A stretch of DNA of 64,000 nucleotides from Bacteroidales bacterium (GTDB lineage Bacteria > Bacteroidota > Bacteroidia > Bacteroidales > VadinHA17). The translations under genes and the position numbers were made by a program. The DNA lies in NCBI GenBank assembly GCA_016709865.1, contig JADJLX010000006.1, forward strand, positions 372,001-436,000. The letters are read 5' to 3'. Of this stretch, positions 1 through 64,000 are shown piece after piece (positions within the stretch are counted from its first letter, which is position 1; the number at the start of each line of letters is the position of its first letter). Below the pieces are notes generated by a model, which was not told the origin of the DNA, did not search any database, and saw only the letters and a list, made by a program, of their open reading frames with translations.

Positions 1-1283
1 TCAATTTCAGCTGATTTTTCGCCATAAATGTGAAGACGTCCGGCACTGCTGTTATCAGTGAGTTTTGTAAGTTTCAGATCAGATGTAATACATTTCATAT
101 CCTTAAGAAATCCTGCAGCAATAGCTTTGTCAATGGTCTCTTCTGCCATCCTGCGGTATGTAGTCCACTTACCTCCGACTATCGACAGAAGCCCTGAGGG
201 TGAGAGGGTAATCTTATGTCTCCTTGAGACCTCTTTTGTCGATTCAGGGTTATCAGGATTGGCTGCAAGAGGACGCAATCCTGCAAAAATGCAAAGAACA
301 TCTTCCCTTCGCGGTGGTTTTACAAGATAGAGTTCAGCTGTCTTCAGGATAAAATTGATTTCCTTTTCAAGAGCCACAGGCTCCAGAGTGACATCAGCTA
401 CAGGTGTATCAGTAGTACCAACAACAACTTCATCATACCAGGGTATGGCAAACAATACTCTCCCGTCGGAAGTCTTCGGAATCATAATTGCTGAATTACT
501 TTGAAGAAATGATTTATCGAGAACTATGTGTACACCCTGACTTGGTTTTATTGTTGGTTTTGAGGAAGGATTATCCATCCTTGCAATATCATCGGCGAAT
601 ACCCCTGTTGCATTGATAACCACCTTCGCTTCAAAAGTGAATTCATTTCCGGAAACCTCATCTGCAGCTTTTACTCCGCATACATTTCCCTTTTCATTTT
701 TTATCAGGCTGGTTACTCTGCAATAGTTCAGAATGGTTCCTCCTCTTTCCGTTGCGGACTGTGCAAGTGCTACAGCAAACCGTGAATCATCAAACTGGCC
801 ATCATGATAAACCACTCCTCCTTTCAGCCCTTCAGATTTGAGGAGAGGAAGCTTTGAAAGTGTCTTTTCTTTATTTATGAAATACGATTTACCCAGACTT
901 AACCGGCCTGCCAGAATATCGTAGAATTTTAGTCCTACAGTGTACATTATCGCATCCCAGATCGTATATATAGGAATAACAAATTCCTGGTTAAAAGTGA
1001 GATGAGGTGCATTCTTCAGCATGAGTCCGCGTTCGTGAAGTGCCTCCATTACGAGCAGCAGGTCACCCTGCGCCATATATCTTACACCTCCGTGTACCAG
1101 CTTCGTGCTTCGTGAGGATGTTCCTTTTGCAAAATCAGACTGCTCAAGAAGCAGAGTGCTATAGCCACGTGATGCCCCATCAAGAGCAATTCCCAATCCT
1201 GTTGCTCCTCCTCCTATAATAATAATATCCCAGATTTTACCTGATTTCTCCTTTAAATCACTAATAATCCTTTCACGATTCAT
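1..1283 (-). CDS. glpD: FAD-dependent glycerol-3-phosphate dehydrogenase (partial, C-terminus off the left edge)
   Basis: Oxidises sn-glycerol 3-phosphate to dihydroxyacetone phosphate and passes electrons to quinone, as a peripheral inner-membrane flavoprotein. Reading leftwards from ATG at 1283, about 427 codons are open to the window edge. Near the N-terminus is the dinucleotide-binding signature DIIIIGGGATGLGIALDGA, then LLEQSDFAKGTSSRSTKLVHGG, whose core FAKGTSSRSTKLVHGGVRY is the typical GlpD/GlpA FAD region. Further in are FAIPWYDEVVVGTTDTP and FAGLRPLA, also typical of the family. The first in-frame ATG gives a normal N-terminus. The family is about 500-550 residues, so the missing part is the C-terminal helical domain. 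The gene is followed upstream by a repeat-rich gap and looks monocistronic here. The GlpA alternative cannot be excluded without the C-terminus. Confidence 0.88.
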   Translation of the reverse strand, partial: MNRERIISDLKEKSGKIWDIIIIGGGATGLGIALDGASRGYSTLLLEQSDFAKGTSSRSTKLVHGGVRYMAQGDLLLVMEALHERGLMLKNAPHLTFNQEFVIPIYTIWDAIMYTVGLKFYDILAGRLSLGKSYFINKEKTLSKLPLLKSEGLKGGVVYHDGQFDDSRFAVALAQSATERGGTILNYCRVTSLIKNEKGNVCGVKAADEVSGNEFTFEAKVVINATGVFADDIARMDNPSSKPTIKPSQGVHIVLDKSFLQSNSAIMIPKTSDGRVLFAIPWYDEVVVGTTDTPVADVTLEPVALEKEINFILKTAELYLVKPPRREDVLCIFAGLRPLAANPDNPESTKEVSRRHKITLSPSGLLSIVGGKWTTYRRMAEETIDKAIAAGFLKDMKCITSDLKLTKLTDNSSAGRLHIYGEKSAEI

Positions 1284-1402
1284 CTGCCTCTGATTTTGAT
1301 AATAATGTTACGGAGAAATTTTTGAAAAACAAAAACCAATTTACAATCAAATTCAAGTCTGAACTGGACGTAATCAATCTCTTAATTATCCTTCCCATTT
1401 TT

Positions 1403-1498
1403 GCCCCCCAACCCCCCTAAAGGGGGGCTAAGTTCGTCATTTTAAGACAAATACCAACAAAAGAGGAAGTTAACCCCCCTTTAGGGGGGTAGGGGGGC
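1403..1498. repeat. Paired inverted REP-like element, copy 1 (CCCCCCTAAAGGGGGG core)
   Basis: Two arms, 1403-1431 and 1470-1498, are near reverse complements of each other. Each has an outer GCCCCCC block, a core CCCCCCTAAAGGGGGG and an inner TAA. The core is itself a palindrome. The same architecture recurs at 19225-19399 and 24912-25004. It lies between two minus-strand genes, so it may also act as a terminator or processing hairpin. Function is not known. Confidence 0.8.
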
Positions 1499-1525
1499 GA
1501 ATAATTGGCGAAGGTGTCACATAGC

Positions 1526-2782
1526 TCACCGTAAAAATCCTTTAATACGCTCCGGATTACCATCATTCCTAGCAGGTATTATGTCAAGAATCCTGCAAAC
1601 AAGGTTATATATGTCGACGTTATTAAGTTCTTTGGATTTATAGTTTTTCTTAAAGGCTGGTCCTGTGGCATAAAATATTGAAAACATATCGGAATTGTAA
1701 TTATCAAATCCATGTGCCCCTCCGCTAATAGATGAACCATCAGGACGGGTGCCAATACTCCATGAACTGTCAGCAACCACAACAATCTCAGGGATACGGG
1801 GATGAGTCCCGTAATTCCATCTGGCAGGAAGTTCTGATTTCTTCCAGGCTTTAATTCCTTTTACTCTGTTAAGCAGCATGAGGATACTATCCCGCTTACC
1901 TTCTTTGGGGTTGATCGAATATACAGGACTTCCTCCTGTAACGGATGCAATCATTCGTTCCGGAACGACTGCCCTGATGCTCACATATTTATCACCTGAA
2001 ACAGGTCCCATTCCATGATCAGACAGGACAATCAGGTTTATTTTCTTTGCCTCTGGCAGGACAGAAATTTTTTGTCTTATCACACCAACTATACTGTCAA
2101 GGTATTGCACTTTCTTCCCAACCTCCGGGGAAGTTGGTCCGAAATCGTGACTGGCCAGGTCAGGCTCATCGAAATAAAGAGTTACAAGTTCAGGACGTTT
2201 ATCTTCAGGATAACCAAGCCACTTCATTACAGTGTCTATCCTCGCCTCGTATGTAACATTTCCATCATATTTCTTCCAGTACGATGGATACCTTCCTCCA
2301 ACAGGTGCTTCAGAACCTACCCAAAAGAAAGAGGCGGCTTTAACACCCTGCTTTTCTGCTGTAATCCACATCGGTTCTCCCCCATAAAATGCAGGATTTT
2401 CTACTGCAGCCCTGTCTCCCATTCTGTAGAATAGTCCAAGATCAGGAGCATTAAAACTATTGTCTATAAGTCCGTGATGATCGGGATACAAACCCGTTGC
2501 AATTGAATAGTGATTTGGAAATGTCTTGGTCGGAAACGAAGGAATCATCCGGTCAGCTTTTACTCCCTCGCTTGCCATTTTATCAAGGTTAGGAGTACTG
2601 AATAGCTTATTGTAATCCCATCTGAACGCATCGAATGAGACAAGCACAACATAGTTCTTAAATGGTTTTCTGGAGTCTTTTCTGAAACCTGATATGATTA
2701 TCAGGGTACCTATTATCAGTAAAGTGAAAATTGGAATTCTGCTGAGTTTATATTGATGCTTCTTATTCATTGTTTTATTCAT
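1526..2782 (-). CDS. Alkaline phosphatase superfamily, nucleotide pyrophosphatase/phosphodiesterase (NPP)-like protein
   Basis: Predicted periplasmic metal-dependent phosphodiesterase or phosphatase of 418 residues. A hydrophobic segment near residues 16-33 (IFTLLIIGTLIIISG) is a signal anchor. The family metal site and nucleophile are visible: VLVSFDAFRWDY supplies the first Asp, and PSFPTKTFPNHYSIATGLYP carries the nucleophilic Thr. DEPDLASHDFGP, VLSDHGM and GGAHGFDN supply the remaining Asp/His ligands. This order and spacing match NPP enzymes. The substrate cannot be read from sequence; nucleotide, phospholipid and glycerophosphodiester substrates all occur in the family. A second ATG four codons in (2770) is an equally possible start. 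Upstream at 2805-2812 there is a TATATTTG -7-like element on the minus strand but no matching -33 element. Confidence 0.88.
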   Translation of the reverse strand: MNKTMNKKHQYKLSRIPIFTLLIIGTLIIISGFRKDSRKPFKNYVVLVSFDAFRWDYNKLFSTPNLDKMASEGVKADRMIPSFPTKTFPNHYSIATGLYPDHHGLIDNSFNAPDLGLFYRMGDRAAVENPAFYGGEPMWITAEKQGVKAASFFWVGSEAPVGGRYPSYWKKYDGNVTYEARIDTVMKWLGYPEDKRPELVTLYFDEPDLASHDFGPTSPEVGKKVQYLDSIVGVIRQKISVLPEAKKINLIVLSDHGMGPVSGDKYVSIRAVVPERMIASVTGGSPVYSINPKEGKRDSILMLLNRVKGIKAWKKSELPARWNYGTHPRIPEIVVVADSSWSIGTRPDGSSISGGAHGFDNYNSDMFSIFYATGPAFKKNYKSKELNNVDIYNLVCRILDIIPARNDGNPERIKGFLR

Positions 2783-2908
2783 AAAATTTTAATGTTAGCA
2801 GGCTCAAATATACATTAAAAAGAAAATAATAACTTTGGGGAAATATGCCACAAGAACTCCTTAATAAAAAAAGAAGGGGAGAGTGGGATAAGGGGTGAAT
2901 GGGAGACC

Positions 2909-2955
2909 AGACTCCGTGAAACTCTGTGTTACTCCGTGTCTCCGTGGTAAAAAAA
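2909..2955. repeat. CTCCGTG-type intergenic repeat (half copy)
   Basis: Contains repeated CTCCGTG/CTCTGTG words ending in CTCCGTGGTAAAAAA just before the isochorismatase start. The same words form a full hairpin at 5880-5950 and a diverged one at 23865-23970. It belongs to a simple-word palindromic repeat family in this genome. No coding potential is seen. Confidence 0.6.
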
Positions 2956-2962
2956 ATATTCA

Positions 2963-3547
2963 ATGAAAAAATTCATTTTATCCTTTGCCTTTTTTTCAAT
3001 GATTATCCTTATGGTTTCCGCCCAGCCGGCGACTAAGGCATTATTAATAATTGACATTCAGGATTTCTATTTTCCCGGAGGTTCGTCAGCACTTGTGGAA
3101 CCTGAAAAAGCAGCAGCAAATGCAGCATTATTGCTCGATAATTTCAGAAAAGAAAAACTGCCTGTAATTCATGTGCGCCATAATGCCAAAACAGGAGCGG
3201 AAATAAATAAAATTGTCAAACCACTCCCCTCTGAAAAAATAATTTCAAAAGATGAAGTTAACTGCTTTATCGGAACTGATCTCGAAGCATGGCTTAAAAC
3301 TATCCATCCCGATACACTTGTTATTTGCGGAATGCAGACTCATATGTGTGTTGAAGCAGCCACCCGTGCAGCCAGTGACATGGGATATAAATGCATCCTT
3401 ATACATGATGCATGTGCAACAAAAGATCTGAAATTCAACGATAAAATTATCAAAGCTGAAGATGTGCATTATTCAACTCTGAGCACCTTAAAAAATTATG
3501 CCTCAATCATAAGTACAGAAGAATATCTTAAAGGCAGGAACAAATAA
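2963..3547 (+). CDS. Secreted isochorismatase-family cysteine hydrolase
   Basis: A 194-residue isochorismatase-like hydrolase (nicotinamidase/isochorismatase fold) with a clear signal peptide, MKKFILSFAFFSMIILMVSA, so it probably acts in the periplasm. ALLIIDIQDFY carries the catalytic Asp, and CGMQTHMCVEAATRAA carries the catalytic Cys in the usual position before a helix. VIHVRH fits the strand near the catalytic Lys region. Length is normal for the family. The substrate is unknown; nicotinamide, ureidoacrylate-type amides and isochorismate are family options. It converges with the lactonase gene, with one base between the two stops. The signal peptide is somewhat unusual, because most family members are cytoplasmic. 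Confidence 0.88.
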   Translation: MKKFILSFAFFSMIILMVSAQPATKALLIIDIQDFYFPGGSSALVEPEKAAANAALLLDNFRKEKLPVIHVRHNAKTGAEINKIVKPLPSEKIISKDEVNCFIGTDLEAWLKTIHPDTLVICGMQTHMCVEAATRAASDMGYKCILIHDACATKDLKFNDKIIKAEDVHYSTLSTLKNYASIISTEEYLKGRNK

Positions 3548-3548
3548 A

Positions 3549-4664
3549 TCATTCGATAAACTTCAGACAGGCAGGTGCCGTACTCAGGAAATCTACTCCC
3601 GGTTCAATTGGTAATCCTGTCTTTTTATTAAGCCTGAAAACAGAGATGCTGTCTGATTTCTGGTTTCCGACAAGGAGAAATTTCCCTGTGGGATCAATTA
3701 CAAAATTTCTTGGCCAGTCACCCCCGCATGATGTGTGTCCGACAAGTGTAAGAGTACCATCTGCCTCAACCTTATAGGTAACAATCGTATTCTCTCCCCT
3801 GTTTGAACCATAGAGGAATTTACCATCTTTCCCCAAATGTATATCGGCACAATAATTATTGCCCTCGAACTCTGACCTTGTTGTTGGCAGGATCTGTACA
3901 AGTCCAGGCTCCTCATTCTCCTTTATATTAAAAACAAGCATCTTGGAACCAAGCTCATTTATAACATACAGATTCGATCCGTTCGCATTAAATACAAAAT
4001 GCCGGGGACCGATCCCATCAGGAAGCTGAACTAGGCCATTTTCAGACTGATTCAGCTGCCCAGCATTCTTATCAAAATCATATACAATAACCCGGTCAAG
4101 TCCAAGGTCTGTCACATAAACCTTTTTACCTGCAGGATCACTAAGGATCATATGAGCATGTGATTCATCAGGAGCGCTCTTATTATATAGTATAGTATCG
4201 GTAATTACAGAGGGAATACCTTTCTCATCAAGCCTGACAACTGCTACAGAGCCATTCGGGTAATTGGCAATGAAAAGATGAGTGCTGTCATGCGACAATG
4301 AAATGTAGCAGGGACCTCCGTAGGGTATCAGCATTTCATTTAACTTCTCAAAACTTGCATCCTCTGCTTTATATTTATAGGTAGTCAATCCGCCCCCGAA
4401 TGTTCCGTTAAACTCCATCACTTCATTCGCCACATAAAACAAATTTGTTTTAGTGGAGAAACAAAAATAGGCCGGATTGGGTCCAACCTGGGCCTCTGAA
4501 ATGAGTTTCAGATCTCCGCTCCGGGGATTAAAATCAAAAACAGATAATCCCTTTGCATCAGGTTTGGTGAATCCTCCCACAAATAATCGTGAATGGTCGG
4601 TGCAGCCTGAAAATAAAATAATTGAAAGAACGAAAAGGAATACTGAAGCTGATTTTCTACTCAT
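3549..4664 (-). CDS. Lactonase-family seven-bladed beta-propeller lipoprotein (6-phosphogluconolactonase-like)
   Basis: A 371-residue protein starting with a lipoprotein signal (FLFVLSIILFSGC, Cys about residue 21). It is related to the YbhE/Pgl lactonase family, which opens sugar lactones. Family motifs visible are GPNPAYFCFS, YGGPCYISLSHDSTHLFIANY, ESHAHMILSDPAGKKVYVTDLG, GDGIGPRHFVF-like PDGIGPRHFVFNANG, and GDWPRNFVIDPTGKFLLVGNQ. Export as a lipoprotein suggests action on extracellular lactones rather than on 6-phosphogluconolactone. It starts 5 bases after the sialidase-like gene on the same strand, so the two are almost certainly co-transcribed. With the oxidoreductase and epimerase upstream, a role in opening lactones from oxidised sugars is plausible but inferred. 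Confidence 0.86.
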   Translation of the reverse strand: MSRKSASVFLFVLSIILFSGCTDHSRLFVGGFTKPDAKGLSVFDFNPRSGDLKLISEAQVGPNPAYFCFSTKTNLFYVANEVMEFNGTFGGGLTTYKYKAEDASFEKLNEMLIPYGGPCYISLSHDSTHLFIANYPNGSVAVVRLDEKGIPSVITDTILYNKSAPDESHAHMILSDPAGKKVYVTDLGLDRVIVYDFDKNAGQLNQSENGLVQLPDGIGPRHFVFNANGSNLYVINELGSKMLVFNIKENEEPGLVQILPTTRSEFEGNNYCADIHLGKDGKFLYGSNRGENTIVTYKVEADGTLTLVGHTSCGGDWPRNFVIDPTGKFLLVGNQKSDSISVFRLNKKTGLPIEPGVDFLSTAPACLKFIE

Positions 4665-4669
4665 AGCAC

Positions 4670-5869
4670 TTAATTTTTAACTGTTGTTTTAACCTTCTTA
4701 TCAAGTTCATTAAGTTTCATTCTTACACTTAATATATATGGTTCTTTACCAGCATCCCAGTGACCGTAAGTCGTTATCACAAAGGTCCCTTCGGGGAGAA
4801 GTTCAACACCGGGATAACAGCAATCCCAGCTGTTCTGATTATCTTTAAATCTGATACGGTATTCACCTTTCCCTCCCGTAATAAGGTCATTCCATGTTCC
4901 CACCCAGCCGGCCCAGTCTCCTTCAGTCGGACTCCCCCCATCGGGTTTGAAACGTGCCGGACTAACATCTCTGAAAACGACAAGCACTCTGCCATCGGGT
5001 GCGTATTTAAGTACATGTCTGTCGCCATTGAGTTCGTTAGGCAATGGACGGGGCTCACTCCATGTTTTGCCCTCGTCGTTTGAAAATATTATCTGAGAAT
5101 TATGCCGCCGGGCATTCTCCCGAAGAAGCATTGCAAGCTGTTTTCCATCGGGGGACCGGAGGATTCCCGGTTCACAGAGATTCATATCGCGCCTGCTCAG
5201 GATAACTGCTGGTTGCGACCATGTTAATCCTCCATCCTCAGAGATTGTTTTATATAATGTAAAAAGGCGTTCCTTATTAGTTTTGACATCCTCATCAAAC
5301 AACTTCTGACCATCTTCAGTAAAATACCTCATATCATCGTGGAACAAAGCCATATAATGGCCCTTTCCTGTTGAAAGAGGGAATAGTGCACCCATTACGA
5401 CTATGCCTCCCCAGTTTCCCGCAGGTTCAAGTTCGCTCCATGTTTTACCATCATCTTCAGAATGTGCAAGTCGTGCCGGATATAGTCCGGAAAATAGAAT
5501 AAGTCTTTTTGTTCCCGATTTATCGATAGTCCTGAAAATTGTTGGTACTTCTTTCGATGTCTTCCAGTTTTCCGGAACACTTAGTCTCTCACTCCATGTC
5601 AGGCCGCCATCCATACTTCTTTTATACACGATTTCTCCCCTGCCATGACCTTTCGGATAAACTGTAAGGATTGTTTTACCATCCTCAAGAAGAACAGTTG
5701 TGGGATGCCCGAGGTATTGCCCCTCTTCCCTGTCGACAACTACCTGACGGAAAGTCTCATCATTAAGATCAATAACCGGTATACTGAGGTATGAATTTCC
5801 CTTACGTTCCTGTGAAAACAAGGAAAATGTAGTAACAAGTAAAAAGAATAAAATAATTGTTCTTTTCAT
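4670..5869 (-). CDS. Secreted sialidase-like (BNR/Asp-box) protein
   Basis: A 399-residue secreted six-bladed beta-propeller of the exo-sialidase superfamily. I place the start at 5869, giving the signal peptide MKRTIILFFLLVTTFSLFSQ; an upstream in-frame start at 5896 falls inside an intergenic repeat. Four Asp-box motifs (S-x-D-x-G-x-T-W) are visible: SMDGGLTWS, SEDDGKTWS, SEDGGLTWS and SNDEGKTWS. LGHPTTVLLEDGKTI near the N-terminus and CEPGILRSPDGKQLAMLLREN follow the sialidase-like pattern. A full catalytic Arg triad cannot be confirmed by eye, so true sialidase activity is uncertain; many Bacteroidota Asp-box proteins have other glycan substrates. It is the third gene of the minus-strand cluster running from 8373 to 3549. 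Confidence 0.82.
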   Translation of the reverse strand: MKRTIILFFLLVTTFSLFSQERKGNSYLSIPVIDLNDETFRQVVVDREEGQYLGHPTTVLLEDGKTILTVYPKGHGRGEIVYKRSMDGGLTWSERLSVPENWKTSKEVPTIFRTIDKSGTKRLILFSGLYPARLAHSEDDGKTWSELEPAGNWGGIVVMGALFPLSTGKGHYMALFHDDMRYFTEDGQKLFDEDVKTNKERLFTLYKTISEDGGLTWSQPAVILSRRDMNLCEPGILRSPDGKQLAMLLRENARRHNSQIIFSNDEGKTWSEPRPLPNELNGDRHVLKYAPDGRVLVVFRDVSPARFKPDGGSPTEGDWAGWVGTWNDLITGGKGEYRIRFKDNQNSWDCCYPGVELLPEGTFVITTYGHWDAGKEPYILSVRMKLNELDKKVKTTVKN

Positions 5870-5879
5870 ACTAAAAAAT

Positions 5880-5950
5880 TTACCACGGAGTTGCACGGAG
5901 TTGCACAGATTATTACTCCGTGCAACTCAGTGTTCTCCGTGGTTAAAAAA
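5880..5950. repeat. ACCACGGAG/CTCCGTGGT hairpin repeat
   Basis: An imperfect palindrome. The left arm runs from TTACCACGGAG through repeated TTGCACGGAG words, and the right arm has CTCCGTGCAACTC and CTCCGTGGTTAAAAAA. It fills the gap between the epimerase and sialidase-like genes. Related words occur at 2909-2955 and 23865-23970. It may fold into an mRNA hairpin inside the cluster transcript. Confidence 0.7.
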
Positions 5951-5962
5951 CTCCTGGATATC

Positions 5963-6910
5963 TTATACCTCAAAACTATCGCATTCGCGATATGCCTGAA
6001 TAACTCTCAGTTCGCCTTCCTTGGTGCCTCTCTGGCTTACTCCGTGTTCCATGCACAGAGTACCATCATACTTCTTGTTATACAGATGCTTGAAAATGTT
6101 CTTGTAGTTTATTTCACCTGTTGTTGGCTCATTACGACCCGGAGAATCTCCCAGATGGAAAACAGCTATTTCACTCCAGGCAGCCTCAATATTAGGAATA
6201 AGGTTACCTTCTGTGATCTGCTGGTGGTAAAGATCATCGAGCAATTTGCATGAAGGTCTGTTTACAGCCCTGCATATAGCATAACCCTGTGGCACCCTTG
6301 TAAGGAAAAGTCCCGGGTGATTAATAAGGTTATTAAGCGGTTCCAGCACCAGTGTAATGCCTTCGGGTTCAACTATATCGCAGCAGAACCTAAGATTGTC
6401 GATAGCGTTTGCAGTCTGGTAATCGATGTGCAGCTTGTCGTCATATCTTCCGAGAACTATCAGAGCCTGTTTGACACCTGTTCTCTTAGTAACCTCGATT
6501 GCTTTTTTCATCACCTCTGCAAGCATATCCCTGATTTCCTGCTTATTCAGCACAAAATCGGGAATTCTGGGGTCTCCCCTGAGAACATAGGGTCCGAGCT
6601 CCATTCCCTGCCTGCTGATTTCAGCAGCAATTTTCTCCTGGAGAGCAGGCTCTCTGCCCGGAAGGCCGTTGTCGAACATTGCCCTGAACCCCTGATCCTT
6701 ACAGAACTTGATATTATCGATAGGATCCTGTCCGGCATTCTGGCGAAACATGCCCATACCGGGAGCATATTTAAGTTTGAATGGTGCTTCAGCATAAGTA
6801 GCTTTCAGCGGCCTTGAAGCAGCACCTGTACCAAAAACTGCAGGAGCAGCCATAATGGCGGCTCCTGTAGCTGTGGCACTCTTTATGAAATTCCTCCTTG
6901 AGTAATCCAT
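5963..6910 (-). CDS. TAT-exported TIM-barrel sugar isomerase/epimerase (hydroxypyruvate isomerase-like)
   Basis: A 315-residue AP-endonuclease-2/xylose-isomerase-like TIM barrel. The N-terminus MDYSRRNFIKSATATGAAI is a twin-arginine signal, so the folded enzyme is predicted to act in the periplasm. ITLVLEPLNN and KLLDDLYHQQI supply the metal-binding Glu and Asp/His of the family. IAVFHLGDSPGRNEPTTGEI is the characteristic late-barrel His/Asp-x-x-GR-x-E motif shared with hydroxypyruvate isomerases. Length is normal. It lies 32 bases downstream of the Gfo/Idh/MocA gene and is probably in its operon. This pairing is common in Bacteroidota sugar clusters, where it suggests oxidation and isomerisation of a sugar or inositol. 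The exact substrate is unknown. A second, divergent paralog lies at 28301-29167. Confidence 0.85.
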   Translation of the reverse strand: MDYSRRNFIKSATATGAAIMAAPAVFGTGAASRPLKATYAEAPFKLKYAPGMGMFRQNAGQDPIDNIKFCKDQGFRAMFDNGLPGREPALQEKIAAEISRQGMELGPYVLRGDPRIPDFVLNKQEIRDMLAEVMKKAIEVTKRTGVKQALIVLGRYDDKLHIDYQTANAIDNLRFCCDIVEPEGITLVLEPLNNLINHPGLFLTRVPQGYAICRAVNRPSCKLLDDLYHQQITEGNLIPNIEAAWSEIAVFHLGDSPGRNEPTTGEINYKNIFKHLYNKKYDGTLCMEHGVSQRGTKEGELRVIQAYRECDSFEV

Positions 6911-6942
6911 ATTAAGTATTATTGAATTATTTGAAAATCGCT

Positions 6943-8373
6943 CTATTTGGTTGCAGCAGCAGCTTTTGCAGCTTCAGCTTCCCGTGCAGCTCTTGCAGCA
7001 GCTCTTTCTTTTGCCTGAGCAGCTTCAGCTGCAGCATCATAAGCTAGTCCTGCCAATGGAACTGATTTGTCGATATCAACTGGTCCGAATGCGAATACTG
7101 TTGGTCCGAGTTTCAGATCTGAGTTCATCATCTCTTCGTATGTTGTCTCTTTTCCGGTATAAGCTGATACGCGACCCATTATAGCAACCATAGTTGAGAT
7201 AGCAGTATTTTCAGCTTCGTTAATCGGTTGATTTGTACGAATAGCTGTAACAAGGTCGATATGTTCCTGAACATATGGATCAACACTTACTCTTCTAGTT
7301 GGCTTTCCATCTTTATCAAGAGGATATTCATATTTCCAGAGTTCTGTTCCTGCGAGGTCGAGAATGGTGTTCTGGCAGTTGGTTGAACCTTTTGCTCCCT
7401 GAATTCTTTCAGATACGTTTGGTGTTGTTCCGTTAATCTGACGGCACATACTATGGAAATGTATGCCATTTTCAAATGTAAAGTCAACACTGAAATTATC
7501 ATACTGGTTACCTGTAACACGCCTGATCCTTGATCCCATACCAACAGCTTTAACAGGATGTGATCCTGTAAACCAGTTCATTACGTCGAGGTTATGAACG
7601 TGCTGTTCAACTATATGGTCGCCTGAAAGCCATGTCCAGTTAACCCAGTCGCGGATCATCCATTCCATTTCAGTCCATTTCGGATCATTATCGCGATGCC
7701 ATAGTTTACCGCCATTCCAGTAAACATTACCGCCAACGATATCACCTATAAGGCCCTGACCTACCTGCTGCCAGTTGGCAACATAGTCGCGCTGGTGACG
7801 ACGCTGTGTTCCTGTAACAATAGAAAGTTCCATTCCTTTTGCCTTCTGTCCGGTAGCCATTACTGATCTTGCACCTACAGGGTCAACGCAAACAGGTTTT
7901 TCTGCAAATACGTGCTTCTTGGCTGCGATAGCGGCTGCAAGATGCTCAGGACGGAACATTGGTGGTGTGGCAAGAATAACGATATCAACACCTGCATCAA
8001 TAACTTTCTGATAAGCATCGAAGCCTACAAAACATTTGTCAAGAGGAACATCCTGATTATGCTGCTTCATAATACTTGCCCTGCATGAATCAACACGATC
8101 CTGGAATGTGTCGCCCAAAGCAACAATCTGAAGGTTTGGTCCTGCGCTGAGGAAGTTATTTGCCGCACCTGTTCCGCGGCCTCCGCAACCAATTACACCT
8201 GCTTTAAGAACAGGTCCGTCCGGAGCCTGATCTAGCATAGTTGGAATTGTAACAACTTTTTTTGCAGCTTCACGGGAGCAACTGGTAATAATAGAGGGAA
8301 CTATAACCCCTGCTACTCCTACTGTAGCTGCTTTACCCAAAAAATTTCGCCTTGAAATACTGGAATTTTTCAT
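6943..8373 (-). CDS. TAT-exported Gfo/Idh/MocA-family oxidoreductase
   Basis: A 476-residue NAD(P)-dependent sugar oxidoreductase. The N-terminus has a twin-arginine signal (SISRRNFLGKAATVGVAG) and a possible lipobox Cys (SIITSCSRE). The Rossmann motif is LKAGVIGCGGRGTGAANNF. The family signature FAEKPVCVDPVGARS places Lys of the EKP motif at about residue 158. HNLDVMNWFTGSHPVKAVGMG supplies the substrate-side His. The last 20 or so residues are an Ala/Glu/Arg-rich tail beyond the usual fold. An exact Bacteroidota promoter lies 62 bases upstream, so this is probably the first gene of the 8373-3549 cluster. Exported members of this family are known to oxidise or use internally the NAD cofactor on glycosides; that role is inferred here. 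Confidence 0.88.
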   Translation of the reverse strand: MKNSSISRRNFLGKAATVGVAGVIVPSIITSCSREAAKKVVTIPTMLDQAPDGPVLKAGVIGCGGRGTGAANNFLSAGPNLQIVALGDTFQDRVDSCRASIMKQHNQDVPLDKCFVGFDAYQKVIDAGVDIVILATPPMFRPEHLAAAIAAKKHVFAEKPVCVDPVGARSVMATGQKAKGMELSIVTGTQRRHQRDYVANWQQVGQGLIGDIVGGNVYWNGGKLWHRDNDPKWTEMEWMIRDWVNWTWLSGDHIVEQHVHNLDVMNWFTGSHPVKAVGMGSRIRRVTGNQYDNFSVDFTFENGIHFHSMCRQINGTTPNVSERIQGAKGSTNCQNTILDLAGTELWKYEYPLDKDGKPTRRVSVDPYVQEHIDLVTAIRTNQPINEAENTAISTMVAIMGRVSAYTGKETTYEEMMNSDLKLGPTVFAFGPVDIDKSVPLAGLAYDAAAEAAQAKERAAARAAREAEAAKAAAATK

Positions 8374-8435
8374 AGTTAGATTGGATTTTTTAAAACTGAT
8401 TATATAAGATTCCTTAAGTTAGTTTCAGATTGTAC

Positions 8436-8467
8436 CAAATGTAAATAATGAGCAGGAATTAAGCAAA
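8436..8467 (-). promoter_or_regulatory. Promoter of the Gfo/Idh/MocA cluster
   Basis: On the minus strand TTTG (8464-8467) is followed by 20 bases and then TACATTTG (8436-8443). This is an exact match to the Bacteroidota primary-sigma consensus TTTG-N19-21-TAnnTTTG. It is 62 bases from the start at 8373. Confidence 0.7.
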
Positions 8468-8613
8468 TAAATAAAGGTATTTAATGTTTTTTAACTTAAG
8501 GCAGATTGATGCTGATAACGAGTTAATTAGTTTCGTACCATAATTGTAAAATCTGAAGACAATTAACTGATTTTTTCGTATTTTTCGAAGGTAGAACTTA
8601 ACCCATCCCCCGG

Positions 8614-8642
8614 CCCCTTCCCTTAAACAATAAGGGAAGGGG
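8614..8642. repeat. CCCCTTCCCTTA hairpin in the 8374-8698 gap
   Basis: A perfect 12-base inverted repeat, CCCCTTCCCTTA and TAAGGGAAGGGG, separated by 5 bases. It sits within a GC-rich patch (about 8601-8670) that resembles the other intergenic palindromes of this window. The rest of the divergent 325-bp gap is AT-rich; apart from the cluster promoter I see no gene in it. Confidence 0.6.
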
Positions 8643-8698
8643 GGAAGCCCTGCTACCGGTGAGGGAAATAAGTTAAAAAGATAATGTAAAAAACTCCC

Positions 8699-10189
8699 AT
8701 GCTGACATACATATTACATACTTTTAAGGAAAAGAATCTGTTCATTATCTTGCTGATATTCACTATTATTGGCTGTACCAGCAACCCTGGTAAAGAATTC
8801 AGTACTTCAGAACTTGCACCGAAAATTGATCCTGATTATTCCGGTGTTACTATTCCTCCAAACATTGCACCACTGAACTTCATAATTAAAGAGACAGGAG
8901 AAGCATTCTTTGTTAAATTTTCAGCTGAAGCCGGTGCTGAATTTGCAGTTGGTTCGAAGGATGGGAAAATAATAATCCCGATTAAGAAATGGCATAAAAT
9001 GCTGCAAGAAAATATCGGGAAATCTTTCAACGCTGATATCTATTGCAAAGATGATCAGGGAAAATGGTTAAAATTTAAAACTATCACCAATAAGATTGCT
9101 GCTGAAAGGGTTGATCCGTATTTGTATTACAGGCTATTATATCCCGGCTACGAGAGTTGGGCCGAATTAAGTATTAACAGCCGGAATCTTGAGAGTTTCA
9201 AAACTCAGTCTGTAATTGAAAACAGTGTCGCAGAGGAAAACTGTGTCAACTGCCACTCATTCAATAACGGGAAAACAAATGACTTCCTCTTTCACATGAG
9301 AGGGAGTATGGGAGGAACATATTTTTATAAAGACGGAGAATTCATAAAAAGAAACCTGAAAACAAAAGAGATGAAGAATGCGGCAGTATATCCGCGATGG
9401 CATCCCTCGGGAAAGTTTGTCGCCTTCTCTTCAAATAAAATAATTCAGCGTTTTCATGCAGCTGATAATAAGAAAGTTGAAGTTAGCGATCTGGAATCAT
9501 CACTTGTGCTCTATGATGTTGAGAGGAACGAAATTATGAACATTGAACTGCCTGACAAAGAGAAGTTCATGGATACATTCCCGGAATGGTCGCCCGATGG
9601 CAAATATCTTTATTTCTGCAGGGCCCCTCAGATCGGTGATGAATATGATTACAGGGAAATAAAATATAACCTGTTCCGTGTTCCTTTTGACATCAGCAAT
9701 CGCTCATTCGGCGAAGTTCAGCTTGTTTTCGATGCTGCAGCTTTAAACAAGAGCATGACGTTCCCGAGGATCTCTCCCGACGGTAGAACATTGGTTCTTA
9801 CATTATTTGATTACGGAACCTTCCCTATATGGCATAAGGAAGCAGACCTCTGGGCAGTAGATCTTTCAGATCTTAAAGCCGCACCTTTAGATCTCAATAG
9901 TGATTTTGCCGATAGCTACCACTCCTGGTCATCGAATGGCAGATGGCTTGTTTTCAGCAGCAAGCGCGGCGATGGACTGACAGCGCGTCCGTTCATTTCA
10001 TATATAAATGAAAACGGGAAAGCTGATAAGCCATTTATTCTGCCTCAGAAAGATCCGGAGTTTTATGATAAATTCCTGAAGAGTTTTAATATCCCCGAAT
10101 TCTCAACAATTGAAATAGACCTGACTCCGGGAAAAATAAGGGACCTTGCAAAAACTGAGGCGGTTCAGGCAAAATGGTATAAGAAATGA
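8699..10189 (+). CDS. TolB-like beta-propeller lipoprotein with one c-type heme motif
   Basis: A 496-residue protein with a lipoprotein signal (FIILLIFTIIGC, Cys about residue 26). Residues around 181-185 are CVNCH, a c-type heme attachment site, followed by SFNNGKTNDFLFHMRGSMGGT. From about residue 230 onward WD40/PD40 (TolB-like) blades are visible: YPRWHPSGKFVAFSSNK, FPEWSPDGKYLYFCRAP, FPRISPDGRTLVLTLFD and YHSWSSNGRWLVFSSKR. Each carries the PD40 P/S-D/N-G pattern. It is therefore an exported propeller with a single heme site. The function is unknown. The next gene, on the same strand after a repeat hairpin, is a polytopic membrane protein, and the two may work together at the envelope. 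Confidence 0.82.
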   Translation: MLTYILHTFKEKNLFIILLIFTIIGCTSNPGKEFSTSELAPKIDPDYSGVTIPPNIAPLNFIIKETGEAFFVKFSAEAGAEFAVGSKDGKIIIPIKKWHKMLQENIGKSFNADIYCKDDQGKWLKFKTITNKIAAERVDPYLYYRLLYPGYESWAELSINSRNLESFKTQSVIENSVAEENCVNCHSFNNGKTNDFLFHMRGSMGGTYFYKDGEFIKRNLKTKEMKNAAVYPRWHPSGKFVAFSSNKIIQRFHAADNKKVEVSDLESSLVLYDVERNEIMNIELPDKEKFMDTFPEWSPDGKYLYFCRAPQIGDEYDYREIKYNLFRVPFDISNRSFGEVQLVFDAAALNKSMTFPRISPDGRTLVLTLFDYGTFPIWHKEADLWAVDLSDLKAAPLDLNSDFADSYHSWSSNGRWLVFSSKRGDGLTARPFISYINENGKADKPFILPQKDPEFYDKFLKSFNIPEFSTIEIDLTPGKIRDLAKTEAVQAKWYKK

Positions 10190-10195
10190 AATCCA

Positions 10196-10303
10196 TTAAC
10201 CACAAAGGACACGAAGTATTACACAAAGTACACAAAGTTAAAGAGGAATGCGAAACTCCTTTGTGACCTTCGTGAATTCCTTTGTGCCCTTTGTGGTAAA
10301 AAA
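10196..10303. repeat. ACCACAAAGGACACGAAG inverted repeat
   Basis: The left arm starts TTAACCACAAAGGACACGAAG and carries further ACACAAAG words. The right arm is CTTTGTGACCTTCGTG followed by TTTGTGCCCTTTGTGGT. Together they form a long imperfect hairpin between the propeller gene and the membrane-protein gene. A half copy lies at 30519-30564. Confidence 0.75.
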
Positions 10304-10314
10304 GAATATTAAAA

Positions 10315-12087
10315 ATGATCAAAACTCAAATTAATAATTCCATTTTATATCGCAGGTCACCATTTCTGGCCTTCTTTGTCAGTGTGTTTATATACTTTGC
10401 CTTCTTCGGGAATTACGTTCTATTCTACCAGGAGAAATTCTCACTTTTTATCTTCTCATCCGACTTTTTAAAAGAGAATCTCCACCAGCCCGGAGGCTTT
10501 CTTATCTGGCTGGGGAAACTCCTTTCCGCATTCTTCTACCATTCTTTTACAGGCGCATTAATAATCGCAGCAATTTTATCATTGACTGTTTACTATTTAT
10601 CAGAAATATTAAAATTCCAATCCCGAAAAAATGCAATAATCCCATCAATAGTTGCAGGAATGATTCTATTTTATGTTCAGACCGATTACCAGTTCTTTCT
10701 TTTTAATATTTTGGGACTATTGCTTCAGCTCATAATATTCTATATTTCAATAAAATACCTAAGTCTTCTAAAAGGCTGGATTCCTTTATTATTCGGTCCG
10801 CTGCTCTATTTTGCCACAGGAGGCTTCGCCTGGATTTTTATGATACTCTTCTCATTATGGCTGGCTGTTAAAAAGGGAAACGACAAGTGGATCAAACTTT
10901 TACTTTTATGGAGTATAGGTTATTTAACATTCTACATCTCAAAAGAGTATCTGTTCTTCCAAACCAATTTGATACTACTGACATTCCCATTTACTGAACT
11001 CAATTCAGGGATGCATCACACAATCTTTCTCTCACTTTGCGGAGGTTTATCGCTGTTGCCGGTTTTGCTTGCTTTAGACAGGATTCCTGAGAGAATTACA
11101 CTGACTCAACCAGCTCAATTCCTCATAACTTCAGTTGTGATAATGGTTTTTATGGGTGCACTCAGTTATATCAGGTACGACAAAAAAACAAGTAACTATT
11201 TTCATGTCGAAAAACTGTTTTATCAGAAGAAATTTAATGAAATAATTGCTTTTAACACAAAGTATACTCCAACTAATCAGCTTACTATATTCCTCAATAA
11301 CATTGCACTATGCGAGACTAACCAGCTAAACGATAAGCTATTTAGCTTTCCGCAGGATGCCGAAGGCGGAACACTTTACCTTAAATGGGAGATGATGGGC
11401 GAAGTTTTAAGGAGGGGTGGCTATTTTTATTATTCTGTGGGTATGATAAATGAGGCTCACAGGTGGGCATTTGAGAATATGGTTATGAAGGGACATACAC
11501 CCGAGGGATTAAAGATGCTTATCAAAACAGAACTCATAAATGGAAATTATAAGGTTGCCTCCAGATATATCGGGTTACTTAAGAAAACAATTTATTACCG
11601 GTCTGAGGCCTTAAAATATGAGAAACTTCTTTTTAATGATTCAGCTTTAAATGAAGATCCTGAACTTGGAGAAAAGAGAAAAATCCGTCTTCATACTGAT
11701 TTCTTTGCTATTACAGATGACCCATACATCAATCTTGGCCGGATTCTGATAACAGATTCGCTTAACAGGAAAGCTTTTGATTATATGATGGCCATTCAAA
11801 TGATCAAAAAAAATTATGAAGGGATTGCAACTCTTTTACCCAGGTTCTCAACTCTGGGGTACAGACAATTCCCGGTAAATGTTGAAGAAGCAGCAACCGC
11901 ACTTTCAGTGCTTAATGACGGAAGACTGCCAGATCTAGGCGGGATTCATATCAGCAGTAATACCACAAACCGATGGAACCAGTACCTGACTGTTTTTCAG
12001 CAATATGGAACCAATCCAAAGGCATCTGAACCTGCATTAAAAAGACAATTCGGAACTACATTCTGGTATTGGGCCTTTTACCGTTAG
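10315..12087 (+). CDS. Polytopic membrane protein, DUF6057-like
   Basis: A 590-residue protein. The first 285 or so residues hold roughly nine to ten hydrophobic segments, for example FLAFFVSVFIYFAFFGNYVLF, VVIMVFMGALSYI and FLFNILGLLLQLIIFYISI. The C-terminal half is soluble, helical and TPR-like (for example YSVGMINEAHRWAFENMVM, NYKVASRYIGLLKKTIYY). It ends in a domain with DDPYINLGRILITDSLNRKA. This layout matches what I recall of Bacteroidota DUF6057 proteins, but the name is from memory. The catalytic role is unknown. It follows the heme-motif propeller gene on the same strand after a repeat of about 110 bases. A bidirectional hairpin terminator follows it. Confidence 0.7.
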   Translation: MIKTQINNSILYRRSPFLAFFVSVFIYFAFFGNYVLFYQEKFSLFIFSSDFLKENLHQPGGFLIWLGKLLSAFFYHSFTGALIIAAILSLTVYYLSEILKFQSRKNAIIPSIVAGMILFYVQTDYQFFLFNILGLLLQLIIFYISIKYLSLLKGWIPLLFGPLLYFATGGFAWIFMILFSLWLAVKKGNDKWIKLLLLWSIGYLTFYISKEYLFFQTNLILLTFPFTELNSGMHHTIFLSLCGGLSLLPVLLALDRIPERITLTQPAQFLITSVVIMVFMGALSYIRYDKKTSNYFHVEKLFYQKKFNEIIAFNTKYTPTNQLTIFLNNIALCETNQLNDKLFSFPQDAEGGTLYLKWEMMGEVLRRGGYFYYSVGMINEAHRWAFENMVMKGHTPEGLKMLIKTELINGNYKVASRYIGLLKKTIYYRSEALKYEKLLFNDSALNEDPELGEKRKIRLHTDFFAITDDPYINLGRILITDSLNRKAFDYMMAIQMIKKNYEGIATLLPRFSTLGYRQFPVNVEEAATALSVLNDGRLPDLGGIHISSNTTNRWNQYLTVFQQYGTNPKASEPALKRQFGTTFWYWAFYR

Positions 12088-12112
12088 TCCTGGTTCCTAT
12101 TTGGACTTAAAT

Positions 12113-12151
12113 AAATAAGGCCGGCCAAACGGCCGACCTTACTTATTTTTT
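12113..12151. terminator. Bidirectional hairpin terminator
   Basis: An imperfect hairpin, AATAAGGCCGGCC and GGCCGACCTTACTT with a short loop, followed by ATTTTTTG. It lies between the convergent ends of the DUF6057-like gene and susD, so it can serve both strands. Confidence 0.7.
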
Positions 12152-12176
12152 GAAATTAATATACCTAAATCAGATA

Positions 12177-14081
12177 TTAATAACCAGGATTCTGAACCAG
12201 AGCTGGTGCTTTATTCATCTCATCGCGAGCGATCGGAAGCCAATAGTATTTGTCACTGGCCCATGATCTTGCATCAGGTTTAGCTGCAAGGTCAACTTTC
12301 CATTCGAAATCACCATTTGTGAACTGTTTGATCTTCATCTCGAAGACGTCCTTGATTACTGTAGGGGCTGTCATCCAGCGGCGCATATCGTACCACTGGT
12401 GTCCTTCAGCAAAGAACTCAATATATCTCTCCTGACGAACATAATCTCTTGCAGTTGCCTGATCAGCAGTTACTCTGTCGGGAAGACCGGCACGGTTACG
12501 TACCATATTAAGCGCATTAATACCATTCTGCAGGTCTGCGCCACCAAGCTCAATACATGCTTCTGCGTAGTTAAGCAGAATCTCAGCATAGCGGAATTCA
12601 ACCCAGGTATGTGTGCCTCTGTAGTACTGGCCAATAGTTGCCGGATCCATGAACTTCTTCAGGTAGTATCCGTTCTTCGTGCCGTTCCATGACTCGATAA
12701 GTCCCTGCCTGGTATCAACGCCATAAGCTTTGACTGTTCCATCTGTATTATAGAAATGGCCGGTCTGCACCTGGTTAAGGGGATCAAAACCTGCAGCATC
12801 TGCAGGACGAGCCTGCCATGGTGCTCCATGATAAAGGACAGTTGCGTAGAAACGTGGCTCACGGCCATTATACGGGTTTCTGAGCGGATCAGCAGCAAGT
12901 TCGGCAGCAGTTGCTTTACGTAACAACTGATCGCCGGGAGTGTATGCATCCCAAACAAAAGGAGTTCCGTCAGCCATCTCAAATTTTCTTACAGCGGGTT
13001 CTGTAGGATTATTGTTTCCCCAGTTATGATAACCGCATGGTCCCATCCAGATATTGGCGTTGTTGGTGTTACCTCCTGTGAGAGGATACTGAATTCCCCA
13101 GATAGTTTCCGCATTCCACTTACCCTTCTGTATGAAGATAGATGCAAAGTTGTCGGTATATGATTTTACCTGTGCTGCTGAAAGAGGAAGAACCGGATCA
13201 GCTGTTGAACCTGCAAGTGCAAATGTACCATATGTTCCATCCATCACAAGTTTGGCAGCATCCCTTGCAGCAGTTAAAAGGGCTGTCTGGCTACCTGCCG
13301 GAAAAGAAACCAGCATGTTTGAAGGCTCATAACCGCCATTTGTTAGTTTACTTGCACAGAAGAGCAGAACCCTTGATTTCAGGGCTGCAGCTGCTGCCCG
13401 ATTGGCGCGGCCCTGCTCCATAGATGCTGGTAACAGTGCAATTGCCTGATCAATATCAGATAAAATAAAATCTTTTGTCTCAGCAAGTGTTGATCTTGTA
13501 AGTGTTGAAAAATCCTGACCAAGTTTGAATGGTTCTTTATTTATTACAACACCTCCATGGTTTAGCATAAGCATCGCATACTCAAAAGCTCTGATAAAGT
13601 AAGCTTCACCTTTTAGACGAGCCTTAAGTGCTTCATCGTTAGCAGTAGTAACCTTTACAGCATCAACATTAGCAATGATTGTATTAACGTTTTGAATATT
13701 GCTGTATAGATGTGGCCACCTTAAAAATCCTGCATAACCGGTATTTGCAAAATATCCGAGCTGATCAGGACTTAATGTCCCCTTAAGGTTGCCATAGTTA
13801 GAAGGACGGTGAATACAAAGAGTCTGATCTGTAGCTGATGAGAGAAGGTCCTCACGCATACCCAGGATACCATTGTTATCGCTATTCATGTTGGTGGAAT
13901 TTTGAATTCCACCCATCCTGTCGTAGCATTTGCCCAGGTAGGCTTTCACAATGTTAACATCTGCGAAAACCACATCCTGGTTAAAGGAGTCGACTGACTG
14001 TTGGTCGAGAACGTCGGTACACGACGTTGCCATGAACAGCATCACCCCAATCGCAATTATATGATTAAATACTTTTTTCAT
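12177..14081 (-). CDS. SusD/RagB-family outer-membrane nutrient-binding lipoprotein
   Basis: A 634-residue surface lipoprotein that captures glycan or another nutrient and hands it to the SusC channel. The signal ends in a lipobox (GVMLFMATSC, Cys about residue 21) followed by TDVLDQ, which is typical of SusD. LKGEAYFIRAFEYAMLMLNHGGV and SRSTLAETKDFILSDIDQAIALLP are classic TPR-region sequences of RagB/SusD. The C-terminal region has EFRYAEILLNYAEACIELG, VRNRAGLPD and RQERYIEFFAEGHQWYDMRRW, which are all diagnostic. The gene is 29 bases downstream of susC on the same strand. No glycoside hydrolase, sulfatase or hybrid sensor lies directly beside the pair, so the substrate is open. At 634 residues it is slightly longer than the usual 500-600. 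Confidence 0.95.
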   Translation of the reverse strand: MKKVFNHIIAIGVMLFMATSCTDVLDQQSVDSFNQDVVFADVNIVKAYLGKCYDRMGGIQNSTNMNSDNNGILGMREDLLSSATDQTLCIHRPSNYGNLKGTLSPDQLGYFANTGYAGFLRWPHLYSNIQNVNTIIANVDAVKVTTANDEALKARLKGEAYFIRAFEYAMLMLNHGGVVINKEPFKLGQDFSTLTRSTLAETKDFILSDIDQAIALLPASMEQGRANRAAAAALKSRVLLFCASKLTNGGYEPSNMLVSFPAGSQTALLTAARDAAKLVMDGTYGTFALAGSTADPVLPLSAAQVKSYTDNFASIFIQKGKWNAETIWGIQYPLTGGNTNNANIWMGPCGYHNWGNNNPTEPAVRKFEMADGTPFVWDAYTPGDQLLRKATAAELAADPLRNPYNGREPRFYATVLYHGAPWQARPADAAGFDPLNQVQTGHFYNTDGTVKAYGVDTRQGLIESWNGTKNGYYLKKFMDPATIGQYYRGTHTWVEFRYAEILLNYAEACIELGGADLQNGINALNMVRNRAGLPDRVTADQATARDYVRQERYIEFFAEGHQWYDMRRWMTAPTVIKDVFEMKIKQFTNGDFEWKVDLAAKPDARSWASDKYYWLPIARDEMNKAPALVQNPGY

Positions 14082-14110
14082 ATTTTATTATTTAAATATT
14101 TCTCAATTAA

Positions 14111-17100
14111 TTAAAAGGTAATGTTTGCACCAACAGCAAATGTTTTCATTGCGGGATAAACTCCGGCGCCATTTACCTCAGGATCGAACTTCTTGGTTGC
14201 CGAATAGAGAAGTGCAAGGTTGTTTCCTGAGAAATAAACGCTTGCTCTTGCAATACCAAGAGGTTTATAGAGTTTGCTTGGAAGGTTGTAAGTAAGAACA
14301 ACGTTCTTGAGCCTTGTATATGCAACATTATCAAGCCAGTATGTACTCATGTTAACAGCGTGTGCCCAGTAGTAATCGTTCCTGTTGAAAGCTCTTGCCA
14401 CATCAGTTACGGTATTAGTTGGAGTCCACCTGTTATCATATGTCCACTGGAAGTAGTTGCCTGCTTCACCGCGTCTCTCATCATAATGGTTGAACCTCAG
14501 GTATTCACCCTGTCCCTGTACAAGAACTGTAAGTGTAAGGTCTTTCCATATAACATCGAGATTAAGTCCGTAGAAGGTCTCTGGAGCATCAACGTGGTCG
14601 ATAAGGATCCTGTCATCACCTGTAATAGTACCATCCCCGGATACATCCCTGAAAATAACGTCACCTGGTTTTGCATTTGCCCAGTGGGGATAAGCATCAA
14701 CTGCTGCCTGATCGGCAAAGATCCCGATTGCGTCATACATAAGCCATGCACCATAAGGATGTCCTGTCTCTCTCTGCCATTCAACTGCTCTTGCAGGCTC
14801 ATCTTTAAATACAACTTCGTTACGGTTCCAGCTGAAGTTACCGCTAAGGTCAACTCTCCAGTCTGTACCAACATTCTTATGGAATCCTAAAACTGTCTCA
14901 AAACCTCTGTTATCAACTCTTGCTATGTTTTCATTTGGCAGAGTTAGTCCAGTGAAGTTTGGAACAGAAGCGTCACGTGCAGCAAGAATATCCTCCCTTA
15001 TGTTGTAGAAGTATTCGAAGTCAAATGAAATAAGGTCGTTAAGCCATTTTGAATCGAATCCGATATTCTTTGTTGTCTGTGTTTCCCATGTAATAACAGG
15101 GTTGGCAATTGTTGGAGGTCCAACAGCTGTTTCAATAGAAGTACCTGTTCCAAACACCATTCCTGAACCAAGGCTAAACTTGTTTGAGTACTGGAATGGA
15201 TCACCCGGGTCCATACCCATTACACCATAGGAAGCACGAAGTTTGAAATAGTTTATAAATGGAATATTGTTTTTCCAGAATCCTTCTTCAGATGCACGCC
15301 ATCCTACGAGAAGTCCGGGGAAATTACCCCAACGGCTGTCTGGTGGGAATTTAAGAGAACCGTCACGACGGAAAAGTGCTTCAACCAGATATTTTCCTTT
15401 GAAGTCGTATGTAGCACGACCAATCAATGATTTACGTGCATAGATTGTAGCATAACCTGTGGTGTTCTTATCAAGGTCAGCTCCTGCATCCATAGTCTGA
15501 ATAAGGGTAGATATGTAATACTGACGGAATCCGTACAGCTGGTTGTAATTGTTCTCATACTGCTCAAACCCCCCATACAAACTGATATTGTGATCGCCGA
15601 ATTTCTTTGTATATGTGGCGTTAATATTTATTGTTTTGTTGATAGTTCTGGAATATGTCTCATTATTCTGAGGAGAAGAAAGTCCTCTCAGAGTAGGAGT
15701 GAGTGGGCTATCAACATTTAAACCTGTGGTAGGATTCAAAGTACCAGTCTTATTAGGATAGTATAGAATCCATGGTTGATAGAAAGCCTTGTTATAATAG
15801 TTTGTAAGGTCATAGCTGAATGCACCATTCATCGATAGCCCTTTAACAAAAGGAGGAGAGATAGTAAGATTAAAAGTATTCTGTAATCTGTAGGTTTTCT
15901 GATCATTTTTACCTCCCTGGAATGTTGAAGTAACAACAGGATTATCACCATACTCGATGTCCGGGCCCGGCTCACCAGATGGCCAGAATGACCATGTAGT
16001 AGGAACAAGACGGGTTGACTGACCAACGATTGCATCAGCACTCTTATACGGATAGACCCTGTTATTGAAAAATGCTGCAACATCAACACCTGCTTTCATC
16101 CATTCGTTGATCGGCAGGTCAAGTTTTGTGCGGAGGTTATACTGTTTGTACTGAGTTGATGACTGCTTGTAGAAAGCTTCATCACCTTTCATACCCATAG
16201 ATATGTAATAATTCATTCCTTTTGAACCACCATCAATAGTAACGTTATGTCTGTAGGTTGTGGTCCATTTTTTAATAAGGTCACCATACCAGTCTGTATC
16301 GGGGTATCTCCATGGATCTGAGTGGTCTGCAAATTTCTGGATCTGCTCGTCAGTATAGCTGCGGGCTTTTCCGTTAGCAACCTGGTATTCTGTAAGCATT
16401 GTAGCATATTCAGCTGCATTTGTTACATCAGGTATAACTGTAGGGGTCATGAATCCCTGATAGAACTGGTAGTTAAGTTTTGGTTTACCTTCTGAACCTG
16501 TTTTTGTGGTGATAAGGATAACACCGTTTGCTGCCTGTGATCCGTAGATCGCAGCAGAAGCATCTTTCAATACAGAAAGAGAAGCTATATCCATAGGGTC
16601 AATTTCGTCCATTGAACGACCCTGTACTCCATCAATAATAACAAGAGGTCTGGTTGCAGATGCATTGGAGGCTCTGTTGCCACCAAGGGTACTACGACCA
16701 CGAACAAGTATCCTTGCACCAAGGTTACCAGGTTCGCCGGTTTCCTGAATTACAACTGATCCCGGGAGTCGTCCGGCAATAGCTGTAGAAACGGAAACTG
16801 AAGGAATTGACTGGATGCTTGCACCGGAGATGGAGGTAACAGATCCGACAACGTTTGCACGTTTCTGGGTACTGTAACCAACAACAACAACTTCATCAAG
16901 ACCGGTAAGTTCTGCTTTGAGCTCGATATCCACGACATTCTTGCCGGCAACAGCCACCTCCTGGGTAACATAACCGATAAATGAGAATACGAGTGTAGCA
17001 TTGGCATCAGTAGTAGTGATGGAGAATTTACCATCAGCGTCGGAGATTGCTCCGGTACTGGTACCTTTTACCTGGATATTAACACCTGGCATACCCTGGC

Positions 17101-17284
17101 CATTTGATGCGTCGGTAACTGTTCCTGTAATTCTGCCTTGCTGCATTTCAGCTGCAGATCCCAGGATGTCGTCACCGGATGCTCTCTCTTCAGTCAGTGA
17201 AAAGGCCGGGAAAGCCAGTCCGCAAAACAGAAGAATAGTCACCATTGGCTTTAGAAGCCAAAAGTAGTTGGGAGTTTTTTTCAT
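14111..17284 (-). CDS. SusC/RagA-family TonB-linked outer-membrane transporter
   Basis: A 1057-residue TonB-dependent transporter. After a signal sequence (about residues 10-30) comes the N-terminal carboxypeptidase-regulatory-like domain (GRITGTVTDASNGQGMPGV to about residue 130, including ISDADGKFSI and FSFIGYVTQEVAV). Next is a TonB box region, LDEVVVVGYSTQKRANVVGS. The plug contains RGRSTLGGNRASNASATRPL, VIIDGVQGRSMDEIDPMDIA and SVLKDASAAIYGSQAANGVI, the standard SusC signature. The remainder is a 22-stranded barrel ending with KTFAVGANITF, a terminal Phe. No N-terminal secretin/STN domain is seen, so ECF-sigma control through the plug is less likely. It is transcribed as a susC-susD pair. 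Transport energy would come from a TonB protein such as the one at 42873-43661. Confidence 0.96.
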   Translation of the reverse strand: MKKTPNYFWLLKPMVTILLFCGLAFPAFSLTEERASGDDILGSAAEMQQGRITGTVTDASNGQGMPGVNIQVKGTSTGAISDADGKFSITTTDANATLVFSFIGYVTQEVAVAGKNVVDIELKAELTGLDEVVVVGYSTQKRANVVGSVTSISGASIQSIPSVSVSTAIAGRLPGSVVIQETGEPGNLGARILVRGRSTLGGNRASNASATRPLVIIDGVQGRSMDEIDPMDIASLSVLKDASAAIYGSQAANGVILITTKTGSEGKPKLNYQFYQGFMTPTVIPDVTNAAEYATMLTEYQVANGKARSYTDEQIQKFADHSDPWRYPDTDWYGDLIKKWTTTYRHNVTIDGGSKGMNYYISMGMKGDEAFYKQSSTQYKQYNLRTKLDLPINEWMKAGVDVAAFFNNRVYPYKSADAIVGQSTRLVPTTWSFWPSGEPGPDIEYGDNPVVTSTFQGGKNDQKTYRLQNTFNLTISPPFVKGLSMNGAFSYDLTNYYNKAFYQPWILYYPNKTGTLNPTTGLNVDSPLTPTLRGLSSPQNNETYSRTINKTININATYTKKFGDHNISLYGGFEQYENNYNQLYGFRQYYISTLIQTMDAGADLDKNTTGYATIYARKSLIGRATYDFKGKYLVEALFRRDGSLKFPPDSRWGNFPGLLVGWRASEEGFWKNNIPFINYFKLRASYGVMGMDPGDPFQYSNKFSLGSGMVFGTGTSIETAVGPPTIANPVITWETQTTKNIGFDSKWLNDLISFDFEYFYNIREDILAARDASVPNFTGLTLPNENIARVDNRGFETVLGFHKNVGTDWRVDLSGNFSWNRNEVVFKDEPARAVEWQRETGHPYGAWLMYDAIGIFADQAAVDAYPHWANAKPGDVIFRDVSGDGTITGDDRILIDHVDAPETFYGLNLDVIWKDLTLTVLVQGQGEYLRFNHYDERRGEAGNYFQWTYDNRWTPTNTVTDVARAFNRNDYYWAHAVNMSTYWLDNVAYTRLKNVVLTYNLPSKLYKPLGIARASVYFSGNNLALLYSATKKFDPEVNGAGVYPAMKTFAVGANITF

Positions 17285-17395
17285 ACTGTTAAACTGTTAG
17301 TTAGTAAATAATTAGTTAGTGATTAGGATTAATATTCAAAGTTCAAAATTGAAAATTCAAAAATCAAAAGGTTAAGGTCAGGTTTATAAGATTAA

Positions 17396-17424
17396 GTGTA
17401 AAAAGTACACTCATTATTTTACAC
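17396..17424. promoter_or_regulatory. Inverted repeat upstream of susC (possible operator)
   Basis: GTGTAAAA (17396-17403) and TTTTACAC (17417-17424) form a perfect 8-base inverted repeat with 13 bases between, about 112-140 bases upstream of the susC start. No exact TTTG/TAnnTTTG promoter is found in the 292-bp gap, so an activator-dependent promoter is possible. The rest of the gap is AT-rich, with TTCAAAA-type words near 17335-17370. Confidence 0.35.
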
Positions 17425-17576
17425 CAAATTTTTTGCTGTTTTTTGTTCTATAAATTTAGTCTTACCACATTCCAGGTTTTGATCACCGGAATAATTATGA
17501 TGCAATATAAACAGCGAAATGTTAAAAAACAATAAAATTTAGATAATTTATTGCACGAAAACTTAAAATTTAACTT

Positions 17577-19109
17577 TTAATTTTCATTCAAATCATAGTT
17601 TCCAGTCTTTTCATCATACTCACAGACGACCCTGAATCCAACATTGAAACAATCTGAATACCACCATATGCTCTTCGGCATCTGCGGATCTGTCCTGAGC
17701 CATGCCTCTGTTCTTGTATAATCGCGAGCTGCACTCCTTACCAGATCAGCTGTACTCAGGAACGAACCTCCTCTGATAACATGTTCTTCACCGGTCTCCG
17801 GACCTTTTGGATCTTTGATTCCATCATCATAATCAGCATAGGCATCAGCCTTATACCAGTCAGCGCAGAATTCTGCCACATTTCCTGCCATATTACGTAA
17901 ACCAAAAGCATTAGGTTTAACTCTGTCAGGTGTTTGTGTTTTTGTCGGACTGTTACCTTTATATATTATATAGGTATTGATTACAGTGGTATCGTTTTTA
18001 GAAAGTTTTGCTTTTAATCCCGTTTTCTCAAACTTCTTCGGATCTCCCGGGAAAGGATATGGTCCGTCTGAACCAGCCCTGCAGGCATATTCCCACTCAG
18101 CTTCAGTTGGCAGACGGTATGTTTTGCCGGTAACTGATGAAAGCCACCTGCAATATGTTTCAGCAGCATGAAATGAAAAAGATATTGCTGGTCTCTGTCC
18201 CATTCCCCAGCCCTGATCAGGCTGTCCATAAGGAGGTGTAGCACCTGAGATAGCGTCTGTAGCACTTGCAACCTTATTTCTGATCCCTTCAGTATCAGTT
18301 GAACGTCCTTCAGCAGCAGTCTGAATATAGAATGCCATGTATTCGTCCCATGTTACTTCAACCTCAGCCATAAAGAACGGGGAGATTTCAACCTCCTTAA
18401 CCGGACCCTCATCTTCTTTTCTGAAAGGTTCTTCAGCCGGACTGCCGATTTTAAAACTTCCGCCCGGAATTGCTACCATATTAAAAGATATTGCAGATTC
18501 AGGAACACGTTCTGTGTAATTCTTAAATTCTATAACTGGTGTCGGCTCTTTGAAAATTTCTTTAGCAGCTGAAGAGGTGCTGCCGAAAGTTTTATTACTT
18601 CCGTGGGTGTAGCCCTCAATATAATGGCCTGCATTAAGGTGACAGTTTATGCAGTGCAGTTCGTCGGTCTTTTTTGTCTGTGTATAATAGAGGTGTGCAT
18701 CTTCTCCGGCTTTGGTAAGCTTTGAGGGGAAAAGATTCTCATGACATTTTTTGCAGCTGTTTTCAAAAACATAGCCTCTTGCAATTTCAAGTCTTCTACG
18801 GTCTTCCCAGTTGAATGATGCTGAATCTTTTGTCCAGTAACTCCACAGGTCGCGTAACCCGGTCTTTCCTTTTTCCCATAGATATTTCTCTCCTTTGGGA
18901 GGGAGGTGGCAATCTACACAGCCAATTCTCATACCTGATTTCGTATCATAATGAGTAGATTTTTTCCATGCATTGTCTGCAGCAGGATGTATATGACATG
19001 AAACACAATACTCGTTAGTTGAGGTATTATGCAGGACTCTCCCGGCGCCAAGGATCAATAAACTTCCAATTATCAATCCAGGTAAAAACCATATAAGGAA
19101 CTTCTTCAT
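17577..19109 (-). CDS. Tetraheme NapC/NrfH-type cytochrome fused to a SUMF1-like domain
   Basis: A 510-residue fusion. I use the start at 19109 (MKKFLIWFLPGLIIGSLLIL), because the eight codons upstream look like leader. The N-terminal membrane anchor and four c-type heme sites (CVSCH, CVDCH, CKKCH and CINCH, about residues 35-160) match a NapC/NirT/NrfH quinol-oxidising cytochrome. From about residue 210 there is a SUMF1/FGE-sulfatase domain: MVAIPGGSFKIGSPAEEPF, EVEVTWDEYMAFY, YRLPTEAEWEYACRAGS, FGLRNMAGNVAEFCADWY, IRGGSFLSTADLVRSAARDY and NVGFRVV. The segment after RGGS has no cysteine, so the copper-binding pair of true formylglycine-generating enzymes is missing. It is probably a membrane-anchored periplasmic electron carrier with a ligand-binding or different catalytic SUMF1-like module. 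It stands alone on the minus strand. Confidence 0.85.
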   Translation of the reverse strand: MKKFLIWFLPGLIIGSLLILGAGRVLHNTSTNEYCVSCHIHPAADNAWKKSTHYDTKSGMRIGCVDCHLPPKGEKYLWEKGKTGLRDLWSYWTKDSASFNWEDRRRLEIARGYVFENSCKKCHENLFPSKLTKAGEDAHLYYTQTKKTDELHCINCHLNAGHYIEGYTHGSNKTFGSTSSAAKEIFKEPTPVIEFKNYTERVPESAISFNMVAIPGGSFKIGSPAEEPFRKEDEGPVKEVEISPFFMAEVEVTWDEYMAFYIQTAAEGRSTDTEGIRNKVASATDAISGATPPYGQPDQGWGMGQRPAISFSFHAAETYCRWLSSVTGKTYRLPTEAEWEYACRAGSDGPYPFPGDPKKFEKTGLKAKLSKNDTTVINTYIIYKGNSPTKTQTPDRVKPNAFGLRNMAGNVAEFCADWYKADAYADYDDGIKDPKGPETGEEHVIRGGSFLSTADLVRSAARDYTRTEAWLRTDPQMPKSIWWYSDCFNVGFRVVCEYDEKTGNYDLNEN

Positions 19110-19224
19110 AATTTGAATTTTTTGCAGCGTCAAGATAAAAAATTATCAAATACCAAAAACAGGTAATTGTCATGGAAGAATAAAAACCTACCTGACAGTT
19201 CACTTCGGTACTTCCCTTGTTTTT

Positions 19225-19399
19225 GCCCCCCATGCCCCCCTAAAGGGGGGTTAATTCTTGTTTTATTATGACTTTTCATTCTTTAATTAACTGTTTTATT
19301 GCTATTTACGTAATTATTGCCTAAAATATTGCTATAACACACTATATATGAATCATCTTAATATGCAAGTTTAACCCCCCTTTAGGGGGGCAGGGGGGC
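19225..19399. repeat. Paired inverted REP-like element, copy 2 (CCCCCCTAAAGGGGGG core)
   Basis: Arms at 19225-19254 and 19371-19399 are near reverse complements with the same outer GCCCCCC, core CCCCCCTAAAGGGGGG and inner TTAA as the other two copies. The spacer is about 116 bases, longer than in copy 1. The element fills the divergent gap (19110-19439) between the cytochrome fusion and the nucleoside hydrolase gene, where both promoters should lie. Nothing else is seen in the gap. Confidence 0.8.
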
Positions 19400-19439
19400 A
19401 AAATAATAATCACTATTTTTACAACCAAACTGATTTTCT

Positions 19440-20870
19440 ATGAAAAGACTTCTCTTCACAATAATTTGCCTCTCCTTAACTCTTTCTTTGTTTTCACACC
19501 CCTGGAAACCACGCCATTATGTTATAATTGATACAGATGGCGGTATTGATGACATGAAGGCAATAACGATGCTGCTGGCATCTCCTGATGTGAGGGTTCT
19601 GGCTATAACTGTTTCACCGGGAAGTCTTACTTCAGGCGAAGCATATATTAAAGTCAGGAGTTTGCTCAATTCGTTCTATCATGAAGGGATCCCTGTGGGT
19701 ATAAACAGGATAAGCAAGTTCAAATCTCCGGAATTTCCTGTTGCCTTAGCCACTAATTGGGGAAACGAAACCGGGCTGAATGAAAAGAATGAACCAGACC
19801 ACCTGAATCTGATTGCTAAAATCCTGTCTGCAGAAAAAACCAAAATAACTTTTATCTGCCTGGGGAGCATGTCAACGGCAGCAACTGCTATTAAGGATCT
19901 TCCGGTTTTTAAAAAGCAGGTAAATCAAATCGTCTGGAGCGGATCCGGTCACGATGAAAAAGAAGGCTTTAACTATAAGGCGGATATTCCGGCAGCTGAA
20001 AGTGTTTTAAAAAGTGATGTAGTATTAAAAATAGTCAGGGGACTGGAATCAGAATCTTTTTACACACAAACGTTATTGAAACAAATTGATAATCTCCATA
20101 ATGCCTACTCCCGGAAAATATCAGACTTCTTCTCTGCAAATGCAGCAAATAATCACAGCTTCTCATTTAACGCATACGATGAAATGGTGCCATTGTTTCT
20201 GCATTACCCTAATCTGTTCACAATTAATTCGGGAAAGAATTATGTAACATGTTCACCCCGGAATATCGATTCATTAAGGATTTGTTCGGCTAAGATTATT
20301 TCTGGAGAGAATATCGCACGCAATCAGGTTATAAGAGATCTTCCGCTGTCTCCCTCATTCTACTTTGATGATATTGAACCCTTTGTAACTGAGATAATAA
20401 ACAGGTACGGCATTGATGAATGGACATCAGGGGTAATTGCAAATGAACTTCATCGCCACCTTGGCGTATTTGCTATTATCGGTGTAAAAATGGGAATCAG
20501 GGCAAGGGAATATTTCAATACCGGCGTGGATGAGTTCAGTGCAGTGTCATTTGCAGGATCGATGCCTCCGCTTAGCTGCATGAATGACGGGCTTCAGGTG
20601 AGCACCGGTGCAACTCCCGGACATGGATTGCTGACTGTCATAAACGATGCCCCGGCTATTCCGGCTGTTGAGTTTTCATATCTCGACAGGAAGATAAAGC
20701 TGACATTAAAACCTGAAATAGCAGAAAAGATCAGTTCAGAACTAAAAGAGATCAACTTCATTCATGGCCTCGACAGCGATATATACTGGGAACTTGTGAG
20801 GAAGAACTCAGTTAAATACTGGCGGGATCTGGATAGGCACGAGATATTTGATATTGAGGAGATTAAGTAA
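19440..20870 (+). CDS. Exported nucleoside hydrolase-like protein with a C-terminal FmdE-like domain
   Basis: A 476-residue protein with a signal peptide (LLFTIICLSLTLSLFSH). The N-terminal half resembles inosine/uridine-preferring nucleoside hydrolases. VIIDTDGGIDDMKAITMLL carries the D-x-D-x(3)-DD calcium and ribose site at about residues 30-40, and ITFICLGSMSTAATAI fits the next core strand. From about residue 320 the sequence changes to ELHRHLGVFAIIGVKMGIRA, then PPLSCMNDGLQVSTGATPGHG. This is the pattern of FmdE-type domains (H-x-HLG, G-x-x-MG, SC-x-DG-x-Q-x-x-TG-x-T-x-G-x-G). The fusion predicts binding of a nucleoside-like or other ring substrate in the periplasm. The function of the FmdE-like part is unknown. 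The gene stands alone and converges with fumarase. Confidence 0.82.
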   Translation: MKRLLFTIICLSLTLSLFSHPWKPRHYVIIDTDGGIDDMKAITMLLASPDVRVLAITVSPGSLTSGEAYIKVRSLLNSFYHEGIPVGINRISKFKSPEFPVALATNWGNETGLNEKNEPDHLNLIAKILSAEKTKITFICLGSMSTAATAIKDLPVFKKQVNQIVWSGSGHDEKEGFNYKADIPAAESVLKSDVVLKIVRGLESESFYTQTLLKQIDNLHNAYSRKISDFFSANAANNHSFSFNAYDEMVPLFLHYPNLFTINSGKNYVTCSPRNIDSLRICSAKIISGENIARNQVIRDLPLSPSFYFDDIEPFVTEIINRYGIDEWTSGVIANELHRHLGVFAIIGVKMGIRAREYFNTGVDEFSAVSFAGSMPPLSCMNDGLQVSTGATPGHGLLTVINDAPAIPAVEFSYLDRKIKLTLKPEIAEKISSELKEINFIHGLDSDIYWELVRKNSVKYWRDLDRHEIFDIEEIK

Positions 20871-20893
20871 GCAGGCTTACTTTTTTATCATGA

Positions 20894-20946
20894 CCTCACC
20901 CCCTCCCGTCCCCCTCTCCCCCGGGAGAGGGGTTGGGGTGAGGTCT
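20894..20946. terminator. GACCTCACCCC hairpin between convergent genes
   Basis: GACCTCACCCCCTCC and GGGGTTGGGGTGAGGTC flank an inner CTCTCCCCCGGGAGAG palindrome. The hairpin is followed by TTTTA on the plus strand. It lies between the convergent 3' ends of the nucleoside hydrolase fusion and fumarase genes, so it is a likely shared terminator. It also resembles the other GC-rich intergenic repeats of this window. Confidence 0.6.
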
Positions 20947-20947
20947 T

Positions 20948-22558
20948 TTACCGATTATACTCATCAAAAAAATCATTCCCCTTATCATCAGTAATAATAA
21001 AGGCTGCCATGTTCTCAACCCTGATTTTCCGGATTGCCTCCATTCCGAGATCTTCGAAATCGACAAGTTCTACTGATTTTATATTTTCAGCAGCGAGTAT
21101 TGCGGCAGGCCCTCCCACTGAACCAAGATAAAAACCTCCGTATTTTTTGCAGGCATCAATTACCTGACGGCTCCGGTTTCCTTTGGCCAGCATAATCATC
21201 GATCCGCCAAGACTCTGGAAAAGATCAACATATGAATCCATTCGTCCGGCAGTGGTTGGCCCGAAGCTCCCCGAAGGCATGCCTTCAGGAGTCTTTGCCG
21301 GTCCGGCATAATATACAGGATGATTTTTTAAATATTCAGGCATTGGCTTGCCCTCATCTATTAGTTTTTTAATACGGGCATGGGCAATATCCCTGGCAAC
21401 AATCAAAGTTCCCGTGAGGCTCAACCTTGTCTTTACCGGATGTTTTGTTAACTCTGCCAGGATCTCTTTCATAGGTTTGTCGAGGTTTATCTCAACCGGT
21501 TTTTCCAGCTCGGGAGCTTTTGCCGGCATGAAACGGGCAGGATTTCTCTCAAGTTCCTCAAGGAAAATACCCTCTTCGGTAATATGAGCCTTGATATTCC
21601 TGTCGGCACTGCAGCTGACACCGAGTCCGACCGGACAGGAAGCAGCATGACGCGGCAGCCTGATAACTCTCACATCGTGAACAAAATATTTTCCCCCGAA
21701 CTGTGCTCCGACGCCATACTCATGACAGATCTTTTCAATCCGTTTTTCCCACTCAAGGTCGCGGAAAGCCCTACCTCCTGCACTTCCTGTAACAGGAAGA
21801 TGATCAAGATAGCCGGCTGATGCCTCCTTGACTGTCTTGAGAGTAGCTTCCGCTGATGTACCGCCGATTACCAGGGCAAGGTGATATGGAGGGCATGCAG
21901 AAGTACCAAGATCCTTTATTTTTTCTTTAACAAACTTCACAAGAGACTCCTCATTCAGAAGGGATTTGGTCTGCTGATAAAGGAAAGTTTTATTGGCTGA
22001 ACCTCCTCCTTTTGTTATGAAAAGGAAATCATACCGTTTTCCGGGAGCAGAATAAATATCTATCTGTGCCGGAAGATTTGAACCTGTATTCTTCTCCTCA
22101 AACATTGAAAGAGGTACGATCTGTGAATATCGCAGGTTTTTGGTTTTATAAGTTTCAAAGATGCCTTTTGAAAGATGCTCGGCATCTATGACACCGGTGA
22201 GTACATCTTCCCCTTTCTTGCCAATTACAATAGCAGTACCTGTATCCTGACACCATGGCAGATCTTCCTTTGATGAAATTACAGTATTTCTCAGCATCAT
22301 GTAAGCCACAAAACGATCATTGTCTGTAGCTTCAGGATCCTCAAGGATCTTTGCAAGTTTCTCAAGATGGCTCGTCCTTAGATAAAATGACAAATCAGAA
22401 ACAGCTTCTTTTGCGAGAAGTTCGAGCCCTTCCGGAGAGACCTGGAGAATCTTTCGCCCACCCTGATCAATAAGTTTTACATAATCTTTAGTAAGCAGCC
22501 GGTACTTTGTTGAGTCCTTTTCAATCTGAAATGGTTTCTCATAGATGAAATCTGCCAT
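20948..22558 (-). CDS. fumA: Fumarate hydratase class I (iron-sulfur)
   Basis: A 536-residue oxygen-sensitive class I fumarase that interconverts fumarate and L-malate in the TCA cycle; it is cytoplasmic. The alpha and beta parts are fused as in FumA/FumB. Three conserved Cys contexts for the [4Fe-4S] cluster are visible: PWCQDTGT (Cys103), [16 protein letters not shown], and [14 protein letters not shown]. The beta part has [20 protein letters not shown] and RMDSYVDLF, a signature of class I fumarases and tartrate dehydratases. Length equals the family norm. An exact Bacteroidota promoter lies 71 bases upstream. It stands alone on the minus strand. The symbol is given for the class; the fumA/fumB choice cannot be made here. 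Confidence 0.93.
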
Positions 22559-22628
22559 AATTATGCTGTTATTTAATTAACAATTACCTGATTTTGAGAA
22601 TGTAATATAATACTTAGCCGGGATATAT

Positions 22629-22659
22629 CAAATTTAAGAACAAATGTCTTACAAACAAA
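22629..22659 (-). promoter_or_regulatory. Promoter of the fumarase gene
   Basis: On the minus strand TTTG (22656-22659), then 19 bases, then TAAATTTG (22629-22636). It is an exact match to TTTG-N19-21-TAnnTTTG, 71 bases upstream of the start at 22558. Confidence 0.75.
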
Positions 22660-22689
22660 GAATTTGGATCGGAATGAAAAATTTAAAAA

Positions 22690-22922
22690 ATGATGGGCTA
22701 AAGCCCTATTCATCTATATCCTTTAATCCGTTGGCTGAAGCCAACGGCAATTGGGACATATAATCAGAATTATTGTTTCATTGGGCTGAAGCCAACGGCA
22801 ATTTGGACATATAAGCAAAATTATTGTTTAATGTAAGAGCAGAAATCTTATAAATATGTCTTTAGACCAGATGCTCAATCCCTATTAAGTGTCCAAATTG
22901 CCGTCGGTTTTAACCGACGGAT
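22690..22922. repeat. GCTGAAGCCAACGGCAATT repeat cluster
   Basis: Two direct copies of a roughly 50-base unit (about 22728-22779 and 22782-22830) each contain GCTGAAGCCAACGGCAATT, then GGACATATAA and AATTATTGTTT. A third, inverted copy at about 22890-22920 reads GTCCAAATTGCCG and contains the palindrome CCGTCGGTTTTAACCGACGG. The first direct copy has its own stem, CCGTTGGC-TGAA-GCCAACGG (22728-22747). GGGCTAAAGCCC at 22695-22706 is another small palindrome. The whole 383-bp gap holds no gene; the fumarase promoter lies at its left end. Confidence 0.7.
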
Positions 22923-22941
22923 CCAAAGAAGGGATCACAAA

Positions 22942-23784
22942 TCACAAGATCTCGCTAAACAGGAATTTGTCTTTAGCTCTGATCCCCTTCTGTGTCATCT
23001 CAAGATTACAGCATTCAACATCTTTATCATGCTGGAATACAAGTATATAATTTTCTTCTAGTGCCTTATTCAATAGTCTCTGCTTTTCATCAATTGATTT
23101 CAGCGATTCAATATCATAACTCATATTCCAGATTAGTGGAATATGTGCGGAGGTCGGAATAAGATCGCCGGTATAAACCAGTGTCCTGTCTTTGAATTTT
23201 ATTACCGGAATCATAAGACCCGGTGTATGTCCGTAACAAAACAAAACCGAGAAACCAGGAAACAATTCTTCCTCTTCGTCAACCAGGTTAAGATGTCCGC
23301 TCTGTTCTATCGGCAAAATATTTTCCTCGAGAAATGAGTCAGCCTCGCGAAGATTATTTGTCACAGCCCACTCCCATTGTGTCCGGCTCACGTGATAAGC
23401 TGCTTTAGGAAAAGTAAGTTCATACCCCTCTCCGGTTTCTTTCTTTTTCACTCCTCCCCCGCAATGATCAGCATGTAGGTGAGTAAAAAACACGTCTGTA
23501 ATATCTTCCGGAGCATAGCCTCTGTTTTTCAATCCCTGAATTAGTCCTTCGCCTCCATGAAGATGAACATGACGGAAGAATTTCTCGTCCTGTTTGTCGC
23601 CCCAGCCGGAGTCGACCAGAATAACATGATTCCCGGTCTCAATAATTAACGATCTGAGAGGCAGGTCAATCAGGTTATTTTCATCAGCAGAATAAACCCT
23701 CGACCATAGTACTTTGGGAACAACGCCAAACATCGCTCCTCCGTCAACTTTGAAACTGGCTATATTAAATAACTGAATCTTCAT
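22942..23784 (-). CDS. MBL-fold metallo-hydrolase (lactonase-like)
   Basis: A 280-residue metallo-beta-lactamase-fold hydrolase. I use ATG at 23784 (MKIQLFNIASFKVDGGAMFG); a longer frame to 23844 would need a non-ATG start. The zinc motif is FFTHLHADHCGGG (H-x-H-x-DH). Later ligands are in CYGHTPGLMIP and YTGDLIPTSAHIP, and VFQHDKDV holds a late His. The sequence order resembles AHL-lactonase and other lactone-hydrolysing members, with an N-terminal LIIETGNHVILVDSGWGDK strand pair. The protein is probably cytoplasmic. Substrate is unknown; quorum quenching is possible but unsupported by context. A CCGTGTAAC-type repeat separates it from the divergent esterase gene. Confidence 0.87.
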   Translation of the reverse strand: MKIQLFNIASFKVDGGAMFGVVPKVLWSRVYSADENNLIDLPLRSLIIETGNHVILVDSGWGDKQDEKFFRHVHLHGGEGLIQGLKNRGYAPEDITDVFFTHLHADHCGGGVKKKETGEGYELTFPKAAYHVSRTQWEWAVTNNLREADSFLEENILPIEQSGHLNLVDEEEELFPGFSVLFCYGHTPGLMIPVIKFKDRTLVYTGDLIPTSAHIPLIWNMSYDIESLKSIDEKQRLLNKALEENYILVFQHDKDVECCNLEMTQKGIRAKDKFLFSEIL

Positions 23785-23864
23785 ACAGTAATAATTACAG
23801 GATAAAATTAAAAGAAATATTATGCTTACCTCCTTAAATAACAAATAAAATGCCTTTAAGGATT

Positions 23865-23970
23865 CTTTCTCCGTGTAACTCTGTGCCTCCTCTGTGTAGC
23901 TCTGTGACAGTTCCTATTTTTTGTTACACAGAGAAAATCCGGAGGACACACAGAGTTCCACAGAGAAAGA
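23865..23970. repeat. CTCTGTG-type inverted repeat
   Basis: The left arm is TTCTTTCTCCGTGTAACTCT with further CTCTGTG words. The right arm begins TTACACAGAG and ends CACAGAGTTCCACAGAGAAA. Together they form a long imperfect palindrome in the divergent gap between the MBL-fold and esterase genes. It is related to the repeats at 2909 and 5880. Confidence 0.65.
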
Positions 23971-24042
23971 AAGAAATACTTAAAAAAATTTAATACCTTT
24001 AAAATCGCTATTATCTATTTTACACTCTATAAACTTCAAATC

Positions 24043-24906
24043 ATGAAAAAAGTTCTCTCTCTGTTCTCTATCCTTGCCATCTCAGCATCACTTCTTGCAC
24101 AGACCGGCAAGGTATCAGATAATCTTACCATGACAAGCAAGATTCTGAAAATGGACCGTAAATATGCCATTTACCTTCCGCCTGATTATGAAACATCCCA
24201 GCGCAGTTATCCGGTTCTTTATCTGCTACACGGGGCTGGTGACGATCAGACCGGATGGGTACAGTTTGGCGAAGTTCTTACTATTGCTGATGAAGCCATA
24301 AAATCAAGTCTTTCTACTGCAATGATAATCGTTATGCCCGATGCTAACACTACTAAAAGAGGCTATGTAAACGATGTGAAAGGTGAATGGAGATTTGAAG
24401 ATTTTTTCTTTGAGGAATTTATGCCCTTTATTGAAAAAACATATCGTATCAAAGGTGAGAAAAGATACCGTGCCATTGCCGGACTATCTATGGGCGGAGA
24501 AGGTACATTCATATATGCCCTGCATCATCCCGAACTATTCTCAACAGCATGTCCGCTGAGTGCTGCAACCGGACCTAGAAACATTGAGGAGCTTAAAAAC
24601 TACAGGTTATGGACTGGTGTTGAAGGCATTACAGATGCAGATAAAGAAGCTTACTTTAAAAAATACAGCGTTCTCAATCTCATTGAAAATATGCCTGACG
24701 CTCAGAAAAAAGCAGTCAGGTGGTATATCGACTGCGGCGACGATGATTTCCTTTTTGAAGGAAATTCACTTGTTCACATTGCTATGAGAAAGAAAGAGAT
24801 CCCTCATGAATTCAGAATACGCGATGGTGCTCATAACTGGACATACTGGAGGGAATCATTGCCAAAGGTGATGGAATATGTGTCGATGGTGTTTCACCAA
24901 TTCTAG
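24043..24906 (+). CDS. Secreted esterase (alpha/beta hydrolase, putative-esterase family)
   Basis: A 287-residue secreted hydrolase. The signal peptide is MKKVLSLFSILAISASLLAQ. YPVLYLLHGAGDDQTGWVQ holds the oxyanion region, IAGLSMGGEGTFIYAL carries the nucleophile elbow G-L-S-M-G-G (Ser about residue 150), DCGDDDFLF supplies the acid, and DGAHNWTYWRESL carries the catalytic His. This is the feruloyl-esterase/acetyl-xylan-esterase-like type often attached to glycan degradation. Length is typical for a single-domain enzyme. It is flanked by repeats and appears monocistronic. The natural substrate is not shown by the context. Confidence 0.9.
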   Translation: MKKVLSLFSILAISASLLAQTGKVSDNLTMTSKILKMDRKYAIYLPPDYETSQRSYPVLYLLHGAGDDQTGWVQFGEVLTIADEAIKSSLSTAMIIVMPDANTTKRGYVNDVKGEWRFEDFFFEEFMPFIEKTYRIKGEKRYRAIAGLSMGGEGTFIYALHHPELFSTACPLSAATGPRNIEELKNYRLWTGVEGITDADKEAYFKKYSVLNLIENMPDAQKKAVRWYIDCGDDDFLFEGNSLVHIAMRKKEIPHEFRIRDGAHNWTYWRESLPKVMEYVSMVFHQF

Positions 24907-24911
24907 TTACC

Positions 24912-25004
24912 GCCCCCCATCCCCCCTAAAGGGGGGCTAACTTGCTCACCAATAGATATATATTAAGATTCGGGATTAACCCCCCTTTAGGGGGGCAGGG
25001 GGGC
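24912..25004. repeat. Paired inverted REP-like element, copy 3 (CCCCCCTAAAGGGGGG core)
   Basis: Arms at 24912-24940 and 24976-25004 have the same outer GCCCCCC, core and inner TTAA as copies 1 and 2. It lies between the convergent esterase and phospholipase D-type genes, three bases from the latter's stop codon, and probably also acts as a terminator hairpin. Confidence 0.8.
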
Positions 25005-25007
25005 AAT

Positions 25008-26189
25008 CTATATCGAATGCGGCTTTGATTTCTTAGCCGTCAGCAGGAACATTACCCTCATAGCAAACCTGATAGCCTGGTAAGATACCCAGTCAGTTAG
25101 CTGGAACAAAACAGTTTTACGGCGGCTATACTCAGAGAATGTAACCTGTCTGCAATCGGTGTCAATAATATCAAGAAGCAACGATTCGAACTCGCCTGAG
25201 AAATTTTCATCTGAGATATCCACATTTGTTTCAATGCTTCCATAGTCGCTCAGGTGGTTCATATTATAACTTCCTATAGTGCTCCATTTACCATCAACCG
25301 TTGCAACCTTTGCATGAAGGTTTGCAGGAAGATATTCATATATTTTTATATGGTTTCTGAGGATAAAATCATACAGGAAGTTGGTAGCTCTCTTGAAAAT
25401 CCTGGAATCTGACACAGCCGAAAGAACTATTTTTATCTCCACTCCTCTTCTGCTTGCATTCCTCAGAAGTTTTCGTTCATTACGTCCGGGGAGGAAATAG
25501 CTGGCAAAGATTATCATCCTGTCCTGCGAGTGCTTTAAAGCCGACCTGTAGCTTTTTAATATTTCAATTTTATTCCTGTACCAGTTGTTCTGAAGAACCT
25601 TAATTCTGACATTTTCGGGATAATACTTAGGAGAATGGATAATTTCATGTGAGCGTTCCTTTCGCTTGAGAAAAGTCTTATTCCATAGTCTCTTAAGAAT
25701 AAGCAACGTCTGTGAACATTCAGGGCCCTTTATCATAATAGCGAAATCGAGCCACTCTTTGGCAGCAGGTGTGCCATGATACCGGTCAGCCACATTCATC
25801 CCGCCGATAACGGCTACTTCACCGTCGGCAAGAAGTACCTTATGATGAAGCCTGAGACTCATCTGAAATCCCTTTGTTATAAGTCCGGGAGAAAACTTTC
25901 TGAAGAGTACTCCGGCATTTTCGATCCTGTCTGTCAGTTCTTTTGAAAAACTGCTGCCTCCGTAAGCATCGAGAAGAAAATAGACCCTTACTCCTCTTTT
26001 CGCTGCTCTTATCAGTGATTCTACAAAACGTTTTCCCGTATCGTCAGAATCGACAATATACGTCTGGAAATGAACATAATATTTCGCGTTATCAATGATT
26101 TTTTCGCATTCTGCAAAATATTGTTCCCCGCTCCTGAGAAGTTTTATGGAGTGACCATTCTTATAATCGTGTCGTGAAGGAACCTTCAT
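25008..26189 (-). CDS. Phospholipase D-family cardiolipin synthase-like protein
   Basis: A 393-residue protein with two HKD motifs: LHHKVLLADGEVAVIGGMN (about residue 115) and LHAKVATVDGKWSTIGSYN (about residue 290). These make a complete phospholipase D active site, used by bacterial cardiolipin synthases (ClsB-type) to join phosphatidylglycerol molecules. No N-terminal membrane pair is present, in contrast to ClsA, so it resembles the shorter ClsB class. The N-terminus GHSIKLLRSGEQYFAECEKI is typical of that class. The C-terminus is basic and may associate with the membrane. Divergent from the heparinase-like gene; a TACATTTG -7-like element on the minus strand lies at 26274-26281 without a -33 partner. 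Confidence 0.88.
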   Translation of the reverse strand: MKVPSRHDYKNGHSIKLLRSGEQYFAECEKIIDNAKYYVHFQTYIVDSDDTGKRFVESLIRAAKRGVRVYFLLDAYGGSSFSKELTDRIENAGVLFRKFSPGLITKGFQMSLRLHHKVLLADGEVAVIGGMNVADRYHGTPAAKEWLDFAIMIKGPECSQTLLILKRLWNKTFLKRKERSHEIIHSPKYYPENVRIKVLQNNWYRNKIEILKSYRSALKHSQDRMIIFASYFLPGRNERKLLRNASRRGVEIKIVLSAVSDSRIFKRATNFLYDFILRNHIKIYEYLPANLHAKVATVDGKWSTIGSYNMNHLSDYGSIETNVDISDENFSGEFESLLLDIIDTDCRQVTFSEYSRRKTVLFQLTDWVSYQAIRFAMRVMFLLTAKKSKPHSI

Positions 26190-26260
26190 AAGTTATTAAT
26201 GGTATCTGTCTCTTATACAAAGATAGGACATTAAAAACAAGATCACTATTTTCGACTTTT

Positions 26261-26282
26261 TTACATTACTTTACAAATGTAA
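26261..26282. promoter_or_regulatory. Inverted repeat upstream of the heparinase-like gene
   Basis: TTACATT (26261-26267) and AATGTAA (26276-26282) form a 7-base inverted repeat with an 8-base spacer, 16 bases before the heparinase-like start. It overlaps a minus-strand TACATTTG element. It is a possible operator in the divergent promoter region; this is weak evidence. Confidence 0.25.
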
Positions 26283-26297
26283 CAAAACAGCTTTAAT

Positions 26298-28175
26298 ATG
26301 AAACCTGATTTCTTAGCCCTGAAGCTTACCGCAATAATGTGGATTATAAGCCTGACTGCATGTGCCCAGAATGAAAAGAGTAGTATCACAGGTCCTCTTC
26401 CCGGACATCCCAGAATAATGCTTCTTGAGGGTGACGAGGCTGCTATCAAGATGACAATGGCTTCTGACGATTTATGGAGATCGGCACATCAGTTCATACT
26501 TGTCGAAAGCAATAATATAATCGGAAAGCTCCCGGTTGAAAGAGTGCTTATCGGAAGAAGACTCCTTGACAAATCGAGAGAAGCACTTAAAAGGATTTTT
26601 TATCTCTCCTATTCGTGGCGTATGACATCAGACTCCAGGTACCTTCACAGAGCGGAGAAGGAAATGCTGGCTGTTGCAGCTTTCAGTGACTGGAATCCAT
26701 CTCATTTCCTGGATGTTGCTGAAATGACTATGGCTGTCTCTATTGGTTATGACTGGTGTTACAATGGATTAACCGAAGAATCGCGAAAGATAATTAAGAA
26801 TGCTATTCTGGAAAAAGGACTGAAGCCATCTCTTGATTCAAAAAATAACAGCTGGCTGAAGGCCACTCATAACTGGAACCAGGTTTGCAATGCAGGTATG
26901 ACATTCGGGGCTCTAGCAATATATGATGAAGAGAAAGAACTTGCCGGAAGCATTATCGACAGGGCAATTTCTTCAATTAAACTGCCGATGGAAGATTATC
27001 AGCCCGATGGTGCATACCCAGAAGGTTACGGATACTGGGGATATGGTACCAGCTTTAATATAATGTTTCTCAGCGCTATGGAGAAAGCATTCGGGAGTGA
27101 GTATGGACTTACAATAAATGAAGGATTTTTCAAAACAGCAGAATACCTTGAGAATATGACCGGCCCAACAGGCAACTCATTCAATTATTCTGATGCCGGA
27201 TCAGGCGGGGGTCTTCAGCCTTCTATGTTTTGGCTTGCAAACAGGCTTAGCGATCCGACTCTTCTATGGTCGGAAAGATACATGCTTCAGAATAAGAGTC
27301 TTCCGAATGACCGGCTGCTTCCTGCAATTATGATCTGGAGCGCAGGAATGTCTGTTAATGAAATTACACCTCCTGCAAAAAAATTATGGGTAGGCCAGGG
27401 CAAAAATCCTGTTGCCCTTATGCGATCATCCTGGACTGAAAAAGATGCTGTGTATGTGGCAATAAAAGGAGGATCTCCTTCGGTAAATCACGGACATATG
27501 GATGTCGGATCCTTTGTAATGGAGGCACTGGGCGAGAGGTGGGCTATGGATTTTGGTATGCAGGATTATAACTCACTTGAGACTGCAGGCGTTGACCTCT
27601 GGAATATGAAGCAGAACTCACAGCGCTGGGAGGTTTTCAGATATAATAATCTGGCTCATAACACACTTACAGTCAATAATCAGCTGCAGGTTGTCGGAGG
27701 GTACGCAAAGATAACATCATCCTCAGAGTCTGCAGGAATGATTAATGCTATTACAGACATTTCTTCAGTTTACTCCGGAATACTAACTAAAGCCATAAGA
27801 GGAATTGCAATTGTTGACAACAGTTATGTTACGGTCAGGGATGAAGTTGAAACCTCAAATGCGGAAACTGTAATCCGCTGGAACATGGTTACTTCGGCTG
27901 CTGTTAACATAACTGATAATAATACTGCAGTCCTGACTAAAAACGGGAAGAAACTAGAACTAAAAGTAAAAGCACCGGCTTCAGTAACAATGAAAACCTG
28001 GAGCACAGTGCCTTCACATAGCTATGATGCTGCAAATCCCGGGACTATAATGGTAGGATTTGAAGTTACTGTTCCTGCCAATACAAAAGCATCACTGACA
28101 GTGCTTTTGCTGCCTCAGGGTTCTGTTGAGAATAGCCAAATAACTAACATGACACTGGAAAACTGGCCAAAATAG
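26298..28175 (+). CDS. Heparinase II/III-like polysaccharide lyase lipoprotein
   Basis: A 625-residue exported protein with a lipobox-like signal (LTAIMWIISLTACAQ). The N-terminal 350 residues are an alpha/alpha toroid: YDWCYNGLTEESRKIIKNAI, LKATHNWNQVCNAGMTFGAL and YPEGYGYWGYGTSFNIMFLS. The heparinase II/III beta-sandwich follows: GGSPSVNHGHMDVGSFVMEA with the conserved His-containing strand, then RWAMDFGMQDYNSLE and FRYNNLAHNTLTVNNQLQ. Such enzymes cleave uronic-acid-containing polysaccharides by beta-elimination. The catalytic Asn and Tyr/His are plausible (HNWNQ and NHGHMD), but the substrate (heparin, alginate or other) is not determinable. The downstream TIM-barrel isomerase could process a product, which is inferred. 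Confidence 0.88.
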   Translation: MKPDFLALKLTAIMWIISLTACAQNEKSSITGPLPGHPRIMLLEGDEAAIKMTMASDDLWRSAHQFILVESNNIIGKLPVERVLIGRRLLDKSREALKRIFYLSYSWRMTSDSRYLHRAEKEMLAVAAFSDWNPSHFLDVAEMTMAVSIGYDWCYNGLTEESRKIIKNAILEKGLKPSLDSKNNSWLKATHNWNQVCNAGMTFGALAIYDEEKELAGSIIDRAISSIKLPMEDYQPDGAYPEGYGYWGYGTSFNIMFLSAMEKAFGSEYGLTINEGFFKTAEYLENMTGPTGNSFNYSDAGSGGGLQPSMFWLANRLSDPTLLWSERYMLQNKSLPNDRLLPAIMIWSAGMSVNEITPPAKKLWVGQGKNPVALMRSSWTEKDAVYVAIKGGSPSVNHGHMDVGSFVMEALGERWAMDFGMQDYNSLETAGVDLWNMKQNSQRWEVFRYNNLAHNTLTVNNQLQVVGGYAKITSSSESAGMINAITDISSVYSGILTKAIRGIAIVDNSYVTVRDEVETSNAETVIRWNMVTSAAVNITDNNTAVLTKNGKKLELKVKAPASVTMKTWSTVPSHSYDAANPGTIMVGFEVTVPANTKASLTVLLLPQGSVENSQITNMTLENWPK

Positions 28176-28182
28176 CGAACAC

Positions 28183-28243
28183 CTCCACCCCTGCCTACCG
28201 GCAGGCAGGCTGCCCCCTACTCCCGGGAGAGAAGGGGGTAGTG
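28183..28243. repeat. GC-rich palindromic repeat
   Basis: An imperfect palindrome CTGCCTACCGGCAGGCAG (28191-28208) is followed by CCCCCTACTCCCGGGAGAGAA and GGGGGTAG, a second stem. It follows the heparinase-like gene and may act as its terminator. Confidence 0.55.
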
Positions 28244-28300
28244 GACAAACAAATAGAAAATTATTACTATTTTTATGAATAATTACATAAAATCCAGCAT

Positions 28301-29167
28301 ATGAACAGAAGAAAAATGATAGGAAGTGTCGCCGGTGCAGCTGTAGTAACAGCAGCAACACCATTTAACAGTGTATTTGCAGGTACAACTGATAATGCAG
28401 CCCCTCTTAAAGGCAATATCCGTCATTCGGTGAGCCAGTGGTGCTATGGAGATATTCCCCTGGAAGACTTCGCCAAAGCATGTAAAGAGATGGGCATTGA
28501 GTCCATTGAACTTCTGAAAGAAGCCGACTGGGCAATTGTCGGAAAACACGGACTTAAATGTGCTGTGGGATATGCCACGGACTGGGGTATTCCAAAAGGC
28601 TTCAACCGTGTTGCCAATCATGAAAAGCTTATCGCCGATTTCGAGGCAATGATACCAAAAGCAGCTGCAGCAGGTGTTCCGAACCTTATCTGTTTTTCAG
28701 GTAACCGTGAAGGCCAGAATGACCAGGAAGGAATGATAAATTGTGCAAAAGGCTTGCGCAAACTGATGCCAACGGCTGAGAAACACGGAGTTACAATCAT
28801 TATGGAGCTCCTGAACAGTTATGGACATAAAGACTACCAGTGCGATAAGACCACCTGGGGGTCGGCTCTCTGTGAAATGGTCGGATCTGACAGGTTCAAA
28901 CTGCTCTATGACATTTACCACATGCAGCTGATGGAAGGTAATGTTATTGATACAATAAAAAAATACATTCCTTACATCGGACATATACATACCGGAGGCG
29001 TGCCGGGAAGAAATGAACTGGACGAAACACAGGAGCTTTACTATCCTGCTATTATGCAGGCTATTGTAAAAACCGGTTATAAAGGATTTGTGGGGCAGGA
29101 ATTTGTACCAAAGGATAAGGATAAACTGGCATCGCTTAAAAAGTGCATCCAGATCTGTGACGTCTAG
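28301..29167 (+). CDS. Exported hydroxypyruvate isomerase-family TIM-barrel protein
   Basis: A 288-residue TIM-barrel isomerase with an N-terminal signal resembling a TAT-type sequence with RRK (MNRRKMIGSVAGAAVVTAAT). Family signatures are IRHSVSQWCYGDIPLEDFAK, TIIMELLNSYGHKDYQCDKT with the catalytic Glu, RFKLLYDIYHMQLMEGNVID, and IGHIHTGGVPGRNELDETQE. These strongly match hydroxypyruvate isomerases (Hyi), which interconvert hydroxypyruvate and tartronate semialdehyde; exported members probably use a different sugar. Closest neighbour in the window is the paralog at 5963-6910. The stop codon is followed by one base and then the mpl start, so translational coupling with mpl is likely. Confidence 0.87.
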   Translation: MNRRKMIGSVAGAAVVTAATPFNSVFAGTTDNAAPLKGNIRHSVSQWCYGDIPLEDFAKACKEMGIESIELLKEADWAIVGKHGLKCAVGYATDWGIPKGFNRVANHEKLIADFEAMIPKAAAAGVPNLICFSGNREGQNDQEGMINCAKGLRKLMPTAEKHGVTIIMELLNSYGHKDYQCDKTTWGSALCEMVGSDRFKLLYDIYHMQLMEGNVIDTIKKYIPYIGHIHTGGVPGRNELDETQELYYPAIMQAIVKTGYKGFVGQEFVPKDKDKLASLKKCIQICDV

Positions 29168-29168
29168 G

Positions 29169-30512
29169 ATGAGAGTACATTTTATCGCAGTCGGCGGCGC
29201 AGTGATGCACAACCTGGCAATTGCTTTGCACAAAAAGGGATATCGGGTTACCGGTTCTGATGATGAGATATTTGAACCATCACTCTCCAGACTCAAACAG
29301 TATGGTTTGCTTCCGGAGAAGTATGGATGGGACCCCGGCAATATCACTGCAGATATTGATGCAATTATACTCGGCATGCATGCCAGGGCAGATAATCCCG
29401 AGCTGCTCAGGTCTAAAGATCTGGGACTGAAAATTATGTCATTCCCCGAATACCTGTTTGAACAGACAAAAAACAAAAAACGGGTTGTCGTTGCCGGCAG
29501 TCACGGTAAAACCACTACCACTGCAATGATAATGCATGTGCTGAGATTCCTGAACATCAAATTCGATTACATGGTAGGCTCGGGAATTGACGGATTTGAA
29601 ACTATGGTTGGATTGTCAGAGGAAGCAGAAATAGCTGTATTTGAAGGTGATGAGTATCTGACATCAGCTCTTGACAGAAGGCCAAAGTTCCATCTATACA
29701 TGCCTGATATAGCCATTATAAATGGTATTGCCTGGGATCACAAAAATGTGTTTCCCACGTTCGACAATTACATAGAACAGTTCAGGGTATTTGTTAATAA
29801 AATAACACCGGGAGGAACCCTGATATATTTTGCTGAAGATCCTGAAGTAAATAAAATTGCAGAGGAATCAACAGGTGATTTCATAAAGGTCCCATATAAA
29901 GTCCATGGATATTTTCAGAACAAAACAGGATTCTACGGAGCTACTCATAACCGGGTTGTACCTCTGAAAATATTCGGTGAACATAATATGCAGAACCTTT
30001 CTGCCGCAAAGCAGGCCTGCCTTTCAGTCGGGGTGGCAGAGGATGATTTTTATACAGCTATTCAAAGCTTTGAAGGCACATCAAAAAGACTTCAGAAAAT
30101 TAAAGAAACCGGGAGCGGGATTATCTATCTCGATTTTGCCCATTCACCATCCAAAGTAAAAGCTACAGTTGAAGCGGTAGCAGCAAGGTATCCGGGACGC
30201 GAAATAATTGCATGTCTTGAATTGCATACATACTCAAGTCTTAGCGACGACTTTCTCCCTCTGTATGAAGGAACCCTGAAAAGTGCCACGAAAGCATATG
30301 TATATTTCAACCCTCATGCAATCGCTTTGAAAAAGCTCAAACCGATTGGAAAGGAAAATGTAAGAAATGCATTTGGAGGTGAGAATATTCTGGTATTTGA
30401 TAATTCACAGGATTTGTTTAAACAGATTAATAATCAGCATTATAACAACCCGGTATATCTTTTCATGAGTTCAGGGGATTTTGATGGATTTGATTTAAAA
30501 ACTATAATATAA
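29169..30512 (+). CDS. mpl: UDP-N-acetylmuramate:L-Ala-gamma-D-Glu-meso-DAP ligase
   Basis: A 447-residue Mur ligase that attaches recycled tripeptide to UDP-MurNAc in peptidoglycan recycling. I use ATG at 29169, one base after the preceding stop; the frame is open upstream but that part overlaps the isomerase gene. The N-terminus RVHFIAVGGAVMHNLAIAL is typical of Mpl (no glycine-rich GxGG as in MurC, but VGGAVM). The P-loop is VVVAGSHGKTTTTAM. IAVFEGDEYLTSALDRRPKF and INGIAWDHKNVFPTFDNY are the substrate and ATP sites. YLDFAHSPSKVKATVEAV is the C-terminal domain motif. Cytoplasmic. It indicates meso-DAP-containing peptidoglycan. MurC is the alternative, but the N-terminal motif and IAWDHKNVFPTF favour Mpl. 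Confidence 0.88.
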   Translation: MRVHFIAVGGAVMHNLAIALHKKGYRVTGSDDEIFEPSLSRLKQYGLLPEKYGWDPGNITADIDAIILGMHARADNPELLRSKDLGLKIMSFPEYLFEQTKNKKRVVVAGSHGKTTTTAMIMHVLRFLNIKFDYMVGSGIDGFETMVGLSEEAEIAVFEGDEYLTSALDRRPKFHLYMPDIAIINGIAWDHKNVFPTFDNYIEQFRVFVNKITPGGTLIYFAEDPEVNKIAEESTGDFIKVPYKVHGYFQNKTGFYGATHNRVVPLKIFGEHNMQNLSAAKQACLSVGVAEDDFYTAIQSFEGTSKRLQKIKETGSGIIYLDFAHSPSKVKATVEAVAARYPGREIIACLELHTYSSLSDDFLPLYEGTLKSATKAYVYFNPHAIALKKLKPIGKENVRNAFGGENILVFDNSQDLFKQINNQHYNNPVYLFMSSGDFDGFDLKTII

Positions 30513-30518
30513 TTTTTT

Positions 30519-30564
30519 ACCACAAAGGACACGAAGGTTCTCACAAAGGTACACAAAGGTTAAA
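30519..30564. repeat. ACCACAAAGGACACGAAG repeat (half copy)
   Basis: TTACCACAAAGGACACGAAG, followed by CACAAAGGTACACAAAGGTT, matches the left arm of the repeat at 10196-10303. It lies after mpl. The gap from 30565 to the tRNA is AT-rich and shows nothing else. Confidence 0.6.
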
Positions 30565-30655
30565 AATTGATTATATCTGGATTTTTACCTTAAAATATTT
30601 TGCAGATCAAAAAAAACATCTTTTCTTTGCATCCGCATTTTAAAGTTCTTTGCAC

Positions 30656-30727
30656 GGTCCATTCGTCTAGTGGTTAGGACGTCAGGTTTTCATCCTGGTA
30701 ACAGGGGTTCGATTCCCCTATGGACTA
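30656..30727 (+). tRNA. tRNA-Glu (UUC anticodon)
   Basis: A 72-nt cloverleaf. The acceptor GGTCCAT pairs with ATGGACT (one G-U at the end). The D-arm region is GTCTAGTGGTTAGGAC. The anticodon stem is TCAGG/CCTGG with loop TTTTCAT, giving anticodon TTC. The T-arm is AGGGG-TTCGATT-CCCCT. Discriminator base is A, and CCA is not encoded. It lies 39 bases upstream of rpsT. Confidence 0.95.
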
Positions 30728-30766
30728 CAAATTTTTAATTAGTTAGCAGTTAATTCATACAGTAGC

Positions 30767-31018
30767 ATGGCAAATCATAAGTCGTCCGAAAAAAGGATAA
30801 GGCAGACCGAGGTAAAGAAAGACAGTAATAAATATTACGCAAAAACTACCCGTAATGCTCTTAAGACACTTCGCAGTTCAACGAACAAAGAAGAGGCTGC
30901 AACATTGCTTCCTAAATTAACTTCTATGCTCGATAAGCTTGCGAAAAAGAATATTATTCACAAGAAAAAGGCATCAAACCTTAAGTCCTCACTTGTAAAG
31001 CACGTAAATAGCTTATAA
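30767..31018 (+). CDS. rpsT: 30S ribosomal protein S20
   Basis: An 83-residue, highly basic helical protein that binds 16S rRNA in the small subunit. MANHKSSEKRIRQTEVKKDS is the canonical S20 N-terminus, and KNIIHKKKASNLKSSLVKHV is the typical C-terminal helix with the KKAS motif. Length is normal (83-88). A hairpin followed by a T-run lies just downstream, so it is probably monocistronic or co-transcribed with the tRNA-Glu upstream. Confidence 0.96.
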   Translation: MANHKSSEKRIRQTEVKKDSNKYYAKTTRNALKTLRSSTNKEEAATLLPKLTSMLDKLAKKNIIHKKKASNLKSSLVKHVNSL

Positions 31019-31038
31019 TATTTCTGACATTATAAATC

Positions 31039-31071
31039 AAAAGGCTGTATCGGAAGGTATAGCCTTTTTTG
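31039..31071 (+). terminator. Rho-independent terminator of rpsT
   Basis: AAAAGGCT and AGCCTTTTTT form a stem around GTATCGGAAGGTAT, followed by a run of six T. It starts 21 bases after the rpsT stop. Confidence 0.85.
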
Positions 31072-31082
31072 TTTTACTCATT

Positions 31083-31178
31083 TCTCACGACTAACGACTC
31101 ACGGCACACGACAAACGGAAATCCGGTCATTCTTCCCTGCGTCGTGCGTCCTGAGTCGTGTGTCTTAAGTCATGTGCT
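31083..31178. repeat. CACGACTAACGACTC / GAGTCGTG inverted repeat
   Basis: The left arm has CTCACGACTAACGACTCACG and ACACGAC words. The right arm has GTCGTGCGTCCTGAGTCGTGT and AAGTCATGTG. It forms a long imperfect palindrome between rpsT and radC. It uses different words from the other intergenic repeats but is built the same way. Confidence 0.6.
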
Positions 31179-31236
31179 CTTTTGTTTATTTATATCATTT
31201 GATTAAATTGCAGTTGCATTTCTAATTTCGTGCTGC

Positions 31237-31920
31237 ATGTCAATTAAAATCACCGACTGGGCTGTTGAGGACAGACCCAGGGAAAAGCTCATTCAGAAAG
31301 GGACTTCCAGTCTGAGCGATGCCGAACTGCTTGGCATATTAATCAGTTCAGGCACAAAGGATAAATCGGCAGTTGATCTTGGCCGGGAGCTGCTGACTCT
31401 TGCAAATAATAATCTCAACAGCCTGGGAAAGCTTACAATTGCCGATCTCAGGAAGCTTCATGGTATAGGTACTGCAAGAGCAGTTACCATAGCAGCTGCT
31501 CTTGAGCTTGGAAGAAGGCGAAAACTTGCAGAGTCCCCGGAGGTTGCTCAGATCAAATGTTCCAAAGATGTTGCCGACATTTTTCAGCCAATCCTCTCCG
31601 ATCTTGCCCATGAGGAATTCTGGATCCTTTTTCTAAACAGGTCAAACAGAGTGATTAACCTGATGAAACTTAGTCAGGGTGGCATTAGCGGCACTGTAAC
31701 CGATGTAAGAATGGTGATGAAAAAGGCAATTGAATATCTTGCTTCAGGAATTATCGTCTGCCATAATCATCCGTCGGGAAACCTTAATCCAAGTGAATCA
31801 GACACAAAAATAACCCTGAAGATCAAAGAGGCAGGAAACCTGATGGATATTCAGCTTCTCGATCACCTGATAATTTCGGATAAGGATTATTATAGTTTTG
31901 CGGATAATGGGTTGCTCTGA
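31237..31920 (+). CDS. radC: RadC-family JAB1/MPN domain protein
   Basis: A 227-residue RadC. The N-terminal part has RPREKLIQKGTSSLSDAELL and a helix-hairpin-helix (KLHGIGTARAVTIAAALELG). The C-terminal MPN/JAB metal site is CHNHPSGNLNPSESD (H-x-H-P-x-G and later Asp), preceded by SQGGISGTVTDVRMVMKKAI. Full length for the family. The biochemical role is not settled; members are putative metal-dependent isopeptidase or nuclease-like proteins, and a role in radiation repair has been disputed. The 3' end overlaps the convergent folK gene by 31 bases. Confidence 0.93.
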   Translation: MSIKITDWAVEDRPREKLIQKGTSSLSDAELLGILISSGTKDKSAVDLGRELLTLANNNLNSLGKLTIADLRKLHGIGTARAVTIAAALELGRRRKLAESPEVAQIKCSKDVADIFQPILSDLAHEEFWILFLNRSNRVINLMKLSQGGISGTVTDVRMVMKKAIEYLASGIIVCHNHPSGNLNPSESDTKITLKIKEAGNLMDIQLLDHLIISDKDYYSFADNGLL

Positions 31921-32429
31921 TTGTCGTGCGGTCTTGCAGTCGTGCGGTCTTGCAGTCTGACCTCACTAAGGTCTTCACATGACTTGAGCAGTGAGCCAAC
32001 ACTTTGCTTCAGAACAGGATGTATAAAATCTGGTGCAATTTCATTTAACGGGAAAAGAACAAACTTCCGTTCATGCAAATATGGATGAGGGATCTTTAAT
32101 GTTATCTCATCCATGATCAGGTCATCAAAAAACAAAATATCTATGTCAATTACTCTTGATGAATATTGTTTTTCTGTCCGTATCCTTCCGAGTTGTGCCT
32201 CAATCATCAGAATTGCACCCAGAACACCTGATGGTGTGTGGGTTGTCACAACTTCAACAGTCATGTTCAGGAAGTTATTCTCTGCTTCGAAACCCCATGG
32301 CTCTGTTTCATATACTGAGGATACTTTTTTGATCTCGCCGATACTAATCCCAATAAGGGTAACCGCCTCACAGAGGTTGGCTTCCCTGTTTCCCATATTA
32401 GTACCTATTCCAAGAAATATTTGATGCAT
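31890..32429 (-). CDS. folK: 2-amino-4-hydroxy-6-hydroxymethyldihydropteridine pyrophosphokinase
   Basis: A 179-residue HPPK that pyrophosphorylates 6-hydroxymethyl-dihydropterin in folate synthesis; cytoplasmic. The N-terminus IFLGIGTNMGNREANLCEAV and the motifs SSVYETEPWGFEAENNFLNM, RTEKQYSSRVIDIDILFFDD and IPHPYLHERKFVLFPLNEIA give an unambiguous assignment. The last 20 or so residues (RLQDRTTARPHDNQ and on) are translated from a tandem 16-base repeat and from the antisense of the radC 3' end, so they look like an accidental C-terminal extension. An exact promoter lies 20 bases upstream. It is divergent from the sppA-lpxK-punA cluster. Confidence 0.95.
   Translation of the reverse strand: MHQIFLGIGTNMGNREANLCEAVTLIGISIGEIKKVSSVYETEPWGFEAENNFLNMTVEVVTTHTPSGVLGAILMIEAQLGRIRTEKQYSSRVIDIDILFFDDLIMDEITLKIPHPYLHERKFVLFPLNEIAPDFIHPVLKQSVGSLLKSCEDLSEVRLQDRTTARPHDNQSNPLSAKL
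31924..31955. repeat. Tandem 16-base repeat inside the folK 3' end
   Basis: TCGTGCGGTCTTGCAG occurs twice head to tail (31924-31939, 31940-31955). It lies just after the radC stop and is translated on the minus strand as part of the folK tail. Confidence 0.8.
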
Positions 32430-32448
32430 ATCTGAGTCTCCCCATTAT

Positions 32449-32481
32449 CAAAAGTATTAAATAGATACGTACCTTTACAAA
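32449..32481 (-). promoter_or_regulatory. Promoter of folK
   Basis: On the minus strand TTTG (32478-32481), then 21 bases, then TACTTTTG (32449-32456). It is an exact match to TTTG-N19-21-TAnnTTTG, 20 bases before the folK start. Confidence 0.65.
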
Positions 32482-32532
32482 TTCAACCTGATTTTTATAT
32501 ATTTAAAATTCAATCTGTAAAACCATTCACTG

Positions 32533-34302
32533 ATGAAAGATTTTCTGAAATACACCCTGGCAACTATAACCGGAATTATCCTGGCATCCATTCTTTTCTT
32601 TTTCGTTATGCTTGGAGCACTAAGTGCAATAATTGCATCAGGCGACAAACCCGTTTCTGTAAGTGACAACAGCGTCCTGATTCTTAAGGCAGGTGTTTCA
32701 ACACCCGACAGAGGAAATGAGAATCCTCTGGCAGGATTTGATTTTTTTGACATGACACTGACTCCCGTTCCTGGCCTGAATGAAATTCTTAAAAACATCG
32801 AAAAGGCATCGACCGATACAAGGATCAAAGGGATCCTGATTGAGAACGGACTATTTCCATCGGGCTGGGCTACAACATCAGAGATTCGAAGTGCCCTTGC
32901 AAAATTCAGAGAATCAGGGAAATTTGTTATCTCATATTCTGATTATGTTCTCACCCAGGAGTGCTATTACCTGTCTACCGCTGCCGATAAGATCTATATA
33001 AATCCGGAGTCGATGGTTGATTTCAAGGGATTGAGCAGCGAAGTAATGTTCTACAAAAAAGCTCTGGAAAAAATCGGGGTTGAAGTACAGGTTGTCCGTC
33101 ATGGCAAATTTAAAGGCGCAGTTGAACCTTTTTTACTTGATAAACTTAGTGAAGAGAATAAGGCCCAGATCAGGGACTATGCCGGATCAATCTGGAAAAG
33201 TGTACTTGAAGATATCTCGTCATCAAGAGGAATCCCAACAGCAGAGTTAAACCGAATTGCCGATAATCTTGACGGAAACATTGCTTCCAAAGCACTTCAA
33301 TCAAAACTTGTGGATGCATTAATGTATCGTGATGAATTAAATGATACTTTAAAAAGCCTCGCAGGAGTTGGTTCGGAAAAGGAGCTCAACACTATCTCGA
33401 TGTTTAAATACAGCAAGGTTCCTGATCATAACAAAACTATAGATGTGAGAAACAGAATAGCAGTTATTTATGCATCGGGAACTATTGTTACCGGGAAAGG
33501 GAATGAGACTAATATCGGTGGTAATTTCTATGCTGATGTCATAAGGAAAGAGAGAAAAGATACTTCAGTTAAGGCAATCGTTCTCAGGGTAAACTCCCCG
33601 GGAGGAAATGCCATTGCATCTGACATAATGTGGCGTGAACTTGAACTGGCTGCAAAGGTTAAACCGGTTGTTGTATCAATGGGAAATTATGCTGCTTCAG
33701 GAGGATATTACATCTCTGCCCCTGCCACAAAAATATATGCGAATGCCACTACAATCTCAGGGTCTATAGGGGTATTCGGACTTATCCCGAATGCAGAAAA
33801 GCTGCTGGAACAGAAACTCGGATTATCAACTGAATTTGTAAATACAAACGAGAATTCAGAATTTCCTTCTGTATACAGGCCCATGAACAGTTACGAACAG
33901 GAGGTAATGCAGAGATCGATAGAAAACGTTTATACCGGATTTGTAGGCAAAGTTGCAACAGGCAGGGATATGTCTCCGCAGTCAGTCGACAGTATAGGTC
34001 AGGGAAGGGTTTGGAGCGGTACAAGCGCGATTAAAATAGGTCTTGTAGATGAATTGGGGGGACTTGAAGATGCTATAAAAGGAGCTGCTGAACTTGCCGG
34101 GGTAAATTCCTGGTCAATAAGAGAACTGCCTGTTATTGAAGATCCGTATATGAAATTACTTACACAGCTCAGCGGTGAGGTGAAAATGAACATGCTTAAA
34201 AAGGAACTTGGCGAATCAGTTAAATATTATAACATGGTACAGGAGATACGGGATTTATCTGGTATTCAGGCCAGATTACCATATTTTCTGGAGTTAAGAT
34301 GA
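32533..34302 (+). CDS. sppA: Signal peptide peptidase SppA, long (67K) type
   Basis: A 589-residue membrane-anchored serine protease that digests cleaved signal peptides at the periplasmic face. One N-terminal membrane segment is seen (ITGIILASILFFFVMLGALS). The two tandem S49 domains are visible: the first with VRHGKFKGAVEPFLLDKLSE, carrying the catalytic Lys at about residue 190, and the second with VNSPGGNAIASDIMWREL and MGNYAASGGYYISAPATKIY, carrying the nucleophilic Ser at about residue 390. Length matches the long type found in many bacteria. The stop TGA overlaps the lpxK ATG as ATGA, so the two are co-translated. Divergent from folK. Confidence 0.95.
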   Translation: MKDFLKYTLATITGIILASILFFFVMLGALSAIIASGDKPVSVSDNSVLILKAGVSTPDRGNENPLAGFDFFDMTLTPVPGLNEILKNIEKASTDTRIKGILIENGLFPSGWATTSEIRSALAKFRESGKFVISYSDYVLTQECYYLSTAADKIYINPESMVDFKGLSSEVMFYKKALEKIGVEVQVVRHGKFKGAVEPFLLDKLSEENKAQIRDYAGSIWKSVLEDISSSRGIPTAELNRIADNLDGNIASKALQSKLVDALMYRDELNDTLKSLAGVGSEKELNTISMFKYSKVPDHNKTIDVRNRIAVIYASGTIVTGKGNETNIGGNFYADVIRKERKDTSVKAIVLRVNSPGGNAIASDIMWRELELAAKVKPVVVSMGNYAASGGYYISAPATKIYANATTISGSIGVFGLIPNAEKLLEQKLGLSTEFVNTNENSEFPSVYRPMNSYEQEVMQRSIENVYTGFVGKVATGRDMSPQSVDSIGQGRVWSGTSAIKIGLVDELGGLEDAIKGAAELAGVNSWSIRELPVIEDPYMKLLTQLSGEVKMNMLKKELGESVKYYNMVQEIRDLSGIQARLPYFLELR

Positions 34303-35417
34303 TAAATAACAAAAACATACTACTCTACCCGCTTGCCCGCATCTGGGGAATGATAACAGGCTTCAGGAACTTCTTATATAATTCAGGAGTTTTGAAATCC
34401 GTGGAGTTCCATCTCCCGGTTATTTGTGTAGGGAACATTACAGTCGGAGGCACAGGAAAAACTCCTCATACAGAATATATTGCAGATCTCCTGAGGAAGA
34501 ACTTTAAAGTTGCAACGCTAAGCAGAGGATATAAAAGGACAAGCCGTGGCTTCCGTATTGCATCTCCGGAAACAGCGGTCAGGGAGATTGGCGATGAGCC
34601 CATGCAGATGTTCAGAAAACTGTCAGGTGTTCTCGTTGCAGTCGACAGGAACCGGGTAAATGGTGTAAACAGAGTTTTAGAGGAAGCTCCCGATACGGAA
34701 GTGATAATTCTCGATGATGCGTTTCAGCACAGAAGGATAACCCCGGGCTTTTCTATTCTGCTTACAGATTTCGAAAGGCTTATAGTCAGGGACCACCTGA
34801 TGCCTTTTGGCAGTCTGAGAGAAAGTGCAGGAAATATGAGAAGAGCTGATATCATAATTGTCTCGAAATCACCTGAAAATATTTCACCGATCCAGAGAAG
34901 AATCATTGTTAAGGAGATTGATAAATCGCCATATCAGAATCTCTATTTTACATCGATGGTATATAAGGATCCTCTTCCGGTATTTGAAAATCTCTCAGAA
35001 AATGCTGAGAAGCCGGATCTGATGGATCCAGTAAACTGCGGAATCGTATTGATAACCGGAATTGCCAATCCGCAGCCCTTTAAGGAATATCTTCTGAAAA
35101 GCTTCGGGGAGATTATTCACCTCTCATTCCCCGACCATTATGCCTTCCGGGAGAAAGATATTCAAGCTATTGCTTTGTCATATCAAAACCTGAAATCCAC
35201 AACCAAATACCTTATTACAACTGAAAAAGATGCGGTAAGATTGCGGGAATTTACTAATATTGCAGAACCGTTAAAATCGGCATTTTTTTATATCCCGATC
35301 GGCATACATTTTTTAAATGACGATAAGGATGAGTTTGATAATCTGATAGTTGATTATGTTAGAAAAAATAAACGAAACAACAGAGTTTCTGAGAGCCAAA
35401 GGGATAAAAAATCCTGA
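34299..35417 (+). CDS. lpxK: Tetraacyldisaccharide 4'-kinase
   Basis: A 372-residue kinase that adds the 4'-phosphate to the lipid A precursor at the inner membrane. The Walker A region is ICVGNITVGGTGKTPHTEYI. The DDAFQHRRITPGFSILLTDF motif contains the catalytic DDxxQH. Later, LITGIANPQPFKEYL and FPDHYAFREKDI are standard. The N-terminus PLARIWGMITGFRNFLYNSG is the amphipathic membrane-docking helix. It overlaps sppA by 4 bases and punA by 62 bases. The last 20 residues lie in the overlap and are Lys/Arg/Asn-rich, so they may be dispensable. It proves a lipid-A-type outer membrane. Confidence 0.95.
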   Translation: MINNKNILLYPLARIWGMITGFRNFLYNSGVLKSVEFHLPVICVGNITVGGTGKTPHTEYIADLLRKNFKVATLSRGYKRTSRGFRIASPETAVREIGDEPMQMFRKLSGVLVAVDRNRVNGVNRVLEEAPDTEVIILDDAFQHRRITPGFSILLTDFERLIVRDHLMPFGSLRESAGNMRRADIIIVSKSPENISPIQRRIIVKEIDKSPYQNLYFTSMVYKDPLPVFENLSENAEKPDLMDPVNCGIVLITGIANPQPFKEYLLKSFGEIIHLSFPDHYAFREKDIQAIALSYQNLKSTTKYLITTEKDAVRLREFTNIAEPLKSAFFYIPIGIHFLNDDKDEFDNLIVDYVRKNKRNNRVSESQRDKKS

Positions 35418-36165
35418 TGTAGGCATAATTCTGGGTACAGGTCTTGGCGGACTAACGACAAAAATCAAAAATCGAATCGAGATCGATTATAAGGATATTC
35501 CTAATTTTCCGGTTTCAACTGTTGAAGGTCATGACGGGAAATTCATCTTTGGTGAACTAGGGAAGAAAAAGATAGTTGCCATGAAGGGCAGATTTCACTA
35601 CTATGAAGGCTACGGTCCGGAACAGGTGGCTTTACCGGTAAGAGTAATGAAATATCTTGGTATCAAATGCCTTTTCCTTTCAAATGCAGCAGGAGGGGTA
35701 AACCCTGATTTTCAGATTGGGGATATAATGGTTATTACAGACCATATCAGTCTTTTACCGAACCCTTTGCTTGGTCCGAATGACGACCGCATTGGTCCAA
35801 GATTCCCGGATATGGGGGAAGCATATGACAGATACCTCATCAAGAAGGCTTTATTGATTGCTGCTGATAACAAAATCAGAATACATAAAGGTGTTTACCT
35901 TTCCACCAGCGGACCTACTTTCGAAACTCCAGCTGAATACAAATATTTCAGGATAATCGGAGCTGATGCAGTTGGAATGTCAACAACGCCTGAGGTAATA
36001 ATTGCTCGTCATATGGGATTGCCATGTTTTGCGGTGAGTATAATAACCGACCTTGGAGTTGAAGGCAAAATTGAGTACACAACTCATGAGTCAGTTCTTC
36101 AGGAAGCAGCAAAAACCGAAGACAGAATGACTACCATCATGACAGCGATGATCTCTTCATTGTAA
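35356..36165 (+). CDS. punA: Purine nucleoside phosphorylase
   Basis: A 269-residue trimeric-type purine nucleoside phosphorylase that splits inosine or guanosine with phosphate; cytoplasmic. I choose ATG at 35356; a TTG two codons upstream is in frame but less likely. Signatures are DVGIILGTGLGGLTTKI, AMKGRFHYYEGYGPEQVALP, FLSNAAGGVNPDFQIGDIMV, HISLLPNPLLGPND, STSGPTFETPAEYKYFRIIG and ADAVGMSTTPEVIIARHMGL. The start is inside lpxK by 62 bases. It abuts the convergent lamin-tail gene with no spacer. Family members are also annotated punA or deoD2. Confidence 0.94.
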   Translation: MLEKINETTEFLRAKGIKNPDVGIILGTGLGGLTTKIKNRIEIDYKDIPNFPVSTVEGHDGKFIFGELGKKKIVAMKGRFHYYEGYGPEQVALPVRVMKYLGIKCLFLSNAAGGVNPDFQIGDIMVITDHISLLPNPLLGPNDDRIGPRFPDMGEAYDRYLIKKALLIAADNKIRIHKGVYLSTSGPTFETPAEYKYFRIIGADAVGMSTTPEVIIARHMGLPCFAVSIITDLGVEGKIEYTTHESVLQEAAKTEDRMTTIMTAMISSL

Positions 36166-38784
36166 TTATCTTAAAACAGTACATACTTTTTTCCATTTTT
36201 GGGTTTTTCCGGAATCGTTGTATAGTGTAATGTAAATGATGTAGATGCCGGTTCTCACCGGGCTGCCATCATCCGCGGTCCCATCCCATAAAATAGCTGC
36301 ATCAGGTGCTGTAAGAAGATTTGACGCAACCTTCTTGATGTAATTTCCTGTTTCATCGAAAACAGTTACTGAAATGACATTTCCGTTTCCTGTAAGATTG
36401 AAGCTTATAATGAGGAGATCTTCATTACCATCACTATCAGGTGTTATCCTGGAAGATGAAAATGCTATTTTATCTGTCGTTACCGGTATAACGCTAAATA
36501 TTGAATTGGGTGCTCCGGGAGTTCCCCAACCGGAGCTCTCTGCTGCAGAATGCCAGTTTACAGCTTCCTCTGATTTAAGTCCGGGAGCTGTCTTTTCCAG
36601 TGCAACTCCTTCAAAATCTGAAAGAAGCGAAAAATGCATCTTCTCATTATAGAAAACTTCATCAATTTTGTCAAGCTCCCTGTTGTAAAGAATCAGATGC
36701 CCTTTATCATCATTCATGGCTGGCATATTTCCAACTTCATATATAAATTCATTCCCAGATGAGAAATATCTGTTTGCAATCATTTCTTTTTCAGTTGTGA
36801 TGGTAAAATATTCCCCCGGCAACAGGCATCTTGATTCCATGGAAACCGGATAAAGCTGTGATGTATCTCCTGCCTCATCGTTTACTGATACTATCTGCAA
36901 CCTCGAAACATCAACTACTTTTTCTGAGTTGTTGAATAATTCTATATAATCGGCATCTCCCTGTAAAGGATTAAACATTAACTCATTAAATAACACATCC
37001 CCTTGCAGGGAAGGTTCCGCAATGCCAAAACTACAGGTCTTCTTTTCCAGCGGATTTCCTGCAAAATCTTTTATTTCATCTGAGATACCGATCTGATATA
37101 TCTTACCTGATTTAAGATAGGTTCCAGGGTTAACCAAAAACTCTCTGAACAGAGGATCGGTCCGACTAATATCAAAAATTTCATCGCCTTCAATTCTGAT
37201 AATTCTGCTGCTGTTGTCAAAGCCAAAAACCGGTTCTGAAAAGTTTATCCGGATGCTGGCGCTGTCTTCAGGAAATACATTCAGAACTCCATAAAACTTT
37301 CTGTCCGGATTGTTGCCTGAAATTGAATTAACACTACCCGGAGTCCCTCCTTTTCGGGAGGCGGATGCGCCCCAGTTACCTTCAGCAAAAAACGGGAAAT
37401 CTATATCGATCATTTCCAGCGACCAGCCACCGTTTGATTTAAGCTCATCTTCATACCATTCTGATGAGTAATCCACTCCATGTATAAGTGTACCTGTGCT
37501 GTCAGAGAGACATAATAGCCTTCCGCCATCAGTAAGTGCAGGGAATTGCTTAAGGCCCAGAACCCTGCCAAATTTTGAAAACTGTGGTACATCCGCAAGA
37601 AGACATAAAATGAGGATTTCACCAGGCTCCAATACTTTTTCAGCAAGCAGGTAATTCTGATCGCCCGCAGACAGGTTCCAGTTTTTTAGATTAAATGAGT
37701 ATTTGGTCCTGTTCGTAACTTCAAGGTACTCCTTTGGTGGCAGGGATATCTCCGGAAAAGGATCAGCCATAATCTCTGATATAACTACATCTCCGGTTTC
37801 AGCCCATACCGGAGTAAAAGTCACTGATAAATCAGCTGAACAATTCCCTGACTTATCGCATAACCTATTGATTATCAACACATTTAATGATTTGTTAATC
37901 AAGCTGTTAGCAAATGTAATCTCATAAATAAGAGGACTCCTTTTTATAACATTCAGGCCCCTGTTTTCGATAGTATTAAGTGAAAAATTTTCAGGTACAA
38001 GGGATTCGTCAACAGGCTGCTCACTTAAAACTAAAATAACAGAATTCTTCCCTGATTCTTCAGAGGATATAATAAAGGGTGATTCGGTATCTTCATAGAA
38101 GACTCCTTCTATTTTAACCTCATCTACCCATAAGAGTCTGTCGCGGGTTGACGAATATTTATACCAAACTGAAAACCAGACAGGAGAAAAGATTTCCTTG
38201 TCTGTGCCATAAGCCTGCTTTAATAATGTTCTGTTAGATCTGTAAACAGATACTCCCCAATAACCGTCAGGGGATCTCTCAACTTCAATAATAGCTGATT
38301 CAGCCGATCCTATTGCCGTCTGCCAGTTTAACCGGCAGTTTACAATTGTTGAAATAACTGCTCCTTTTACTTTAACAATTCTGAGAGTGTCATCATACCC
38401 TGTCAGGTTTACTCCCAAAGCATACCCGTTTGTCCCCTCATCGATTGACATATTACCAGGCTCCCTGTCGGACATCAGGAATATGGCCCAGTTATTTGAC
38501 GATGAGGGATCGTATCCGTGTCTTATCTGGAATGTCCATTTGGTATTGCCTTCCGTAAGATGAAGGTTTTTTACCTGCATACCGATTCTGTCAATACCGG
38601 CATCTGGATTATCATAAGAGTGGTGCAGGGAGTACTTTCCTGAAAGAGCTCCCTCAGTATCAGCCTTCCACCTGCTTTCAGAACTTTGAAACCAGTTATT
38701 TATAGCACCTGATTCAAAATTTTCAATAACCTGGCCGTATGCCGAAAATGGCATAAACAGGACCAGCAAAATAACTTTTTTCAT
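36166..38784 (-). CDS. Large secreted lamin-tail-domain protein with FlgD-like C-terminus
   Basis: An 872-residue secreted protein with a short signal peptide (MKKVILLVLFMPFSAYG). After an N-terminal laminin-G/concanavalin-like region (VIENFESGAINNWFQSSES to about residue 225) and an Ig-like segment, there are two lamin-tail domains. The first begins VVISEIMADPFPEISLPPKE, with GVDYSSEWYEDELKSNGGWS; the second begins VLFNELMFNPLQGDADYIEL. The C-terminus is a FlgD-type Ig-like module (FSSSRITPDSDGNEDLLII, VTVFDETGNYIKKV, ILWDGTADDGSPVRTGIYII). Such proteins are commonly exported in Bacteroidota, often by the type IX system, but the end here is not a clear T9SS sorting domain. The function is unknown; surface or extracellular attachment is likely. 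It converges directly with punA. Confidence 0.82.
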   Translation of the reverse strand: MKKVILLVLFMPFSAYGQVIENFESGAINNWFQSSESRWKADTEGALSGKYSLHHSYDNPDAGIDRIGMQVKNLHLTEGNTKWTFQIRHGYDPSSSNNWAIFLMSDREPGNMSIDEGTNGYALGVNLTGYDDTLRIVKVKGAVISTIVNCRLNWQTAIGSAESAIIEVERSPDGYWGVSVYRSNRTLLKQAYGTDKEIFSPVWFSVWYKYSSTRDRLLWVDEVKIEGVFYEDTESPFIISSEESGKNSVILVLSEQPVDESLVPENFSLNTIENRGLNVIKRSPLIYEITFANSLINKSLNVLIINRLCDKSGNCSADLSVTFTPVWAETGDVVISEIMADPFPEISLPPKEYLEVTNRTKYSFNLKNWNLSAGDQNYLLAEKVLEPGEILILCLLADVPQFSKFGRVLGLKQFPALTDGGRLLCLSDSTGTLIHGVDYSSEWYEDELKSNGGWSLEMIDIDFPFFAEGNWGASASRKGGTPGSVNSISGNNPDRKFYGVLNVFPEDSASIRINFSEPVFGFDNSSRIIRIEGDEIFDISRTDPLFREFLVNPGTYLKSGKIYQIGISDEIKDFAGNPLEKKTCSFGIAEPSLQGDVLFNELMFNPLQGDADYIELFNNSEKVVDVSRLQIVSVNDEAGDTSQLYPVSMESRCLLPGEYFTITTEKEMIANRYFSSGNEFIYEVGNMPAMNDDKGHLILYNRELDKIDEVFYNEKMHFSLLSDFEGVALEKTAPGLKSEEAVNWHSAAESSGWGTPGAPNSIFSVIPVTTDKIAFSSSRITPDSDGNEDLLIISFNLTGNGNVISVTVFDETGNYIKKVASNLLTAPDAAILWDGTADDGSPVRTGIYIIYITLYNDSGKTQKWKKVCTVLR

Positions 38785-38810
38785 GCAGCGCGACGAATTG
38801 AAAAAAAAGC

Positions 38811-38818
38811 TAATTTTG
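38811..38818 (+). promoter_or_regulatory. Possible -7 element upstream of asd
   Basis: TAATTTTG matches TAnnTTTG, 60 bases before the asd start. No TTTG at the -33 position is seen, so it is a partial match only. Confidence 0.3.
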
Positions 38819-38877
38819 ACCGTTTTAACTTACAAGTAAATTTATAAAATACATAACATTATTCCAAACATTTAATT

Positions 38878-39867
38878 ATGAAGATAGCTGTTGTAGGAGC
38901 CACCGGCATGGTAGGCCGCACAATGATGAAAGTTCTGGAGGAAAGAAATTTCCCTGTTTCGCAATTACTACCCGCCGCATCAGAAAAATCGGTTGGGAAA
39001 GAAGTTATCTTTAAGGGGAAGGCCGTTAAGGTAGTAAGTGTTATGGAAGCTGTAGAAGCAAAGCCTGAATTTGCTATCTTTTCAGCAGGAGCTTCAACTT
39101 CGAGGGAGTGGGCACCCGTATTTGCCAAAAACGGTACTGTTGTGATTGACAACTCCTCTTACTGGAGAATGGATAAGAACATCCCTCTCATAGTTCCTGA
39201 AATAAACAGTCATGTAATCAAAAAAGGTGACAGGATAATCGCAAACCCAAACTGTTCAACTATACAGATGGTAATGGCTTTGGCTCCTCTTCACCGGAAA
39301 TATAAAATCAAGCGCCTTGTCGTTGCTACTTATCAGTCGGTTACCGGTACCGGTGTAAAAGCTGTTGCCCAGATGGAGAATGAGAGAATGGGAATAAAAG
39401 GAGAAATGGCTTACGCTCATCCCATTGACAAGAACTGTTTCCCCCACGGTGGTTCATTTCAGCCCGACGGTTATACCACAGAGGAACAGAAACTTCTTGA
39501 CGAGACACGTAAAATACTTGAGGATAACACAATACAGGTAACTGCCACTGTTGTAAGAATCCCTGTTGTGGGGGGTCATTCAGAAGCAGTAAATATCGAA
39601 TTTGAAAATGATTTCAATATTGACGATGTAAGATTTCTCATCAGTCAGTTCCCCGGTGTTATTGTATATGATAGTCCGGCTGAAAACAAATATCCGATGC
39701 CTCTGATGGCTCATAACAGGGATGAAGTTTTTGTCGGCAGGATCAGAAGAGATCTCTCGAGGGAAAAGTGTCTGAACCTGTGGGTTGTATCAGATAATAT
39801 CAGGAAAGGTGCGGCTACAAATGCAGTTCAGATTGCAGAATATATGTCGGCTAATAAATTGTTCTAA
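38878..39867 (+). CDS. asd: Aspartate-semialdehyde dehydrogenase
   Basis: A 329-residue cytoplasmic enzyme of the aspartate pathway (lysine/DAP, threonine, methionine). It reduces aspartyl phosphate to the semialdehyde. The NADP site is IAVVGATGMVGRTMMKVL. The catalytic Cys is in IIANPNCSTIQMVMALAP (about residue 126). VVATYQSVTGTGVKAVAQME and RIPVVGGHSEAVNIEFEND are family motifs with the substrate-binding Arg and catalytic His. Standard length. It feeds meso-DAP, which fits Mpl in the same window. No operon partner. Confidence 0.95.
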   Translation: MKIAVVGATGMVGRTMMKVLEERNFPVSQLLPAASEKSVGKEVIFKGKAVKVVSVMEAVEAKPEFAIFSAGASTSREWAPVFAKNGTVVIDNSSYWRMDKNIPLIVPEINSHVIKKGDRIIANPNCSTIQMVMALAPLHRKYKIKRLVVATYQSVTGTGVKAVAQMENERMGIKGEMAYAHPIDKNCFPHGGSFQPDGYTTEEQKLLDETRKILEDNTIQVTATVVRIPVVGGHSEAVNIEFENDFNIDDVRFLISQFPGVIVYDSPAENKYPMPLMAHNRDEVFVGRIRRDLSREKCLNLWVVSDNIRKGAATNAVQIAEYMSANKLF

Positions 39868-39928
39868 AACTCAACCCAATAGCCATCAATCTAAGGATTG
39901 AGGCTAAGTGAGAAACTGCATAATAAAG

Positions 39929-40196
39929 TTTCCCCTCCTTTTGAAGGAGGGGTGGTCGGGAGTGCTCATTATCTGACTTTTACAAAATTAGATTTCCCGA
40001 CCGGGGTGGTTGATTCATTGATATCTTTTTACCTCTATTTGTAGGAAAGACATGAATTGTAAAAAATTATGCTAGAAAATCCTTCAAAAGAAAAGATCCG
40101 GAATTTGAATAAACAATCAACCACCCCGGCCGGCATCAGCATTTGTATCATAATTTAAAAGTGGTCCGGCCACCCCTCCTTCAAAAGGAGGGGAAA
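39929..40196. repeat. Large paired inverted element (CCCCTCCTTTTGAAGGAGGGG arms)
   Basis: The left arm (39929-40020) reads TTTCCCCTCC, then TTGAAGGAGGGGTGGTCGGG, a spacer, and TTTCCCGACCGGGGTGGTTG. The right arm (40115-40196) is approximately its reverse complement: CAATCAACCACCCCGGCCGG, a spacer, and GTCCGGCCACCCCTCCTTC followed by AAAAGGAGGGG. Each arm itself contains two stems. The whole 39868-40260 gap, between the convergent asd and hflX genes, consists of this element plus AT-rich filler; there is no gene. Confidence 0.75.
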
Positions 40197-40260
40197 TGTA
40201 TCTGGCAAATATTCAATACTGAAATTCTATTTTGTACACCTTAAGTTGATGTATAAGCCT

Positions 40261-41466
40261 TTAGGGAGCAGGGGGCGCTTCATACAGGAATTCATTATAA
40301 GGATACCTTTTAATATGTATCTTTTTCACCTCTTCGTAAAGGACATTGCGGAGCTCCTCGACATTTTCCTTTGTCTTCGCAGAAATAAATACTGTCTTAT
40401 GGTGCTTATCGGAAGCCATCCAGGTTTTCTTCAGATCATCAAGTGAGATATTCTCTCTCAGCACCGGTGTGAGATCATCATCATCCTTGGCAGTATAGGT
40501 AAAAGCATCTATTTTATTGAAAATAATAATTGTTGGTTTATCTGTAGCACCCAGCTCCTTAAGTGTTTCATTCACAACAGTTATCTGCTCCTCAAAACCC
40601 GGATGGGATATATCTGCAATATGAATAAGAAGGTCCGATTCGCGCACCTCATCAAGAGTTGACTTGAAAGACTCAACCAGATCATGAGGAAGCTTGCGAA
40701 TGAATCCCACAGTATCGGAAAGCAGGAAAGGCAGGTTCCCGATAACAACTTTTCGTACCGTTGTATCGAGGGTGGCAAAAAGCTTATTCTCAGCAAAAAC
40801 ATCTGATTTGCTGAGCATATTCATAAAGGTTGACTTCCCAACATTTGTATAACCAACAAGTGCCACCCTGACCATCTTTCCACGATTTTTACGCTGCGTG
40901 GCCATTTGGGTGTCGATTTTTTTCAGCTGCTCCTTGAGAAGCGAAATTCTTTCTCTGATAATCCTTCTGTCAGTTTCAATCTCCGTTTCACCGGGGCCTC
41001 TCAGACCAATACCCCCGCGCTGCCGCTCAAGATGAGTCCACATACCTGTAAGCCTTGGTAGCAGATACTGATACTGAGCAAGTTCTACCTGTGTACGTGC
41101 ATGTGAAGTACGGGCTCTGTGAGCGAAGATATCAAGTATCAGGTTAGTACGGTCCAGAATTCGGCATCCCAAAGCTTTTTCAATATTCCTGATCTGACTG
41201 GGTGAAAGCTCATCGTCGAAAATGGCGATATCAATATCGTTCTCACCAACAAATAAGGCTATCTCCTCAATCTTACCGGAACCTACGAATGTGCGCGGAT
41301 TAGGTGTATCCAGTTTTTGTATAAACCTCTTTACCGGTTCAGCCCCTGCCGTTTCTGTCAGAAAAGATAACTCCCCCAGAAATTCCTCAACTTCACGTTC
41401 ATCCTGTCCTGGATAATTAATCCCGATCAGAATTGCCCTTTCTAACGGCTTATTGGTTTCTATCAT
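40261..41466 (-). CDS. hflX: Ribosome-associated GTPase HflX
   Basis: A 401-residue GTPase that splits stalled 70S ribosomes. The N-terminal nucleotide-binding part includes GKIEEIALFVGENDIDIAIF and FDDELSPSQIRNIEKALG. The family hallmarks RTNLILDIFAHRARTSHARTQ and RGGIGLRGPGETEIETDRR precede the G domain: G1 ALVGYTNVGKSTFMNML, G3 DTVGFIRKLPHDLVESFKST, and G4 IIFNKIDAF. Standard domain order. It lies downstream of the lipoprotein gene at 41611-42783 on the same strand, but a 100-base palindromic repeat sits between them. Confidence 0.95.
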   Translation of the reverse strand: MIETNKPLERAILIGINYPGQDEREVEEFLGELSFLTETAGAEPVKRFIQKLDTPNPRTFVGSGKIEEIALFVGENDIDIAIFDDELSPSQIRNIEKALGCRILDRTNLILDIFAHRARTSHARTQVELAQYQYLLPRLTGMWTHLERQRGGIGLRGPGETEIETDRRIIRERISLLKEQLKKIDTQMATQRKNRGKMVRVALVGYTNVGKSTFMNMLSKSDVFAENKLFATLDTTVRKVVIGNLPFLLSDTVGFIRKLPHDLVESFKSTLDEVRESDLLIHIADISHPGFEEQITVVNETLKELGATDKPTIIIFNKIDAFTYTAKDDDDLTPVLRENISLDDLKKTWMASDKHHKTVFISAKTKENVEELRNVLYEEVKKIHIKRYPYNEFLYEAPPAP

Positions 41467-41504
41467 TAATATTAAATAAATCTGAATTTAGACTTTTAAG
41501 TGAA

Positions 41505-41609
41505 AGGTCTGAAGACCGAAGTCCGAAGACCGAAGTAGTAAAAACTTCCGACTCCGGACTTCTGTCTTCCAACATCTTTCTTCCGACTTCCGTCTTCGGT
41601 CTTCCGTCT
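41505..41609. repeat. GACCGAAGTCCGAAGACCGAAG inverted repeat
   Basis: The left arm is built of CTGAAGACCGAAGTC and CGAAGACCGAAGT words. The right arm is built of CTTCCGAC, GTCTTCGGTCTTCCGTC words. It is a long imperfect palindrome between hflX and the upstream lipoprotein gene, built like the 31083-31178 repeat from short repeated words. Confidence 0.65.
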
Positions 41610-41610
41610 T

Positions 41611-42783
41611 TTAGTTTATAAACCTCCTGTTATTCTGAATTGCGCCCCTGATAGCCATCTTAAGCGACTCTGAGCATCTGATAACCATTTCTATATCGGT
41701 TGGAAACGGCACAATAGATGTTTTGGTCCTTTCAAGCTGTTTAGGCGTTAGTGCCTGTACATCACCAAGTGCACGTGAAGAAACATTCTCAAAATTTGAC
41801 TGAGCCCCAATCGGATCTTTTTTCAGCACTTTATTGGGATTCATCTGAATCACTTCAACATCACCATCAATGCGGCAAGCTTTTGTCTGGATCGTCTCGA
41901 TCAATGCACACTGAAGGGTCTTATACTTTTTCTGTTTGATGTCATTCCCAAGAGAATCCCTCATCACGTTTCCCTTCTTATCGAGAACATATGTGAATCC
42001 GTCCTCAACATCTCTCTTGATAACTGTATCTTTCTGCAAAGTACCGTCCGGACTAACAGCAACGTTCTTAACATTTACGTTAACGAAATAGTCATACTGT
42101 GTATTGGCATTCAGATTCTGTGTATGATACTCAACCCATTCTGAATTCAGACTGGGAAGATCGAGAGCAAGAAGGTCCTGCTCGAACTCTTTAGGGAATT
42201 TGATTATTGAGGTGTTCTGAATGGAAACGAACACTCTGCTCATTCCTAAATACTTAGCCTCCTGAATTTTATTATCGATACCTTCATAATCGCCAACATA
42301 ATTCTTTGCCCGTACAAACTCAGCAAAGGCCTGACGGTAATTCTCCTTGATATTTGTTTTCATCAGCTCTGTACCATGAGCAAAATAGAACTCAGCCGCT
42401 TTGCGTTTTGCATTTACCATTTCAGGGACATAGTCCACGTAAGGAAAATCCACAGTCTGACTCTTACTTTTCAGAGGAGTTACTGTTCTTACCAGCGACT
42501 GTCTGTCATTCAGAGCCTTATAAATCAGGTAGATCTCGTCCCAGTTGTTAGGACGTCCTTCCATTTTCAGAAATCTTATTCTTTCATTGTCGAGATCATT
42601 AACTACTTTATACGACTGTGAAAGAATTGCTATCTGTTTTTCATCGTCAGGATCTCTGCGCAATTCCCTTACAGCTTTATCAATTGCTGCGTCGTAATTA
42701 CCTTTTTCAAGCTGTTTTTTTGAAGATCCGCATCCTGCAAGAATGACTGTCAGAACAAATACAAAGGGTATAAATTTTTTCAT
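41611..42783 (-). CDS. Lipoprotein with helical repeats, function unknown
   Basis: A 390-residue lipoprotein. I place the start at 42783 (MKKFIPFVFVLTVILAGCGS), giving a strong lipobox with Cys at residue 18; a longer frame up to 42945 overlaps tonB and would bury the signal. After the Cys, SSKKQLEKGNYDAAIDKAVR and the following 150 residues are TPR-like helices, for example AAEFYFAHGTELMKTNIKEN and YRQAFAEFVRAKNYVGDYEG. The C-terminal part is beta-rich and contains FTYVLDKKGNVMRDSLGNDI and CALIETIQTKACRIDGDVEV. I do not recognise a catalytic motif. It is 89 bases downstream of the TonB gene on the same strand, so a periplasmic envelope role is likely. Confidence 0.75.
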   Translation of the reverse strand: MKKFIPFVFVLTVILAGCGSSKKQLEKGNYDAAIDKAVRELRRDPDDEKQIAILSQSYKVVNDLDNERIRFLKMEGRPNNWDEIYLIYKALNDRQSLVRTVTPLKSKSQTVDFPYVDYVPEMVNAKRKAAEFYFAHGTELMKTNIKENYRQAFAEFVRAKNYVGDYEGIDNKIQEAKYLGMSRVFVSIQNTSIIKFPKEFEQDLLALDLPSLNSEWVEYHTQNLNANTQYDYFVNVNVKNVAVSPDGTLQKDTVIKRDVEDGFTYVLDKKGNVMRDSLGNDIKQKKYKTLQCALIETIQTKACRIDGDVEVIQMNPNKVLKKDPIGAQSNFENVSSRALGDVQALTPKQLERTKTSIVPFPTDIEMVIRCSESLKMAIRGAIQNNRRFIN

Positions 42784-42872
42784 AATGATCGATGTTTTAT
42801 AGTGCTGATAAAGGTAAGAAAAACATGGAAAAAACAAATTGTCCTGTGAGCTGAAGTCTCTGATCTGATTTA

Positions 42873-43661
42873 TCAGAATACAAAATTGAGCCACATTGAA
42901 TATCTTACCCTCACAGGCTGACCCCTTTGCAGTCCGGGACTCCATTTAGGGGATCCCTCTATTGCCTTAACGGCTTCAACGTCGATTATCGGATCGACAC
43001 CTTTAACTACAGTAACAGTACTGACTGAACCGTCGGCCTCAACAATAAATGTAAGAAATACCTTTCCCTGCAGTTTTCTATCGATTGCAATTTGCGGATA
43101 ATTGGTGCGTTTCTGAACCCAGTCCCTGAATTTATTAATATCACCTCCTTTGAATGAGGGCATTACTTCAACAAGAAAAAAAGGCTCATCTGATGTTACG
43201 CCGCCGTCTCCCGAAAGAAGCTCATCTCCTGAACCTGATCCGACTACCTGAATCTGGTCGTTGTTGCTCTGGTTTTCTAGCTGATCATTCGTTGGTAATG
43301 ACAACTCAAGAGGAGGAACAGAATCAACAACAACAGGAGGAACATATTTTACAATCTCCTGAACTTTAGAGGCTTGTGGCGGTGGTGGTGCAGCAGGAAC
43401 AATTATCTGCTCTGGTGGTGGTTCAAAATTCTCCATACTAACCTGCACGAAACTGGCTCCCCCTGCAAGCACATGATCTGAATCAGGTTTGAACACAAAA
43501 GGAAGAACAACAGCAGAACTTACCAGTAGTACTGCAACAATAATACTTGCAAAAACAACGGAATTATACTTTTTCCTCAGCATAAATGCACCATAATCCC
43601 TGTTCCGCTTTTCAAAAAGCAGATCATCAAAATCCAGTACATCCCTGAGGTTATCGAACAT
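42873..43661 (-). CDS. TonB-family energy transducer
   Basis: A 262-residue TonB protein that transmits proton-motive force to outer-membrane receptors such as the SusC in this window. There is a short cytoplasmic segment (NRDYGAFMLRKKYNSVVF), then one membrane helix (ASIIVAVLLVSSAVVLPFVF), a Pro-rich spacer with EPPPEQIIVPAAPPPPQ, and the C-terminal TonB domain from about residue 170. That domain has YPQIAIDRKLQGKVFLTFIV, the hallmark YP-x-x-A-x-x-x-x-x-G-x-V, and WSPGLQRGQPVRVRYSMWL. An exact promoter lies 30 bases upstream. No ExbB/ExbD is adjacent. Confidence 0.93.
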   Translation of the reverse strand: MFDNLRDVLDFDDLLFEKRNRDYGAFMLRKKYNSVVFASIIVAVLLVSSAVVLPFVFKPDSDHVLAGGASFVQVSMENFEPPPEQIIVPAAPPPPQASKVQEIVKYVPPVVVDSVPPLELSLPTNDQLENQSNNDQIQVVGSGSGDELLSGDGGVTSDEPFFLVEVMPSFKGGDINKFRDWVQKRTNYPQIAIDRKLQGKVFLTFIVEADGSVSTVTVVKGVDPIIDVEAVKAIEGSPKWSPGLQRGQPVRVRYSMWLNFVF

Positions 43662-43690
43662 ATTAAGCTAAACTTCTTTGTAATGACGCG

Positions 43691-43721
43691 CAAAATTACA
43701 AAATAGTGTCTTTCTGCCAAA
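43691..43721 (-). promoter_or_regulatory. Promoter of the TonB gene
   Basis: On the minus strand TTTG (43718-43721), then 19 bases, then TAATTTTG (43691-43698). Exact match to TTTG-N19-21-TAnnTTTG, 30 bases from the start. Confidence 0.7.
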
Positions 43722-43737
43722 ACTTAATTTTTTTTTA

Positions 43738-43745
43738 TACATTTG
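43738..43745 (+). promoter_or_regulatory. -7 element of the tRNA-Ala gene
   Basis: TACATTTG matches TAnnTTTG 12 bases before the first base of tRNA-Ala, at the right distance for a start a few bases downstream. No TTTG is seen at the -33 position. Confidence 0.45.
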
Positions 43746-43757
43746 CGGAGAACAGCA

Positions 43758-43831
43758 GGGGGATTAGCTCAGTTGGCTAGAGCGTTTGACTGGCAGTCAA
43801 AAGGTCAGGAGTTCGATTCTCCTATTCTCCA
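43758..43831 (+). tRNA. tRNA-Ala (GGC anticodon)
   Basis: A 74-nt cloverleaf. The acceptor GGGGGAT pairs with ATTCTCC and includes the G3-U70 pair diagnostic for alanine tRNA. The D-arm is GCTCAGTTGGCTAGAGC. The anticodon stem is TTTGA/TCAAA with loop CTGGCAG, giving GGC. The T-arm is AGGAG-TTCGATT-CTCCT. Discriminator A. A Rho-independent terminator follows. Confidence 0.95.
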
Positions 43832-43836
43832 CCCTC

Positions 43837-43870
43837 GCCCTCCGAAGCTTTAGCGTAGGAGGGCTTTTTA
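43837..43870 (+). terminator. Rho-independent terminator after tRNA-Ala
   Basis: GCCCTCC (43837-43843) and GGAGGGC (43858-43864) form a stem, followed by TTTTTA. It ends the tRNA-Ala transcript. Confidence 0.85.
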
Positions 43871-43987
43871 ATTTAAGAAGATCTGGCTCTCTAAAACTTT
43901 TTCGTGCTACAGAGGACACAGTCCACATTTTTTTTGCCGGCAGTTCAAAAATAACTACATTAGTACATAACTTTAATCATAAAACCT

Positions 43988-44959
43988 ATGAAATACAGGA
44001 AACTTGGCCGGACAAACTGGAATATAAGCGAAATAGGCTACGGGATGTGGGGAATGGCAGGATGGAGTGGATCTGATGATGATGAATCAGCAAAATCCCT
44101 ACAGTTATCAGTCGATATGGGCTGTAACTTTTTCGACACTGCCTGGGGTTACGGAGCCGGAAAAAGTGAGGGACTCCTCGGAAACCTTGTTAGAGCAAAC
44201 AAAGGAAAAAAGCTTTATACCGCAACCAAGATTCCACCAAAGAACTTTAAATGGCCAAGCAAAAGGGAATATTCACTTGACGATTGTTTCCCTCCAGATC
44301 ATATTGAAGAATATGTCACCAAAAGTCTTAAGAACGCCGGTCTTGATTCGTTCGATCTCATGCAGTTCCATACCTGGGAAGACAGTTGGTTAAAGGATGT
44401 GAGAGGCATAAGGAAGATGCTTGACCTGAAAGAACAGGGGTTATTCCACGCTATTGGGATAAGCATGAACCGCTGGGAGCCATGGAACGGGATCAAAGCA
44501 GTCGAAAGCGGGTTTATTGATACTGTACAGGTTATCTATAACATATTTGATCAGAATCCAAAGGATGAACTGTTTCCTGCATGCAGGGAGATGAATGTAG
44601 GTGTTATTGCCAGAGTTCCTTTCGATGAAGGCTCTTTGACCGGGACTCTTACAAAAGAGAGCAAATGGCCTGCGGGTGACTGGAGAAATACATATTTTGT
44701 TCCTGAAAATCTTATACCGAGTGTTGAACATGCTGATGCTCTCAAACCACTTCTTCCTGAGGGAATGACCATGTCGGAAATGGCACTCAGGTATATCCTG
44801 GGAGAACCGACAGTTAGTACAATCATACCCGGGATGAGAAAACCTGCTCATGCTAAAATGAACATAAAAACTAGCGATGCCGGACCGTTGGATGCGAAGC
44901 TTATGAAAAAACTTGAGAAACACCGCTGGGACAGGGAACCTAATGAATGGTCACAATAG
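43988..44959 (+). CDS. Aldo/keto reductase
   Basis: A 323-residue NADPH-dependent oxidoreductase of the aldo/keto reductase superfamily, cytoplasmic. The N-terminus MKYRKLGRTNWNISEIGYGM is typical. GCNFFDTAWGYGAGKSEGLL holds the catalytic Asp and Tyr, YTATKIPPKNFKWPS contains the catalytic Lys, and LMQFHTWEDSWL contains the catalytic His region. The late MALRYILGEPTVSTIIPGMR is the cofactor-binding strand and helix. Length is typical of family members similar to general stress protein 69. The substrate is unknown. It stands alone after tRNA-Ala. Confidence 0.9.
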   Translation: MKYRKLGRTNWNISEIGYGMWGMAGWSGSDDDESAKSLQLSVDMGCNFFDTAWGYGAGKSEGLLGNLVRANKGKKLYTATKIPPKNFKWPSKREYSLDDCFPPDHIEEYVTKSLKNAGLDSFDLMQFHTWEDSWLKDVRGIRKMLDLKEQGLFHAIGISMNRWEPWNGIKAVESGFIDTVQVIYNIFDQNPKDELFPACREMNVGVIARVPFDEGSLTGTLTKESKWPAGDWRNTYFVPENLIPSVEHADALKPLLPEGMTMSEMALRYILGEPTVSTIIPGMRKPAHAKMNIKTSDAGPLDAKLMKKLEKHRWDREPNEWSQ

Positions 44960-44982
44960 GACTTGATATAACATGTTAATGT

Positions 44983-45031
44983 AAGGAAGGGTAGCGGTTT
45001 TATGCAAGGAAGGGTCGCGACCCTTCCCTAC
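44983..45031. repeat. AAGGAAGGGT palindromic repeat
   Basis: Contains the perfect 20-base palindrome GGAAGGGTCGCGACCCTTCC (45008-45027), preceded by a second AAGGAAGGGT word. It lies after the aldo/keto reductase gene and may act as its terminator. Nothing else is seen in the gap up to the PEGA protein apart from a -7-like element. Confidence 0.65.
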
Positions 45032-45088
45032 CTCAAACTAAATTTCTTTTAGAATATTAATACCCGATTCAATTTTTTTAGCCGAATA

Positions 45089-45118
45089 ATTGTTGTAAAT
45101 AAATTTTTATTATCTTCG
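45089..45118 (+). promoter_or_regulatory. Possible promoter of the PEGA-protein/lipoprotein array
   Basis: ATTG (45089-45092), 18 bases, then TATCTTCG (45111-45118). It is a near match, not exact, to TTTG-N19-TAnnTTTG, 20 bases before the PEGA-protein start. It is the only candidate promoter I see immediately upstream of the array. Confidence 0.35.
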
Positions 45119-45138
45119 GTTTATTCAAATAGTAGTTA

Positions 45139-46488
45139 ATGAAGCGTTTCCATCTACTTCTGGTCCTAATAATTACTCCTTCATTCCTTTTTTCTCAAAA
45201 CATTACAGTTAAATCGTTCAGACAGCTACAAAATGACATGGATGCCAGGGTAACCTTCTCCAAGCCTGATCAGAATGGTGACAAATGTGCAATAATAAAA
45301 GTTGTTTCAGCAGAATCTGAATTAACCTGGGATGGAGACATGCTAGGGATAGTTTCAGTAGAGAAAAAAACGGGGGAATATTGGCTCTATATTCCTCATG
45401 ATGCAAAACGTCTTACAATAAAACATGATAAGTTTGGCCTCCTTAGGGACTATGAATACCCGGTACCAATACTTGAGGCAACTGTATATGAACTGATTTT
45501 AGGAACACCTTCAATTGATCCCGAACCAAAAGATATTGTCAACCAATATCTTACTATCAATGCAGAACCTAAGGGTGCTAAAATCTACATAAATAACAAT
45601 CTGGAATCAACCGATTCTCTTAAAAAGTTACTGATACCAGGAAACTACCAATACCGGGTAACAGCTCAATTTTATCATCCCGACAGTGGTAAGGTTTTCG
45701 TTACTCCTGATCATGGAGAAAGCTTAAATATCTCATTGAAACCAAATCATGGTTTTATTAGTCTTTCTTCCTTTCCTAAGCAAAAAGCAAAGGTTTATAT
45801 TGATGGGGGTTCTACAAATCTTGTTACACCATGCTTAACCGATAAACTAATAAGCGGGGAACATACTATTTCAATCTCAAAAAAGTTTCACAGATCATCA
45901 ACTCAAAAGGTAACCATCACTGACGGGAACACTGAAGAAGTAAAAATAACATTACAGAGCGACTGGACATTCGTCAGAAATTATTTCAAGTCCCACAGAT
46001 TTTCAATAAATCTCGGATATTACAATACGACCTTTTCAAATTCTTTCTTCAAAGAAAACATTTTGAATGGAAATATTAAAAGGGGGATTGGATATGCTGC
46101 AACTTTGAATTTCAACCTTTTTCCCCTGATCTTTGATATGACATACTTTTCAGCCAGATTCACAGTAAATAATATTGAAGCCTTCAAACCAAATAGTATG
46201 ATAATTCATCGTGGAGGTGAGGTTTCTGTCAATATTATCCCATACCCCATCGGAGTGGTTGTATTTCCATATTTAGGAGCAGGGTATCAATACTCGCAGT
46301 TATATACATCATCTCTGTCGAGTGAAGGTACAGGATCTGACAATACATCATTACCGATTATTAAGGGAGGAGTAAAAATCAGAATATCAAAGTTGTTAGT
46401 ATTTGGAGAATATAAAAAAGGAATTGACTTTAATGGATCCGGGTATGCTTCCGGACAGATTTTTAGCGGAATCGGATGGGTTTTCTGA
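45139..46488 (+). CDS. PEGA-domain protein with a predicted C-terminal outer-membrane beta-barrel
   Basis: A 449-residue exported protein with signal peptide MKRFHLLLVLIITPSFLFSQ. Two PEGA-type repeats are visible: LTINAEPKGAKIYINNNLES with LIPGNYQYRVTAQFYHPDSG (from about residue 135), and ISLSSFPKQKAKVYIDGGST with LISGEHTISISKKFHRSSTQ (about residues 207-265). The last 170 residues alternate polar and hydrophobic strands (FSINLGYYNTTFSNSFF, GYAATLNFNLFPLIFDMTYF, VVVFPYLGAGYQYSQL, SGQIFSGIGWVF) and end in Phe, which fits an 8-stranded outer-membrane barrel. It ends 8 bases before the start chosen for the first giant lipoprotein. I infer co-transcription and perhaps a surface assembly or anchoring role for the array products. 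Confidence 0.78.
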   Translation: MKRFHLLLVLIITPSFLFSQNITVKSFRQLQNDMDARVTFSKPDQNGDKCAIIKVVSAESELTWDGDMLGIVSVEKKTGEYWLYIPHDAKRLTIKHDKFGLLRDYEYPVPILEATVYELILGTPSIDPEPKDIVNQYLTINAEPKGAKIYINNNLESTDSLKKLLIPGNYQYRVTAQFYHPDSGKVFVTPDHGESLNISLKPNHGFISLSSFPKQKAKVYIDGGSTNLVTPCLTDKLISGEHTISISKKFHRSSTQKVTITDGNTEEVKITLQSDWTFVRNYFKSHRFSINLGYYNTTFSNSFFKENILNGNIKRGIGYAATLNFNLFPLIFDMTYFSARFTVNNIEAFKPNSMIIHRGGEVSVNIIPYPIGVVVFPYLGAGYQYSQLYTSSLSSEGTGSDNTSLPIIKGGVKIRISKLLVFGEYKKGIDFNGSGYASGQIFSGIGWVF

Positions 46489-46496
46489 AAATTAAA

Positions 46497-49400
46497 ATGA
46501 AAATATCTGAATGGTCACATAGAATTCTTTTACTCTTACCTATAGTTCTTCTCTCATGTGACAACAAAAATGAGGAAGTCTTTAATGGTATATTTTCAAA
46601 AACCGGTTCCCTGGCAACAATTCTTACTACCCCTGCCACTTCTGTTACCGACACATCAGCAGAAGCCGGAGGAAACCTGACAGATAACGGAAGCACTTAC
46701 ATAATTGCCCGTGGAATATGCTGGGGCACAGATCAGAATCCTGATACTTCTGACTTTACAATTGAAACCGGCAAAGAACCCGGCGAGTTTGTCTGCAGTA
46801 TTACCGGACTTTCAAAAGGTACACTCTATTACATGCGTGCCTATGTTTCAAATAATATTGGTACGGCTTATGGAAACCAGGAAACTTTTACTACCCTGAA
46901 TATTCCTGCAATTACCACTTCTCCTATTTCTGATATTTCAGATACTACTGCTGTCTCGGGGGGAAACATTACTGCCGATGGAGGGGTAAATGTAACAGCC
47001 AGAGGAGTCTGCTGGAGTACAAAGCAGAATCCAACAATTACAGACACTATCTCAAAGGATGGTTCCGGAAAAGGAATTTTTACAAGCTCATTGAAAAGAC
47101 TGGTCCCAAATACAACATATTATGTCAAAGCCTGGGCAACAAACAGCATTGGTACAGCTTATGGAAATGAACTGACATTTACAACAACCTCACCAACTCT
47201 TTTACTACCAACACTTACCACAACAGCAATATCGGCAATAACTCAAACTACAGCTGTGAGTGGAGGAATTATTACCAGCGATGGAGGTGCGAAGGTTACT
47301 GCACGGGGAGTATGCTGGGGTACATCTTCAAATCCGGTAGTAACCGGTTATCATTTAAATGGTGATACAATATCGGGAAATCCATCATCTTTCTCCAATT
47401 TAATATCCGGGTTAACGGCTAATACAACTTATTATGTCAGGGCTTTCGCAACTAACAGCATTGGAACTGCCTATGGAAACGAGTTTTCATTTACCACATC
47501 TGTTGCTGTAACTGTGATACCTTCTATCTCAACAAATGCGATAAGTTCAGTAACCCAAATTACCGCTACGTGCGGCGGAAATATTTCAAACGATGGAGGT
47601 GCCAATGTAACAACACGTGGAGTATGCTGGAGCACATCGCCAAATCCAACTATATCACTTACAACAAAGACATCAGATGGCACAGGTACCGGAACTTTCT
47701 CAAGTTCAATAACAGGATTAGCACCTGGTACTTTGTATTATGTGAAGGCATATGCATCGAACAGTGCCGGAACAGCTTATGGAAATGAAATAAGCTTTAC
47801 AACACTTCCGGCAACCGGAGGAACAGTAACTGATATTGACGGAAATGTTTACAATACTATAGTAATTGGCACTCAAACATGGCTAAAAGAAAACCTTAAA
47901 ACCACAAAATATAATGATGGCAGCTCAATACCTATTGTTGCCGATAATATTGTATGGAGTACACTGACTTCAGGCAGCTACTGCTGGTATGATAATGCAC
48001 CGACATTTTCAACATCCCCGTATGGGGCATTGTATAATTGGTATACAATTGATGCAACAAACAACGGGAATAAAAATATCTGCCCTACTGGATGGCATGT
48101 TCCTACCGATGGAGAGTTTACAGCTCTTGAATCATACTTAGGAGGAGTAACAATTGCAGGGGGCAGGTTAAAAGAAGTAGGAAATCTTCATTGGTTAGCT
48201 CCTAATACTGGTGCAACTAACGAGACAGGATTTACATCATTGCCTGCAGGCGGTCGGAATGAGGATGGCTCGTTTTCAAGCATGGGAGTTCAAAATTACC
48301 TGTGGAGTTCAACTGAGAATGGAACTACTTTTGCATGGGCCAGGCAAATACTTAATAATAGTACTAATTCCATTAGGATTTATTTCCTTAAGCAAAGTGG
48401 CTATTCGGTTCGTTGTATTCTGGGTACAATACAGGTATTACCATCAATATCAACAGCTTCTGTTATGAGTATAACTTCAACATCTGCTATATGCGGTGGA
48501 AATATTACATCTGATGGAGGCGCTAATGTTACCACTCGTGGTGTTTGCTGGAGCACATCTGCAAATCCAACTATTTCTGACTCAAAGACTACTGACGGAT
48601 CAGGGATCGGAACATTCAGCAGTAGCATAGGTGGACTGTCATATGCAACAACCTATCACGTACGGGCCTATGCTACAAATAGTATTGGCACTTCTTACGG
48701 GCAGGATTTAACGTTTACAACATTAAGCCCATTACCAGTTGTAACAACTTCAACAGTTACATCAATAACAAGTGTTTCTGCAGTTTCCGGAGGCGATGCT
48801 TCAAGTCCATACGGACCATTGATAACAGAACGCGGAGTCTGCTGGAACACCTCACCAAATCCAACTACAGCAAATAACAAAACGATTGATGGATCGGGAT
48901 CAGGAACATTTACAAGCACCATAACAGGATTAACTGTTTATACAACCTATTACGTAAGAGCTTACGCTACAAATGGTTCAGGCACCACATATGGAAATGA
49001 AAGGAGTTTTATAACAGCTCCAATTGGGACAACAGTTACTGATATTGATGGAAATGTTTACAATACTGTTGTAATAGGCACACAAACCTGGATGAAGGAA
49101 AACCTGAAGACAACTAAATACAGGGATGGGTCTTCTATTCCAATTGTAACTGATGATCCTATGTGGATTTCAAGTGAAAAGGATGCATACTGTTGGTTTA
49201 ATAATGATCCGGCCACATATAAAGAAGCATATGGGGGATTATATAACTACTTTGCAATTATAGATTTTAGATATCTCTGTCCTACAGGTTGGCATGTTCC
49301 AACAAACAGTGAATGGACAACTTTAACTCAATACCTGGGAGGAGAGAGTGTTGCTGGGGGAAAATTAAAAAGCATTACAGGTTGGAATAGTCCAAATACA

Positions 49401-50108
49401 GGCGCTACCAATGAATCAGGGTTCACAGCTTTAGCAGGAGGATACAGATACCACAACGGCCCATTTAGCGGTCATGGAGAATTTACAATATTTTGGAGTT
49501 CTACTGAGTATGATCTGACAAATTCATTTGACAAAATATTATATTATAATGAATCCAACTTTATGACAGGAGGATGGAACCCTAAACAAAGTGGTTTTTC
49601 TGTCCGTTGTCTTCAAGGTGAACCACTGACTCCAGCAATAGGCGACAACTATCAGGGTGGAAAAATCGCTTATATTTTCCAGCCAGGAGATAATGGTTAT
49701 ATTGCGGGTCAGATACATGGTCTGATAGCTGCACCTTCAGACCAGAGTACCAGTGCAGAATGGGGCTGTTCAGGGATGGCAATATCAGGAGCTGATGGTA
49801 CAGCAATTGGAACCGGTAATCAAAATACAATTGACATTGTGAATGGATGTACCACAACAGGTACGGCAGCAAAATTGTGTTCCGATTTGATACTTAACGG
49901 ATATAGCGACTGGTATCTCCCAAGCATTGATGATCTGAATAAATTAAACATAAACAGGATTGCAATAGGTGGATTTGCTGTTGGCTATTACTGGTCATCA
50001 ACTGAGATATCTGATATTGCCGGATGGCCCCTTGCCTTTAACACAGTCAGCATGAGCCCCAACAGTAAAAGCAGCTTATACTTCGTTCGCGCTGTTCGGA
50101 CTTTTTGA
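46497..50108 (+). CDS. Giant FN3/FISUMP surface lipoprotein, array copy A
   Basis: A 1203-residue lipoprotein. I choose ATG at 46497, whose signal ends in the lipobox LPIVLLSC; an in-frame ATG at 46476 overlaps the PEGA gene by 13 bases. After the Cys comes DNKNEEVF, with an acidic pair that may act as a surface-export signal. Module order: four FN3-like units (each with the pattern ARG(V/I)CW, TTYYVRAYATN, GTAYGNE and FTT), one FISUMP domain (47820-48424), two FN3-like units, a second FISUMP domain (49027-49620) and a C-terminal DUF1566/Lcl_C-like domain (49640-50108; SAEWGC, LCSDLILNGYSDWYLPS, YYWSSTE, YFVRAVRTF). FISUMP is the Fibrobacter succinogenes major paralogous domain and probably has a C-type-lectin-like fold. 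Role unknown; adhesion or ligand binding is inferred. Confidence 0.85.
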   Translation: MKISEWSHRILLLLPIVLLSCDNKNEEVFNGIFSKTGSLATILTTPATSVTDTSAEAGGNLTDNGSTYIIARGICWGTDQNPDTSDFTIETGKEPGEFVCSITGLSKGTLYYMRAYVSNNIGTAYGNQETFTTLNIPAITTSPISDISDTTAVSGGNITADGGVNVTARGVCWSTKQNPTITDTISKDGSGKGIFTSSLKRLVPNTTYYVKAWATNSIGTAYGNELTFTTTSPTLLLPTLTTTAISAITQTTAVSGGIITSDGGAKVTARGVCWGTSSNPVVTGYHLNGDTISGNPSSFSNLISGLTANTTYYVRAFATNSIGTAYGNEFSFTTSVAVTVIPSISTNAISSVTQITATCGGNISNDGGANVTTRGVCWSTSPNPTISLTTKTSDGTGTGTFSSSITGLAPGTLYYVKAYASNSAGTAYGNEISFTTLPATGGTVTDIDGNVYNTIVIGTQTWLKENLKTTKYNDGSSIPIVADNIVWSTLTSGSYCWYDNAPTFSTSPYGALYNWYTIDATNNGNKNICPTGWHVPTDGEFTALESYLGGVTIAGGRLKEVGNLHWLAPNTGATNETGFTSLPAGGRNEDGSFSSMGVQNYLWSSTENGTTFAWARQILNNSTNSIRIYFLKQSGYSVRCILGTIQVLPSISTASVMSITSTSAICGGNITSDGGANVTTRGVCWSTSANPTISDSKTTDGSGIGTFSSSIGGLSYATTYHVRAYATNSIGTSYGQDLTFTTLSPLPVVTTSTVTSITSVSAVSGGDASSPYGPLITERGVCWNTSPNPTTANNKTIDGSGSGTFTSTITGLTVYTTYYVRAYATNGSGTTYGNERSFITAPIGTTVTDIDGNVYNTVVIGTQTWMKENLKTTKYRDGSSIPIVTDDPMWISSEKDAYCWFNNDPATYKEAYGGLYNYFAIIDFRYLCPTGWHVPTNSEWTTLTQYLGGESVAGGKLKSITGWNSPNTGATNESGFTALAGGYRYHNGPFSGHGEFTIFWSSTEYDLTNSFDKILYYNESNFMTGGWNPKQSGFSVRCLQGEPLTPAIGDNYQGGKIAYIFQPGDNGYIAGQIHGLIAAPSDQSTSAEWGCSGMAISGADGTAIGTGNQNTIDIVNGCTTTGTAAKLCSDLILNGYSDWYLPSIDDLNKLNINRIAIGGFAVGYYWSSTEISDIAGWPLAFNTVSMSPNSKSSLYFVRAVRTF
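46569..46906 (+). repeat. 338-bp conserved 5' cassette, copy A
   Basis: Starts just after the lipobox and ends at the end of the first FN3-like module. The same 338-bp length and nearly the same sequence occur at 50229-50566, 54203-54540 and 58774-59111. Signal peptides upstream of it differ between the four genes. Confidence 0.85.
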
Positions 50109-50150
50109 ATGGATTGAAGTAGTTATGATATCAGTCTTATATTTTACTAA

Positions 50151-53100
50151 ATGTTTCTGAACCTGAAATATATCACCAACAGAATTCTGATACTAATAAT
50201 ATTACTACTTATCTCGTGCAGCAATGAGAATGAAGAGGTATTTAATGGCATATTTTCAAAAAATGGTTCTCTGGCGACAATTCTTACTATCCCTGCCACT
50301 TCTGTTACTGATACATCAGCAGAAGCCGGAGGAAACCTGACTGATAACGGAAGCACTTACATAATTGCCCGTGGAATATGTTGGAGCACAGATCAGAATC
50401 CTGATACTTCTGACTTTAAAATTGAAGCCGGGAAAGAAACCGGAGAGTTTGTTTGTAGTATTACAAGACTTTCAAAAGGTACAATCTATTACATGCGTGC
50501 CTATGTTTCAAATAATATTGGAACTGCATATGGGAACCAGGAATCTTTTACTACCCTGAATATTCCGACAATTACCACTTCTCCAGTAATATCAATAACT
50601 GATTCAAGTGCAATGGTTGGGGGAGAAATAACAGCGGACGGAGGTACTCCTGTGCTATTCCGTGGAATTTGCTGGAACAGATTACAGAATCCGACTCTTG
50701 CTGATTCTCTCTTTTTGGCTCAAGGTTCAGGAACTGGAATTTATTCCAGATTATTAAATAAATTACTGCCTAACACAACGTATTATGTAAGAGCTTACGC
50801 CACCAATCGTGTTGGGACAGCTTATGGAAATGAACTGACATTTACAACAACCTCACCAACTCTTTTACTACCAACACTTACCACAACAACAATATCGGCA
50901 ATAACTCAAACTACAGCTGTGAGTGGCGGAAATATTACAAGCGATGGAGGTGCAACTGTTACCGCAAGGGGAGTTTGTTGGAGCTCTTTCCCTAATCCAA
51001 CGATAGCACTAACTACGATATCATCTGATGGAAACGGATCAGGTTCTTTTACAAGTTCAATAACCGGATTAACTCCTGCAACTCTATATTATGTAAGAGC
51101 ATATGCTACGAATAGTGCCGGTACTGCTTATGGGGGCGAAGTTACTTTTACTACCAGTTCTGGAGCGACAACAATTCCTTCCCTGAATACTGAGACTGTT
51201 ACTTCAATTACGCAAACCAGCGCTAAAAGTGGAGGAAATATTATAAGTAACGGAGGAGGGACAATAACCTCCAGCGGAGTATGCTGGAGCACATCTGCCT
51301 TTCCAACCATAGCTCTGTCAACAAAGACAGTAGATGTTCCTGCTGCAGGATTGATAATGAGCTCTCTAACAGGATTAACTCCAAACACGCTTTATTATGT
51401 CAGAGCCTACGCAACTAACAGTATAGGAACTGGTTATGGAAATCAGATTAGTTTTGCAACACTTTCATCCGGTAGTTCAACAGTAACTGATATTGATGGA
51501 TATGTTTACAATACAGTAGTTATTGGTACTCAGACATGGATGAAAGAAAATCTTCGGACAACCCGATTCAGAAATGGTGCAACAATTGCAAATCTTACCG
51601 ATGGAGCAGCATGGATTGTTACAGATTCAAGTGCATATTGTTGGTATAATAACGATATAGTCAATAAAAACCCCTTTGGTGCATTATATAATTTCAGTAC
51701 AGTTGTTGATGGTCGTTACCTTTGTCCTTCTGGATGGCATGTCCCAACTGATGCTGAATGGACAATACTTACTGACTATTTAGGTGGTGAGAACTTAGCT
51801 GGTGGTAAACTAAAAGAAGCAGGTACTACTCACTGGGTTAGTCCAAATACAGGCGCAGACAACAGCACTGGATTCACCGGACTTCCTGCAGGCGTTAGAA
51901 CAGATTATGGTGCTTTTATCGAATCGGGAACTTTTGGTTCGTTTTGGTCTGTAAATGAGAACTCTCCCTCAAGCACTGCTGCATGGAGGAGGTTTTTTAC
52001 TTCCACAGAATCCGGTTTTATCAGACAAACAGAGGGCAAAATTGACGGAATGAGTGTAAGATGTCTGCAAGGAGAAGGACCGGTTTATGCCCTTGTTAAG
52101 TCTGTAACAACAACTGTCCTTTCATCCACATCTGGTTTAAGTGGAGGGATTATTATTTCTGATGGGGGATCTTCTATTATTGCACGAGGCGTTTGTTGGA
52201 GTACAAGTCAAAAACCAGTTGTCGCTCTGCCTACTGTCACATCTGATGGTGCAGGAACAGGTACTTTCTCAAGCACGATTACAGGTTTAAGTCCCTCAAC
52301 AAAGTATTATGTTAGAGCCTATGCAACAAATAGTCTGGGCACGTCTTATGGACCTGAAATGAGTTTTACCACAAATCCTGCAGGTCCATCCCTTCCAACA
52401 ATAACAACTAATGCAGTTTCTGAAATTCTTGACAGATCTGCAAAAAGTGGCGGAAACCTTGTCAGTGATGGAGGCGATCCAATAGTTGCAACAGGCGTCT
52501 GTTGGAGCATAAACCCAAATCCAACAATAATCAATAATAAAACTACAGGTATTCTGGGAGTTTTTACAAGTTTGTTAACAGGACTTGTACAAGGCACAAC
52601 ATATTATGTGCGAGCATATGCAACAAATAGCGTTGGAACTGGTTATGGCAACGAAGTAAGTTTTAAAACTCTTGATATAGCTTCCATTGTTACATCAGGT
52701 TTATCAGCAGTAACTCAAACATCTGCAACTTGCGGCGGAAATGTGATAAATGATGGCGGGGCACCTGTCACGGGAAGGGGATTATGCTGGAATACAACAC
52801 CAAATCCAACCATAATGAATAGTAAAACCTCAGATGGAACCGGGAGTGGAATCTTTGTAAGTTCATTGACCGGATTGACTTCAGGAACTACATATTATGT
52901 CAGATCATACGCTACAAACTTTGTTGGAACAGCTTATGGTAATGAGATAAGTTTTACAACACTCCCTCTTGTAGGTTCCACTGTAACTGACATTGATGGA
53001 AATGTATATAACACAATAACAATAGGAACGCAAACCTGGTTGAAAGAAAATCTGAAAACCACAAAATTCCGTGACGGAACAGCCATTGCATACGGGTCTG

Positions 53101-54071
53101 ATCCGGCTACATGGAATGCTTATAGTAATTTAAATACAGCTGCTTACTGCTGGTACAACGATGATTTAAATAATAAAAACATATATGGGGCACTATATAA
53201 TTTTCATTCAGTAATAGATGGACACAAACTTTGCCCTACGGGTTGGCATGTACCAGCAAATGCTGAATGGACCGTACTTGAAAACTACATTGGGGGAAGC
53301 AGTTTTGGTGGAGGGAAGCTAAAGGAATCTGGCACTGCACACTGGTTGACACCTAATACCGGAGCTACTGATGAGTATGGATATTCAGCTCTTCCAGGTG
53401 GATATCGTAGTAGTACTGGTGGATTTACTGGAATTGGTAATGGAGGTTACTACTGGAGTTCAACTGAGAATCCAGTTTCTATTTGTTATGGCAGATATTT
53501 GAGTTATATGTCAGTTTTAATTGAGACTGCACCAGCTGCGGGCCCAAGAGGAACAGGGTTTTCTGTAAGGTGCCTTCAGGGCGAACCTGCGCCTCTTGCA
53601 ATAGGCGATTGCTACCAGGGCGGAATTGTAGCCTACATTTTTCAATCTGGCGATCCGGGATTTGTATCTGGTGAAACACATGGCCTTATTGCTGCTCCAA
53701 GCGATCAGAGTACGTCTGCAGAATGGGGCTGCGTTGGGATAAGTATTAGTGGTGCTGATAGTACCGGACTAGGAAGAGGTAACCAGAATACAATCGACAT
53801 TTTGAATGGTTGTGCAACCGCTGGTACAGCAGCAAAAATTTGCAGTGATCTGGTCTTAAACGGTTATAATGACTGGTATCTGCCAAGCAGAGATGAGCTA
53901 AACAAGTTATACTTAAGTAAAGAAAAAATTGGAGCTTTTACATTAAATTTTTATTGGAGCTCTAGCGAGTTCGGCATTGGCCATTCCTGGTACCAGCACT
54001 TCTTTAACGGTACACAGGGAAATGTTAACAAAGATAACTTAGCCAATGTACGAGCTATCCGATCCTTCTAA
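50151..54071 (+). CDS. Giant FN3/FISUMP surface lipoprotein, array copy B
   Basis: A 1306-residue paralog of copy A, 42 bases downstream. The signal ends in LIILLLISC followed by SNENEEVF. Module order: four FN3-like units, FISUMP (51478-52080), three FN3-like units, FISUMP (52978-53585) and the C-terminal DUF1566/Lcl_C-like domain (53600-54071; SAEWGC, KICSDLVLNGYNDWYLPSRD, FYWSSSE, NVRAIRSF). The second FN3-like unit (ADGGTPVLFRGICWNRLQNP) differs from that of copies A, C and D, while the module linker that follows is almost identical to copy A, indicating a mosaic origin. A near-match promoter (ATTG, 21 bases, TATATTTT) lies in the short gap, but no terminator separates it from copy A. Confidence 0.85.
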   Translation: MFLNLKYITNRILILIILLLISCSNENEEVFNGIFSKNGSLATILTIPATSVTDTSAEAGGNLTDNGSTYIIARGICWSTDQNPDTSDFKIEAGKETGEFVCSITRLSKGTIYYMRAYVSNNIGTAYGNQESFTTLNIPTITTSPVISITDSSAMVGGEITADGGTPVLFRGICWNRLQNPTLADSLFLAQGSGTGIYSRLLNKLLPNTTYYVRAYATNRVGTAYGNELTFTTTSPTLLLPTLTTTTISAITQTTAVSGGNITSDGGATVTARGVCWSSFPNPTIALTTISSDGNGSGSFTSSITGLTPATLYYVRAYATNSAGTAYGGEVTFTTSSGATTIPSLNTETVTSITQTSAKSGGNIISNGGGTITSSGVCWSTSAFPTIALSTKTVDVPAAGLIMSSLTGLTPNTLYYVRAYATNSIGTGYGNQISFATLSSGSSTVTDIDGYVYNTVVIGTQTWMKENLRTTRFRNGATIANLTDGAAWIVTDSSAYCWYNNDIVNKNPFGALYNFSTVVDGRYLCPSGWHVPTDAEWTILTDYLGGENLAGGKLKEAGTTHWVSPNTGADNSTGFTGLPAGVRTDYGAFIESGTFGSFWSVNENSPSSTAAWRRFFTSTESGFIRQTEGKIDGMSVRCLQGEGPVYALVKSVTTTVLSSTSGLSGGIIISDGGSSIIARGVCWSTSQKPVVALPTVTSDGAGTGTFSSTITGLSPSTKYYVRAYATNSLGTSYGPEMSFTTNPAGPSLPTITTNAVSEILDRSAKSGGNLVSDGGDPIVATGVCWSINPNPTIINNKTTGILGVFTSLLTGLVQGTTYYVRAYATNSVGTGYGNEVSFKTLDIASIVTSGLSAVTQTSATCGGNVINDGGAPVTGRGLCWNTTPNPTIMNSKTSDGTGSGIFVSSLTGLTSGTTYYVRSYATNFVGTAYGNEISFTTLPLVGSTVTDIDGNVYNTITIGTQTWLKENLKTTKFRDGTAIAYGSDPATWNAYSNLNTAAYCWYNDDLNNKNIYGALYNFHSVIDGHKLCPTGWHVPANAEWTVLENYIGGSSFGGGKLKESGTAHWLTPNTGATDEYGYSALPGGYRSSTGGFTGIGNGGYYWSSTENPVSICYGRYLSYMSVLIETAPAAGPRGTGFSVRCLQGEPAPLAIGDCYQGGIVAYIFQSGDPGFVSGETHGLIAAPSDQSTSAEWGCVGISISGADSTGLGRGNQNTIDILNGCATAGTAAKICSDLVLNGYNDWYLPSRDELNKLYLSKEKIGAFTLNFYWSSSEFGIGHSWYQHFFNGTQGNVNKDNLANVRAIRSF
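50229..50566 (+). repeat. 338-bp conserved 5' cassette, copy B
   Basis: Same cassette as in copies A, C and D, with the most substitutions of the four by eye (for example TCAGAATCC-TGATACTTCTGACTTTAAA and AATCTTTTACTACC). Confidence 0.8.
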
Positions 54072-54124
54072 TACTACAAAATATCTCATGGGAGAATTTA
54101 GTACTAAGTAGTTGAAATATTTCA

Positions 54125-57100
54125 ATGCAGAAAAAAGAGATTCATATTAAACTCATATTGTTAATACTTTCAATGTTTCTCCTTCTCTCATGCGATAGTA
54201 AAAACGAGGAAGTATTTAATGGCATATTTTCCAAAAATGGCTCACTGGCAACAATTCTTACTACCCCTGCCACTTCTGTTACCGACACATCAGCAGAGGC
54301 CGGAGGAAACCTGACTGATAACGGAAGCACATACATAATTGCCCGTGGAATATGCTGGGGTACAGATCAGAATCCTGATACTTCTGACTTTACAATTGAA
54401 ACCGGCAAAGAACCCGGCGAGTTTGTCTGCAGTATTACCGGACTTTCAAAAGGTACACTCTATTACATGCGTGCCTATGTTTCAAATAATATTGGTACGG
54501 CTTATGGAAACCAGGAAACTTTTACTACCCTGAATATTCCTACAATTACCACTGCTTCTATTTCAAATATTACTGATACCACTGCCATCTCAGGTGGAAA
54601 TATCACAGCCGACGGAGGGGTTAATATAACAGCCAGAGGAGTCTGCTGGAGTACAAAGCAGAATCCAACAATTGCAGACACTATCTCAAAGGATGGTTCC
54701 GGTAAAGGAATTTTCACAAGTTCATTGAAAAAACTGGTTCCAAATACAACATATTATGTCAAAGCCTGGGCAACAAACAGCATTGGTACAGCTTATGGCA
54801 ATGAACTTGCATTTACAACAACTTCACCAGCCCCTGTACTCCCTTCAATTACCACAACAACAATATCGGCAATAACTCAATCTTCAGCAGTAAGCGGGGG
54901 AAACATCACAAGTAATGGAGGAGCAACGGTAACATCTAGTGGAATTTGCTGGGGTACTTCACCTTCACCCACAATTGCATTGACATCGAAAACAACAGAC
55001 GGTCTGGCTACAGGAGCATTTGCAGGTTCTCTGACAGGATTAACAGCAAACACTACGTATTATATTAGATCTTATGCAACAAACAGCGTTGGTACAGCAT
55101 ACGGAAATGAAATTAGCTTTACAACATTGCCTGCAACTGGAGGAACAGTAACTGATATTGATGGTAATGTATACAATACAGTTACAATTGGCACACAAAT
55201 TTGGATGAAGGAAAACCTGAAAACAACAAGATACAGAGATGGGAGCATCATCCCTTATGAACCAGACAAAACATTATGGTATGCATTGTCTTCCGGTGCA
55301 TACTGCTGGTATAATAATGATCAGGCGACCTATAAAGAAACTTATGGCGGATTGTATAATTTTTATGCAACGGTTGATAACCGTAACCTCTGTCCAAATG
55401 GATGGCATGTACCAACTAATGCTGAGTGGACAGCTCTAACTGACTTTCTGGGAGGAACATCCGTCTCTGGTGGAAAACTAAAAGAAGCCGGCACTTCACA
55501 TTGGCTGAATCCAAACACTGGAGCTACAAACGAAACAGGCTTTGCAGCATTACCTGGGGGATATCGTTACAATCCTGAAAATTACACATTCATTGGAAGT
55601 ACTGGTTTTTGGTGGAGTTCGACAGAAAGTTCTCTCTCAAATTCATGGTTAAGGTTTTTAAGTAGTGATAATCCATATGTTAGTGAGTCAAGCTGGGATA
55701 AGAGATATGGCTACTCTGTTCGTTGTATACAAGGTGAGGGACAGGTATTGGCGGCTGTTTCAACGACAAACATTGTTTCTATAACTCAAACTACTGCCTC
55801 AACCGGGGGTATTGTTAACAATAACGGAGGATCACCTGTAACAGCAACAGGTATTTGCTGGAGCACTTTTACAAACCCTACAATTGCGTTGTCTACAAAG
55901 ACATCAGATGTACCTGCTGCTGGAGTATTTATTAGTTCCATTACCGGATTAAATGCAAATACCACTTATTATGTTAGAGCCTATGCAACTAACAGCGTTG
56001 GAACAGCTTATGGAAATGAACAAATATTTTCTACATCAGCCCCAGCAACCTACCCTACTCTCTCAACAACAGCAATTTCGTCCATAACTCCATATTCTGC
56101 ATCCGGAGGAGGAAATATTTCAAGTGATGGAGGATCATCAGTAGTAAGCCGCGGTGTTTGCTGGAACTTATCTCCAGCACCGACAATAAACAATTTCAAG
56201 AGTACTGATGGTTCAGGCATTGGAAATTTTGCCAGCAACATTACTACCTTAAACGCTAATACAACATATTATGTACGTGCTTATGCAACAAATAGTGCTG
56301 GAACAGCTTATGGTAATGAGATTAGCTTTACAACTTTGCCTGCTACAGGAGGAACGGTTACTGACATTGATGGAAATACATACAATACTGTAATTATCGG
56401 CACCCAGACCTGGATGAGGGAAAATCTGAAAACGACCAGATACAGTGATGGGATAGCTATTTCAAATGTTACAGATAACAGTGCCTGGAGTTTGCTTACA
56501 TCCGGAGCTTATTGCTGGTGGGTTAACGATCAGGCAACCTATAAAGCAACTTATGGTGCCTTATACAATTACTATGCAATTGATAATAAAAACCTTTGTC
56601 CGATAGGATGGCATGTTCCAACACATTCTGAGTGGACAACATTAACATCTTATCTGGGGGGGGAAAGTATTGCTGGCAGCAAACTAAAGGAAACAGGAAA
56701 TACCCACTGGATGAGCTATAATACCGATGCAACAAATGAATCAGGCTTTACAGCAATTCCGGGCGGCTATAGGGTAACTGATGGAAATTTCATGAATCTT
56801 GGAGCTATTGGATACTGGTGGTCTTCAACAGACTTTTCTGGCTCCAGCTCATGGGGAAGATTAATCCTTCATATTAATACCATGGTAAGCAGTAATTACT
56901 TCAATAAGGTAAGTGGATTTTCGGTTCGTTGCCTACAGGGTGAAACCGTTGTTCTTCCAGGCATTATGACAACAAATCCAACTGTATATAACACTTCAGT
57001 GAGTACAGGCGGTAATCTTCTTACAACCGGGGGAGGAGTAATTACCGACATGGGTGTATGCTGGAGTACAAGTCCAAATGTAACAATCAGTTCAGGTTCA

Positions 57101-58633
57101 AAATCTTCAGCAGGGACAACTGCTTTGGGATTCTTTACAATTCCAATTCCATCACTTACACCATTAACTACATACTACATTAAAGCATATGCAACAAATT
57201 CAGCTGGTACGGGTTATGGAGTAGAGTTCAGTTTTACTACAGGCGATGGTTTACCTTCAGTTTCAACAACTTCAATTTCAGGTATATCCAACACTTCTGC
57301 ATCATCGGGGGGAACAATAACAACACTTGGTAACGTCTCAGCCAACACTAGAGGTGTTTGCTGGAGCACCACTACAAACCCAACAATTGCTAATTCAAAA
57401 ACAACTGATGGTTCGGGTGCAGGAATATTTACCAGCAGCATTACCGGACTAAGTGCAAACACAACTTATTATGTAAGAGCTTATGCAACTAATATTGTTG
57501 GAACTGCATATGGAAATGAAATAAGTTTTACTACGCTCTCTCAAAGCAGCGGTACAGTAACTGATATTGATGGCAATGTTTACAATACAGTTATAATCGG
57601 CACACAAATCTGGATGAAAGAAAACCTTAAGACAACTAAATACAGGGATGGAAGCTCTGTTCAAAATGTTACAGATAACACTGCATGGAGTTTACTTACA
57701 TCCGGAGCTTATTGTTGGTTGCTTAACGATCAGGCAACTTATAAAGCTTCTTATGGTGCAATATATAATTATTATGCATTCGAGAATAGAAATCTTTGTC
57801 CGACTGGTTGGCATGTTCCTACTGAATCTGAGTGGACAACTTTAACCTCCTATCTGGGAGGAGAAAATATAGCTGGAGGCAAATTAAAAGAAGCAGGCAC
57901 TGATCATTGGCAAACACCAAATACAGGAGCAACCAACGAGACTGCCTTCACAGCTCTTCCTGGTGGATACAGGGCCCCCGATCTTGGACTTTTCTATAGT
58001 CTTGGGAGTTACGGCTACTGGGCAAGTTCAACAGAGAAATCACTTTCTTTAATGTGGGGATATTATTTGAACTACAATAATTCATTTCTATTCAGCCTCA
58101 ACCTCGATAAACGTGGAGGTTATTCTGTCAGATGTCTGCAGGGCGAACCTGCTCCTCTTGCAGTTGGTGATAACTATAAGGGCGGAAAAATAGCTTACAT
58201 TTTTCAGCCAGGTGATAATGGTTATGTTGTCGGCCAGGTACATGGTCTTATTGCTGCTCCAGGCGATCAGAGTACTGGAGCCGAATGGGGATGTAATGGA
58301 ACTAACCTAACTGGAGCTGATAGTACAGGATTGGGAAAAGGGAATCAGAATACAATTGACATTGTTACTGGTTGTGCAACCGCTGGTACAGCAGCAAAAA
58401 TTTGCAGCGATCTGGTTTTAAGTGGCTACAGTGACTGGTATCTGCCAAGCAGAGACGAATTGAACAAGTTATACTTGAACCAGTCTGCCATTGGGGGCTT
58501 TAGCACTTCTGTTTACTGGAGCTCCAGTGAATACAATGAATTCGCGGCTTCAACTGTGGCATTTGGACCAGGAGGGATAAGTAACGTCTTCAAATATGAA
58601 ACCCACTACGTTCGTGCTGTCCGCTCTTTTTAG
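54125..58633 (+). CDS. Giant FN3/FISUMP surface lipoprotein, array copy C
   Basis: A 1502-residue paralog, 53 bases after copy B. The signal ends in LSMFLLLSC followed by DSKNEEVF. Module order: three FN3-like units, FISUMP (55140-55740), two FN3-like units, FISUMP (56350-56945), two FN3-like units, FISUMP (57550-58145), then the DUF1566/Lcl_C-like domain (58165-58633; GAEWGC, KICSDLVLSGYSDWYLPSRD, VYWSSSE, YVRAVRSF). FISUMP hallmarks in each copy are TVTDIDGN-x-YNTV-x-IGTQ, W-x-(K/R)ENLKTT, CP-x-GWHVPT-x-x-EWT, and YSVRC(L/I)QGE near the end. It has one FISUMP domain more than copies A and B. Function unknown. Confidence 0.85.
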   Translation: MQKKEIHIKLILLILSMFLLLSCDSKNEEVFNGIFSKNGSLATILTTPATSVTDTSAEAGGNLTDNGSTYIIARGICWGTDQNPDTSDFTIETGKEPGEFVCSITGLSKGTLYYMRAYVSNNIGTAYGNQETFTTLNIPTITTASISNITDTTAISGGNITADGGVNITARGVCWSTKQNPTIADTISKDGSGKGIFTSSLKKLVPNTTYYVKAWATNSIGTAYGNELAFTTTSPAPVLPSITTTTISAITQSSAVSGGNITSNGGATVTSSGICWGTSPSPTIALTSKTTDGLATGAFAGSLTGLTANTTYYIRSYATNSVGTAYGNEISFTTLPATGGTVTDIDGNVYNTVTIGTQIWMKENLKTTRYRDGSIIPYEPDKTLWYALSSGAYCWYNNDQATYKETYGGLYNFYATVDNRNLCPNGWHVPTNAEWTALTDFLGGTSVSGGKLKEAGTSHWLNPNTGATNETGFAALPGGYRYNPENYTFIGSTGFWWSSTESSLSNSWLRFLSSDNPYVSESSWDKRYGYSVRCIQGEGQVLAAVSTTNIVSITQTTASTGGIVNNNGGSPVTATGICWSTFTNPTIALSTKTSDVPAAGVFISSITGLNANTTYYVRAYATNSVGTAYGNEQIFSTSAPATYPTLSTTAISSITPYSASGGGNISSDGGSSVVSRGVCWNLSPAPTINNFKSTDGSGIGNFASNITTLNANTTYYVRAYATNSAGTAYGNEISFTTLPATGGTVTDIDGNTYNTVIIGTQTWMRENLKTTRYSDGIAISNVTDNSAWSLLTSGAYCWWVNDQATYKATYGALYNYYAIDNKNLCPIGWHVPTHSEWTTLTSYLGGESIAGSKLKETGNTHWMSYNTDATNESGFTAIPGGYRVTDGNFMNLGAIGYWWSSTDFSGSSSWGRLILHINTMVSSNYFNKVSGFSVRCLQGETVVLPGIMTTNPTVYNTSVSTGGNLLTTGGGVITDMGVCWSTSPNVTISSGSKSSAGTTALGFFTIPIPSLTPLTTYYIKAYATNSAGTGYGVEFSFTTGDGLPSVSTTSISGISNTSASSGGTITTLGNVSANTRGVCWSTTTNPTIANSKTTDGSGAGIFTSSITGLSANTTYYVRAYATNIVGTAYGNEISFTTLSQSSGTVTDIDGNVYNTVIIGTQIWMKENLKTTKYRDGSSVQNVTDNTAWSLLTSGAYCWLLNDQATYKASYGAIYNYYAFENRNLCPTGWHVPTESEWTTLTSYLGGENIAGGKLKEAGTDHWQTPNTGATNETAFTALPGGYRAPDLGLFYSLGSYGYWASSTEKSLSLMWGYYLNYNNSFLFSLNLDKRGGYSVRCLQGEPAPLAVGDNYKGGKIAYIFQPGDNGYVVGQVHGLIAAPGDQSTGAEWGCNGTNLTGADSTGLGKGNQNTIDIVTGCATAGTAAKICSDLVLSGYSDWYLPSRDELNKLYLNQSAIGGFSTSVYWSSSEYNEFAASTVAFGPGGISNVFKYETHYVRAVRSF
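54203..54540 (+). repeat. 338-bp conserved 5' cassette, copy C
   Basis: Nearly identical to the copy A cassette. The identity with copy D continues through the next 190 bases (54541-54730 against 59112-59301), where I count a single difference. Confidence 0.85.
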
Positions 58634-58695
58634 TTATTATTGTATTCTCTTGAAATTCAAATTAAAAATGCAAGATTTGAACCGATTATTAAATA

Positions 58696-61600
58696 ATGCC
58701 TGAAAGCTCCAAACATATTACACTCAAACTTCTGATTATTATACTGTTACTCATTCTCTCATGCGGCAAAGAGAATGAGGAAGTTTTTAATGGTATATTT
58801 TCAAAAAATGGTTCTCTGGCAACAATTCTTACTACCCCTGCCACTTCTGTTACCGACACATCCGCAGAAGCCGGAGGAAACCTGACAGATAACGGAAGCA
58901 CCTACATAATTGTACGGGGTATATGCTGGAGTACAGACCAAAATCCTGATACTTCTGACTTTAAAATTGAAACCGGTAAAGAACCCGGCGAGTTTACTTG
59001 CAGTATTACCGGACTTTCAAAGGGTACAGTCTATTACATGCGTGCCTATGTTTCAAATAATATTGGTACAGCTTATGGAAACCAGGAAACTTTTACTACC
59101 CTGAATATTCCTACAATTACCACTGCTTCTATTTCAAATATTACTGATACCACTGCCATCTCAGGTGGAAACATCACAGCCGACGGAGGGGTTAATATAA
59201 CAGCCAGAGGAGTCTGCTGGAGTACAAAGCAGAATCCAACAATTGCAGACACTATCTCAAAGGATGGTTCCGGTAAAGGAATTTTCACAAGTTCATTGAA
59301 AAGACTGGTCCCAAATACTACCTATTTTGTTAGAGCTTATGCTACTAACATTGTTGGTACAGCTTATGGAAATGAACTTGTTTTTGCAACTACTTCAGCA
59401 ACTACCGGACTACCTGTAATCAGCACAACAGAAATAACGGATGTTACACAAACTACTGCAATAAGCGGCGGAAATATTACCAGTGCAGGAGTCTCAAATG
59501 TCACCGCAAGAGGTGTTTGTTGGGGTATTTCTCCAAGTCCTACAATTTCCAACAGCATAGCATCAGGGGGTCTTGGCAATGGATCATTCTCAAGTGCAAT
59601 TACTGGATTAAATCCTGGTACATTATATTATGTCAGGGCGTATGCAACGAACACTGCTGGTACTGCCTATGGAAATGAATTAAGTTTTACTACACTGTCG
59701 CCCGGTGGCGCAACAGTTACTGATATAGATGGTAATGTATATAACACAATTACTATTGGAACACAGATCTGGATGAAGGAAAACCTGAAGACTACCAGAT
59801 ACAGGGATGGAAGTGCTATTCCAAATATTACTGATAACACTGCCTGGGGGAATCTTACTTCAGGAGCATACTGTTGGTATAACAACGATCAGGCAGCTTA
59901 TAAAGCTACCTATGGTGCGTTGTATAATTTTTATACAACAACAGATAGCCGGAATCTTTGTCCAACTGGCTGGCATGTTCCAACCCATGCTGAATGGACA
60001 ACCCTTACTACCTATTTAGGAGGGGAAAATGTTGCAGGAGGAAAGATGAAGAGTGTTTCAGGTTGGACCATCCCGAACACAGGAGCCTCAAATGTATCGG
60101 AGTTCACAGCTCTGCCGGGTGGATACCGTTATTACATTGGTGGTTCTTTCAACAACCTTGGAGGCACAGGTGACTGGTGGACCTCTACAGTGAGCACAAC
60201 TGCTGAGGCTTTTAGCAGGCGCTTGAATTATTCGGAAATGGGCGTAAGTTGGGGAGTCCCCGATTTTAGAAATGGATACTCTGTTCGTTGCCTTCAGGGG
60301 GAAATGCAATATTTACCCACTGTTTCAACAACTTCTGTTTCAGCTGTAACTCAAACTACAGCTACAGCCGGCGGTAACATAACGAACAATGGAGGAGCTG
60401 CTATCACTACACGAGGAGTTTGCTGGAGCTCATTGCCTGCTCCCACAATAGCACTAACAACAAAAACATCAGATGGCAGCGGATCTGGTTCTTTTACAAG
60501 TTCAATCACAGGATTATCACCCGGAACAATATATTATGTGAGAGCTTATGCAACAAATAGTGTCGGGACAGCTTATGGAAATGAATTAAGCTTTACTACT
60601 GGTTCTGGTGCTCCAACAGGTCCATCTTTAACGACAACACAAATAACTTCAATAACGCAAACTACCGCGTCATCTGGTGGCAGTATTACCACTGACGGAG
60701 GAGCCAACATTACTGCAAAAGGTGTCTGCTGGAGTACTTCCCAAAATCCAACAATTGCATTGACAACAAAAACCATTGACGGAACAGGCACCGGAACATT
60801 CTCAAGTTCAATTACAGGATTAACAGCAAATACAAAATACTATGTAAGGGCTTATGCAACAAACAGCATAAGTACTTCTTATGGCAATGAGATTAGTTTT
60901 ACCACGTCTCTTGTAAGTACTGGAACTGTGACTGATATAGATGGTAATAAATACGATACTGTATATATAGGTACGCAGACCTGGCTGAAGCAAAATCTGA
61001 AAACTACTAGGTACCGTGACGGTACAGCAATCCCCAATATGACAACTAATCCGGGATGGTCATCCAATGGAGCGTCTTTTACCGGGGCTTATTGCTGGCA
61101 TAACAATGATATAAATAATAAAAATGAATATGGAGCCCTTTACAATTATTATACAGTTGTAGATGGACATAAACTCTGCCCTTTTGGATGGCATGTCCCC
61201 AAAGTAGAAGAATGGACTACTCTGATAAATAATCTTGGAGGAACAGCAAATGCCGGAGGTGCATTAAAGGAAGCCGGATTTACTCATTGGTTAAATCCCA
61301 ATCTGTTCGCGACAAACAGCAGCAGTTTTACTGCACTGCCGGGAGATCAGCGTTTCAATGATGGCACAATGATGTCTTTAGGTTCAAATGGTAACTGGTG
61401 GAGTTCTTCCCCCTCCGTTTTTCAGACAGACAGCGCTTACAGATATAATCTTAATTATAATTCCAGTTATATCATCAGTAATCCGTCAGCCAAATCATAT
61501 GGCTATTCAGTACGGTGTATCCAGGGAGAAGGTATCGTTCTGCCGGTTATTAGTCCTGAACCTACAATGTATGGATCATCAACCACAGGTATAAGTGGTG

Positions 61601-64000
61601 GTAATATCACATCAGACGGTGGTTCTCCTGTTACAGTGAGAGGACTTTGTTACAGTACCGGTATCAATCCAACAACCGCACTCGCAACTAAAACAATTAA
61701 TGGATCAGGAACAGGTGCATATACAACAACTATAACGGGATTAAATCCAAATACGACCTATTATGTGAGAGCATATGCAACAAATAGTGTTGGCACAGCC
61801 TACGCTACTCAGGTTAGTTTTACAACACCATCTTCAACAGTTCCGGTAATAACAACAACCTCTATTTCAGCTGTAACCTCTTCATCAGCTTCCTCAGGAG
61901 GAACAATTTCCTCAAATGGAGGATCAGCAATAACCGAATCCGGAGTTATATGGAGTCTTTCACCTAATCCCACCATAGCTTTGACTACAAGGACAACAAC
62001 AAGCTCAACAACTTCTTTCACAAGTAGTCTTACAGGATTAACTCCAAGCACAACTTATTATGTGCGGGCTTATGCCACTAATAATACGGGTACAGGTTAT
62101 GGAAATGAAGTTACTTTTACAACATTGACTGCAACCGGAGGAACTGTAACTGACATTGATGGAAATGTATATAATACAGTCATAATTGGTACTCAAACTT
62201 GGATGGCTGAAAACTTGAAAACCACCAAGTACAGAGATGGAAGTTCAATAACAAATATTACCGATAATATAGCATGGGGTTTGCTGACTTCAGGAGCATA
62301 CTGCTGGTACAACAATGATCAGGCAACCTATAAAGCCTCATTTGGTGCTCTATATAATTTTTACACGACTGTGGATAACCGTAATCTTTGTCCAACAGGA
62401 TGGCATGTTCCTACTGATGCTGAGTGGACTACACTAGCTACCTTCCTGGGAGGAGAAAGTATTGCAGGAGGAAAACTTAAAGAAGCCGGAACAATTCATT
62501 GGATGAGCCCTAACACTGGAGCAACAAACGAAACAGGATTTAATGGTCTTCCATGGAGTTACCGTGAAAAAATTGGAGCATTCCAAATTATCGGATACGG
62601 TGCGTACTGGTGGAGTTCCACACAAAGTACAAGTAATACGGGATGGGGAAGAAATTTAACCAGCACTAGCACTTATATAAACAGAAGCAGTTATTATCCT
62701 GAAAATGGATTTTACATTCGATGCCTGCAAGGAGAGGGCCAGGTATTGCCTGCGGTTACAACTAATACAACCACAGTAACCAATACTTCAATAAGTACTG
62801 GCGGAAATGTCACCTCCGATGGTGGTTCATCAGTTACAGAGAGGGGCATCTGTTGGAGTACAACTTTGAATCCAACTATTGAATTAAGCTCAAAAATTTC
62901 GAGTGGTACAGGGACAGGTAATTTCTATGTTGGAATACCTCTGTTAACCCCATTGACAACTTTTTATTTCCGCGCTTATGCAACAAATTCTGTTGGAACT
63001 GCATATGGAGCCAATGAAACTGTTACGACTGGGACAGGAATACCTCCGGTTACAACAACTGCGATAACAGGGATTACAACCAACTCAGCAATTTCTGGTG
63101 GAGATGTAGGATCGTCAGGTGGAGAAACAGCAACAACAAGGGGTGTTTGCTGGAGCACTTCAGTGAATCCAACTGTTACAGATTCAAAGACAATTGATGG
63201 GTCAGGTAATGGCTCTTTTGTCAGTAATATAACAGGTCTTTCACCAGGAACAACTTATCATGTTAGGGCTTATGCAACAAACAATAATGGTATAGGCTAT
63301 GGATCTGATGTCTCATTTACTACTAACACAGATCTTCCAACAGTTACCACAACAGCTGTAACTTCAATAATATATATGGGAGCTACTTCAGGCGGTAATG
63401 TAACTTGGGATGGCGGATCAACATTATATTCTCGGGGTGTATGCTGGAATACAACTGGCAATCCAACCATCGCTGACTCTAAAACCGTTGATGGAACCGG
63501 AACAGGGACATACACCAGCACAATAACTGGATTAATTCCCAGCACTACTTATCATGTTCGTGCCTATGCAACTAATTCAGCTGGAACATCATACGGTGCA
63601 GATCTATCATTCACAACAACAGATGGATTACCAACTGCCACAACCTCTCCAATATCTGGAATAACAACAATTTCTGCTGTGTCGGGTGGAGATGTTACTT
63701 GTCCCTTTGGTCCATCAATCACCGCACGGGGAATCTGCTGGGGTACCACAACAAATCCTGCAATAACTGGTAATAAAACCACAGATGGTTCCGGGTCGGG
63801 AGGATTTACCAGTTCATTAACAGGACTTACGGCCAACACAACTTATTATGTCAGAGCCTATGCAACGAATATTCTGGGTACAACATATGGTAATGAAATC
63901 ACCTTTACGACTAACGGGACAGTTACCGATATTGAAGGTAATATTTATAATACAATTTCCATTGGAACACAAATATGGATTAAAGAAAACTTAAAAACAA
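58696..64000 (+). CDS. Giant FN3/FISUMP surface lipoprotein, array copy D (partial, runs off the right edge)
   Basis: Open from ATG at 58696 to the window end, at least 1768 codons without a stop; I checked the frame at several points. The signal is MPESSKHITLKLLIIILLLI ending in a lipobox LILSC, then GKENEEVF. Module order seen: three FN3-like units, FISUMP (59708-60303), two FN3-like, FISUMP (60920-61535), two FN3-like, FISUMP (62140-62745), four consecutive FN3-like units, and the start of a fourth FISUMP (63918 onward: TVTDIEGNIYNTISIGTQIW). The DUF1566-like end is presumably outside the window. One FISUMP copy is atypical (LGGTANAGGALKEAGFTHW and a FATNSSSFTALPGDQ segment). It starts 62 bases after copy C with no terminator between. 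Confidence 0.85.
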   Translation, partial: MPESSKHITLKLLIIILLLILSCGKENEEVFNGIFSKNGSLATILTTPATSVTDTSAEAGGNLTDNGSTYIIVRGICWSTDQNPDTSDFKIETGKEPGEFTCSITGLSKGTVYYMRAYVSNNIGTAYGNQETFTTLNIPTITTASISNITDTTAISGGNITADGGVNITARGVCWSTKQNPTIADTISKDGSGKGIFTSSLKRLVPNTTYFVRAYATNIVGTAYGNELVFATTSATTGLPVISTTEITDVTQTTAISGGNITSAGVSNVTARGVCWGISPSPTISNSIASGGLGNGSFSSAITGLNPGTLYYVRAYATNTAGTAYGNELSFTTLSPGGATVTDIDGNVYNTITIGTQIWMKENLKTTRYRDGSAIPNITDNTAWGNLTSGAYCWYNNDQAAYKATYGALYNFYTTTDSRNLCPTGWHVPTHAEWTTLTTYLGGENVAGGKMKSVSGWTIPNTGASNVSEFTALPGGYRYYIGGSFNNLGGTGDWWTSTVSTTAEAFSRRLNYSEMGVSWGVPDFRNGYSVRCLQGEMQYLPTVSTTSVSAVTQTTATAGGNITNNGGAAITTRGVCWSSLPAPTIALTTKTSDGSGSGSFTSSITGLSPGTIYYVRAYATNSVGTAYGNELSFTTGSGAPTGPSLTTTQITSITQTTASSGGSITTDGGANITAKGVCWSTSQNPTIALTTKTIDGTGTGTFSSSITGLTANTKYYVRAYATNSISTSYGNEISFTTSLVSTGTVTDIDGNKYDTVYIGTQTWLKQNLKTTRYRDGTAIPNMTTNPGWSSNGASFTGAYCWHNNDINNKNEYGALYNYYTVVDGHKLCPFGWHVPKVEEWTTLINNLGGTANAGGALKEAGFTHWLNPNLFATNSSSFTALPGDQRFNDGTMMSLGSNGNWWSSSPSVFQTDSAYRYNLNYNSSYIISNPSAKSYGYSVRCIQGEGIVLPVISPEPTMYGSSTTGISGGNITSDGGSPVTVRGLCYSTGINPTTALATKTINGSGTGAYTTTITGLNPNTTYYVRAYATNSVGTAYATQVSFTTPSSTVPVITTTSISAVTSSSASSGGTISSNGGSAITESGVIWSLSPNPTIALTTRTTTSSTTSFTSSLTGLTPSTTYYVRAYATNNTGTGYGNEVTFTTLTATGGTVTDIDGNVYNTVIIGTQTWMAENLKTTKYRDGSSITNITDNIAWGLLTSGAYCWYNNDQATYKASFGALYNFYTTVDNRNLCPTGWHVPTDAEWTTLATFLGGESIAGGKLKEAGTIHWMSPNTGATNETGFNGLPWSYREKIGAFQIIGYGAYWWSSTQSTSNTGWGRNLTSTSTYINRSSYYPENGFYIRCLQGEGQVLPAVTTNTTTVTNTSISTGGNVTSDGGSSVTERGICWSTTLNPTIELSSKISSGTGTGNFYVGIPLLTPLTTFYFRAYATNSVGTAYGANETVTTGTGIPPVTTTAITGITTNSAISGGDVGSSGGETATTRGVCWSTSVNPTVTDSKTIDGSGNGSFVSNITGLSPGTTYHVRAYATNNNGIGYGSDVSFTTNTDLPTVTTTAVTSIIYMGATSGGNVTWDGGSTLYSRGVCWNTTGNPTIADSKTVDGTGTGTYTSTITGLIPSTTYHVRAYATNSAGTSYGADLSFTTTDGLPTATTSPISGITTISAVSGGDVTCPFGPSITARGICWGTTTNPAITGNKTTDGSGSGGFTSSLTGLTANTTYYVRAYATNILGTTYGNEITFTTNGTVTDIEGNIYNTISIGTQIWIKENLKT
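58774..59111 (+). repeat. 338-bp conserved 5' cassette, copy D
   Basis: Fourth copy of the cassette. It differs from the others at a few positions, for example ATTGTACGGGG where the others have ATTGCCCGTGG, so the encoded motif is VRGICW instead of ARGICW. Confidence 0.85.

Follow-up and report, generated by a model that had tools for sequence, protein, structure and literature searches.

Organization of the array

The window, that is, the whole stretch of 64,000 nucleotides analysed here, closes with four adjacent + strand genes that a sequence-only reading had given as 1203, 1306, 1502 and more than 1768 residues long, as the open reading frames and Pfam confirm. The g1 gene (46497..50108, +; two starts are given, 46476 and 46497) encodes a lipoprotein of 1203 residues, equal in sequence to the database protein P0127, with 6 FN3-like modules, 2 FISUMP domains and an Lcl_C domain in the order F4[M]F2[M]L (F, FN3-like; M, FISUMP; L, Lcl_C). 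It is followed by the lipoprotein genes g2 (50151..54071, +; 1306 residues, 7 FN3-like, 2 FISUMP and Lcl_C, F4[M]F3[M]L) and g3 (54125..58633, +; 1502 residues, 7 FN3-like, 3 FISUMP and Lcl_C, F3[M]F2[M]F2[M]L), and by g4 (58696..64000, +), which reads F3[M]F2[M]F2[M]F4[M within the window, is cut in its last FISUMP domain and runs past the window end. The window totals 31 FN3-like modules and 10 complete FISUMP domains. Extension to the right, which had been proposed as a check, is provided by P0103 (492,912-base contig), the complete g4 lipoprotein of 1942 residues, the first 1767 of which equal the window translation. It comprises 11 FN3-like modules and 4 FISUMP domains, supplies the 11th FISUMP domain of the array and places the calculated g4 end at 64524; its C-terminus is a FISUMP domain (...GFSVRCLKD), and PF07603 is not among its listed domains.

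The intergenic gaps measure 42 nt (g1-g2), 53 nt (g2-g3) and 62 nt (g3-g4), and a terminator scan (23 sites in total vs 12.7 +/- 3.6 in shuffles) reports no terminator-like site in these spacers. The earlier description of terminator-free spacers stands in this respect, with the addition of weak hairpins inside the final codons of g1 (50085-50101) and those of the gene preceding it (46438-46455). This preceding gene, P0005 (45139..46488, +), encodes a PEGA protein and stops 8 nt upstream of g1. The array had been read as beginning with g1; the four genes are as described, and the cluster seems to begin one gene earlier, at 45139, with P0005 as the probable first gene of a five-gene unit that is probably co-transcribed.

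By eye, g1-g4 all exhibit a lipobox-type N-terminus followed by NEEVFNG, which bears out the EEVF motif noted after the cysteine. Residues +2 to +7 after this cysteine are DNKNEE, SNENEE, DSKNEE and GKENEE. The available text of PMC5080379 gives C-X-K-(D/E)2-X as the optimal lipoprotein export signal, and the paired negative charges of the array proteins, at +6/+7, lie away from that optimum. Of the proposal that these are surface-displayed binding proteins, the lipobox is seen in all four, and surface display is plausible. The window also encodes, on the - strand (36166-38784), a protein in which a lamin-tail domain is accompanied by a CHU_C type IX secretion signal; type IX secretion is thus probably present in the organism, and the array proteins bear a lipoprotein signal instead.

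Family and predicted fold of the heads

The HMM searches identify the repeated units as FISUMP domains in g1-g4 and as Lcl_C in g1-g3. PF09603 (Pfam, 273-409 bits) and TIGR02145 (NCBIfam FISUMP, 214-317 bits) both score above cut-off in all four proteins, and PF07603 (Lcl_C) covers the C-termini of g1-g3 with 55.5, 49.5 and 59.4 bits for a cut-off of 34.9, so that the DUF1566/Lcl_C-like end ascribed to the three complete genes holds. The g4 protein has no C-terminal Lcl_C, its only PF07603 match being internal and below this cut-off (24.3 bits). The FISUMP structure is predicted with a pLDDT of 97.5. Among the structural neighbours listed for it, the majority are C-type lectins or lectin-like domains of adhesins and of targets of diversity-generating retroelements (DGRs), at modest Z values (<=8.0); the domain is thus predicted to adopt a C-type-lectin-like fold. 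The model and its neighbours support a lipoprotein family built of FN3-like stalks and lectin-like heads, and stalk length and head number do vary, as had been suggested, since FN3-like and FISUMP counts differ among the genes. The g1-g3 caps also resemble the C-terminal domain of Legionella Lcl (8q4e), with a phmmer E-value of 6.2e-10 for g3. Unlike Legionella Lcl, however, the array proteins contain no collagen repeats according to Pfam and have an FN3-like stalk, and their scores against NCBIfam adhesin_Lcl (35-51 bits) are far below the cut-off of 500.

DGRs in relatives

According to the available parts of the literature, Fib_succ_major and DUF1566 are DGR target domains (PMC4159848), a DGR may have several variable repeats (PMC6642488) and annotated VR-containing regions systematically exhibit a C-type-lectin fold (PMC8144416). 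The array heads, likewise predicted to be C-type-lectin-like, resemble the DGR variable proteins with DUF1566, FGE-sulfatase or Fib_succ_major domains covered by the accessible text of these three papers.

Among ten genomes bearing a P0005-type gene that were searched for RVT_1, seven return matches. An ungapped scan of the examined loci reports three adenine-biased pairs in G218, one in G025 and three in G200, and none in the examined loci of G048, G116 and G006; the three G200 pairs, all in L066, are low-complexity repeats and were discarded. In L071 (G218), the template (2277-2465) and the variable repeat (992-1180) are of FISUMP type and differ at 19 positions, all 19 being A in the template. 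The L070 template, from the same genome, matches a FISUMP variable repeat on another contig (L086) with 23 of 25 mismatches at A. The remaining pairs, L074 in G218 and L080 in G025, belong to another head type. The reverse transcriptases (RTs) adjoining four FISUMP-type templates (L070, L071, L076 and L077) contain IGNLTSQ, which we take to be the DGR-type form of the RT motif. Compared with the L070 template, of which A makes up 0.33, mismatches fall at A in 20/36 and 26/41 cases for two heads of an 886-residue G218 protein and in 25/42 for a stop-bearing stretch of contig C122; the fraction is 0.42 for the L071 variable repeat, 0.38 and 0.30 for two further heads on contig C12 and 0.13 for template against template. 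We read these values as a gradient from active to faded copies. In the G218 genome (contigs C87, C237 and C279), RT matches number six and adenine-biased template/variable-repeat pairs at least three (two FISUMP, one other). The FISUMP head that bears the remote L086 repeat (G218:C201), apparently active, precedes a weak PKD match, so that this repeat is seemingly not C-terminal.

Variation of the heads

Across the ten FISUMP modules of the window (45 pairs), pN/pS amounts to 0.11-0.46 for columns 1-150, 0.65-0.76 for columns 151-195 and 0.48 for columns 196-207, and the three Lcl_C pairs give 0.24-0.27 for the core vs 0.48-0.59 for the tail, all these values being rough as synonymous sites are near saturation. 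Examples of the hypervariable tails are that of the third FISUMP domain of g3 (57971..58138, +, start approximate), which aligns with the L070 and L071 templates and corresponds to the DGR variable repeat of a relative, and that of the g3 Lcl_C (58496..58630, +; domain residues 113-157). When these two G218 templates are aligned to 11 heads, the ten of the window and one from P0103, the mean entropy is 2.47 at AAY columns vs 1.05 at codons without A at positions 1-2 (p = 1.1e-6), and 2.54 vs 1.24 with the second template (p = 4.8e-6). With ten heads and both templates, 19/21 AAY columns are hypervariable, vs 12/41 others (p = 7.4e-6). The variation of the heads is located in their C-terminal tail, at the codons that the apparently active DGR of a relative rewrites, and their variable face coincides in this way with the AAY codons of FISUMP templates in that relative.

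A DGR leaves the third base of AAY unchanged, and rewritten codons therefore end in C or T. At the AAY columns, 72/111 codons do so, vs 56.6 expected (z 3.03; z 2.46 with a stricter background), while control columns give z 0.52 (variable, outside the tail) and z 0.36 (variable non-AAY, within the tail). Serine is encoded as AGY in 25/35 cases at AAY columns vs 51/133 elsewhere (p = 5.6e-4), these codon tests assuming an independence of codons that does not hold, and AGY arising also by ordinary Asn-to-Ser change. The same footprint reaches z 4.25 in G218 (16 heads, active copies included), 4.09 in G048 and 3.03 in G200, and 0.65, -0.27 and -0.78 in G025, G116 and G084, relatives with only 2-3 heads. 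Its link with DGR presence is no more than suggestive, since G048 shows the footprint and no DGR-type RT was found there. This weak codon footprint fits AAY-rich ancestors of DGR type for the array heads.

The window itself returns none of the elements of a DGR. No RVT match is found among 36 of its 49 ORFs of at least 100 residues, the other 13 being short and overlapping (longest, 259 residues); none of 1069 repeat alignments is an adenine-biased template/variable-repeat pair; tblastn reports nothing template-like beyond the array itself (best E 0.80); and the window heads have no recent template in common. As no RT, template or adenine-biased copy was found in the window, the array is not presented here as a DGR target. 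Unlike DGR variable proteins, moreover, the array carries heads that are mostly internal, numerous and anciently diverged.

The strongest competing explanation, which we hold to be a serious contender at somewhat less than an even chance, retains the lectin-like array and assigns its tail variation to causes independent of any DGR, namely an exposed ligand loop that diverged by ordinary mutation while selection was relaxed or diversifying. Many C-type-lectin-like domains vary on this same face. The results from the window and from G048, as well as the near-saturated synonymous divergence, are in keeping with this explanation, whereas the concentration of variable tail columns in the AAY columns of the relative and the confinement of the excess of C/T-ending codons to these columns argue against it. 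A DGR that is still active at another site of the genome, e.g. just past g4, might rewrite some of the heads, the likeliest being the FISUMP at the g4 C-terminus or the Lcl_C tails. The terminal FISUMP of g4 occupies a place typical of variable repeats, a G218 template matches a FISUMP variable repeat on another contig, where PKD follows the head, and both DUF1566 (Lcl_C) and Fib_succ_major are among the targets listed in the available text of PMC4159848; we nevertheless deem this improbable, as nothing was found in the window and its heads share no recent template.

P0005, a probable partner gene

The P0005 protein comprises a signal peptide, a conserved N-terminal domain, two PEGA repeats (Pfam) and a C-terminal barrel-like region. 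Foldseek analysis of the latter, a low-confidence region of the model (residues 331-449, pLDDT 50-73), reports OmpA (1bxw, rank 23, probability 1.00, E 0.09) and OmpX (1qj9, rank 40, probability 0.99, E 0.22). The P0005 C-terminus is a probable OmpA/OmpX-like β-barrel, possibly eight-stranded, and the protein a probable outer-membrane partner of the lipoproteins. Matches to P0005 occur in 29/295 genomes of the order and 3/395 of the class. Among 96 other homologs, a hand count of precomputed Pfam domains gives FISUMP in the same protein for 14 and FGE-sulfatase for 31.

The neighbourhoods of 27 P0005-type genes were surveyed in 25 loci, a non-random sample chosen from the better-scoring places. 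Six genes (L052, L062, L075, L107, L108 and one gene of L116) have a Pfam-confirmed FISUMP, Lcl_C or FGE gene within two genes downstream, the FISUMP match of L062 being broken by stops. Eight further ORFs (L065, L066, L109, L110, L112, one gene each of L114 and L116, and L118) end, by eye, in a region resembling an FGE domain. Neither association is seen for 13, at least three of which (L102, L104 and L105) are near contig ends and one of which (L100) is followed by a PKD/Kelch/FN3 protein. In other Bacteroidales, FISUMP, Lcl_C or FGE domains thus often lie downstream of a P0005-type gene or form a fusion with it. In L107 and L108, the P0005-type gene is followed by Listeria-Bacteroides-repeat proteins with an Lcl_C cap, so that partner and cap are shared and the stalk differs. 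Single ORFs of L063 (8736-10613) and L064 (183-2087) contain three tandem matches to the P0005-type barrel region, which is odd for an outer-membrane barrel.

Relatives and known systems

Long FN3-like/FISUMP proteins are ordinary in the phylum, where the architecture of the array proteins is widespread: 7257 of 7996 scored candidates match P0003 at E <= 0.001, some via FN3-like repeats alone, and 86 of the 120 P0003 matches listed carry PF09603 (hand count). The array domains match the FISUMP (Fibrobacter succinogenes major paralogous domain) families of Bacteroidota (PF09603, TIGR02145) far above cut-off; the array differs in its four tandem genes with gene-converted N-termini, behind a PEGA/OmpA-like gene. 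A look for the same array in related genomes had been proposed, and L069 (G025) does contain a row of four FN3-like genes on one strand, of which two encode a FISUMP head. In contrast with g1-g4, no exact tract is found within the L069 genes, the sole repeat of at least 24 nt lying outside them, and no P0005-type gene was found in that locus. A FISUMP protein is among the Fibrobacter cell-envelope proteins tabulated in the accessible part of PMC4619616; the literature search, within the text it made available, returned no description of a function for FISUMP proteins, nor of a tandem FISUMP array or a PEGA partner.

The g3 N-terminal block retrieves 233 proteins, and among the best 120 of these only the array proteins exceed 55% identity. 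A scan of genome contigs with the same block yields a single relative from 116 candidate stretches, L009 (Marinilabilia sp. UBA5340), in which a lipoprotein has a stalk of these FN3-like modules and belongs to a gene run with SusC/SusD-like proteins, one gene apart (names by reading translations). Such modules are also those of SusE/SusF lipoproteins and BT0360-type arabinanase N-termini (L009; partial NF049889 matches below cut-off), and the array might accordingly serve nutrient binding as SusE/SusF do, its stalks offering glycan-binding domains to a transporter. We consider this role unlikely. Unlike those of SusE/SusF, the array heads are FISUMP domains; no SusC/SusD adjoins the array on its left, where P0005, an aldo/keto reductase and a tRNA are located, and the TonB-dependent plug protein and SusD of the window are encoded on the opposite strand, at 12.2-17.3 kb.

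Gene conversion of the N-termini

The N-terminal block of g1 (46611..47225, +) contains conversion tracts in common with g3 and g4, and at its end also with g2. It matches g3 exactly over 180 nt from 46728 and g2 over 72 nt from 47154, while the g3 block (54245..54798, +) matches g4 exactly over 101 nt from 54500 and 130 nt from 54602. The longest exact tracts of the array are of 180, 130, 101, 72 and 59 nt, and exact repeats of at least 40 nt are confined to this block, at corresponding positions. Within the tracts, third codon positions are 95-100% identical for g1-g3 and g3-g4; they are 39-60% identical between array genes in the signal-peptide columns and 35-53% identical between FISUMP copies (45 pairs). 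The longest run of shared polymorphic sites, compared with 2000 permutations, is significant for g3-g4 (run of 53, 0/2000), g1-g2 (18, 0/2000), g1-g4 (18, 0/2000) and g1-g3 (21, 4/2000), and does not exceed the permutations for g2-g3 (916/2000) and g2-g4 (264/2000). The N-termini of g1-g4 are homogenised by gene conversion. Module shuffling, to which the variable architecture had been attributed, finds no support as a recent process because internal modules have no long identical tracts in common, recombination being that of the N-terminal block. An assembly artefact or a recently collapsed repeat, which the nearly identical N-terminal blocks might evoke, is very improbable because FISUMP copies match at so few third positions, signal peptides and Lcl_C copies being strongly diverged as well and all reading frames of g1-g4 open.

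A model for the array

The explanation that we favour as a whole, and to which we give about an even chance, is a surface repertoire of DGR-descended heads, duplicated and diverged, on gene-converted anchors. The five-gene unit would produce a protein with PEGA repeats and an OmpA-like barrel together with four surface lipoproteins, each made up of a long FN3-like stalk with two to four FISUMP heads and, in three of them, a lectin-like Lcl_C cap. The heads would combine a fixed scaffold with one variable face, the C-terminal tail. They most likely would descend from FISUMP domains once rewritten by a DGR at template adenines, the variants being later fixed and diverging through ordinary substitution in tandem duplicates, while gene conversion would keep the anchor-proximal N-termini alike. 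The cell would in this way keep a standing repertoire of heads with which to attach to glycans, particles, cells or phages. Architecture, predicted fold, site of variation, gene conversion and the neighbour or fusion association in relatives have direct support; DGR ancestry, co-transcription, surface exposure and ligand binding by the heads we infer. A more specific version, which we put forward only tentatively, likens the array to a germ-line repertoire: a DGR would have seeded the heads, tandem duplication would have stored them on polycistronic multi-headed stalks with gene-converted anchors, and the PEGA/OmpA-like protein would be a dedicated partner. New here are the finding that head variation falls on the face open to DGR mutation, the codon footprint, fossil-like in character, and the recurrence of the partner gene. 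Bacteroidota are very rich in FISUMP proteins, and tying these to a predicted lectin-like fold, a relative's DGR and a PEGA/OmpA-like partner suggests for them a function that can be tested, namely variable surface recognition. A further idea is that ordinary tandem gene arrays may serve to bank diversity made by a DGR.

Two minor observations may be added. A viral contig of 164,446 bases (L005/L007) has FISUMP-type matches at both ends and an RT at 17 kb, and is possibly a phage with a FISUMP-type target. The window contents are Bacteroidota-like (SusD, a TonB-dependent plug protein, the CHU_C type IX secretion-signal protein), and one ORF (17577-19133, -) combines a NapC/NirT cytochrome N-terminal region with an FGE-sulfatase domain.
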